Positions 1-64,000 of a stretch of 64,000 nucleotides of DNA are shown here, piece by piece (the first letter of the stretch is position 1; each line of letters opens with the position of its first letter). Source of the DNA: Rhea pennata. Its lineage: Eukaryota > Chordata > Aves > Rheiformes > Rheidae. The notes under the pieces were generated by a model that saw nothing but the letters and a program-made list of their open reading frames with translations, had not been told where the DNA came from and did no database searches. The stretch lies in the NCBI RefSeq assembly GCF_028389875.1, contig NC_084677.1:11574017-11638016 (forward strand), given 5' to 3'. The position numbers and the translations under genes were made by a program.

Positions 1-9337
<9,337 letters not shown>

Positions 9338-9372
9338 CCGTCGCCCACCACCACACACTTGATGGCCTGCAT
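9338..9372 (-). CDS. RAC1: RAC1 coding exon 1 (start codon, residues 1–12)
   Basis: The start codon is at 9,370–9,372 on the minus strand. The exon encodes MQAIKCVVVGDG, the beta-1 strand and the first half of the P-loop, and ends at GGCGACGG|gtgagtg after 35 coding nt. This N-terminus separates RAC1 from CDC42 (MQTIKCVVVGDG) and RHOA. The exon sits inside a large CpG island and has no TATA box nearby, as expected for a housekeeping gene. Confidence 0.98.
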
Positions 9373-9669
9373 CGGGGCTGCGGCGCCGCGGGGGCTGCTC
9401 GGGGCGCGGCGGGGCGGAGCGGAGCGGGCAGCGCCGCGCGAGAAGGGAGCCGGCGGCGGTCTGCGCACCGGGCCGCGGCCGCCTCCGCCCTGTGCCTGGC
9501 AGCGGGGACGAGGCAGCGGCCACCACCCAAGGCGGGGAGAGGGAGGACTGCGGGGAAACAGGAAGCGGCCGCACGGCTCACATCCGGCCGGGCCGCGCTC
9601 GGCCCCGCCCCCGGGCGCGCTCGGCGAGGCGCCACCCGCGCGCCGAGCCGCTTCGTGCTTTCCCGGCAC

Positions 9670-9848
9670 GGCGCCGCCGCGGCTTCGGGGCGCTTCGGCG
9701 GCGCTCGGGTCTCTCCGCCGCGACGCACCGCGGAGGCTTCGGCGCCGCTCGGCAGCGCTCGGCGCCGCCGCGGCTTCGGGGAGCTTCGGCTCCGCTCGGG
9801 TCTCTCCGCCGCGCCGCGGGGGGGCTTCGGAGCCGCTCGGCAGCGCTC
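9670..9848. repeat. ~91-bp tandem duplication upstream of RAC1
   Basis: Two head-to-tail GC-rich units, 9,670–9,760 and 9,761–9,848. Both begin GGCGCCGCCGCGGCTTCGGG, share the internal GCTCGGGTCTCTCCGCCGCG, and end in GCTCGGCAGCGCTC. They differ by a few substitutions and a small deletion. Both lie just upstream of RAC1 exon 1, where the core promoter should be. Confidence 0.85.
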
Positions 9849-10420
9849 GGCTCCGCGTGGGCGGGGCCGCCGCGCCTGTGCCACTGACCCAGTGCGGGAG
9901 CGGCGCCGCGCTGCCCGGCGCCGCCGCCGCGCGGGGGCCCCGCTTGGCCGGGGGGGCGGCGCGTCCGCGCGCCCCTCACCCGCCGCTCAGGCCGCGGCTT
10001 GGCGCTCCCCGCGGCGGGAGGCGGCGCCGAGCGGTGCGATGGGTGGGGATGCGTTTCTGCTTAGCTGTGGTTAGCGCTTTGGCACTCCAAAGGTTTTAAG
10101 AAAAATGAAGATCAGTGTCACAATATTTTCTATGGTTTTGCCCATGTTTTATTAACCAATTTTGCAGGATCAAAGCAGGAGGCCTATAAACTGTAAGTGT
10201 ATCCACCCAGGAACAATACTAGTGTCAACATGTACTCATTTCTGGGATGCTTTAGAATTTATTGCTTTAGACTTTTCCACGAGAAAACAGACATTTTTAG
10301 GAACTACTGAACTGGAGGGTGTGCTTTAGCATGTAAGTACCTAGTTATGTACTGGAACACATAGGTGAACGGAATAATTTAAAAGTCATGCAGAGGAGGT
10401 CCCGTGATCCCAGGAGTCAC

Positions 10421-10426
10421 TTTATT
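10421..10426 (-). terminator. Polyadenylation signal AATAAA for gene 'alpha'
   Basis: AATAAA on the minus strand, 76 nt after the TAG stop at 10,502–10,504 of the last alpha exon. It is about 350 bp before the RAC1 CpG island, so alpha would end just upstream of the RAC1 promoter on the same strand. Confidence 0.5.
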
Positions 10427-10501
10427 AGATCAATACTGCGTTAGTTCTTGCAGTAATTCTGCTCGCAGAGAAGCTTCTGGTGGGACTGACATACGTGACC
10501 G

Positions 10502-10585
10502 CTAATCTCCGTCACATTGCCACCCTCTGAGAAGTGTGAGGAAAGGCCCAAGCTCATGCTGCCTCTCTGCCAAACGACGACGAAT
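10502..10585 (-). CDS. Gene 'alpha' last coding exon (unrecognised protein)
   Basis: Minus strand. A strong acceptor (polypyrimidine gggtcttttctattgatttcgccag) is followed in phase 0 by 27 codons, beginning IRRRLAERQHELGPFLTLLR and ending WQCDGD before TAG. The phase fits the exon at 10,730–10,881, and the splice joins a basic helical stretch ...FFAQQKKMR to IRRRLAERQ. An AATAAA follows at the right distance. I do not recognise the protein. The exon model is inferred. A decayed pseudogene is possible, but there is no stop or frameshift in it. Confidence 0.55.
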   Translation of the reverse strand: MRRRLAERQHELGPFLTLLRGWQCDGD

Positions 10586-10729
10586 CTGGCGAAATCAATA
10601 GAAAAGACCCTACCACCCCGGATGGCTTTCCAGTGGTTTGATCTCATATTACTTTTTGAACATTTCTAAGTGAATTTGATACTGCACAATGCAACCTCAC
10701 CAGTGGGCAGAGCATTCCATGGTACTTAC

Positions 10730-10881
10730 CCTCATTTTCTTTTGCTGAGCAAAGAAACTTCTCTCATAATTCACTTCAGTCAGGCAAACATCATAAAGAT
10801 CACTATAACCTGAAAAGCTATTGCAGCACTGTTTATTTCCCGCAACATTTGCACCTCCATACGCCCTCATGCAGATGGAAG
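10730..10881 (-). CDS. Gene 'alpha' penultimate coding exon
   Basis: A 152-nt minus-strand exon (50 codons) with acceptor gagaacagatatttcag|CTTCC and an excellent donor ATGAGG|gtaagtacc. It enters with 2 nt (phase 1) and leaves in phase 0. The translation includes MRAYGGANVAGNKQCCNSFS, then GYSDLYDVCLTEVNYERSFF and AQQKKMR. Codon use and residue mix look protein-like. A second acceptor nine bases upstream gives the same frame. The family is not recognised. Confidence 0.6.
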
Positions 10882-11039
10882 CTGAAATATCTGTTCTCAT
10901 TTAAGCTAAACGTCCTTAAACTCGACACTCAGCTGCTAGCGATGTCCTGGCAACTGTTCCCTAGCCAGCAGCCGGGAGCCGCGGAAGCGAGGTGTGGGCA
11001 GCATCACAGTGCTCTTGCTGTTCTTGGCTCCTGCGACAC

Positions 11040-11108
11040 TTGCGGAGCTCCTGAGATACTGCTTAGAAACAGAGCAGACATGGAGCTCGTCTAATTTGTG
11101 CCACAGGC
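11040..11108 (-). CDS. Gene 'alpha' possible coding exon (LWHKLDELHV)
   Basis: Minus strand, very strong acceptor ttctgtgtctccccag|GCCTG. It reads LWHKLDELHVCSVSKQYLRS in a frame that enters in phase 1. The donor GCAA|gtgtcg is weak and would leave in phase 1. The frame stays open further to a TAG near 10,934, so a longer or terminal version is possible. The exon is optional, because its neighbours at 13,220 and 10,881 can also join each other in phase. Confidence 0.35.
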
Positions 11109-11109
11109 C

Positions 11110-13160
11110 TGGGGAGACACAGAATATAGATTCAAGGGACATACAAAACTACTTTAAATTTTCCCACCATCTGCTATTCCTCTGCTGGTTCTTACATTAT
11201 CCAATGTCATCAGATGGTTAATGCTTTTTTTAAATTGAAAAAGAGGTACAAAAAAATTTACAATACTAAAACATGCAGTCTTCTTCAGTGGTTTATATAT
11301 CCTAAACAATAACACCTATAATACTTTTCTGTTACTTTTTGTAACATACATTGTTACATTACTTCATTTTTGCCTTTTGTTAAAAGGTAAAATAATTATA
11401 TTTTTTGCTGTGGTTATAGAAACTGACTGTCATTTTAAAATACAAATTAGTAGCATAAAAATACAGTAATAGAGAAAAGGCAGTAATGGAGAAAAATATT
11501 TATGTTAGCACAAATTGTTCTTATGATCCTGTTATGAAACAAGCAATATCGCTATATATATGTTCTTTTCAGTGCTCCTCCATCTGATTCTTTCAGAATC
11601 AATTGTTTCGTATTGTCAAAAAAATAAGTTAAAGCACAAGATATGCTTTGAACAGCTTTCAAATTGATTATTTTAATTTTAATTGGGTATGTAAAGACTA
11701 ACATAAAATATCTACATAAATATTCACTACTAGCCACTAAAAATAATATTACAAATTGGATAGATGACGATGATGATAGATGCACCCAGTTTTGTTTCCA
11801 CATGTTTGCAAATCTTCTTTCCCTCAAATACTACAAAAATAAATCTGTTCGAATAGTTCAAAACTTTGCATTTGGAATCTTAGTTGATACCTCTCTTAAG
11901 CTAACTATTCTTAGATGCCCCGCAAGACAAATTTAGTTGCGTGTACTTAGGGTATGTTACGCATTAATTAATTGTGTTTTTAATTAATTTTAGTATATTT
12001 CAGCTATGCTTTGCTGCTTCTTTTTTATTAGCTGGTATGTAGTATACTTGGTTTTAAAGAGAAACAAATAACTTATATAGTGCTACAAATGTGTAAAACT
12101 ATTTGCAAACATGTTTATTTACCTGAGAACATGAGAAGAGATGGATACAGGGAACAGGTCGAAACATTAGTTCGTCAAAAGATAAGGAACTTAGAATTGG
12201 AGATTAGTATGAGAGGCAACGCAAAAGAATGAGAAGTTAAAAACAAACAATTTCATAGAGCAATATCTGCTCGATAGACTGCACTGCTGAGCAGTACATA
12301 GAATACAGTTAAAAATGAAGTACACAGAGGAGTGTGTAAAAGAAAAAAGAATGAATGGCAGCAACTGTAACCAGTCTTTCCATAATTCTGATAAAATGAT
12401 GAGTCATAAGCCTGACACTCCGATCAGTCCTAATTCTGATCCATGATCTATCACACTATCTTTTCTTAACCACTACATTTTTTTTTCCTTAGACATTGAG
12501 AGGAAATCATTATTTATTATTGTTCCAGGTACTGCCTGAGTGCATACTGTGTATGTGCTGGCACTGACGGAGGATTATGATCCTTTGTGGGTGGGGAGCG
12601 GCAGGGAAATCACGCTGATGCAATACTGGAAAGTTTTACTCACCATGACATAGAATATCAGGACTACAGAGACAATAATAATTTGCATTTTTATAGCATC
12701 TCTCATCCCAAACTATTACTGTGTTCCTTCACATGTTAGTTAATTAATAAAGCCACACACAAATCACTAGAAATGGAGATACAAAGTAGCATGCCTATTG
12801 TACATACGGGGAAACACATCAGTGAAAAAATACAGAACACCTAAGCGTGATTCAGAGATCTGTTCTCTTATACCTAGATGACACTTCCGGCTGACAGCAG
12901 CTCTGTTCAACTGCTTTAAGCAAACAGTGTTTCACAGTATCTAAGTCAAAAGTAAAAGCCTGTTTTTACTGATAGTGTAAAAACTGTTTTGGGGCAAAAA
13001 GCTGTAATCATAGTTCACAGCAACTTGAAATTAAGGGTTGGGCTGAAAAAGATCAGGAGCCAATTTTGCACAAACCAAAGGTAAATCACTGAGTGTCAGA
13101 GGGTGGAAACAAGTTTTTAGCCTATGCACTCTTGCATCTTCAGATATTTGTAACAGAAGC
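11110..13160. other. Intergenic/intronic sequence without clear gene
   Basis: AT-rich DNA between candidate alpha exons. At 12,633–12,652 (minus) a 20-nt segment has both a good acceptor and a good donor, but its phase fits no neighbour. Around 12,660–12,830 there may be an old interspersed repeat. Nothing else is seen. Confidence 0.5.
12660..12830. repeat. Possible ancient SINE/LINE 3' fragment
   Basis: The run ATTTGCATTTTTATAGCATC, followed ~130 bp later by TACGGGGAAAC, resembles degraded MIR/L3-type 3' ends (small-intestine-like 'cell count' region followed by a tract ending in GGGGAAAC) in reverse orientation. Low similarity; tentative. Confidence 0.3.
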
Positions 13161-13166
13161 AGCATG

Positions 13167-13191
13167 AATAAGTAAATAAATAAATAAATAT
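13167..13191. repeat. (AAAT)n microsatellite
   Basis: Tandem AAAT units, about six copies. Confidence 0.9.
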
Positions 13192-13219
13192 TTCTCTTAT
13201 AAACTCTTAAAACTCTTAC

Positions 13220-13260
13220 TTTTAAACAGGATTTCCAAATGCTTTTTCATCCTATGATAG
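13220..13260 (-). CDS. Gene 'alpha' coding exon (YHRMKKHLEILFK)
   Basis: A 41-nt minus-strand exon. The acceptor is acaatcctttttag|CTATC and the donor TTAAAA|gtaaga. It enters with 1 nt and leaves with 1 nt, matching the exon at 14,669–14,693 before it and both possible exons after it. The translation YHRMKKHLEILFK is helical and basic, like the rest of the series. The exon is short, so it is supported mainly by the phase match on both sides. Confidence 0.45.
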
Positions 13261-14668
13261 CTAAAAAGGATTGTTTTACTCTAAAAAATGTACTGAAGAA
13301 TTGATTTTATGCTCATTGGAATTGGTGGTAAAAGGCACATGATTAATCATGTAGCACTGGGGCTATAGTAACTGATGTAAAGAAACATGTAAGCACAGCA
13401 CTGAGCATCCTAAATTCCTTCCTGGATTCCAGTTAGCAAAGTGATAGTATCTCTCACTGTAGAGGAAATTCAGAGTATCTTCACTGAAGTCGGGGAGATA
13501 CAGTGACAACAAAAATCATGTTAGAAAATAATATAATCCACAAACAATGGTCTACAATTTTAAATATTCCAGGCAGACATTTTTTGCATGATTAGTTTCC
13601 GGAATTTTGAAAAAAGACCTGTGCTAGCATGTGGTATGTGCACTGATCAAATATAGTACACAGTCTGCTCTAGAGGAACCAAAGCCAACAGTAAAAAAAG
13701 GAATCACAACTTTTAAATGTCAGCATTTGCTGCATTAGAGAGAAGAGATTAAAGGAAAATGCAAGTAAAATGCTAGTATAAAAAATTCTAAATTAATAAT
13801 GAGGCATTGTAAAATAAATAAATGCATCACATTCATGTGATATTAGCATAGATGGTTTAGCTGGTATACATACATACACAAAAGAAACAAGCCATTTGTT
13901 TTCTTAAGGTACGTTCTGATAAACATCAATTATGTGAAGAATTTTAGTTATAAAAAAAACACATTTTTTTTAATAATGCTCAGGTTTAGCAAACAGTAAC
14001 TAACTGTCAGTGCTTACTACTGTGGGAACTGTTGTTGAAGACATATATAGTAATCACTGTATATGCCTATAAGCTTTCTGGAATAGGCATATTATGATGT
14101 ATTTATAAACAAGGAACTGAAACTTTTCTGTGTCACTTCTCTTTTTTATCACTGTAACTCTCTCAGCAGAAATAAGAGAATAAACCTTTTGCTGATTTTA
14201 AGTATCTCATAATGTCCTGAGGTGACAGATTGCTGAAGCACAAAGATGTATAAGGAACAGATTCCCCTCACCTTCTACCTATCTTGAAATCCAGCATTTC
14301 ACAGAAGTGGGCTTTAAAATGCTAAGGGAAAGGATAAAGGTTTAACCATTAGTTAAAAGGTTTAGTCCATTCAGTATTGCTGTTTTTACTGCCTTGCGTT
14401 GGCTGATTGTTTTTGAGTGTAGTCACATTAATAAAGACCCAAGGCTACAAACTTGGTCCTGGCAACCTGATTCGTTTTGAAAATTTGATTTATTTTTTAT
14501 TTTTGTTATTATTATTATTTTTTCCTCCAAGCTTATGGACTTGCTTATGGGCTTAACAGAACTAGACCTGAAATGGACCAAGTCTCCTGAGGTCAGTTTG
14601 ATGGAGGATAGGCAGAGCGATGAGGAGAAGCCTAGTTCCCTCTTTCATGCCACACAGTTATAACTCAC

Positions 14669-14693
14669 GTATCAGCTAACAACTTCTCTTGGA
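14669..14693 (-). CDS. Gene 'alpha' 25-nt microexon (QEKLLAD)
   Basis: Minus strand, strong acceptor ttgtcttgccctccag|TCCAAG and donor GATAC|gtgagtt. It enters in phase 1 and leaves in phase 2, joining to the next exon as QEKLLADTYHRMKKHLEILF. It is too short to stand on its own. The two consensus splice sites and the phase fit are the evidence. A 33-base T run (minus strand) lies upstream of its acceptor. Confidence 0.4.
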
Positions 14694-14722
14694 CTGGAGG
14701 GCAAGACAATAAATAGATGTAG

Positions 14723-14725
<3 letters not shown>

Positions 14726-14758
<33 letters not shown>
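14726..14758. repeat. A33 homopolymer (T33 on the minus strand)
   Basis: Thirty-three uninterrupted A residues on the plus strand. On the minus strand this is a T33 tract ending 32 nt before the microexon at 14,669–14,693, so it lies where a polypyrimidine tract or branch region would be. An AATAAA at 14,708–14,713 on the plus strand gives a retrocopy-like look, but the microexon explains the pyrimidine-rich context better. Confidence 0.9.
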
Positions 14759-14759
<1 letters not shown>

Positions 14760-14855
14760 ATTAAATCAAACCCAGAAATTAAAATAAACAATTTCTCATG
14801 TAACACAATGAGGGTTCAGAACATAAAGATACATTTACTACAGAAATAACACAAC

Positions 14856-15017
14856 TTTCAAAAGTGACTATATTCCTCCTTGAACTGATTCCTTCTTGGA
14901 ACTGCTTGTAGAAATTCTGAAGAATGTAAGAATTTCTTTTTAATATTGCATATGTTGAAGACAAGCTATTTAGGGCAAGCTGTATGCAACACTGAATGTG
15001 CTGCAACACAGTAGCTT
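14856..15017 (-). CDS. Gene 'alpha' coding exon (largest internal)
   Basis: A 162-nt minus-strand exon. The acceptor is gaactcttgcag|AAGCT, an NAGNAG site that can shift by one codon to 15,014. The 53-codon frame includes ATVLQHIQCCIQLALNSLSS, then TYAILKRNSYILQNFYKQFQ and EGISSRRNIVTFE, a mostly helical sequence. The donor GAAA|gttgtg is weak, and this end is uncertain. A phase-1 exit would join the microexon at 14,669–14,693. The family is not recognised. Confidence 0.5.
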
Positions 15018-15107
15018 CTGCAAGAGTTCATATTATCAGTACTCTAAAATATATCTACCTATACCTTGACAACACTGTGTTGTTAGAAATCAAGATGTGT
15101 TTTACAC

Positions 15108-15139
15108 CTAATTTTTTGAAAGATTTGGGGGAGGGCGCT
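15108..15139 (-). CDS. Gene 'alpha' possible coding exon (SALPQIFQKI)
   Basis: Minus strand, acceptor gatgttgcctatcttag|AGCGCC, open in phase 0 as SALPQIFQKI. Two donors are possible: AG|gtgtaa, or two bases later AGGT|gtaaaa. Only the second joins the 14,856–15,017 exon (via its alternative acceptor at 15,014) in frame. Tentative. Confidence 0.3.
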
Positions 15140-15191
15140 CTAAGATAGGCAACATCACAGACCAAAAGAATAAACCAAATGCTTCTGTCAC

Positions 15192-15241
15192 CAGGACAAT
15201 AAGGTCTCTGAGGGACGCCACGGATTCAAGACAGACCACTG
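15192..15241 (-). CDS. Gene 'alpha' possible coding exon (VVCLESVASLRDLIVL)
   Basis: Minus strand, excellent acceptor catattttccttccccag|CAGTGG. The 16 codons VVCLESVASLRDLIVL run to donor CTG|gtgaca. It enters in phase 1 and leaves in phase 0, matching the next candidate exon at 15,108–15,139. A second frame (QWSVLNPW...) is also open, so the frame choice rests on phase. Confidence 0.35.
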
Positions 15242-15819
15242 CTGGGGAAGGAAAATATGACATCAGCAGACAGGCAACCATAGTCAGTGACAAGTTTCCT
15301 TCAGTTCTGAAAAAAGTACTCACAAAAAGAGGTTTGTTGGGATTTTTTTTTTAACTGAACTTTTGGTCCAGAAGAGTAGAAGAGAGAGAAGACTACAGGA
15401 ACTGAAGAAAACAAAATGGTTTATTGTCTTAAAGATCCAATTTTTTCCTTTCTCTATTTTTGGTTATGACCTCATTCTCTTATCAATCATTGTATCAATT
15501 GTTGTATACAATCATTTCTGCAAACATAGTGGATATAAAAAGGCATCAGAAAGAAAGTACTCTAAGTTTAGATAACCCTAAAATCTGTCTCATTTAAAAT
15601 ATTGTGGTCATATTTTGTTACGCTATTATTGTTTCATAGTTGTTTTAACAGAGAACCTTGGAGACCTAATCATAAGCATAAGGATTGTCCCGTGCCACAC
15701 ACCAGAGCAAAGGGATGTCCCTTCGCAGAAGAGGCCTATCCAAAAGAGAGGAAGACAGAAATAGTTAAATAGGGCAATCCTATTAGATAACATTGGCCTA
15801 TATGGTAGGCACATCAGAA

Positions 15820-17100
15820 GTGTAATTTGCCATTCTTTTGGAAATGTGATAACTAAAGAGCCTTGAAGGAGAACAGAGGCACCTTTGTATATGCCTGTGA
15901 GGAGCTGCTCCTAAATACAATGGATGTAAGTAGAGAAGATTAAGAGCACATTTTGAGAATATAGCAAGTCAGTAATGTTGGCCACCAAGATTTTTTGAGT
16001 GGGTATAGGAATAAATATTTAAATATATGAGAAGACATTTTAGGTAGAATGGAATAAAACATGAACTTGAAATATAAGGGTGTGCTCATCTGATGCAGCT
16101 GAGAAAGCAGAGTCAAAGGACAGGAGATGATTGGATTAATGTGATAGAAAATGATCTCTGCAACTATCAGCCACAAATGGCTGTTGTCCGTTCCCAACTT
16201 CTACATATTAAAATGTTCTGTCTAAATTGGAAAGGAAAGATTTTACCACCACGAGAAAGCTGAAATCAAAGGAGGAAGTGTGGGTTAGCTTTGAGGTTTA
16301 GTTTCACTGTCTAAATAATTAAGTAATTTCCAAAGCTTGATCTGACAAAATCCAGTAAAGCTCTTCAACTGGTGTTCAGTTGCATTAACGACTGCTTTCT
16401 TTACTGGAATCCTAAAGCTTCTTCTGTCAGTCACACTACTTAATTAAATAATTAGATCCAAATCAATATTAATATTTATTTATTGATTTGATATGATTTA
16501 ATATCACCTGTTCTAAGTGCAAAAAAGTAATTTACTGTTAATATTTTTTATTTGTGCCAATGTTTAAATTAAGATATTAAAATTGATACTGTATCATTCC
16601 TCTTTCAATGAGGAACATAAGCTCTGACAGATATCTACTGATAAGTATAAAAGTTTAATCAGCTTTTTGATTTAATCTTTTTACCAGGCTGAATTCCAGT
16701 TTACTCATGGAAAATTGTTAAACATCCTGTGGCAGCTAAATCACATTTGTGCTTAGTTGTTGAGAAGGTTATCTCAGCATGCATGACAGAGAAGGGAAAG
16801 GAGACGATTAGGAATGTGAATTATCCTGGAATTCCTGCACAGGGCCAGGGAGGCCGCCTGCAGGGCCTGCGATACTAACAGGGTTATTACAAACCTCAGA
16901 TAAGGAAAGAGAAGATAAACTACTGTCTTCACAGACTAGCAGAGCTGAGCTGGCACAGGAAGGAGAATGGGAGTACTGTGCACTATACAGCAGCAATACC
17001 ACTGCCATTACATTACTTAGCTGTTTGCAAAAGCACCATGCCTGTCGGCGACCAGCAGTGTGAGAGAGGTGAAGGAACCGTGGCACTGGAAGCTGCTGCA
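15820..17100. other. Non-genic or intronic stretch
   Basis: Contains a very AT-rich block near 16,440–16,600 and a strong minus-strand acceptor at about 15,733 (gtcttcctctcttttggatag). The frames after that acceptor are ambiguous, so I do not call an exon. Minus-strand ORFs near 16,808–17,116 have plausible acceptors but no consistent phase. Confidence 0.4.
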
Positions 17101-17154
17101 TCATCTCTATGAACAATATTCACGGCTTCATACTCTTGCCCTTTTTTGCACTAC

Positions 17155-17294
17155 TTGCTGAAATAATAGAGTATATTTTTTGAATGGATTCGTGATCAGA
17201 GTGGGGGTTATTATTCCAAGTTCTCCAAAACAAAAACAGTGCAGCCCACAAGTCATTTGAAAGTTCTCCCCATTTGCGATAGTACAGGCAGGTG
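17155..17294 (-). CDS. Gene 'alpha' possible upstream coding exon (YYRKWGELSNDLW)
   Basis: A 140-nt minus-strand candidate. The acceptor is ttgtctgcttcgtcctctag|CACC and the donor GCAA|gtagtg. The frame that leaves in phase 1 reads TCLYYRKWGELSNDLWAALF, then LFWRTWNNNPHSDHESIQKI and YSIISA, and would join the exon at 15,192–15,241 in phase. An upstream acceptor near 17,350 (gatccgttttcag|GCTAGG) keeps the same frame open. A second frame is also open, so this exon is less certain than those nearer the 3' end. Confidence 0.35.
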
Positions 17295-18279
17295 CTAGAG
17301 GACGAAGCAGACAAAGGATATGAAATCCTAGATAAATCCTTCCTAGCCTGAAAACGGATCATTCATCTCTGACTAAAGAACTGACAGAAGTCTGTGACTA
17401 AGGAGGGATTTGAGATACACTGAATCTGGTAGGATATCCTGTGGAAGATGGACAAGTTCCTGATTAGGTAGGCTTTAAGATATATTTTATTTGCGATGCT
17501 TCTTATGTGAATAAGGAATATTTTGTGTTATAAAAATTGGCAGGATAATCTTATCCATGAGAGTACATAACTCCACATGCTGAAATTCAGTCATGTGTGC
17601 TTAGATCTGTGAATCTAAGTGAACTGCAGCAGCCTCAAGTTCAAGAACCAGCCCTGAAGGAAGTGGATGGTGGGCTTCCACACTGAGAAGAGATCTAAAG
17701 CCCTGAGATCTGAATGGGTTCCTTCAGAACTGTTCAGAGCTTGATTTTTCTGTTTCATTATACAGTTATTTGAATACAGTTAATTGAATGGAAATGGCAA
17801 AGAAGAGTACTGGGAGAAAGCTGAGGCCATTTTATTCCTGCGTTTCACCATCTTCATAAATGGTACTGGTCATCTGTTCACCTCTTGGGTCTGTTCCCTC
17901 TATCTGCAGGGTGAGCGCCGTGATGCTGATTTATTTTGAAGAACTTCCTATGAAATGTTTGCAAACTGTTTTGGAAGTTTAAAGCATAACTTGCTCTTAA
18001 ACAATGGGTTGTAAACACAGAATAACTGAGATAGCGGCTTGAAAAAAGTACAGAAAATACTTCCTTGTGGAAACAGCAAGCATGTAGAATTGATCATCTA
18101 ACTGCGTAAGGAATAGAACAAACAAACAAAAGCCTTTGAAAGTTGTTATAAATATTGACGGCCCATGCGTGTTTTACTGAGATGGTTCAGAGGGCACACC
18201 TGGGCCAAGCCCTCAAGCTTCTCCGCCCCAGCTGAGAGGTGCTAATTCCACAGGAAACAGGTTTTATAAAGAGTCACAG

Positions 18280-20425
<2,146 letters not shown>

Positions 20426-20446
20426 GTCCATATTGAGATCCACTGA
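20426..20446 (+). CDS. SMIM10L3: SMIM10-family small membrane protein, exon 2 (C-terminus)
   Basis: After a strong acceptor (gttctttctttttag), GTC CAT ATT GAG ATC CAC TGA encodes VHIEIH and stop, the conserved C-terminus of the family (…NVRLQVxIEIH). The phase matches exon 1 exactly, so the intact 68-residue protein is visible. The same exon continues into the FAM220A-like ORF 88 nt later. Confidence 0.85.
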   Translation, partial: VHIEIH

Positions 20447-20534
20447 TTTGTGGCTTGGTATGCCACTTGTGCTCTATGTTGGAACTAAAGTCAGTCACGT
20501 TCTTCAACTCAGCCTGTCATGAAACAGCGAAGCT

Positions 20535-21353
20535 ATGCTTGTCTCTTGTAGGAATATGGTGAAAGAAGACTTAAACCAGAAACAAGTATATGAAAGTGGC
20601 CCAGGTTATTGCAAGGCAGCAACTCACCTTACACACAGGCATTCTTTGTTGAACAACTCTCAAAATCACAGTAGCAGTTTACGAAAAGAATTACTTTATT
20701 TTAAGGTCAGGAATTGTTCAGTCTTTAATACTATACCTTTGCATTATATCAGCAAGAAAATGCTCCCAAGTTTGAGTGAATCAGCAGTGAGAAACTCAAG
20801 TACAGCTGCTTCTTCAAAGGATTCACTTTGTCTGGATTTTTCTTCTGAGAAAGACAGACTTGATAAGGTTTCTCTCTGCATTAACAGTACTTCAGTAAAG
20901 AGCTGGATGGAGAAAGTTTGTTTTGCTAGAGACTTGAGTAGCTGGTGCTGTCCAGGAGACAACATTGTATGTTTTGCACGTTTCTGGCTGTCAAAGTTGC
21001 AGTATAATCCAAACCTGTGGTCTCTGGAATTGGAAAGGAGTGGCAGCATACAGAATAAATTGCAGCTTCCATTTCCTGAAGAATTAGAATTTGGTGGACT
21101 TTCTGGTCTTTATTCTATTCTAGTTGCCTCACTGAGTGAATATACTGTGGGACTCTTAAACAACCAGAAACCATGTTTTTTTCTTTGTTACTTAAGCCTT
21201 GTATCTTCAGAGCAAACAATTGGATACAAGAAAATGCTTTCAAACATAAAATGTGTGACAAATAATTTTCTCATCATACAGCTAGTAACTTTTGTGCTAA
21301 CTTTTGCACTAGCAAGTCTCTGGTATGCAGTAGCAAAGGTAAAAAAGTACTGA
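20535..21353 (+). CDS. FAM220A: FAM220A-like protein (272 aa)
   Basis: An intact single-exon ORF of 272 residues. The C-terminal third aligns with mammalian FAM220A as I know it. The best anchor is SEQTIGYKKML (residues 225–235) against SKQTIEFKKML, preceded by a similar LxSIL…/LYSIL stretch. Mammalian FAM220A (SIPAR) binds STAT3 and favours its dephosphorylation in the nucleus. The rest is poorly conserved, which is typical of this family. Residues 245–266 form a strong hydrophobic segment followed by KVKKY at the very end, which suggests a tail anchor. An in-frame TGA lies 15 nt upstream of the ATG. A second ATG at 20,556 follows a possible acceptor (cttgtag|GAATATGG) and could be the start in another isoform. 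Its position between RAC1 and CYTH3 and its strand match the human order. Confidence 0.75.
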   Translation: MLVSCRNMVKEDLNQKQVYESGPGYCKAATHLTHRHSLLNNSQNHSSSLRKELLYFKVRNCSVFNTIPLHYISKKMLPSLSESAVRNSSTAASSKDSLCLDFSSEKDRLDKVSLCINSTSVKSWMEKVCFARDLSSWCCPGDNIVCFARFWLSKLQYNPNLWSLELERSGSIQNKLQLPFPEELEFGGLSGLYSILVASLSEYTVGLLNNQKPCFFLCYLSLVSSEQTIGYKKMLSNIKCVTNNFLIIQLVTFVLTFALASLWYAVAKVKKY

Positions 21354-23322
21354 AATTTTAATTACTATTTTTATCATTAATAGAATTAAACTGATTTAAT
21401 TAGAGACAAGGTTACAGTTAAGGTTTTAGTGAGAAGTAGACAGCTAAAGTAAAATAATGTGTGTAACTGCTAGTAAAACTGGCTATTGAATAGCAGGGAT
21501 TATTTTTAATATGGAATATCTGCCTCTGAGTGAAAAGAATCTTAAAACTGTGTGGGACTTCTACAGGTCTCCTATTAACACTAGACTAGAACTCTATTTG
21601 ACTCTTTAGTATGGATCCTTTGTTTCTGTATTTGCTGAGTGCTGTGGCTACTGTTTACAATCATTTCTAATGAAACTTTCTTGTAGAATGGAATTCCTAC
21701 TCTGTGAATCCAACAGCAACAACTAGTCATTAAAACACCTAGAACTGGAAAGCTATTGAGAAAAAGGTTGGGGGAGGCCTTCAGCATAGCATAATTTTCA
21801 GCAGTGTATTTTTCAAATATGGTACTGCTGTAATTTAAACAATATCTCATGAATTTCATTGGGCTGCAGTTAAATGGGCACACTATAAATAATTTTGTAA
21901 AGGAACATTTCATTTCCTTGAAAAAGATTATCACTTTGGCAGAGTGGAGCAAGCCTGTTGAAATCAATAGAGCTACTTGTGAATAAGAATTTTCAGGAAT
22001 GTGTTCCATTGGGCAGTTAGATGGGGAAACTTAATGTGCAATAGGTCAAACTTAGTGACTTAGTGTGCTGTGGACTTGCCTGAAGAGGGAAATATTGATA
22101 TGGTGAGTTGGATGCATGTCAGCTTGCTCTTCACTGAATTCAAAGTGAGGACTAGATGCAGAGTAAACTTAAGCTAGTGATCTATACACTAAGCATCCCT
22201 TTTGCTTCTAGCTTACTTCACTTAGGAAACAAAATAAGCAATGTTGCATTCAGTCTGAGTTGCATTCACCTTGAAAGTCAGTAGAGTTTCTAGTGTAGCA
22301 TTTCTTTGCTTGTTAGCTCACTGCACAAAAGCCTTATGTAAGAAGCCTGACATTATGAAGATGAACTGCTAGTTATCAATGTTATGGGAAGAAATATTAG
22401 CTTTTTTAAAGCATAGGTGAGTGCTGAAAGTAAGATATGCCAGTTCTTGTGTTAAATGATATTTTGTGTTTTTTATTATCCCCATTGATTGGCTATTTCT
22501 TCTGGATGCTAGAAGAGATTAAAAGCCATTTGTTTTAATTTAGACTAACTTTTTCATGGGTGTATGGCTCTTAACTTCTAAGCTTTTGACCACATGATTA
22601 CTAGTCAAAAATTGCCAGAAACGTCAATGTTATAATGGATTATATAAGTAATAATTTTGACAGCAAGTTTTCTTGCAGTCAAACTGTTCATGCTGTTCCT
22701 TCCCCTTTCCACTGCTGCAGTTTATCCCCTTGCAGTCATATTGGCACAAGTGCTTGTGGATCAAGATTGCTGAAATAATGTGGATTTAAAACCCCAAAAT
22801 GCCAGAAACAGACATTTCCCACAAAGGTTATGGTGTTAAATTGTCCCTGTATACAGCTTGACCCTAAAAACAGCTGGCAGAGCTGAAGTCACAGGAATGA
22901 AGGTGGGGAGGAACTGAAACCTATTTAAGCTGGCTTGACTGCTAAAGAAATTGTGCAACTGCATCTTATCTCTCTAATTAACTATATAGGTAAAGGAAAA
23001 AATCTCTTCCTGTATAGTGTTCTTTTTTTCTAACCTTTGTACCTAAACACAACCCTGCTGCCACAACTGATTGCTTGGATTTCCTCTATAAGGAATCTGT
23101 TGGTGCAGCAGTTAATACTAAAGAGCTGCTCTGTTGGGCTGAACAGCTTGGCCTAGAGTGTTCTCTTCCCTGATGTATGTCATTTGGGAATTGTGCGCTT
23201 ATGGAACCATGGTTATATACAAAAAAGGTGGTAAGTAATACTGTTAGATGAATGAGCAAGAAGAGTAGCTAAGGCATAAAAGCATTAATCCTGTTTTTAT
23301 GCACTTACTGATGGTGATTTTT

Positions 23323-23341
23323 AAAAAAAAAAGGGGGGGGG
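23323..23341. repeat. A10–G9 homopolymer junction
   Basis: Ten A followed directly by nine G, then AGGGG. One of several A-to-G (or C-to-T on the other strand) junctions in the window. Confidence 0.9.
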
Positions 23342-24816
23342 AGGGGAAGAGAAAAAACAAGAGAAACAACTTAGAGTTTAAATGTATATACAGTGGCATG
23401 TCAGGAATTTTTTTTAATGGATAATAAGCCTATTCAGGAGAGGATCTTGGAATGTTGGATTGTATTATGTGTCACAGTCAGGATAACAAAGTCATGTTGT
23501 AAGCAAAACTTGCATTGAGTTAGTGGCCTTTAATCACTATTACAGGATCACTTTAAATGACTACAATACAGATAAGCAATGTGATGATGGTTATTTGTAT
23601 ACTATATGTACAATGAACATGAGTTTTAAAGAATGTTTCAAGTGAATGGATTTAGTCCATTTTAACATAGTTTATGTACTTTGCCTTGGATTTTATTGCT
23701 TAAAACCTAAAAGGTATCTTTAACTTGAACATTCCATGTGAAATTAAAATAAAGGCTAGTTTAGTATGCTAAAATCTCACATAATATGTTGCACTTTAAG
23801 CTTGGGAAGGTCATAAATTGAAAGTGGTAGTCTTGCACTAATAAAACTATTAAACTGGCAGAAACAACACTGGCAGCGACAACACTCAAATGACTTTTTT
23901 TCCTCTTTAAGGGGAGAATAATGAACCATAATGATGGCAATTCTTTGAAACTATATATAAATCAAACAATATATTTAGGCTATTATTCCCTTCACGCACA
24001 TGGCTTGATGTTAAGTCATCTCAAAGGATGGAAAATGTCTCAGCTAAGAATCAGTTTGTAGGGAGTTTTGTGGCCTCTGAAGGCAGATACAAAAACTGCT
24101 TTTCTAAGTAAATGTGCTGTTAGGGTTGAGACTGACTTGGAGAACTTATTGTGTAGAGCAATAACATTTTTAATAGGGATAAGGGACTTCTAAAATTAAC
24201 CAGGATTTGCCTCCTTCTAGTCCTTATCTAATCATGATGTGTTTTTAGTATTGAAAAGAGGGGTTTCTAAGCAAAATCTAAAAGTTCCCCATATCAACTC
24301 TAATGCTTTTTAAAATGTTATTTGTCAGTGTCCAGATCCCTCCCGAGTTTCATTCCTGCCATTAGAAAACACGTAAATTCAGTAAGAAAATATTCACTGT
24401 TTACAGAGAATTGCCTAGCAGTTTCCCATAAACATACATGGGAGGGGAATGTTACTATATGGTGCACTGCTTCACAAAAGAAGATAGTTTTCAAAGTGAG
24501 TACACAGAGTCTGCATGTGGGTAAAACCCATATTATCATAGTATGATGTTGGAATGCTTATGCAAACTTTTACTTTCTGGCATTACAATGCAAAATGCAG
24601 TAGAGATGGTGATGTGCTTCTCAATGTGGTACTAGTGCAGTCTTAATCATCTATATACATCATTATGCATCATGAAGCAGTGAAGCTGCTGTCTGTAGAC
24701 TTTTTTAGCTTCTTGCTGCTTTTTCAGAGCTGTGTTTTTTTTTTTTTTTGGTGGGTGGGGAGAGGGGAACTGTAAAGATGGCACTTTCTTAAACATTTCC
24801 AAAGCTTGCTTTCCCC

Positions 24817-24831
24817 CCCCCCCCCCGCCTT
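24817..24831. repeat. C14 homopolymer
   Basis: A run of about fourteen C; a T run with G-rich flank (near 24,737–24,765) lies just upstream. Confidence 0.9.
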
Positions 24832-26660
24832 GTTGTAGGTACACACCTTTTAATTTTTGGAAGGAGTGAGCCTGTAACCACTTTGCATACCAACTGATAT
24901 AACAACTTATTGTCAAGTGTATGTTTTCTTGTTTTGTTTGTTTTTTTTCTTTTCCAAATTACGGCTTGGGTCCTACCTGTTTTATTTCCCTTCTTTCCTC
25001 TCTACCACTTCTGAGCATGTGTGCATGATAGTGTTCTGTTCCATTTCAGCCACACTCCCCAGTAATTATGTACAGCACATCAACAGAAAACAAAGAGATG
25101 TAAGCATCCTTACTTTGTCATTTGGATGTCTGACAAGTGGTATATCTGACAGAGTGGTAGGTAGCTAACGTGACATGTTCTGCTTTTCTTCACAGCAGCT
25201 GCTTTGATTAAGATCTAATATTTAGGAATCCAAACTTATGCATGTTTTCTGTGCTGCAGTCAATAATTGGGGGGGGACCATTTTAAGGATTTTTTAAGTC
25301 AAAAATTAATGATGATTCCCCCTTTTGAAATTTGAGACTACAAAGTATCTAATTATCAATAAAGAACAACTTTGATAGAACTTTCAAATAATCAGTTTGT
25401 TGAAAATAAAAATACTAATGGATCTGCTCAGATTACTAAATATATAAAGACACATACCACTCTGACATTTGATGTGAAAATAACATGGAAGTGTGAGCTA
25501 GCATCATGCTATCCGTCTGTACCATCAAGTACACTATTGGTGTGTACTTTTAAATTAATCCTGTATTGCAACCTGAAATCTCAGTGATCTCAGTCTTTCT
25601 GGAATTTGTGATACTAGATTCAAACCAGTACAGATTGTTTTGTCATTAACAATGAAACAACCCACTTGAAATATAATCACTTTTAGAAAATGGCCCAAAG
25701 GACTTCCAGAAAGAAATCTGCCTTAAAAGGATTCAATTTATTTTTTTTGGTCTTGATATATTTATATTTTATTTTGAAAAATCTTTCTCCCTCCTTTGGG
25801 AGATCAATACAGATATAAACTGACTGCAAAAATGGTAAATCTAAAAGTAGGACTGTTCTTTAATCTTCTGGTTATAGTTATTTTTATCTAATATCAAATA
25901 TAGAAATACCTGGATGTAATTCCTACTTTCATTCTAAAAAGTAAGTAAATCTAAATCTTAGTGCCCAATTCATAAATTGAAGTTGATAAGCATTCTGTGA
26001 ACATTCTCAAAAATGGGTTTTACACTCTATTGATGACTAATGCTAACATTTAAATGGTGACATATATAATACTTCCTGTGAACTGTGATTTTGTCCGTGC
26101 AAAACAATTTTAGTCTGTAGCCTTAATCTTGGGCCTAAATGTGTGGTTTGTTATTTTGTTGTTTGCTTTTTTTAATTGTAATGTGGGAGATTGAGAAGTC
26201 TGGCACAAACCATCTCTGTTGCACAGAAAGATGTTTACAACTTTGTATGTATTTTAGAACTTTTATTATAACACTTTTTAACTTGAGAGAGGAATTTCCA
26301 TAGTAAACTTGAAACTTGTTGCCCTAATGAGGTTAATACAGACTTTTTAATAATATAGAATGCTATCTAAGCTTCTGGAAGTTGTCAATGAATTGTGATG
26401 CTGCTTGCTTAAACCACAGGAGGGAGTTAAAACATTAGTCTTCTGAATATTTTCAGTTATGGCATAGACTTAGTGCATTTCAGTTTACAAATATGCTGAA
26501 TTTTACTTGTCTTATGTTTTGTTACTGCAATAGTGTAATGTACAAAATCAATACACAATGGTAACTTATTGTAACTGTTTACAATTGAACTCTGAATACC
26601 AGTTGATGGGTTTCATCAAGCTATCTAAAAATAGAAATAAAAGCCTTTTAAAAATGATCT

Positions 26661-28395
26661 TCTGCCTGTGCTGAACAGAACAACAGTTTTGGTGCTTCTC
26701 ATTCTAATTTTTCATTCTACAAATTGCACAGATGAGCTTGTTAGAAATGAGATGTGCAAATAACTTAAGCTTCTCTTTCTGCCCATATAAAGTCACAGAT
26801 GGACAGTGGCTGACTTTTTCAGAGATAAAATTTTGGAAATGTGCATTTATCAAATCCCATCATCCCAAACAAATTTTTAATCTGTGTGAGAATAAAAGTG
26901 TGGTTATGCTTAGCCTTGGAAACTTGGTATCTGAGCAATAGGCTAGCTCAATTGTGTTAGCCAACAATGTTCATAGGCATTCTTCTTGCACTTTTTTTTA
27001 TGGCACATTTCAATAAAACAGCAAAATTTAATGTAATTTTAAGATATTTCCCAACTAAACAGGTCTAATCTTGTACTGCAATCTCATTGAGAAGGGGAAA
27101 GCAAGTCACGCTAACTGTAGAAAGGACTAAGCAATTCTCTTGTGAAACTCTGGACAACATTGCTGGGTATTTCTTGTGAGTATTAAATCACTGTGGTATT
27201 AACAGATATTCCAGAGGGTGGTGTTTTGTGAGTGTTTCCCCCCCCCCCCCCAAATTAAATATTCACATGAAAGGAGTGGAATAAATGTTTATCCTCTGCT
27301 TAATGTTGAGCATGGAAAAACAAAAAAGCCCCAAACATTTCAACTTTCATCTCTCTTCTGGAAGCTGCTCTCAGCTGATTTTTGATTCTAGACTCAAGAC
27401 ATAATTAACTTAGGGCTTTTGTTAGAATTCTGAGGGCCTTGATGCCACAAGTGATAAACGCTGAGGAAGTATGCTATTGTTTTATGTGCTCTATTTACTC
27501 TGTAGAGAGACTGTATTAACAAGTGTGAAGCAAAGCATGACACCTCGAATACAAAATTAACATGTACTCTTAATGATAAAAGCTGAGTGTCATTTCCCTC
27601 ATTTCCTACAAAGAAGTAGAGGGAGGAAAATGAATGCAGTAAGCACAATGAAGTTTTGGCAAGTATTTAGACATCCACAGTTTATGAAGCGTATCAGCTA
27701 TTTGGTTCACCCTTGAGCTTCACTGTAGATTTCTTATTGCTTCTGGAAGCTGCATGATACACACTAAAGCAATATTTTGGCTGGACAGGACATTCCAGCT
27801 AATTCACTGGCACAATGATGTGACCCAGCCCTAATTATTAATCTTGCTATCATTTTCAGACAGATTGTCAGTAGTTGTATGTGGGTGGGTGTGTGCATAG
27901 AGGCATGATACCTGCAGCACACATGCAACTTCAAGGGGTTCAGAATACACTGGCAAATAAACTTGGGAAAAGATGTATTAAAGCAGGCGTGCCAAAATAT
28001 TCTAACAGATTTAAGGTGGTGATCTTTGGCTTTGAGACAGTGTATGACAGGCCATAAAAACCTGAAGATTCTGCTGAAAACATCCACATCTCTTAAGAAA
28101 AAGAATAAAAAAAGATAAATAGATGATGCTTACATTTCACTTTAAAGAAGGGAGAGAGGTCTAATTATCGAACAGCGTGCTTTGCTTGTAAAACACGTTG
28201 CAAGTCTTCTGTTAGTGCTATTTCTATTTAGTATCATATTTTCTGTGTGTATCAAAATGCTCATTTATGTATCTTTAACCTCGCAGTTCAAAAGACAAAA
28301 ACACAAATATGCACATTTTGTAATTCTTTCAAATCTTATGCGTTCTGTTGAAACTATCCCTAAGGGCAAATGAACAAAATCAAAATTTAAGTCAA
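26661..28395. other. Intergenic sequence
   Basis: No gene seen with confidence. Contains a C run at about 27,238–27,250. Confidence 0.5.
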
Positions 28396-28403
28396 ACGCT
28401 CAC

Positions 28404-28451
28404 CTCTTGCTCATTGAACAAAAATCCAGCACCGGTGAGGTGTTCCCCCCC
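28404..28451 (-). CDS. Gene 'beta' possible downstream exon (HLTGAGFLFNEQE)
   Basis: Minus strand. HLTGAGFLFNEQE reads into an excellent donor CAAGAG|gtgagc in phase 0. If unspliced, the frame stops four codons later, which would make this a terminal exon. The acceptor side is unclear because a G10 tract (minus strand) lies where the pyrimidine tract should be. Possible AG sites at the G run or at ctcctag upstream fit the two donor options of the exon at 28,959–29,085. The upper border is approximate. Confidence 0.25.
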
Positions 28452-28958
28452 CCCTTTTTTATGCTAGGAGCTGGAGCCTGTAATAACTTTCTCTGTGAAT
28501 TATTCACAAATAACCCTTCCAAACACACTGATGTTGCCTAGCCTCCTATAATCAAAAAAAAAAAATCTGCTCTACAGCAGAGGGTCTCAAATCTCCTTTG
28601 AAATTTTACCCTTACATTCCAAGTATTGCACGTTGGCTACATGCATGTATGGCATGCTCCAGAGCTAGAATAGTTGCAACCTTTCTAACTTCTGGTCTTT
28701 GCTTGCAGTAAGACTTCCCTAGAATTAAAAAAGCAAACTGTGAGGATAAATAGGTCTATTAATTTGGATTGTTCCCCTCTTTGGATATACTATAAATAGA
28801 AGTAATTTTATGAACTGTGTAACACCTAAGAACTTGCTTGTTCATCCTTAGGTATTTGTCATGTTAGGTCAGATTTGCAGACGATGAATTTTCTATCACT
28901 CAATCAGGCTGAAAGTAGGAGATTACCACAGAAACTAGACTTACTTGTCTGTCCTCAC

Positions 28959-29085
28959 CTAGTCGAGAAAGACTGACATCTTTAACAGTTTCCAAAGTCA
29001 GAGAGCCTTCTTTTATCTTCCGTTCCCCTCCAGCTGCTGAGTGATAGTATCTGTGCAGACGATAGCGGGTTTCAAGTCCTTCACT
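28959..29085 (-). CDS. Gene 'beta' coding exon (RYRLHRYYHS)
   Basis: Minus strand, acceptor cactacataccag|AGTGAA, 42 codons: SEGLETRYRLHRYYHSAAGG, then ERKIKEGSLTLETVKDVSLS and RL. It leaves at CTAG|gtgagg (phase 1), or at GACAA|gtaagt (28,945, phase 0, adding GEDRQ). It enters in phase 0, matching the exon at 29,325–29,517. A second acceptor at 29,111 would enter in phase 1. Codon choice and residue mix look like real protein. The family is not recognised. The opposite strand is also open here, so strand is supported by the linked exons. Confidence 0.55.
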
Positions 29086-29324
29086 CTGGTATGTAGTGTG
29101 TTCCCTACGATCTGCCGGTTAAAATAAAAGCTGTTTGGTTTGCGTGGTCACTGTCAAACATGAGTTTCAGAGCTCTTCCTCGCATTTTCTTTCAGTGTCT
29201 ATAATCATTAACTTGCAATTGCTAACTGTACTTTCTGTTTTCTTTTTAGTTAGCTAAACTCCTTAGTTGCCAATATCAACAATCTAGAAGTCTGTAAAGA
29301 TTTTCATCATTGGATTTTTATTAC

Positions 29325-29517
29325 AGTCACTTCATCAAGCTTCTTTTGCACTTGCTCAATGTAAAGTTTATTCATATAGTATCCATAAGGCACTGTAGCC
29401 TTTCCTGAATGGACTGTTTTAGTAGTGTCTTTTTCTTCCATATAGGAAGTGCTTCTTTGTAGGCCATTTGAAATAGCATTGGCCAAAGCTTCAACTCCAC
29501 GTTTGTATATATAGTTA
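29325..29517 (-). CDS. Gene 'beta' largest coding exon (64 codons)
   Basis: Minus strand, acceptor gcatttttttatag|TAACT. The frame reads NYIYKRGVEALANAISNGLQ, then RSTSYMEEKDTTKTVHSGKA and TVPYGYYMNKLYIEQVQKKL with DEVT. It exits in phase 0 at ACT|gtaata, or six bases earlier at GAA|gtgact. If unspliced, it stops after IKIQ. It enters with 1 nt, matching the exon at 29,576–29,646. A 64-codon exon free of stops, with protein-like composition and matched phases on both sides, is the strongest single piece of evidence for this gene. Confidence 0.6.
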
Positions 29518-29575
29518 CTATAAAAAAATGCTCTCTCAGTGAAAATACCTCTAGTAAAGTCTTTGTTACTGATAC

Positions 29576-29646
29576 ATACTTGTCAAACCCAGCAGCTGAT
29601 CTGCCTGGGAAGGAACTGAACTTCTACCTCCTAGCAGATACTCTAG
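29576..29646 (-). CDS. Gene 'beta' coding exon (LEYLLGGRSSVPSQADQLLG)
   Basis: Minus strand, good acceptor tcattatttatcacag|CTAGAG. Phase 0 entry gives LEYLLGGRSSVPSQADQLLG, then LTS, and exit in phase 2 at AGTAT|gtatca. A nearby donor ACAA|gtatgt would break the frame of the next exon. Joined to the previous exon it reads QQDRLTLEKLEYLLGGRSS, a smooth continuation. Confidence 0.5.
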
Positions 29647-30162
29647 CTGTGATAAATAATGACATATACCAGATGACTCTTTTCAAACTAACATACAAAA
29701 GCTTGAAAGGTGAGGAATAAACTATATGCTGCTACATTTGGCATTCAAATGCTATTAGTAGAAGCACCCACTTTTTTCTTTTCTATTCTTTTCTTTTCTC
29801 TTTTCAGAGGCAATAGATCTGAAATCGGCAGACAGAAAGCCTAAAATAAGAAACAGTGAACCAGTCTAATGAACTTAAAGTCAGCTCTTTATTATAAAGT
29901 TCTTTTATATCCATACAATTACTTTAGATTTGCTTTAATGACTTATTTTTTCCCCTGATACTAGCTGATACATTACTTAGAAAAAGACCGAGAAAGAAAG
30001 AAAAAGCACTTTGAGCATGTTCTTTGTTTAATTTTGATAGATCATTTTGCCAGCAAAACAGGATGAGACGTGAATTACAGCATGAGACAAAAGACAACAT
30101 AGATACAAACTATCATTTTTATGTTATGACATAAATTCTGTCAAAAAGCTCAAGCTTGCCTT

Positions 30163-30179
30163 TTTTTTTTTTTTTTTTG
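30163..30179. repeat. T-rich homopolymer
   Basis: A T run of about 18; a second run of about 25 T lies at 30,397–30,420. Both fall between gene beta exons. Confidence 0.85.
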
Positions 30180-30860
30180 AGGTGCCGTTAAATAAGTATT
30201 AGAAACGGGCTTAGCGAGAACTAAAAAAAAAGAAGTAGTATTTTCTATCTGTTTTACAGGAAAGGGAAATTATACTTTTACCATTTTTTCTTCAGTTGTT
30301 ATTTCTGTTCTCTCTTCAGTCCTACATACACCTTATCAAAATCTAGAATGAGGAGGTAAAGTAGTCCATTCTAAATTTGAAGAAAGCCAGAAAGCTTTTT
30401 TTTTTTTTTTTTTTTTTTTTCATTTAGAAAGTATAGGGACTATGAAATTTGATACTAGGATTTATCTGTTAAGTAAATTAAAGTGGTTTTAGGAGGGCAA
30501 ATCTCAGCTTCAATCCTGTAATCCAATCACACACGATCAGTACTGATGCTCTGCCTTGGCTTAATTGGAGCCCTGTAAGCATGAGGACCTTCCTACATGA
30601 ACTAAATTGCAAGGTCAGGGCTTACGTGTTTTATAGGAATTCCTTTAAATTTAGACTAAGTTTAAAGTCCAGGCCCATTGACAGTCCAGTCAATAATGTG
30701 AATCTTCCCAGTGACTTGGACGGAAAGCACAGTCACCTCCTAGATAAATATTACATGGGAATACTAAAGGGCACAAAAACCAAAGCCACATATTACAACA
30801 TTCTTTAGCTACTTAGAATGATAAAGCGATTTGCCAATCACAGCCACTTAAATTACTTAC

Positions 30861-30922
30861 CTTTTCTAGTGTTAGTCTATCTTGCTGCCAGTAATGACAA
30901 ATCAGCTTCCCAGTACCATATA
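30861..30922 (-). CDS. Gene 'beta' coding exon (VYGTGKLICHYWQQDRLTLEK)
   Basis: A 62-nt minus-strand exon with a near-consensus donor GAAAAG|gtaagtaa and acceptor tgaatttatag|TATATGG. It enters with 2 nt and reads YGTGKLICHYWQQDRLTLEK, leaving in phase 0. Entry phase fits the exon at 34,493–34,558 and exit phase fits 29,576–29,646. Confidence 0.55.
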
Positions 30923-30929
30923 CTATAAA

Positions 30930-33900
30930 TTCATAATTTTACTAAAATGTTTTATTTGCCAGTATTTTAATACACACTCATCTGATCATACTTATGCTCC
31001 TACGTGCCCAGTAAAGGACAGAACGTGTGATTTAACGATCAAAGCGCAGGACCTGTAGTTACATTCTCCTCTCTCCAGCGACTCATTAAGCGATGCTGGA
31101 CCAAATACGTCTCTTTTTGCTAAACAGGAATGATATATTCTTGAAATGCTCTGAAATTCATTGCATATATTCCAAATATTGTGCTTCTAGGAAAAAAAAT
31201 TATTCTGAAACAAATTGTCAGCTTTTAGCAGCTGAGAAGTAATAAACAATGTCCAAAATTACAGCACACCCCACGGTCTTCTACAACAGAGAAAACTCCT
31301 AGGAATCCTGGTTTATTAAATAGTATAATTTGCTACTTCTCTTGAATGATTAAATTGATAACAGCTTTTGCTAACAATGTTTATATAGCTTTAGTCTCTG
31401 GTGTTTTTTGATCGTAAATTATCTACCCGGAACTGCAAGTAGTGACTGATAATAAGGTTATTGCAGTCTTCTATGCAAAGTAGGTGTTACCACTTCGTAT
31501 TCCTTCCCTGGAATATTATGTTTACTTTTTTTGTGTTTCTCTACAACATATTGTTCACGTGGGAAATGCTGGTATCTTGCATTATTTTCCTTAAAACTAC
31601 TTTCTGACATTGGTGCAATAGTTAAAAATAAATTTAATATTTTTAGCAACTATTAATGATTGAGAAAATATATTGGACTATTTTTGGAATGCTGAAGTAA
31701 TAAAGTTATGCCAAATTATATTCATTAAAAAGTCCTTACAAGAAATTAGGATTGTTAGAGAAATTAGTATGAAAAAATATTTTCAGAGCTTTTTCTTTTG
31801 ATAATTTAAAGCACAGTAAATTCTGCTTTCAAATTAATCTAAAGCATTCAGGACACTAAAGAATTAGATACAAAAACATCTAAGAATATTTCACAGATGG
31901 ATTTAATATAGGAAAGAGAAAACAGTTCTTGTCAACAAGTTAAAGTTTATCACTGTGAGAGACAGAGATGAAAATAAATAGTACTCTTATCATCAGTTTT
32001 GAAAATCCAATCAAGATGTTGTAGTTTTATCTGCCAGCTTATTTTTCAGTTCTGGAGTCCTGTCTACACGCAGGGTTTGGGAAAGGCCTTAGAGATGGGC
32101 ATAGAGAGCAACAGTATGGTTTTGTTACTCATGAGAATTTAGCTGTGCTCATTATGCATCTTCTGCTGAAATTATTTCTCTTCTAGCAGGAATAAAACCA
32201 GAACAGAGGCCTTACCAGGCCAGAGAGCAGAAAACAACCTTACAGAAGAGTTATTTTCCATAACTGAACTAACCTCCCACTTTCCCCAAGATGTTCATGT
32301 TTTTTGAAGTGTCCTCAGTCAGCTGCAGGTTTTCAGAACTTTTATGTGAGAAGTCTTTCAGGTGCAACTGTCTGTCATTTCCTAAAGCTCTGGATTTTTC
32401 CCCCAGAAATATTTAAGTAAATGAAGAAGATACTCAGCATGAAGCATTCTTTATCCAGTATGAAAACGTTTAGCAGTCTACTTTAATAGCTTTGTGGATT
32501 AAAATTGTGCCATAGATGTCTAAAATAGTTGAATTATTTTTCCATAAAATGTGCTTTAATAGTTTTGATAGTAACAAAAAGAATTACTCTCAAATATATC
32601 TGCAGTAGCTTTGTTTAATTTTGAATACTTGGAGATCTGCTAAATGCTGCTGAATTATAAACCTGATGCAGATATCCTCAGAGCAGAGCTAGCATCTATA
32701 CAACTGCAATTTCTGTGTTTGAAAACATAATCAAGCTCAAAAAGAGGCACATAAGAAAGGAAACTCAAAAATAAAATGTTTTCTCAAATTACTTTGTAGG
32801 ACATTAGTTTTCAAACACATCTATTGTATTTTGTACACTAAGTCAAAAAATTTATGCTTGTTTTATCTGAAGCATGGCAATCTGCCAACCTTAGCTTTTA
32901 GAGATAAATTCTGCTATTCAGAGTAGAAGTTTTTATATCTGAGGCCACTTCCTTCTGCTATTTTATCATCTTCCTGGTTTTGTCTGTTTTCAATAAATGC
33001 CTTTGTATTTTCACATCTTTTATATGCATGTATACACAGATCCTTTCCTCTGTACGAAAACTGACAGTTGCAAGTTTAAAGGATAAAAACCAGACCGTTG
33101 ACTTCAATTTCATTGCACTAATGCACTAAATAGCTGTTTTTGAAATATACCATAAAAAGATCTTAATATGTTAATTTTAAAAGTATTTTCTGAATTAGGG
33201 AGGGTGAGTTGATGTTTCATAACCAGGTTTTAAAAAGAAAAGAATCTCTGCTATAGCTATATTTAAGCACTCAGTTTGACATACAGAGGCTGGATTCTCA
33301 GAGTGAAAGTGAGTTACTTTAAAGCATCTCAAATTTAAACATACTGAAATTCTAAAAAGAAATTATTGTGAAGTCCAGTCATCTCCCCTTCCTCTGTCCA
33401 AAGCAGCTGAATGTTTCTGCCTGAAGAGAAGAACCTAAAAAACTCAGAAGCAAGGAGAAAGCAGAGAAAGAAAGACCAGAGATCTCTGCATACACAGTGG
33501 AGCAAAAAGACTTGGGAAACGTGGAGAACAACAAAATTAGAGGTGGTCGGGGAGAAAAATTAGATGCAATAAAGCAAACTGGAGAAAACTAGAGCTTTTG
33601 ACACAAAACCTGGAAGCTGGTGTTAGTGATGTTACTACCCATTTGAACAATCTGTCATGAATTCTTCTTTCCCACAGAAAAGTGTTGCAGAGGATATAAG
33701 TTGCAAATCATCACATACCAGTCTTTTTATAAAGCCCTTTTTGTTGTTCTCTAGACCTGTTCTTTTACAGTTATATTAGCTGAGTAAAAATAATGTGAGC
33801 AGTCCTATCAGGCTTAAATTACATTTTTATTTCTTAAGGATGATTATTTTATACTATGTTGACTGAGATCACAGGAATCTTTTTCTGTCCACAGAGGAAC

Positions 33901-34490
33901 TATATATAAGGTACCAAATTGTGTAACTACACAGAGGTAAGTGGAGTTACATCAGGAATTATTTTGACGAGTCTCCTCCATTTCCTTGGAAACACTCTTC
34001 ATTTCAGTACTCGCCAGGTTTTCACTTTGACTTTCCTTTGCTTAACATCTTGTAGTTAGAGACAAAGTTTTTCTTTCTTAAAGACCATAATGAGAAATAC
34101 AGCATTAGAAAGACAGTTAAGGTGAAGATTTTTTTTTAATTGGAAGTATATTTCTTATGATAAAAAAATACCAAGACATTTTTGTTGACGAGGAAGCATA
34201 TGGGATTATCTTATTCTTACATCTGTAAGGATGTGAAAGGAATAAAATAGTTTGTGTAATCATGGGAAGGAAAGAATTTAAAAGATGTTTTTCTCCTTCA
34301 GACCTTGTCTGTTTTTTTCTAGCTATACTAGTTAGAATATAATAGGGATGGTTCTTGATTAGAGACAGTAGGAACTTAAAGTATTACACATCACCTTTTA
34401 ACAAGAAATCACTTCCCCTTTTACACCTGAATTCAGCAGGAACTATGTATTTAAAAATTAACCTACAAGAGAAGCTGAAGACAAGCTCTC
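30930..34490. other. Beta intron or intergenic sequence
   Basis: A 3.6-kb AT-rich stretch with no coding signal that I can support on either strand. Confidence 0.5.
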
Positions 34491-34492
34491 AC

Positions 34493-34558
34493 CAGAATAC
34501 AACTGCGATTCAATGACTTCCATAAATTCACTCCTAGGGTCGCCACATGCACAAAATA
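34493..34558 (-). CDS. Gene 'beta' coding exon (DPRSEFMEVIESQLYS), possible start codon
   Basis: Minus strand. The frame FCACGDPRSEFMEVIESQLY with S runs to a good donor TCTG|gtgagag and leaves in phase 1, joining VYGTGK of the next exon. The acceptor gtttgtactaag|TATTTT is weak. An in-frame ATG (MEVIESQLYS) could be the translation start if the upstream exons are non-coding. Confidence 0.45.
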
Positions 34559-35949
34559 CTTAGTACAAACTAAATCCAATGGTTTGAATTTGTTAAAGAA
34601 AAAAACCCACAGTTTTGAAGGGTGGTTTTACCCCTGACGATTTTATGGTAGAGTTGGTATAATCTGTCTCCCTGCTCACAGTATAAAGCCAGGATAAAAC
34701 TTGGTCTAAACATTGTAATTCGTACTTAGCTAATCCTGGCAGGAGTGCAACTACATATTCATATTTGAATGGGATCAATTCAGTACCACTAAGTGATTTA
34801 GTATTACACAGACCACATATTAATAAACATATAAACCTGGCTATAGGCAGTTTGAGATAGGCTGAGCATGAGCGATCAAAAACTGAAATTGATGGAGAGC
34901 CCCTGACACCGTTTGCAGTTCAGAATAAGGCTAGGGTTACACCAGGATCTTGTCTCCACCGACAAAATTTAAGAACTCATCACTGCTTTCCCTTCTTCTT
35001 CCCATGTCATCCTTGTGTCACAGTCTACCAATGCTGCAATTGTGCCAGTGCAACTGTTTGTAGGACCAAGATGCAAACTTAGATGCAAATTCCACTGAAT
35101 TATCAGCAGGATAATTCAAGTTAAAAACAACTACTTTAGGATTTTTTAATCTGTGTTGAGTGATCCGATTTACAGCATGGCTCCACAGTTACATCAACAT
35201 GACTGAGAGGGCACTAAAAGTCACAGTCACTAGTTGGCAGTTCTTACTCCTGTCTAAATTTATGGTCTGATATTTATTAATTCCAGATTTATGCATTGCT
35301 GACTAGCCAGCAGCCCAGATTTGAGCCAGCTCATGTGGAGATACGCAATTGTATATCAAATGCTTACTGCTGAAGCAACAAGAGTACCTGATCTAATCCT
35401 TCTAATACAATGGTATGAGTGTGCCCAGCTTGTCACTTGGATGCCAGCCAGGGCAGCTGCCAGCTCAGGCCTTGACTGGATTTGAGAGTGGCATGTAATA
35501 ATACATTTACACACCCTAAAGTTGGAGTTAGCCAGAAGATCTGAAATCACAGACTACAACTCTTTCTCAGGATGGGAACAGAGTATGGTCTTGCTTAATG
35601 CTTTCTCTTTTGGAGAACAGGATTCTACTCACTTTACATCAAGCTCATTCAATTTCCTTAGTTAGAAAACCCTCTCAAACTCAATACAAAATCCAACTGA
35701 TGATTGGGTTAATTCCAGGTCCTTTGAATCCAAGTCCTCTTTTTCTGTTATTTTAGGCATATCTCTCATATTGGAAGTCATCCTGTTTGTGTCTGGCTGT
35801 ATGCATAATCAGTACTCTCAGGTAGAGTAAGTTCTAATGCAAAGCGTATTTCAGATCAGAGTATTACAGAGCTGCTGGACCTCTGCAATTTTTAAAAGGT
35901 TTGCTTTTCCTCTCTGGGACACTGCGGTGTTCTTTACTCAGTGACTCAC

Positions 35950-35987
35950 TAGCAGCCCCTCTCAGTGTTACACAATGGAAACCAGCA
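35950..35987 (-). CDS. Gene 'beta' tentative upstream exon
   Basis: A 38-nt minus-strand segment with donor GCTA|gtgagtc and acceptor ttggaaatcag|TGCTGG. It is open as AGFHCVTLRGAA. It enters in phase 2 and leaves in phase 1, which bridges the exons at 37,568 and 34,558. Short, so phase fit is the main support. Confidence 0.22.
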
Positions 35988-36510
35988 CTGATTTCCAAAA
36001 ACAGTAATGTTTGATGCTACGAGTAAATTATGTCCATTTAGAAGTCTTAAAAAACCTCAAAATATGTCAATAATTGTAATTTAAAGCAAGTTGCAAACAA
36101 AATCCAGATATGATTTAGAAGTTCATCTGTTTTCTTTCTCCCAGTTTTGATGTTCCCCCAACCAATATAAAATACTCGCATGTAAAATTTATCTTGACTA
36201 AATGAGAGGTGCAAACTCTTTTGAAACTGGTAAGACAACCAGCAAAGAAGACTTTCTATAAACGTATTTTTCCAGCTGAGACAAATATGATGTGTGTGAC
36301 AGCATAAAAAATTTAAGAAGCAATACTTGGCTAAAACCCATCTGCCAGACAGAGAAAATCTAAGAGTTGCCTTAAGGGATCAAGAAAAACAGATTATTCA
36401 AGTACTGATAAACCATAAAATGAGGGAAAAAAGACATGATGATGGACTAAGAGTTTCCTGCCTGGAAATTATCAGGCAATGCTTCTTAAAAGTTTTTTGA
36501 TTGTCTAGAT

Positions 36511-37008
36511 CTCCCCTGTACAAGAGAGACATGGAGCTACTGGAGAGAGTCCAGCGCAGGGCTGTGAAGATGATCAGAGGGCTGGAGCACCTGCCCTGTG
36601 AGGAACGGCTGCGAAAGCTGGGCCTCTTCAGCCTGGGGAAGAGAAGGCTGAGGAGGGATCTTATCAATGTGTACAAGCACCTGAAGGGAGGGTGTCAAGG
36701 GAACGGGGACAAACTCTTTTCAGTTGTCCCATCTGACAGGACAAGAGGCAATGGGCAGAAATTGAAGCACAGGAAGTTCCGCCTGACCGTGAGGGGGAAT
36801 TTCTTCACTGTGAGAGTGACGGAGCACTGGACCAGGTTGCCCAGAGAGGTTGTGGAGTCTCCTTCTGTGGATCTCTCCGGAGATCTTCAAGGCCCACCTG
36901 GATGCAACGCTCTCTAACATGCTCTAGGTGACCTGGCTGAGCAGGCAGGTTGGACTAGATGATCTCCAGAGGTCCCTTCCAACCTTACTGAATCTATGAT
37001 TCTATGAT
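36511..37008 (+). mobile_element. CR1 retroposon, 5'-truncated
   Basis: A non-LTR retroposon of the chicken-repeat-1 class. The 5' end reads into the C-terminus of the CR1 ORF2 ([20 protein letters not shown], about 130 open codons). The 3' end carries GGTCCCTTCCAACCTTACTG followed by the ATTCTATG octamer that marks bird CR1 tails. The copy is about 500 bp, the usual short truncated form, and well preserved. It lies between candidate beta exons. Confidence 0.95.
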
Positions 37009-37567
37009 CTGAAACAAAAGTTTTCTTTAATACAAATACAATGATTGAGTTTCAATGACAGTCACGCTGATTATCAACAAGATATTGTCTTAGGAAATGA
37101 AATACTTGCATCATTTTTCTAAACGTGAGTATCTAAATGAACAAGTAACAAAATCAACCAAGTAATTCTTATTTACAAAATGCTGCAGAATATCTATATA
37201 CCTTAAGCATGTATCCTGTTTTTAAAGATATATCCATATTCTTTAAAAATATTTGTACGTAGAATAATATTTTATATTCCTTGCATTTCAATGTTTTTTA
37301 AAAAATATTTAATTGTATTCTTCTGAAATACATATAGATGTTTTTTCATATGAATTTGTCTCCTTGCAGGTAACAATAAATCCTTCTTATCAAAACTAGC
37401 AGAAGTCACAATAAGCCAGACTTGTAAATGAGTGATGTGTTGACTGAAGACATGAAACAGGACTACTTGCATATGGGATGACTACCACCTTAACTAAGAT
37501 CTGAAAGATTCTTTCTTCCTTCCAACACTAAGATGCATCGCTCCATCCCCCTGTGACTGACACTTAC

Positions 37568-37604
37568 CAGTCTGATGGCACACTGGCAATTACTTGATTT
37601 CCTT
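37568..37604 (-). CDS. Gene 'beta' tentative upstream exon (GNQVIASVPSD)
   Basis: A 37-nt minus-strand segment with a strong donor GACTG|gtaagtg and good acceptor catttcttaacacag|AAGGAA, open as GNQVIASVPSD. Enters in phase 1, leaves in phase 2. Confidence 0.3.
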
Positions 37605-38296
37605 CTGTGTTAAGAAATGCAATTACGAATTTTCTCATATCTTTTAATAAATTGTTACCAATTCCCTACTACTGTCAACGTAATGAACATCATCATAGCT
37701 CATGCTTTTGATTAGAATTACAAAGTTAAAAAAAAAGCTATGGTCATAAAATGGAGTTTTACATTAATGAAACATTTACATTACTGAAAGAAGAAACTTA
37801 TCAAAGTAAGATTAAGCTTATTTCTTTCTACAAGAAAATTGAAGATGAAATCAAGATCATTTCCAGAATTTTCATTAACTGATAAAGAGCTATACAGAAA
37901 AAAAAGGAAGACACTCTTGTGGAGGAAAGGATATGACAACCAGCAAGGCTTTTCTACTCCTAAATTCTGTGATTATTAAAAAAAAAATGGGGGACAGTAA
38001 TTTTCATTCCCTATTTATTGCTATCTAGTTTAAAATGCAATCCATAGCAATCTTGCTAATTCAAGATTTAATGAGACCCTTAAATCCTTAAATACAAAAC
38101 AGTACAGATTAAATGAAAACAATCTACAATACAAAAATATAGCTTTTCTCACAAGCCCAGTACCCATCTAATGTAAATTAAGTTCAGTGTGCAAAACATT
38201 CAAAGCCCACTGTCAACCATCTCTGCATTCAAACTTGTTTTAAAGCCATCCTGTAACTGCGCTTTATAGATCCATAGTTCACAACAAATCTCTTAC

Positions 38297-38332
38297 CAAG
38301 GTAGTACTTCTGTTCAGTGTAACCGTCTCCTT
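38297..38332 (-). CDS. Gene 'beta' tentative upstream exon (GDGYTEQKYYL) at the edge of the CYTH3 island
   Basis: Minus strand. GDGYTEQKYYL runs to donor CTTG|gtaagag and leaves in phase 1, fitting the exon at 37,568–37,604. The acceptor (gtgcgtaag) is weak and an in-frame TAA lies just before it. I find no in-frame ATG upstream on this strand in the island, so this may be untranslated or wrongly framed. Confidence 0.22.
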
Positions 38333-39438
38333 CTTACGCACCAACTTACTAGAATCGTAACACAGCCGTTTTAGAATTTAAACCGTGAAGCACAGAGCAG
38401 CACCAAAGGCTTGTGATGTTCGTACGGTCTCCAGACGAGTTAGAATAACCGAGGAGAGGGGCTGTCAACGCCACAGCCCAGCTCCCAGGGCGAGGCGGTG
38501 CTACGAGGCGAGGGCGCTTCTGACACAGCTTCCCGGCCCGCGCCAGCCTGCAGCAGGAAAATGGGGGGAAAAAAAGTGGTGTTTTCCTGTTGGCTGACCC
38601 TTTCCTCTCCCCGTTTCCTTTCTGAGTAAAATTTGGACACACGAGGTTTTTTAAAAAAGACACAGCGAGGGGGTGCTGCCTGGGAAGGAAGGGGGGCCGC
38701 CGCCGCCGCCGCCCCGCCTGCCTTCGCGGAGCCCGCAGGCTGCCGCCGCCTTGAGAAGTGCGGGAAATGCCACAGTACTGCGAGCCCCAGGGCCGTGAGC
38801 TTGGAGAGCCCACGCACCACCGAGACGGCGGGCACGGGCCGCCCTGCCCTACCGCAGAAACAGGCCCGTTTCCACGCACGACCCGCGCGGCCCCGCCCGC
38901 GGGAGGCGCCCGCCGCAGCGAGCGCGGCAGCCCCGCGCGCCCTTCCAGGCGCTTCGACGCCCCCCGCCGCCCCTCCTGCGCGGCGCGGCCACCACCCGCC
39001 TCGCCCCGCTCCTTGAGACGCCTTCAAGGGGCGCAACGGCTCCCCGCCGGCCGCGGCCCGTCCTCCTCCCGGCGCCTCCCGCCACAGCCGCGCCCGCGGC
39101 CTCGACGCCGCCAGGCCGCGCCGACGAGCGCAGGCGGCCGGGAAGGAGGCGGCGCGGCGCTGACCCGCGCCCCGGCGGCGGCGGCGGCGGCGCAGGGCCG
39201 GCCGGGCCTGCCTGCCTTCCCCCCTCCGCCCCTCGGCGGGTCACATGAGAGGGGCGGGCGGCTGGGCCGAGGCGGCGGCTGCTGCCGCCGGGGCTGAGGC
39301 GGGGCCGGGCGGCGAGGGACGGGGCAGCGCGGCGGCGGCGGCGGTGTGGAAGCGGCGGCGAGGCGCCGAGCGGGTGGAGCGAGCCGCGGGCCTCCCTCCG
39401 CCGCGGCCGGTGCGGAGCGCGCTGCCTGCGGCCCCAAC

Positions 39439-39463
39439 ATGGACGAGGAGGGCGGCGGAGGCG
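39439..39463 (+). CDS. CYTH3: CYTH3 (cytohesin-3/GRP1) coding exon 1
   Basis: The ATG at 39,439 encodes MDEEGGGG and then splices at GGCG|gtaagcgg. Cytohesin-3 begins with the same acidic–glycine N-terminus (MDEDGGG…). It is an ARF guanine-nucleotide exchange factor with a coiled coil, Sec7 domain and PIP3-binding PH domain, acting at the plasma membrane in insulin signalling and integrin recycling. Only this 25-nt exon is in the window. The next coding exon (PEDLSLEEREELL…) was looked for up to 64,000 and not seen. Identification rests on the N-terminus, the CpG promoter and the RAC1–FAM220A–CYTH3 order and strands. Confidence 0.85.
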
Positions 39464-39725
39464 GTAAGCGGCGGAGCGGGGGCAGCGCGGCTCGGCCGCC
39501 CCGAGGCCGCGGGCGTTTGCGGAGCCGGGGCGAGGCGAGCGGAGCGGAGCGCGGGGCCCGCGGTGGGGAGAGCAGCGCTGGCGGGCGGGAGCTGCGTGCC
39601 TGCGCGTGTGCCATCGTAATGGAGGCTCCGTGCTGGCCCCGAGCGGCGCGCCGGGCGCGGGGTGGGGGGCGAACCGCGCCTGAGGGCGGGAGGGCAGCGC
39701 GTCCCCGGGGAGGACCGGGCTGGCG

Positions 39726-39761
39726 CCCGCCGGGAGCTGCTCTCCCGCCGGGAGCTGCTCT
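39726..39761. repeat. 18-bp tandem duplication in CYTH3 intron 1 start
   Basis: Two adjacent copies of CCCGCCGGGAGCTGCTCT, at 39,726 and 39,744. Confidence 0.85.
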
Positions 39762-40629
39762 CCGCTCTGCCGGAGGTCGGTAGCGAACGGCGGATTCGCA
39801 GCAGGCAGCGCGTTTGGCGAGCGCGCGTGTGTAAAGCCGGTCTGAATAACCAGTTCTGCCGTCTCGTCGGTGCTAATGGTGGCTGGAGTGAGCCGGGAAG
39901 CGGCCGGTGCCGCCGGGGGCGGCGGGAGGGACCGCGCGGGCCGGCCCGGGCCCCCGGCGGCCGCGGTGAAGAGCTGCGGGGCGAATCCGCCGAGCAACAG
40001 CGTGAACGCGCCGCGTTTGAGCGCGCTGGTTCCCGTTCAGAGAGGCGAAGCGATGGCTGAAGCGCGTGTGATTAAGCGCGGAGATTGCTAATTCTAAGTA
40101 GAATTGCCCGCAACTCGGAAATCGAGTGGGTGCGGTGTTTGTTTTGACAACTTGGGGGGGAAAAATACCAAGATGAATCAGAACAGTAAGTCTTCGAACA
40201 GCCCTGTGTAACTGTGGCCGTTTCTCAGCGCTCCTCTCGCTTGATTTGTCCGTGATCGATTAGCAAAAATCCGAAGAGGGAGCACCGTGACAAAACAAGC
40301 CAGCCCTCGTTTAAAAATTAGCATCAGAAACACTGGAACACTGTGAAGAGCAGAAAACTCATTCATACTCAAAATAATGTTATTTTTACAGTATCGTGGA
40401 CTTGCATCTGTCCTAAAGGGAAGTTATTGTGCGTGTTGACACTAAACCCGCGTCAGGTGGTTTTTTTCACGTGTAAGACTTTAGACTTTAAAGTGGACCT
40501 GTTGCAGAATCAATCTTTCATAAGCTGCTAAGAGTTTCAGAGCTGAGTTTTCAGGGGAGAAGAAATACTCAGAATCTCAGGAGGATTTGGTCTGCATTTA
40601 GTAAGACTAGTTGTATTGCTGAAGAAGTC

Positions 40630-40638
<9 letters not shown>

Positions 40639-40667
<29 letters not shown>
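40639..40667. repeat. (TA)n microsatellite
   Basis: About 14 TA units. Confidence 0.95.
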
Positions 40668-40673
<6 letters not shown>

Positions 40674-41274
40674 TGTTAAATGTGCAAGTTAAACTATTCT
40701 CTAGATTCAAGCCCATTCCTTTCCTTTTTTTTTTTTTTGGTCAAACTACAGTGTATTTTCTGTTCCTCCTTACTTGGCTTTACAGTAAAACAGTCACAGA
40801 CCAATAGGACTGGAAGTTTTTCTGCAATCAGTGTGTTTGGACTTTTACACTAGGTTCTTGTGAGTATTACATTCCTTTCAAAATAGAGATCCATTCTGGC
40901 TTCTCTTACGGCACACAATCAATCTGGAACACCAGGATTAGTTAGATAATTTCCAGCTAATGAACTGTTATTTTAAATTAGGATTTTTTTTCTTTCTTTT
41001 TAAACAGTACAGTGCACGTGGAAAGTGTTGATTTGACAGCCAGTCAATTTTAAAATGTTTTAGCGCTGCTGACAAGTCCTGGGATACAACCTAAGTGAAT
41101 CTGAGCAGGGCTGTCAGCATTTTGAAACTCGACAGGACATTTGCAGGGCTCCCAAGATTCTCATTACTGAGTGGGAAACTCATGGGGCTACGCTTATCAG
41201 TGTGTGCAGGTGCTTAGGAAGTGTGCAAAATTATTTGAGAACTGCATAGAATCTCTAATGAGAGACTTGAACTA

Positions 41275-41510
41275 GATAAGCATCTAAATAGCTAGGACAT
41301 TAGACTGTGATTCAGGAGGTAAACTTCTGTTCCCAGTTCAGTTCTGCCTGTTGCCCTGCTCTTCAGTTTAGCTCTCATCTTATGCTTCAGTTTCCTTATC
41401 TATCAAATGGGATTGGTTGTTCTACCACATGTTATAAAAACTGTGAGTGAAAGCAGAGCTATGTGAAGTTGGCTGTTATTATTTTATAAACATTTAATGG
41501 AAGAGAAATG
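41275..41510 (+). repeat. Ancient MIR-type SINE (CORE-SINE/LINE tail)
   Basis: The stretch follows the MIR order: TAGACTGTGATTCAGGAGG, then CCCAGTTCAGTTCTGCCTGTT, then TTCAGTTTCCTTATCTATCA with AATGGGA, ending in GTTATTATTTTATAAA. The matching consensus signposts are 'gattcaggagacctgggttc', 'cccagctctgcc' and 'tcagtttcctcatctgtaaa'. This is a very old amniote repeat, heavily diverged. Confidence 0.7.
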
Positions 41511-43219
41511 TTAATTCAGGGAATTGTTCTTAGTACTGCTTTCTCTTTTGTATGTGGAGTCTGAATAGGGGCTTGCATTTATATTATACAATCCATTTAT
41601 GCACAAAACTCCCATTGATTCAGTGGAGGCTGTGTGCATGGATTATCAATGTGATATGATCCAAGTCAATTAGTGTTTGTTTCAACCTACTTTTGTGTTC
41701 TAGTTAAAATATCTCTGTGGTTCACTTAGTTCAGGAAATTTCTCCTCCCTGTCCTTACTTGGTTGAGTATCACATGTGATCTGACTGAGGTTTTTCTTAT
41801 GTGCGTGCTGTTAATGTAGTGATGGTACCATTGAACTGAGATCTTTACATTGAATATTGGTGTTGGCGGTAGGTGGTATGATTGTGTACTGCTAAATAGT
41901 AAATCTTCTGTGTAATTAAAGAATATATAAATAGTCTATGTGTATCACTGTATAGAAGACATAGCAGAATATGCTTATTTTTTTTTCCTTCTGAATTTGA
42001 GTCTAGTCGTGCAATGGCTTCAGAGTCCCCCCAGTTCAACTTGGTGGCTCTCCATCTGGAGACACTACAAGATCAATTACCGATCAACTTTTGTGTATAT
42101 GTTTGTTTTAAACTAACTCTATGAAGGGCTCTGAACAGACATACAAAGAAGTTAAAATCCTGCCTCTGCTTGAAGAATAAACAACACTGTAGCAACTAAT
42201 TATGGCAGAGCACTTCTCTACTGTTTCCCGAACTCCAGGCTTTACTGCTGAATCTTGAAGCTTATTTGGAGGTGAGAGGGCTGCTCAGTTGCTATGCTCT
42301 GCTAGTCCTTGGCTGCACTTGCCAGCAGTGGTGCCAGGTAGGATGTTTGTTTCTATTATAGAGGCAGCCATTTACTAGGAACTAGACTGAGAGACCAGCT
42401 CGACTTGTAGAAGACTCAGAAGAATAGATTTGCTGCCAAAGCAAATTTAGCAATCTGACTTCTGTCTGTGTAGCAAAGCAGTTATCCATTTGTAGGTAAA
42501 AGCTGTTAAATGTAATAAACCCCACAGACAATCAACTTGAAACACTTTTTCTAAAAATGTACATCACCTATAGACATGAGTATCCTCAGGATCTCTTCTG
42601 TTCTTTACATTGTAATATCTTTTAAGGATAGATATTAAAGATAGAATCCATGCGTCTTTCTCATGGTTATATAGACTTGCTTTCTATTTAAGTCTAAAAT
42701 TGCATATTTTGTTCATTGCAAAAGATAAAATACATTTCCTATAAACATTCCTGTGTGTTAGCACTACCTACTCATTAAAGTGGATAACTTGTAGTTTTAA
42801 AGAGTTGTCCGAAAAGGTCTTTGGAGGCAGGTTTGTAGATTTACAAAACATTCTAGGGAAATGTCAAGAATAAAAAAAACACACCTGACTGTTAAACTAA
42901 CCACCTGTGCTGGTTTTAGGGCGAGAGCAAAATAGCTGATACGAGACACAATTAAAAGAAACAAGTAAATGACAGAATCAAGAGCTTCATACTAAAGCTT
43001 TTTTGCTAAATAAATACATATTCATGCTAAATGGAATGTCTTGTCTTTGTTTGTAAAGCTAACCTGTCATTCAATAGTATAATAATTTTACTCCAATTTA
43101 ATATCACTCTAAAAGAAAAATGCCATCATAAAACATTATTAATTACATTTTGAAATGGTAACTATTTTTAGTGGTATCATATATATAATAGAGAAAGAGG
43201 TTGCCATATTTTTCTTAGC

Positions 43220-43303
43220 CTGATGTTCAATATTTTTAGCAGTGATCTGGAGGAAAACATTAAATTATTGCCTATAAAATTGCTAGAGGTTACCAAATTT
43301 GAC
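43220..43303 (+). mobile_element. Fossil CR1/L3-type reverse transcriptase fragment
   Basis: In frame +, 28 codons read LMFNIFSSDLEENIKLLPIK, then LLEVTKFD. This matches the CR1-clade RT block LLFNIFISDLxxxIxxxxxKFADDTK, with the catalytic FADD eroded to LLEV. Old, non-functional. Confidence 0.6.
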
Positions 43304-43679
43304 ATATTATAAAATGACATGCGGTCTCTTGTGCACAGCAACACAAACCACATACCATGAATTGCAGTGGAACAATACAACAATAACATAGCATTTGTCT
43401 GTACTGCTACATCGGGGGGGGGGGGGAACAGTGGGATTTACTTACGGGAACAGTGTATGCTTTGCTGAATAATCTTGGGAATCATGGTAATAGCCACCTG
43501 AATGTGAGCTTCCTGTGTGCTGCTGTTGCTAAATGGATATTACAATCTTTTACCGTCATTGGAGCTACAGGAATCTTTACCGTTTGAGAGGCTGTGCATC
43601 TTGAGGCAACAAACTGTTTTCCAAGATACATTCTGCAGTTAAAATTCAGTTTCTTAATCTTACCATGTTTATTGCATCT

Positions 43680-43731
43680 CTTTTTTTTTCTTTATTGCAT
43701 TTTGCATGTTTTTTTTTTTTTTTTTTTTTTC
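43680..43731. repeat. T-rich low-complexity tract
   Basis: Two long T runs separated by about 20 bases; a G12 run lies at 43,416–43,427. Confidence 0.85.
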
Positions 43732-44299
43732 AAAAGAAAGCAGATGAAATACAGTGCAAATTTCCTCCTGTTTCTTCTGCTCTTCTACTTGTCCAGTAGG
43801 TCTCTCCTTTTCTGGTACAACAGACAAGTTTTATCTCCTGTCCTTTAAATTGTTTCACTTACACTGTAGCTCTGTCTTATCTGCTGCTATCTCTTGCTTG
43901 CTTCCTTTCCCTCCCAATACAAACATACTTTAGTCTCTTTCTTAGTACACCCCATCTTTGGCCCTGTTTACTTCTTGAACTCCTGCCCCATCTCTCTTTC
44001 ATGTTGAAAGTCGTTGAGGGAGCTGCTTGCCTTTGCTGTCTGAAGAGTAGCTCCTCCAGGTTCATCCTAGGTCCTTTCCACACTTGTCCTGACCCCTTGT
44101 ACTCAGTACATTCCCTTCCTCCTTTTTGTCCTGCCAGCTGCCTCTAGTGCTGTTTACTATATTTCTTGTTTTTGAAATCTTACTCTTTCTTGGCTTCTTT
44201 GACTGTTCTCTTCTCATTACCCTTCTGTCTTGTTAATCGTTTTTTCATTTGAAGGTGATCGTTCTCCTTCCAGCTTCTTGTGAGGATTTGCAGGACCCT

Positions 44300-44600
44300 T
44301 CCCTTGGTTTCCTGCTCTTTTCTCCTCTACGTCTTGTTTCTGGATAATCAAATTTGCAAATAATAATTTGAACTATTGTGTATAAGCTGATGACTCACAG
44401 CGTATATTGTCTGTTCCGGATCCAGTACCATCTCTCGCAGTTAAAATGTTGGCTTGTTTAACATCTTAAGAGTGCATAATTATTATCTTAAGCTTAATGA
44501 GTCTAAACCAGAGCTCTTAATGTTGTTTCTACCCTCTGCCTTTCTTGATGTCTGTGGACACACACCAACATCTTGGTTGGTTATTGACAAGAAAATAATT
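44300..44600 (+). mobile_element. Fossil LINE L2-type reverse transcriptase fragment
   Basis: Plus strand. NNNLNYCV is followed by ADDSQRILSVPDP at 44,386–44,424, matching the L2 RT motif (NLNYHCYADDTQLYLSxPP). About 80 nt downstream, KLNESKPELLMLFLPSA (44,492–44,542) matches the L2 block LKLNxSKTELLLFPP. Frameshifts and stops are present, so the element is dead. The pyrimidine-rich block upstream (43.86–44.3 kb) may be part of the same element. Confidence 0.6.
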
Positions 44601-45498
44601 CGATGTTGTAATTTTCTTCAGTTTTCTTTTTAAGAAAGAATGAAGTCATAGAAAAATGACATTAAAAGAGACCACTTGCAATGCAAAAGTATTGGAGTGG
44701 AACACTTTTGCAGTCTTAAAGCTGTGAAATAAATTATGTTTTCCTATACAATATTAATTTTTCTGCTTGAATGCATAGATTTAATCTGATTTTTCTGCAA
44801 GCTTCCTGGGGCTAGCCAGCAGGTAGGATAGCATTTGTGGTGATCAAATGAATCTATATTATATGATATTTTTTTTGCTACCTTTTTGATAAAGTGATAG
44901 TGAGTTATGTGCTTCATTCTTCCTGTAGTTCTTGAATACTTAAGCATGTGCTGTTGAATTGCACTCATATTAGTAAAGAGTTTTGACACATTGACCGTGG
45001 GCTTCATTCACTGAGGATAAAAATAAGTTCTTGGCAGCTACCTCCCTGGGAAAGCCTGTCAACTTATACATTTGTAAGATAGGAATCCTGTGAAAGTGAA
45101 GAACACATGATATTTTACTTTAAGCTGTGCAGAAGCAAAGAAAAAAATGTGTGAACTGCCATGACTGGCATTCCTGAGTTTCTCGCTCTGTGTTCTCTTA
45201 AGCCGTATGTTGTACAGGAAAGACATCTGACTTGGATATTAAAAGTGTATTTAATTATGCCATTGGAATAACTTTAACATCTAGCAAACTTTTAAAAATT
45301 GTATATGACTTCCTCCTTTTAATTCCAACAATTTCATGGGAAAACTTAGTATTGCAGATTTTTTGGACAGCAGTGTTTCCTCTTAGTGGGATAGATGCAC
45401 AAAATCCACTAGAAAACCATGTGTTTTGTGGTCCTCTGAGATTTGCCTGAAGAAGGAAATGGCTTGACCTATTTGGTTGCTATGAAGTAAAAACATTC

Positions 45499-45518
45499 TT
45501 TTTTTTTTGGGGGGGGGG
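45499..45518. repeat. T10–G10 homopolymer junction
   Basis: Ten T followed directly by ten G. Confidence 0.9.
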
Positions 45519-46499
45519 TCAACATCTGTGTTGCATCTATTTCATTACTTTCTGAGGTTCTTAAAACTCATTATTTGATAATGTGAAGCTTTATTAAAAG
45601 AAAATGAAGGGATACATAACTGTTTCCACAATTCAATTGAATTTCTGGTATCTGTTTATACATAGGTGTGATATCAATAGACAGTTTTTCCCATAAAGAT
45701 TAACATGTAAAAAGGCAAGCACCTAAAGGTTTTTGCAGTATTTCCCAGAAAAAAAAATGTATTTGTTGCCTCTCTCTTTCTCATGGGCTCCAATACCAGG
45801 TTCTACAGATTAATTTCTTGTCTGGTCATCTTTTAATTGTCAGATTTGATAGAAACTTGTGGATTAACAGGAAACGTAGCATGCTAGAAGCTTGTGAAAG
45901 CTAAATCCTAATCTCATATAGGATATGGAGTGCTAAGATCTCTCATCCAATTTGTTACCAGGTCAGACTTTGCATTATTTTACTAATTAGCCTCTTTTTC
46001 AGATGTTCTGTTTTTTTTCTTATTATAGAAAGAAATAGTTACCTTATGCCAGAAATGCGGAAGAACTGTAAACTCGATACTGTCATTTAACAACCAAGTG
46101 GAAATTGTACTAACAAGAGTATGTTTTGCTGTAAGACTATTAACTGATAGTTGTTCTTAATTCCATGTGAACGTTCTTCTGTTCAAAACAAGAATTGGGG
46201 ATCAGTTCATTAGTGCAACTTGAAACTGATTTAAAGTCTGACTTTCCCTGCCTTCTCTAAGGGCTCAGGTGAATTTTGAGCTGATGAGGATGCTATCTGT
46301 GGATGTGGGTCCTTCACACAAAAACGGAATACCTTGAGTCCTAAACAAACAAACAAAAAACCCTGTGAAAACCGAGAATGATGAAACACAAGTCGATAGA
46401 AACTGTCTAATGTCCCCAAGTCCTCGCCATCTCCCGTAGCAGTCCCAAATCTTTTGTGTGTCCCCAGCGACATACCACACATCATCATCTTCGCAGTAT

Positions 46500-46680
46500 G
46501 CTATTTCTGGCTCCCCACCCCCTACGCGTTTGCCTGGATAAGTAATGTTATTTCATGCGGCTGGATGGGAGCCGTGCTCGCGCTGATTGGCCAGGTAGGG
46601 GGTACGCGTGCGGATTAACTGGCTGCTGGCTGCCTCTCGGGATACGGGAGAGGCTGAGCAGTAACTGTGGGAATTAATTT
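46500..46680 (+). promoter_or_regulatory. Possible internal promoter/enhancer in CYTH3 intron 1
   Basis: A locally GC- and CpG-richer patch in AT-rich intron. It has an inverted CCAAT box (GATTGG, 46,585–46,590), a GATA site (GATAAG, 46,537–46,542) and two ACGCGT sites at 46,524 and 46,604. It could be an alternative CYTH3 first-exon promoter or an enhancer. No start codon or donor is supported. Confidence 0.35.
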
Positions 46681-47377
46681 TAGAGTCTCTTCTCTGCCCA
46701 GCTACCGATTCTCGCAACGCTTTTTGCAGTATCTACTCTGCAGTCAAATCAGATTGAATTTGACTGGAAGGTTTAAAGTACTTAGGGGGAAGGAGTAGAT
46801 GGGTAGGAAATTAAGTTTATTCTGTCTTGCTTGCTCCCTTGCTCTCACACACATACAAACGGGCAAAAAAAAGGCTGAAAGAATTGGCACAGGCAAGTAG
46901 GGAAATTGCTGCTTACTTTTTTTCTGAGAGGAGCTGTGAGTTGTGATCATTTAATGAGTCACGTCTACGTTTTTATACAACCGCCTCATTAACAGTCGAT
47001 GCATCTTCTAGCGTGAAGATGTGTATTTTGCATTATCTGATTCATACTACAGAACACTTTTCAGGTTGTTTTCTTGTTCGAGACTAAGTTCTCAAAAGTT
47101 TTCATTTGCTGTTACATTTTTGCTTTCATATACTGTAAATACTGTGTTCTTTAATAATGATCTTTATTTAGCTCATAAGCAATATTGTCTGTAGGGTCAA
47201 GTTATAACAAAAAACAGTTCCTGTTGCCTTAATAGGAATCTACATAAGAGGAGGCATCAGCCCAAAGGGGGCATTTATAATTCAATAGCTAACTGCACTG
47301 CATATTACAGAAAAGGACATTGTAATCTCTTGAAGAAGTATAATATTTGCTGGTCAGATTCTGAGCACAATTTTCCT

Positions 47378-47397
47378 TATTTATTTATTTATTTATT
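47378..47397. repeat. (TTTA)n microsatellite
   Basis: About five TTTA units. Confidence 0.9.
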
Positions 47398-47613
47398 CAC
47401 TCCCCTCTCTCTGTCTCATGCTCAGGGAAGTTTGGACTAATGAACTTCCTGCCCAGTCATTCTAATATACCGACAAGGAATTTTCCCACCAGGATGTGTA
47501 CTCTCCCTGGGTACAGTTGTGACCGCTTGCAGATGCAATTTTTGAGTTTGTAAAGCTGCTGCATGTTTTTCTTTCTGTATCTCATAACTGGCCAGCCAGG
47601 GGATGTGGAGGAA

Positions 47614-47616
<3 letters not shown>

Positions 47617-47645
<29 letters not shown>
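47617..47645. repeat. T29 homopolymer with T/C-rich tail
   Basis: Roughly 29 T, then a mixed CT tract to about 47,690. Confidence 0.9.
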
Positions 47646-48953
47646 CTTTCTTTTTCTTTTTTTGTTTTTCTCTTCTCCCCCTCTCCCCAGGAAATTGGGG
47701 TTAAACCAAGTGACGGCTAGAGGAGATGGTGGCTCTCAGGCGGAGAAATTCTGCTCCTGTGTGAAGAATCCCACAGATTAAATGCGTTCTCTGACCATGA
47801 AACTTCGATTGCAAACAGGATGGGCTTGGTTTTGCGTAGCACCTTTTGGAATCCGTCTCGAGAAGGCTAAATGAACCTGACCCCTTTCTTAAACGTGTAA
47901 AGTGCTCAGCCATTTGTGATCGCCTACACGGGGAACTACTGTGTACAAACCTGATGATCCAGTTACTGCTCCAGATCCTTGCACTGTGTATGAGGCTGAT
48001 GAGCCATTTTAATACATCTGTGCAGTTTATTCCTTGGGGCAGATGAATATGGGCCTATGTATTGTTTTGTGTTTTTTTTTTCCTTTTTTTCTTTTTCTTA
48101 TTTGTGGTTCCTTTATTTTTTATTTATATATTTATTTATTTTTAACTGAAAGATTTCTGCTTCAGACCCATCCAAAACCAATACTTTAATATTTCAGGAA
48201 TATACCTTCAAGAGTCTCTGTTAGGCTGAAGCAAACCTTAGTTTTGTCTTGCATTTCTAACCCCATACTAGTTGGGGAAAACTCATTTTTCACTGGTTAT
48301 TAGTTGCATAGATGCTGAAACGGCTAGTTGGCATTGTGCAAGTATGAGTTTATAGTCCCAGTAACCTCTTGACTTTAAAGAACCTTGTAATTTAATTCAC
48401 TCTTCTGCAAGTCAGTTTTGACATATCGCTTGTTTAGTTATCCAGCTTACTGTATTATGTACCTGCAGCGTTTTTTAAGTTGCATCCCGCATTCGTCTGG
48501 GGACAAGGAGAACATCTGGGCTTGTTTTCCTGCAGTCTCCTGTCGCTTGTGCTGCTATTCCTGAATTGCACTTTATAGAGAAACTGCTTCTGAAATGGAA
48601 GTTGAAACTAGTAGGCAGTGTTAGTCAGATACAGAGTTTGGAGAAATGACTATTGTGTCTAGGAAACCGATTGCAACCACAGAGGGGAGAGTTTAAAAGG
48701 TTTCAGGTATTTGACTAGTTTGTTGTTCCTTAGTGTAGGGGACCCTACCTGGTTCTGTAAGCTGGGAACCTCAAGTTGACTCTCCTGTTTATTATGTGAG
48801 ATCAGCTTTTCTAGGCAGTTTGTGACATTTCAGCTTGCTGTGGATGTTTCAGTAAGAACAGACAAATAAAGCATACAGAGTGGATTTTTTGGGGGGGCTG
48901 TAAGAAGTGGATTTTTGTGCATTAAATACAGTAACTTAAATGAGAGGAAGCTT

Positions 48954-49004
48954 CCCCCCCCCCCGAGTGTTTTTTTTCCTCTCTCTCCCCCCCCCCTTTT
49001 TTTT
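48954..49004. repeat. C-run and T-run cluster
   Basis: C11 at about 48,954, then C10 followed directly by T8 at 48,987–49,004. Confidence 0.9.
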
Positions 49005-52000
49005 AATCAAAATACTTCTAACTTTCTTCACTCTCATTTTGTGCAATGTTAGTTGGAAAAGTTGCAATGTTTAGTCTTGGTCTTGTACCAATAAATGACT
49101 TAAGTCTCACATGAATGTTTTAAAAGATTAGGTGATATTTTATAAGAGCAAACAGAAAAAGGCTGGTTTAAATCCTTCCGTCTGTGAATTCACTGATATC
49201 CTAAGGATAAAATGACACATTATGTCATTTTTCTTATTTTGCTTAATACTTAATTTCCCCTTGCATCTTCTACCTGTGTTGGAAGCCTGAAAAGGTAACT
49301 TGTATTATGAAGGGGAAAGGTTGGATGAAATTGGTAATCCAAATTAAATACAAATAATACTCTAAAGTTTATGGAGCCTGTGGGTGGATGAACTTGGCAG
49401 ATATATCCTTTGTGGTATGTTAGACTTGAAAGACCATATGGAGCTGATTATTTTCTGGCATTCTGTAGTAAAGGTTTTGAAAGAGGAAAAAATGCCTTTT
49501 TTTTTTTTTTTTTTGAAAAGGATGAAAAATTGGAAGTGCAAATTCAATTTTCATTGAATGGTAAACGTTTGTTGTAGTACCATATGGAAAAACAATATAT
49601 TCAAAATCAAGCTACCAAAAGAAGTTCTCCTACTGTTTTCCTATTGGCTCTCTTGTTTTGTGAACATAGCCAAAGATCCTATGCAGCTGGGACTAATACA
49701 GGATCCAGCTGTAGCTTTTTTATTGTTGTTCAGATGTCCGGTGATGGTCAAATCTAAGTTATTGTGTGGAAATTCAGTAAAGGAAAAGGGTAGGGTGGGA
49801 AAAAAAGTGACTCTCTGTAAAAATATTCCAGTAAAAGCAACAGGAACTAGGAGTATCCATTTCAGAACTCTGCCATAAATCCCATCCTGAAATATTTAAA
49901 CGCCTTCGGATTTTGTTTTAGACTTTAAGTCATACAAGAATTCTTGTTTTATTTTTTTAAACAGGAATAAAGTTAAGTAATTGGAATGGGAAGGTGACCA
50001 TACTTTTAGATTATTTACGAAAGAAGAAATCAGTTGATCATTCATAGTGCAACACTGTAATTAAAATGAAATTCTTTACTCTTTTTAAGGTATTGGTACA
50101 ATATGTAGTGCTGCAAAGTGGAATCCATAGAACAAATTTGACTTTATGAGCTTAATTTATACTCTGTTTCGGTAGTTTCTTTTTTTTCCACAGAGCCTAG
50201 GTAGGTAAGGAGTGAAGAGTGCTAGTATTTCTTTTTTTCCCCTCAGAGTTTGGTTTACTTTGGATATATTTTGTCCTCCTAACTCTGTAGAAGATGGTTT
50301 GGATTGAGATTGAACATTCTGAGTTCAATTAATTCGCATTCAGATACACTGAACGTGAGAACATCTAATGACAGTCAAAATAATGGATCCTTTTCTTATT
50401 TCATTTCAAAACTTTTTTTTTTCTGTGTTAAAAAGGCCAGATTTCTCAGTTTTCTTTATAATTGTAGCCTGTTTCTTAATTGCTTGAGATTAATGGTACA
50501 GAAGTAGAAATGCACTGTCCTTTAAGACTCTGCTTCTTTTCTAGATCTTCCTTTCAGATGTAATTTGCAGATGGAATCCATCAAGTGACTACCCAAATGT
50601 CACAATTGTATTACTGAGTCTTTAATTTTCAATACAGTACTCATCAATTTGTGATTATGCTAGTCAAAGTAATAAGATTAAAAATAACAATATACAAATT
50701 ATAGGTCTGAAGTGATTGGAAGAGCTAGCTTGAAATAACATAAGCTATTTATATTTATCAATTATAGTGAAAGGAATTTTAAACATAACTACAGTCCAGA
50801 GCACAGTCCTGGAAAGTGTTAATGTATTCATTTACACTCGCCTTAGTTCATTGTTGATATTAACTCTTCTATTAGGGGAAAAAAAAGGAACAGAAAAAAG
50901 ATTTGTGGCCAGTCTGTTGGCTTGGCAGATAGCCTGGCACTTTGCCCCACAGAACTAAAACTTAAGAGGAACAACAATTTATTTTCCTTCCTGAGCTAGT
51001 ACGAGCTGATCTGTGACTTCAAAGTGGAAGTGAAAAGTGGACAAAACAGTATGCTTCGTAGGCGTGACACTTCTCACACGAATTAATTGGAATATAAAAT
51101 TTTCTGCAGTTGGTATAGCTGTGTGAAATGTAATAGCTTTCAATGAGAGTTCTTGAACTTGGTCGCCAATATGAGCTGTAAGAATGGGGAGGTTTTGTTG
51201 CAGTGACAGGACTGCTGCTGTCTATGGATGAGTTGTAATTAATAACAGTTGATTTTTATTTGCATCATGACTGAATTAACTTCCTATCAGTATGTGTCTT
51301 GTGAACCTGCAGCCAAATTTTTATTTTTTTGATTGGCATTTTCCTCTAGGTCTCTTAATGTGGCTTTTTCCCCCCTTCTGTTTAATGAAGGGAATGACAA
51401 CACTTATTTCGCTATGTTGCCCCATCAGCCATTTATATTGTATAGCTATGTTCTGCCTTGATTGAGATTGTTTCCTCTCCCAAACACCCCTATATTTGTT
51501 TTTTAATACCTTATTTCAATTTGTTACAAGGCAAATAGTTTACTTTTCCTCTTTTTTGTCATTACAGCAATTAAATAAGCAGATCCTTCATTTCATCTTT
51601 GTTCTCCAAGAATAGTATTTTAAGGCCTTTCTTCCAGTTTTTAAGGGTTCTGATCTTTACTTGAAATGTTCAAGAGCCTAAAGGAATCATTTTCAGTATG
51701 ACTGCCTTGACGTGCAGATCAAGAATCTAACTTAAAGTGCATTTTGCAAAATTGGGTTTATGTAGACTCTGCCTATGTCAAAGGCCATTAAAATTCAGCA
51801 ACTGGAGTAAGAAACTTCGTTTGAAAATTTACTTTAAGATGGTTAGCTTAATTCATGATATATTTAAAGGAAATTCGGAGAATACATGGTGCCTAGGGAA
51901 TAAAATCTACAAGCTAAATAGAAGAAAGTAATTTGATAATGTCTTGAATCACTGAGACAGATACTGCCATGCTATTTAACTGTTGCCATATTATATTATT

Positions 52001-55000
52001 TTCTGGAGCTCAAATGGATTTGTGAGATATTTGCAAATATGAAAGGATAACGTAAAAAGGTCCTTCTCACATCTGAGAAATAAAAGCATGATAATTCTAG
52101 CAATGTTTTAGCTTTTTACAGCCTTTATTTTGCGTTACAATGGAATGGTTTCATTCTGAACAAATACTTGTTAGCCTGAAAGCATTTTCTTGTATTTGAA
52201 TTTTGAATAATCAAATGACTCAATGAAAGTGGCTTAATTTGTGTTATACTAGACATAGAGTAACATAGAATATGTGCATACAATAAATGTTTTCAACTAA
52301 GCAGTTGTCTTCCTTTCCTTTCTACTCCCTCGTGGCTGCAAGTTCATCAGCTTCTGCTGCGGTATGTGACTTCCTCTCGAGACTTTCTGGAACAGAGCAA
52401 GCACAGTGGTAGCATGCATTAATGAACAATGTGGTGATTATTTTCTGTGGGACTGTATAAGTTGTCATTTTCCATAGCCATTAATTCCTATGGCAACTAT
52501 GTCATCTATTTAGTGTGCACACATTGTATGCCCCATGCAAAGTTGCATGCTCCAGTATTTAGTGAAAATGTTGACGTCACCATTAGATCAGTAGAAAATA
52601 TTTTTGGGTCTCATTAATGACCAAATTGATGTTTAAAGCAGGAAGCTTGTGATGAGATTTAATTTGCATAAGTTCTTAGCTAGGATAATAAGAGGTGGCT
52701 TGAATTCCATTTATAGTTAGTTTATAATTAATTACATTTTTCTTTTTTTTTCCATTTCTTTTTCTTTTTAAATACAACCACAGAAGAATTCAGGCAAAAG
52801 TAATGAGGAGCTTCAATTTGTCTTAGCACTTGTAAGCCTTCACAATAAAATATTTATAGTCAGATCTAACAGGATCTAGCAGCCTGATATAAATTTGTCT
52901 GACATAGCAGTATTTGTTGACCTTTATTTCTTTTAGAGATCACAGTGTAATCTTTCAGAACTAGTTATGAACGTTTGGAAGTATTGGCTAAACATCTGTT
53001 GCCTCAGTTGGATATGGCACTCAGATGTTGTGGTCAAACTTCAAAGTTTAAGGTCCAATTTGTTAAGATATTGAAGAGATGGTAGGGCAGATACTGTAAC
53101 TGGAAAACTGTAGAGCTCGTTTTTTCATAGAGCAGACTGTAGACCACTTTCTATCTAGGTGTACGCTGTCAGAATTAGATGACTATTAGTGATGAAAGTT
53201 TATGCTTAAAACTGCCACCATTGTTATTACCAAGCAGTTTTCCCCAAGTTTTCTCAAAGTTTGTCTTTGTATAACAAAAGCTCATGCCAGGCAGAGTACT
53301 GGCTCCAAAGAGGGAGATTAGCTCTGCAGAAACTTGCTTAGCGGAGGCTAAATGTAACTGCTTGTCCTGTGGCACTGGTATCTGCACTTAAGAAGCTGTG
53401 ATTTGCTGTAGGTTTTACTCTTTTAGAAAAAGTGATACTGTTATTACCTTTGAGGTAGTGTTAACAGAACTAAAGCATTTGGTCCCAGTCAGTTGTTTCT
53501 CAATCAAAAAAAAAAAAAAAAGTTTGCTATTTGGGCATGGTTGAAGGAAATAGAAATCTGAGTAAGAATGTTTATAAACATATATAGGGCCAGCAGGAGC
53601 TGGTGGGTATGGAAGGAGTTTGCAGGTGAGGGTTGAATGCCAGTTAATTAATTGGAGATTTAAAATCTTTCTCTCTTCGATTTCAGGAGAAATGCTGAAT
53701 TTTGAAATCTCCAAGTATGATGCACTGAGAGTAATATTGCTTTTATCTTTTTAGACAGAAATTGTAATGAGAAGCAAGTTATTTCTTGTTCAGTACCTAA
53801 CTGAGAAAAACGATTAAATTATTTGAAACTAAAGAACAAAAAATGATAGTATCTACTTAGGTTGTTTTTTTCATTGATCTCTGGAAGGAATGCAGTGATT
53901 TTTGCCAGTGACTAGGAAGGGACAAAACAGCTTACAAAGGGTATTGAAACACTTTAGCAGATCTAACTGAAATTATTAGGAAAATTTTAAGTAGGGAAAA
54001 TGTATTTATTCAAACTTGTTTTTGATTAGAATGCTGGTGGGAGTACTTAAAATATGCATTTTTTTTCTTTTTGTAACATAGAACTTATTTCCATACTTAC
54101 AACATATGCTTAGATTCTTTGTTTATCTGCTTTATTTTCGAAGCATATTGAACCAGCCTGGGTATAAACTACTGGTAGTGTTTGGTGAAGTGAAGAACAG
54201 AAGACCAGGGTGTTAATCTTAAAACAACTGGATTCGTCCACCCAGGGAACTTTCTGTCAGTGGACCAAGTAAAAAAGCTCTTTTCTATCTGCCTTTGAGA
54301 CCTGTCAAACTAATTGTTCAGTGGTATAATGACAAGCAACATTTTGCAAATGCTAAAGATGTCCTTTTATAAAGAATCTAGAAATGCTTTACAGGCTTAA
54401 ACTAAGCCTTACTGTTCCTACGCTAAGAAAACTGAATAAATTCCTGATGTCTTTTAGTGCCTTGGGCTGCAGGGCACTTTGCCCATAGGGCTGTTGGTGC
54501 AATATCAAGAAGCTGGTACAGTCCAAGTCTAAGCTGACCAAAAGAACAAAACTTATTACCTATAGTGTATTTCTCTCCCAGTGTTGTTGTCTGCTGGTCA
54601 ACAGTTTCCCCAGCAGGTATCAATGTTACCTTTTTGGATGGGGCTGCAGGAACCGACTTCGATGGTTTACACGCCATAAGGCCACTGTGCATTTTGGCAT
54701 TCATCTTTCCGAGCTAAAACTGATTCAGAGGAAAGTAAATACTACTCTTTTCAAGCAGTTATTTAGTAGATGGGTCATCCTGGCATGGCATTCTGTAGGT
54801 GCTGTTTGGAGACTGTTAAGGTTCAGTCAGAGAATTATTACTTCCAAAGTGAGCTTTGACTCTACCTCTGTTATCATGTAGCTGATCTTGGAAACTGTAT
54901 AAATGGAAAGCTTCTGCAATAAATACTGCGTCTGAAATCCAGCTCCAAAGCCAAGTCAGGCAGGGATGGGGGGAAAGGGAAAGATAAGCTTTCCCGTGCA

Positions 55001-56579
55001 TGTTGTGAAAACTAGATTTGTAGCCTTCAGAAAGGGCCAGCAGTCATAAGTAACCGACTACTGCTCTCCGCTAATGAGCGGAGCACAGAGAGCAGCTCCC
55101 TTACTGCCAAGAATAGATGTTACTGGAAATTCGTGACAGAAAGACTTGCTGCACGCCGAATGTTTTGCAGGGAATGTGGTGGGTCTGATGAGCTGTGCCT
55201 GAATCCAAAGCAGGAGTTGAAGGTATTGCTGGCGAGTGGCTGCGGGCCTGGGCCCCAACACTCCCCTGCAGCTGCTCGGGGACATTCCTGTCAGTTTTCC
55301 ATGCTGCTACTAGAAGGGATCTGACAGGAATGTCAGATACTACACTGGGGTGTTGGCTTCTCAAGCCTTTTTCCAGGGTTTATCCCAGGAAAAAATGTAG
55401 GAGCAAGCCAACTAACCATTTCTTCTCCCCAGTAACTGAGGGTGCTGTGGGAAGCACGGCACAAAGTGCAAAGCTGAAACACAATGCTATAAAATCTCTT
55501 CTTTTCGTAACATCATTTCAAAACACTGAAGGGATCAGTGTAATCTTGTTTGTTTCTTCCTCGCCCAGGAGAAGTTGGAATAATTCCTGTTTTCAGAGGG
55601 AGTTGTCCCATCCTTGGTCCAAGAAGCTTGGCTTCTGGAGCTGAAAGCTGTCTAGATTGGAAGCAAGACGTTTATGATTAGACCAGTTGCTCATAGGAAT
55701 TACTGGGAGTTGTGTGCCAGTGGGAGATGGAGTACAGCCAAATTAACTTCTGAAATAGAAGCTTCTGTCTTTGGTGCCTTGAATACCCAAGGCATTCAGG
55801 ACCTCTGCCTGCTTTCCTTTTCTTGCATACGTATTCCTAGGCGTTTCTGGTAGAGAGAAAGGGCTCTGTTCCTGCTTAATGAAGGAAGAGAAGCTGACAG
55901 AGGAGGATATGCTTTAGTCTCAGTAATTTACACTTCTTTGCTTCACTCTCCTCTCTGCAGAGTTGCTAGGAGTCATCCTGTATCTTCTGAAGAGTATATA
56001 CAGCCAAATTCTGTTCAGTGGTAGTAGTAGCTCAAGGCATCCAGCTTCCCTCTGTGTACTGTCTCCCGTTGGCTTGATGATCTTCCCCCTGTGCTGCGTG
56101 CTGGTTGCTGCAGAGCACATGCTGGATCACTTCTGCGGCCTTAGGGGAGGATGACAGTGATGATGATTGATGACCTGGAGGTGGTCAAGTTGCAGAGTGA
56201 AAACTCTCCATCATGCAATTACAGTTAGAGATAGGCATAAAAAGCAGATCCTTGTTTTAGAGAGAGTTTCTGTGCAAAGAATTCAGATAGAGATTTACGA
56301 CCTTCCCTTTTTCGAGTTTAAATCTTACAGCTTGATATTTTGATTGTGGAGGGGAAAGGAATTTGTCTTTTTGAAGCAAGTACTAGTGTAAAATAACTTG
56401 TTCTAAGTTCACTTCTTTATTCTTATTATTTCCAGTAACACTGTTTATTAATTTTACAACTCCTTTCAGATGATAGTCACCAGCTGCCCTGTTACCTACA
56501 TAAAGGCTGCTCATAGGCCCAAAGATCAGTTAATATCCCAGAAATATAGCCACTTGTGTCACAAACTCTAAAATTGTCA

Positions 56580-56690
56580 ACATTTTTCCATTTTGTGTGA
56601 AATGGGAATACAGTGCAACTCACAAAGGCAGGTGTTGTTTGCTAAGTTTCTGTCCTGGATTTGAACTAGAAAATATTTTCATGCTATGTA
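56580..56690 (+). repeat. Possible MIR-type SINE remnant
   Basis: The segment CCATTTTGTGTGAAATGGGA followed by ATACAG and ACTCACAAAGG resembles the 3' MIR region (catctgtgaaatggg…ctcacaggg). Short and diverged. Confidence 0.35.
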
Positions 56691-59600
56691 GTGTAATACC
56701 ACTCTGGTGAAGACTTACTGGAAATTTGTTAAGCTTTGCTGACCTGAAGATTTGTATTCTTGCAGTCATTTTAAAACTAAGGTGTTTTTAATTTTTTAAT
56801 TACTGTCAATTACATTGGCTGCCTCCTTGCCTCAGTCAGAATTGAATGACACTGTCATAGAAGTTAGCATGGGGAAGAGGCTCAGTATATCATCCAGTCC
56901 ATACCCTTTCTTTGTAGAATTCTATATACTAATACATGCTGTAATAAAATGCACTGATTTATTGGGCAAAATGCTAAATGCCCCAACTTAAAAGGTACAT
57001 GACATTTTTATTCTACAGTTTAAGAGAGCTTTCCTTTGGAAAGCCATTCAGTGGGTTTTTTTTTGCTTGTTTGTTTGTTTTTTCAGAATTTTCTCCTCTT
57101 ACTCTGTTAGCCAAATTTTATCCACTAATCTTTGATTGCCCTTTCTTTGCACTGTAATGAATGAAGTGTTTCAATTAAATATGTGATATCTATCACGTGT
57201 CACTTAACTATGCTGTGCATACTTGGCATGGTGATCTGTTCCTTTCACCTCCTAGATAATGTTGAGGGGGTTTCTCCTGACATTATTGCTTGATCATTCT
57301 CTCTCTAGGGTGCTAAGATACGAGCCAAAATGACAAAATTTATTGTGGCCTGAATCTTGCCATGACAGTTATCAAAAGAATTTCAGAATTATCTCAGACC
57401 TTTGTTTTGTAAAGGCTAAGTCTTGTGCTAACACATTGTATTGCAATATGCTGAAAACGAAGGCTTTCAAGTGCAACCGTTAGAGAAAATGTGCTTGATT
57501 TCAGCTATAACATTAAGTAACCTAGTTGTTTCCCCAGTCTTGCACATGTAAATGCCCCATAGGGAGGAAAATCTTACTGAGTTCTCCTTCTAGAAGTATG
57601 TATCTGTGAGCTTCTGCCATGAATCATAAATACTGGGGGGAGGGGGAGATGGCATTTGATTCTGTTTGACAGCATTTTCTTGATCTGACGCAGTGTAAAG
57701 GAAAGCCCTTCTATTTTTGGAATGGTAGTATCTGCTGTATTTATACTAGTGGTGTTACAACTCTGAGCTGATTCTGATATCAGTAGATTTTTTTCACTGC
57801 TCCCCATTATTTGTTGTGGGGAAAATAAACAGTCATTTAGCTTAAAAGCTGAAAGCTGAGGAAGAAAACTTTAATATGAATGTACCACTGTGCCTAAAAT
57901 AGCAAGGCAATGTGCGTTTTTACTTTTGGTGCTTGTTCTGCAAGGTATTATATTCATCCCACGTTACTCTGATATTGCTATTTGCTCTTTTAAAAGAACA
58001 ATATAATGTTAAGATGGTAGTATAAGTCACAGTACATGGCTATAAGGCTGTAATCAGAATGGTAATTCACAAGATTTCTTAAACTGTGCAATTTAGTAAT
58101 GGATACTAATGAAGGTATATAGTATTTCTTGCATCTGTGCTAATAACTTTACAACTCTATGCTGAAATGTGTAGCTGCTATATTGTAACTAGCTTCCTCC
58201 TCTGTAGTTTTCACATTAGTCAGTGTAAAATTTTTCTGCTCTTCTTAAAAATTCATGTCCATGCATATTTTAAGACTTTATATTATTAATGCCAGTATTA
58301 ATTTATTTGGATAAGAAACTTTGAATGTTAAGTTAACTCAGCTTTCCTTTCATATTCAGTAATTTGTATTTACATATTTTAGAAAGAAAAGTTGGCCTAG
58401 AAGCATCTTCTGATCTTGAAGCAAGAGTAGAGTGACTTCAAAAGAAAAATGCTCCTAAAAGGAATTCCACACTTATCTATTTTTAATATCAGGTTGAACT
58501 ACTTTCAGAATTTAGAGAATATACTCTTTTAGGAAGGTGTTTCAGGGCTGAGCTAAGCCAATTTTGTGACTGGCTAGCATTAAGAGGGTTCCTGTGCCCT
58601 CGTACCTTGCTGCTGGCCAGGTGCATTGGCTTGGGCACTTCGCCATCCCTCTGTGAAACAATTTGGCTTGCTAAACTGGCAGGCTACAAAGCCAGGAAAG
58701 AGTGATCCAGGCAGGATCGTATATCCAGGAGCAGCAAGTGGCAATGCAATGCAGGGACGTAAAGGGAGCAGGTAGGAACATGCTGTTTGCCAGGCTACCC
58801 AACTGTCAAAAATGTTGCTCAGAGCTGGTTGCCATTTCTTCCTTTCTCCCCAGTGCTGCTTTATTTGTTTGTCGGTAGTTCCTTTTACTCAGTTCTTGCA
58901 AAACACTTAGTTTCCTAATGGAAATGCATCTGAAGAATGAAATGCAATCAATCTAAAGAATGAATTCAATCTAAAGAATGAAATAAGATACGTTGTTGAT
59001 GTAAAGAGGATAAATTTAAGGTGATTAGTCTTCGCTAGTGCCTGCTCATAAAAGTGAGAGAGCATGCATGGTAAAGGGAAATACTCAGTAACTTAAACAT
59101 GGTTTTCAAATAGCAGATATCGGTGTCAGTGGCATAATTAGGAACTAAAATGTAAGTTAGATGTCTCTTAAGTTGTGTCTAGGGGTATATCTATATAGCA
59201 AGGTGAAGATCTGATGTCTAATGTGCCCACTTGTGCTTTAGTGCATCTAAGAAAGGCAACTGATAGATAGCAGTAAGGGCTAGTAGTTCAAATGTGAGAC
59301 CTGTGACAAGCCTTTATACTCTTTTCTTCCATTTCTTCACAGCTTTTGTTGCTCGTATTATCTACTTACATAGTTCATAAAGATATATATGCTATAGCTG
59401 TAGTTTTGCTGCATACTCTTGTTCCACTAAGGTCAAGAAATGCATTTATCATGGCTTATGCTTTACAGTCAAAAAAAATTTATGGATAATATTTATGCAA
59501 CATCTGTTAAATGCATGCATTTTTTTCATGGAGATTGAAAGTTTCATTTTAGGGCGGACTCACCTTCTATCTGAAGTCAGTAAATTGTGCTTTAAAACTC

Positions 59601-61819
59601 TTTGCTAGTAGTTCTAATTTTTTTACTTACTTCATCTGCCATCTTTGAACAGGTCAAAAAAGAAGTCCTCTTGATCCAATTATAAACATTATGTCCTAAT
59701 CCTAACACATTCTTCAATGGCTTTCACTATGGGCTTTAATTAGAGGGTCTTAGTGAGACCAAGTCTATGGTACATCTACTATAGTGTTTTAGTTTCAACC
59801 TTAGGCAATTTCTAAAATTACTTGGTGTTTAGAAAACATGGAGGAAAAATTTGTAGATTAAGTATAACAGCGTTTTGAAATCAAAGCAAGGCAGCAGGCT
59901 TTTGTGTGTGATGGGCAACACCAGATGCTGGTTTTTGGAGAACAGATAGGTTTTTGTGAATTAGATCTCCTGAATATCCCTAAATAAATCTTATCTAGAC
60001 CTGATTTTGCCAGACTCTGGAACTACCTACTTTCTACTTGAGTAGGAATATTAATAGAAATGAAATCTTTTGAAATCATTTTTCCCCAGTCAAAAATAGC
60101 CATTTATTTCTGCTTATTTGAAATAATTTTACAAAAAGTTATTTCACATTTGGCTGTACTGTTAGCCTTCTGTCTCTTTTGTGGATAGAACAGAAAAATA
60201 TATCAAATTTTCTCCACTTTTCTTCTGATAAAAATGTGTTGAATGTGAATCACTGATATAATTAAATACGGTTTCATGTGGTAGTGGTGTTAGTGTTAAT
60301 TTACGCTTTTTTTTTTCTTTTTTCTTTTACATATTATTAGAAGCCTCAAAAGACAAATACTTGTAAAATGTCTTTTTGTCCTAGAGTGAAAAGCGTGTTC
60401 AGCAGCGTTTGGTGATCCTGAGTTACCTGGTCGTTAAACAATTAGAGCAATGGATGTGAGTCAGAGGTTCTCCTGTGGGTTTTGCCCCTAATGCACTGTC
60501 TGGTCACACAGTGTCTCAAACGAAACAACTCAAAATAACATTGCAAGTCAAGGACCCAGTCCTAGATTCCTTATTCCACTAACTTGTAACTTTGTATTTG
60601 AAAGGATATTGTAGACAGAATTATTTTCACGCGATTGCTACTATGCCAGAACATGTTCAGCAGTGTCTAAATATCATAGAATAATGCAGTAAGGTAGTTA
60701 AGAAAGCAATAAAATCTTGCTAGTTTTCCAAGATTAATGCAGATATATTTTGTTTTCACACAGTGAAATAAATCTGTTTGAGAGGATGTCCTCCTACAAA
60801 AACTTCTGTGGAATTTTTAATAGCCACAAGTGGTCACAGCTTTGTTTATATGTCTTGTCTAAAAGCTGGAAACTATTCCGATGGTTAAGTTTAAAAACGG
60901 AACATGTAGGGGGAAAGGAAGAAAGAATAGCCTGAGAATATCCGTTGAGACAAATGTCCTGAGACAGTCAAATTTGTTCTCAGAGATGAATGTGTATTAT
61001 TTTTAAAGGCCTGAAGAATCTATTATGCTGATTCTGTATATGGGCATGGATAGATTTTTTTTTTTTAAAAACTTTGCATTGTGTAATTATCTTTACACTT
61101 GTAGGATGTTTCATTTGCAGGTAGATTAAATCCCATCCTAATCATTCTTTGCTTGGAAAGGAAATGCTTATAGCCTCAATTTGAGGCTAACATGGTGTAA
61201 GGAAAATATTTATCTTCATGAAACCAAAAAGTTAGTTGAGTTGTAACAGTCAGGGAGTCATGTTGCTTCATGAATAGGGTTAGAGAATTAATGTTTATCT
61301 ATTGTTAGATATCATTAGATACTTTCTGCTGGTTGTGAATTGTTTTACTGCCATCTGGAGAGACTTAACTCTGCGATCAATTGAAGAAGTGGAATAAGAT
61401 TGCGTTACATCTTGGCCAGTGAATGCAAATTGAAAGACTAATAATTAGTAAGAACTGTTAAACATAGGAGTTGAGTTCTGTTGGTTCATGTAACATAATT
61501 GGAGGGGTGTAAATGATTTAATTTTTGCTACTGAAGAAGGGAGCAGAGATCTGGACTTGGAAAGTACTGGATTTCCCTTTTAATTTTGGGATTTGATCCT
61601 AATTTGCATTAACCTGAGGGACCTTCCACTTTAGTCTGTTGCAGTTCTTTCCTGATCTGCAAAAGACTCTTGGTGCCTGCTTGCTCAAAAATTCAGCATT
61701 TAGATTAATGGCTTTTACATAAACAGTGGAACAGGGTAAAACAAAACACACGATGATGTGAAGGAATTGTCAGGAAATAGGAATGTAAAGCATTGCATTT
61801 TGCAGTTGAATTTGTTCTC

Positions 61820-61862
61820 TCCTTTCTTTCTTTCTTTCTTTTTTTTCTCTCTTTTTTTTTTC
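61820..61862. repeat. (CTTT)n microsatellite with T runs
   Basis: CTTT units, then T8 and T9 runs interrupted by CTC. Confidence 0.9.
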
Positions 61863-62329
61863 CTTTCCCCTCTCTCTCTTGAGAAAGAGCTATACCTTAA
61901 GAAGAACCTAAAGGTCAGCACCTAAGAAGATAATTTATTCCAGTGATTTTTAGTAGAACTTACAGAAAGAAATAGATACTTACTCTATGTTCATAAACTT
62001 TAAAGGAGTTTTGGTTAATATTCTTGTTTGGCTACTCGTGCTGTCTATGGTGGCAAATTTATTTAAGAAAGTGATGTCACAACTGCAGGACAAAACACTA
62101 ATTACTATGACGAAATACAGAGCTTTTTTGTTTTGTGTTTTTTGTTCTTGTCTTTTACTTTACAGTAATGGGTTACCAAAAAACTAAAAAAGTATTAAAA
62201 GTGTGTATTCCAATAAATGTTTGGTTAGAAGAAATACATTTAAATGGATTTAGATCAGTTATAGCAATTGAACAAAGATGCACCAAATTGGGGAATCTAT
62301 TCAAATTTTCTAACTTTTAATAGTAGCGC

Positions 62330-62793
62330 AGAATAGGTAAGGTTAGAAGGGACCTCTGGAGATCATCTAGTTCAACCTTTCTGCTCAGGCAGGATCACCT
62401 AGAGCATATTAGACAGGGTTGCATCCAGATGGGCCTTGAAGATCTCCACAGAAGGAGACTCCACAACCTCTCTGGACAACCTGTTCCAGTGCTCCGTCAT
62501 CTCACAGCGAAGAAATTCCCCCTCATGCTCAGGCGGAACTTCCTGTGCTTCAATTTCTGCCCATTGCCTCTTGTCCCGTCACACGGGACAACTGAAAAGA
62601 GTTTGTTCTTGTCCCCTTGACACCCTCCCTTCAGGTACTTGTACACATCGATAAGATCCCCCCTCAGTCTTCTCTTCCCCAGGCTGGAGAGGCCCAGCTC
62701 TCGCAGCCGTTCCTCATAGGGCGGGTGCTCCAGCCCTCTGATCATCTTCACAGCCCTGCGCTGGACTCTCTCCAGTAGCTCCATGTCTCTCTT
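62330..62793 (-). mobile_element. CR1 retroposon, 5'-truncated, antisense in CYTH3 intron 1
   Basis: Minus-strand copy with the same ORF2 C-terminal block ([20 protein letters not shown]) as the 36.5-kb copy, followed by the same UTR. A frameshift near 62,495 breaks the open frame. The 3' octamer at about 62,330 is largely eroded. About 460 bp. Confidence 0.95.
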
Positions 62794-62808
62794 AAGCACA
62801 CTGTATAG

Positions 62809-62810
<2 letters not shown>

Positions 62811-62843
<33 letters not shown>

Positions 62844-62862
62844 ATACATACATACATATATA
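62811..62862. repeat. (CG)n/(CA)n/(CATA)n compound microsatellite
   Basis: CG units, then about 12 CA units, then CATA units, located about 20 bp from the 5' end of the CR1 copy. Confidence 0.95.
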
Positions 62863-64000
62863 TTCTGTTGTGTGTTCTTCTGTTTACTTGGCCAAGAATA
62901 TAATTTGTGCTTTCAATAACTTTATTTCTCTTTAATAAAAGATCAGTAACTAAATTGATTTCCAATTTAGCAGTAGCTGAAATGCTTTCCCTGTAAGCTA
63001 GAAGGTTTGTCACATGAATGAAGTCGCATTAGAAATAGACCATTGTTTTTATTTAAAGACTATTTAAAGACATCATGAAAGCATGGTGCAGCCGCAGCTT
63101 GTTCACTGTGCTGAAGTACTTTTCCACCCAGAGGATCTTTGTTCTTTTTTATTATTTAAATGTTCATGCTAACTCCTCCCATCCTGTCTACTTCATGTTA
63201 GAGCTGGTGAACCACAACAAACTTGGAAATGACTCAGAGGGAGACGCTAGAAAACTTGTCTTACAGAACAAATGTGTAATACGCACTCTAGGAGCACTTC
63301 TGTATGAAGGGTTATATGGACCCAAGGTTTAAAAAAAGTTCAAGTATTTTAGCTACTGAAGAACCAAAAAAGTTGCTTAATGGAAGTTGTCTTGTCAGAG
63401 TGGATATTCATTTATGTCATGTACCTGCAATATTTGCTTCTGACTGTAAGAATGTTTTAATGTGCTGCTGTTATTTTTGGCTATATTTGATCTTACATTT
63501 GCTTTCAATGGGTATAAAATAAGTCAGTTGTGGCTTTCAAGTTTTTTTGAATAAGTAAAATGAATACTTTTTAAACTGGAAACACTGAAAGTGCTTGTTT
63601 CATTTGTGATGAATACCTGAGCACTTCAGTTCGGCAGGTTTCTTCTTCAAAGAAAATGGCTTCTGGCTCTCACTATGGTACCTGCATGGTGGGTTGTGCA
63701 GGACACCTCAATCTAACATTGGACTGACTGATTGCCGTATGACTCTGGAACAGGACTAAAATCTCTGAAGCAACATTTTGTTCATTTAAAGTAGGATGTA
63801 GGATATTTTTCTGTTTCCTGTGTGGTTTTGAATCACTAGGGATCATTGAAAAGCAAAGAACACTTGAAGTGAAAAATGCAGAGCAGATTCATGTGAGCAA
63901 AAAGTAGTACTAATGGTGCCCTTTTTGCACGAGTCATTTCTTTAAGCTGCAGTTGAATATCTTCTGCTGTTTCTTTCCTTCCGGGCAAGGTAGGAATACC

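Follow-up and report, generated by a model that had tools for sequence, protein, structure and literature searches.

The series of five minus-strand exons proposed between FAM220A and CYTH3 in the 64,000 nucleotides of Rhea pennata DNA analysed here (the window) is, on balance, not a demonstrated gene as drawn, with exons A, B and C (Table 1) being chance open stretches and D, together with E, an outlier. We hold this view because equivalent chains occur in 31 of 40 stretches of the window, A to C show neither frame contrast nor periodicity, several splice sites are weak, one intron measures 58 nt and no homologue was found. The reading of the whole series as an unrecognised gene, put forward from the sequence, is therefore unproven. 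D, with E, is best treated as a lead: it would be part of a functional gene with a low probability, a coding remnant with a slightly higher one, and otherwise a chance outlier.

Table 1. Features of the proposed series, with positions in the window and splice site scores in bits.
Feature	Coordinates	Strand	Acceptor	Donor	Remarks
Exon A	34493..34558	-	-0.5	9.6	In-frame ATG, MEVIESQLYS; no coding contrast; treated as chance open segment
Exon B	30861..30922	-	0.9	11.8	KLICHYWQQDRLTLEK; coding score -0.2 bits; treated as chance open segment
Exon C	29576..29646	-	4.9	-2.6	No coding contrast
Exon D	29325..29517	-	4.8	-0.3	KRGVEALANAISNGL; best candidate for genuine coding
Exon E region	28945..29111	-	2.2 (29085)	10.4 (28959), 8.6 (28945)	Earlier interval 28959-29085; RYRLHRYYHSAAGGERKIK; both donors strong
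Possible terminal exon	28612..28718	-	7.3		KSYCKQRPEVRKVATILALEHAIHACSQRAILGM; phase fits E; ends in TAA

The series sits on the minus strand between a convergent FAM220A unit and a divergent CYTH3 promoter. FAM220A occupies 20.5-21.35 kb of the plus strand and was recognised by Pfam (PF15487, E 1.7e-43); the protein most similar to it comes from ostrich (80% identity), and one from tinamou shares 70% identity over 71%. The end of this ORF (21267-21350, plus strand) encodes hydrophobic residues and then lysines (FLIIQLVTFVLTFALASLWYAVAKVKKY), in the manner of a tail anchor, and about twelve positions of this C-terminal stretch are invariant in a bird alignment of four sequences; human FAM220A is not known to have such an ending. 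The minus strand carries RAC1 exons 1 to 3, at about 9.37, 2.9 and 1.4 kb, and the same region contains two successive open frames of 95 codons (5067-5642, plus strand). At 39439-39463 on the plus strand, an ATG opens MDEEGGGG and a donor, GTAAGC, follows one base later; judging from the protein sequence, we take this to be the probable exon 1 of CYTH3. Because we found no convincing later CYTH3 exon in the window, 40-64 kb was taken as CYTH3 intron 1.

Other open frames of the window deserve mention. Part of an ORF at 18667-18855 (plus strand), within a CpG island, presumably resembles SMIM10-like small membrane proteins. Two long ORFs, at 36501-36917 (plus strand; no Pfam match) and 62497-62883 (minus strand), share a 17-residue stretch and are, we assume, pieces of CR1 retroelements; they supply the three strongest 192-nt period-3 windows outside CpG islands.

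The geometry of the original prediction largely held. All five intervals are on the minus strand and are each bordered by AG and GT, the phases between them (1, 0, 2, 0) agree, the joined frame contains no stop and the three motifs quoted for the series are found in its translation. The product had been put at more than 200 residues, and the five joined exons yield 172. The splice sites had been described as mostly good, which is true of three of the five donors (A, B and the 28959 donor of E) and fails for those of C and D; among the acceptors, those of A, B and E are weak. These sites fall below the quality of known exons, as judged from RAC1 exons 2 and 3 of the same window (acceptors of 9.9 and 7.0 bits, donors of 4.5 and 4.6 bits), with the remaining sites of the series being fair to strong. 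Better donors occur for exon C at 29580 (5.6 bits), but in a different phase, and for exon D at 29331 (4.1 bits).

The intron between C and D (29518-29575) would be only 58 nt long. For short human introns, the lower threshold of the main population is reported to be 65 nt, with shorter ones confirmed too (PMC4463651), and a described intron of 56 nt in human HNRNPH1 exemplifies splicing at such a size (PMC8363638). An intron of 58 nt is thus unusual yet possible. At the other end of the series, no coding signal was seen in the possible terminal exon itself (0.3 bits), and between 29.3 and 26.5 kb the minus strand has no AATAAA, whereas ATTAAA occurs there at 27032 and 26881.

As a chain, A to E is unremarkable, being no better than chance chains elsewhere in the window. 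For internal exons, splice sites were scored with vertebrate matrices and codons with human usage adapted to AT-rich third positions, the window's own trinucleotides serving as background. The proposed chain totals 63.8 bits, and the best five-exon chain of its own stretch reaches 87. Chains of at least 63.8 bits were present in 31 of 40 equal-size stretches, which were taken from both strands with CpG islands and CR1 pieces masked, overlap one another and include the proposed area; likewise, they were present in 15 of the 18 stretches starting within 40001-56001, in the presumed CYTH3 intron 1. Order-3 Markov resamples attained the score of the chain only once in 60, a null that is too easy, since most real stretches clear that bar too.

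Chains chosen freely from each stretch led to a similar picture. With loose sites, the proposed strand scored 30.9, and 15 other stretch-strands, one of which (1-8500, minus) holds RAC1 exons, scored from 0 to 54.8, eight of them at least 30.9; with strict sites, the proposed strand scored 28.1 and six of the same 15 at least as much. Dinucleotide shuffles were clearly beaten in score, both with loose sites (30.9 versus 5.7 ± 4.6; none of 20 shuffles reached the real value) and with strict ones (28.1 versus 3.3 ± 3.4; none of 60), as is also true of most unrelated stretches of the window. The longest open chains measured 3669 nt with loose sites (shuffled, 3209 ± 301; reached by 1 of 20) and 1118 nt with strict sites (shuffled, 566 ± 231; reached by 1 of 60). 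Since shuffled DNA produces such long open chains with sites as loose as those of the proposed series, 519 nt free of stops carry little weight. An open frame of 91 codons like that of D is not rare either: 56 of 100 shuffled versions contain one. The continuous frame with matched phases does exist, through 172 residues, although chance commonly produces chains of this kind.

Taken individually, exons A, B and C gave coding scores of 1.6, -0.2 and 4.2 bits, frame margins of -0.06, -0.06 and -0.02, and period-3 rank fractions of 0.89, 0.45 and 0.49, that is, no signal of periodicity. The absent contrast is weak evidence, because a true exon, RAC1 exon 2, fails the same test (margin of -0.01), whose power is low at such exon lengths. 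Indeed, both tests are noisy, with RAC1 exon 2 low in contrast and FAM220A, a true gene, low in period 3; because of the latter, single-sequence coding statistics neither prove nor exclude coding. Lack of third-position bias in alignments had been named as evidence against the original prediction; as seen in this single sequence, such bias is lacking in A, B and C, clear in D and moderate in E. We regard A, B and C as most likely unexceptional open segments of AT-rich noncoding DNA, with AG and GT beside them by chance, that were joined by eye to D and E. We infer that these three segments do not code for protein and that no single transcript contains all five exons.

Exon D behaves differently. 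In its claimed frame, it scores 0.20 bits per codon above the best of the other five frames, a margin reached by none of 777 open 64-codon null segments, although the contrast measure was picked after D had been seen. Its optimum contrast (0.22) is the highest among the open 64-codon stretches scanned, which lie outside CpG islands and CR1 pieces and leave out the final 1.7 kb, and the next value is 0.12; at 42 codons the lead is narrow (0.25 versus 0.24). The period-3 signal of D is within the top 3.7% of windows, and its coding signal stops at 29325-29328, the position of the proposed donor. In 30.95 Mb of order-4 Markov sequence, a contrast of 0.19 was reached by only 5 of the 70580 ORFs with 64 codons or more, and Markov nulls predict 0.006 to 0.010 D-like segments per simulated 57-kb window. 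However, these nulls are smoother than real DNA and overstate the rarity of D, because they also undercount E-like segments (4 observed versus 0.2 to 0.3 expected per window). By our own estimate, the real probability of meeting a D-like segment somewhere in the window may lie closer to 0.1 than to 0.01.

Exon E is moderately coding-like, ranking fourth by margin alone at 64 codons and eighth at 42, and its earlier interval has a GC content of 0.46 versus 0.35 in the flank. When exon candidates of both strands were ranked by contrast and site scores together, D (with the donor at 29331) came first with 19.9 and E (28945-29111) third with 16.4, and the best candidate upstream of D scored 12.7. 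Second place was occupied by a segment on the strand opposite to the series (33427-33542, plus), which is open and rich in lysine and glutamate. D and E are on the same strand, separated by 213 to 239 nt according to which acceptor of E is used, with stops between them; of the three acceptors scored for E (29111, 29104 and 29085), only the weak one, 29085, fits the phase of D. No simulated window had a D-like segment near an E-like one (0 of 1238 and 0 of 1135).

A reading of the whole series as chance, based on the chain tests, was revised once D stood out in frame contrast. Against chance we counted the top contrast of D with E close by, the AlphaFold2 model of D, the single success among 60 order-3 resamples and the scores above those of shuffles. 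D, and less surely E, would be an outlier whose codon-like composition comes either from real coding descent or from being the best chance segment of the window.

Searches for relatives were negative throughout. Neither the joined 172-residue peptide (118 candidates of about 95-301 residues, E up to 1) nor D joined to E (3 candidates of 55-173 residues, E up to 10) matched the protein database, in a search that needs exact five-residue words and would miss long or fast-evolving relatives. The proposed series had no match in Pfam, NCBIfam or PDB sequences either. As a control, FAM220A retrieved 19 proteins among 605 candidates, both annotated and unnamed bird-like ones, and was also found in Pfam, being as a single long ORF an easier case than a spliced gene. 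Folded alone from its single sequence, D was modelled by AlphaFold2 as helix, hairpin, helix (mean pLDDT 73, pTM 0.45) and E reached a pLDDT of 57, values that come with no control folded. Structure searches with D (Foldseek, VIA) gave weak matches, prefoldins among them, none of them significant.

Beside our preferred reading, the better surviving alternative is that D and E are unexpressed remnants of a once coding sequence, either a decaying gene that most birds have lost or an old insertion of viral or mobile-element origin, which we consider improbable. Two nearby pieces with signal, separated by stops and with weaker candidates upstream, are what such decay would leave, and the lack of detectable relatives among intact proteins is consistent with it. 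Conversely, there was no match in Pfam, no relative in IMG/VR contigs and no viral structure match for D at E up to 0.001, no second copy of the series within the window and, apart from T-runs and a single pair of 25 nt, neither long repeats nor inverted ends between 28.0 and 38.4 kb, all of which are weak tests for a remnant.

Slightly less probable, in our opinion, is that D and E are genuine coding exons of a functional gene that birds or palaeognaths carry on the minus strand without annotation, divergent from CYTH3 and convergent with FAM220A, whose true neighbouring exons differ from A to C and whose product may be small or fast-evolving and, as modelled, partly helix-hairpin-helix. The frame contrast of D, the end of its signal at the proposed donor, its AlphaFold2 model and the nearby E, with strong donors and in phase at acceptor 29085, all argue for such a gene. 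They are to be weighed against the failure to find related proteins, in both size ranges, where FAM220A proteins were found, the weaker candidates upstream of D, the phase of the higher-scoring E acceptor at 29111, which does not fit D, and the absent AATAAA. More doubtful still is the specific proposal of an unannotated bird gene between FAM220A and CYTH3 that includes D and E, has no recognisable relative and encodes a rapidly evolving protein, perhaps expressed in the germline.

Were D and E real exons, an avian gene absent from annotation would lie hidden in the syntenic block of RAC1, FAM220A and CYTH3, having escaped notice because it has neither homologues nor a long ORF. If they are not, the case illustrates that open segments of AT-rich introns, joined by hand, easily give 170 residues with matched phases; therefore, phase matching and the absence of stops are no evidence of a gene.

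Among known systems, the beta subunits of prefoldin share with the predicted D an architecture of two helices and a hairpin, with no sequence match. The FAM220 family (PF15487) is comparable in that it occupies the adjoining locus and is a divergent protein, and differs in being encoded on the plus strand by one long ORF with clear homologues, whereas the proposed series has no Pfam match. Vertebrate introns also contain false internal exons, which are open segments bracketed by AG and GT. The proposed exons A, B and C resemble them in site scores, in chain score and in their absent codon contrast, and D differs from them by its frame contrast.
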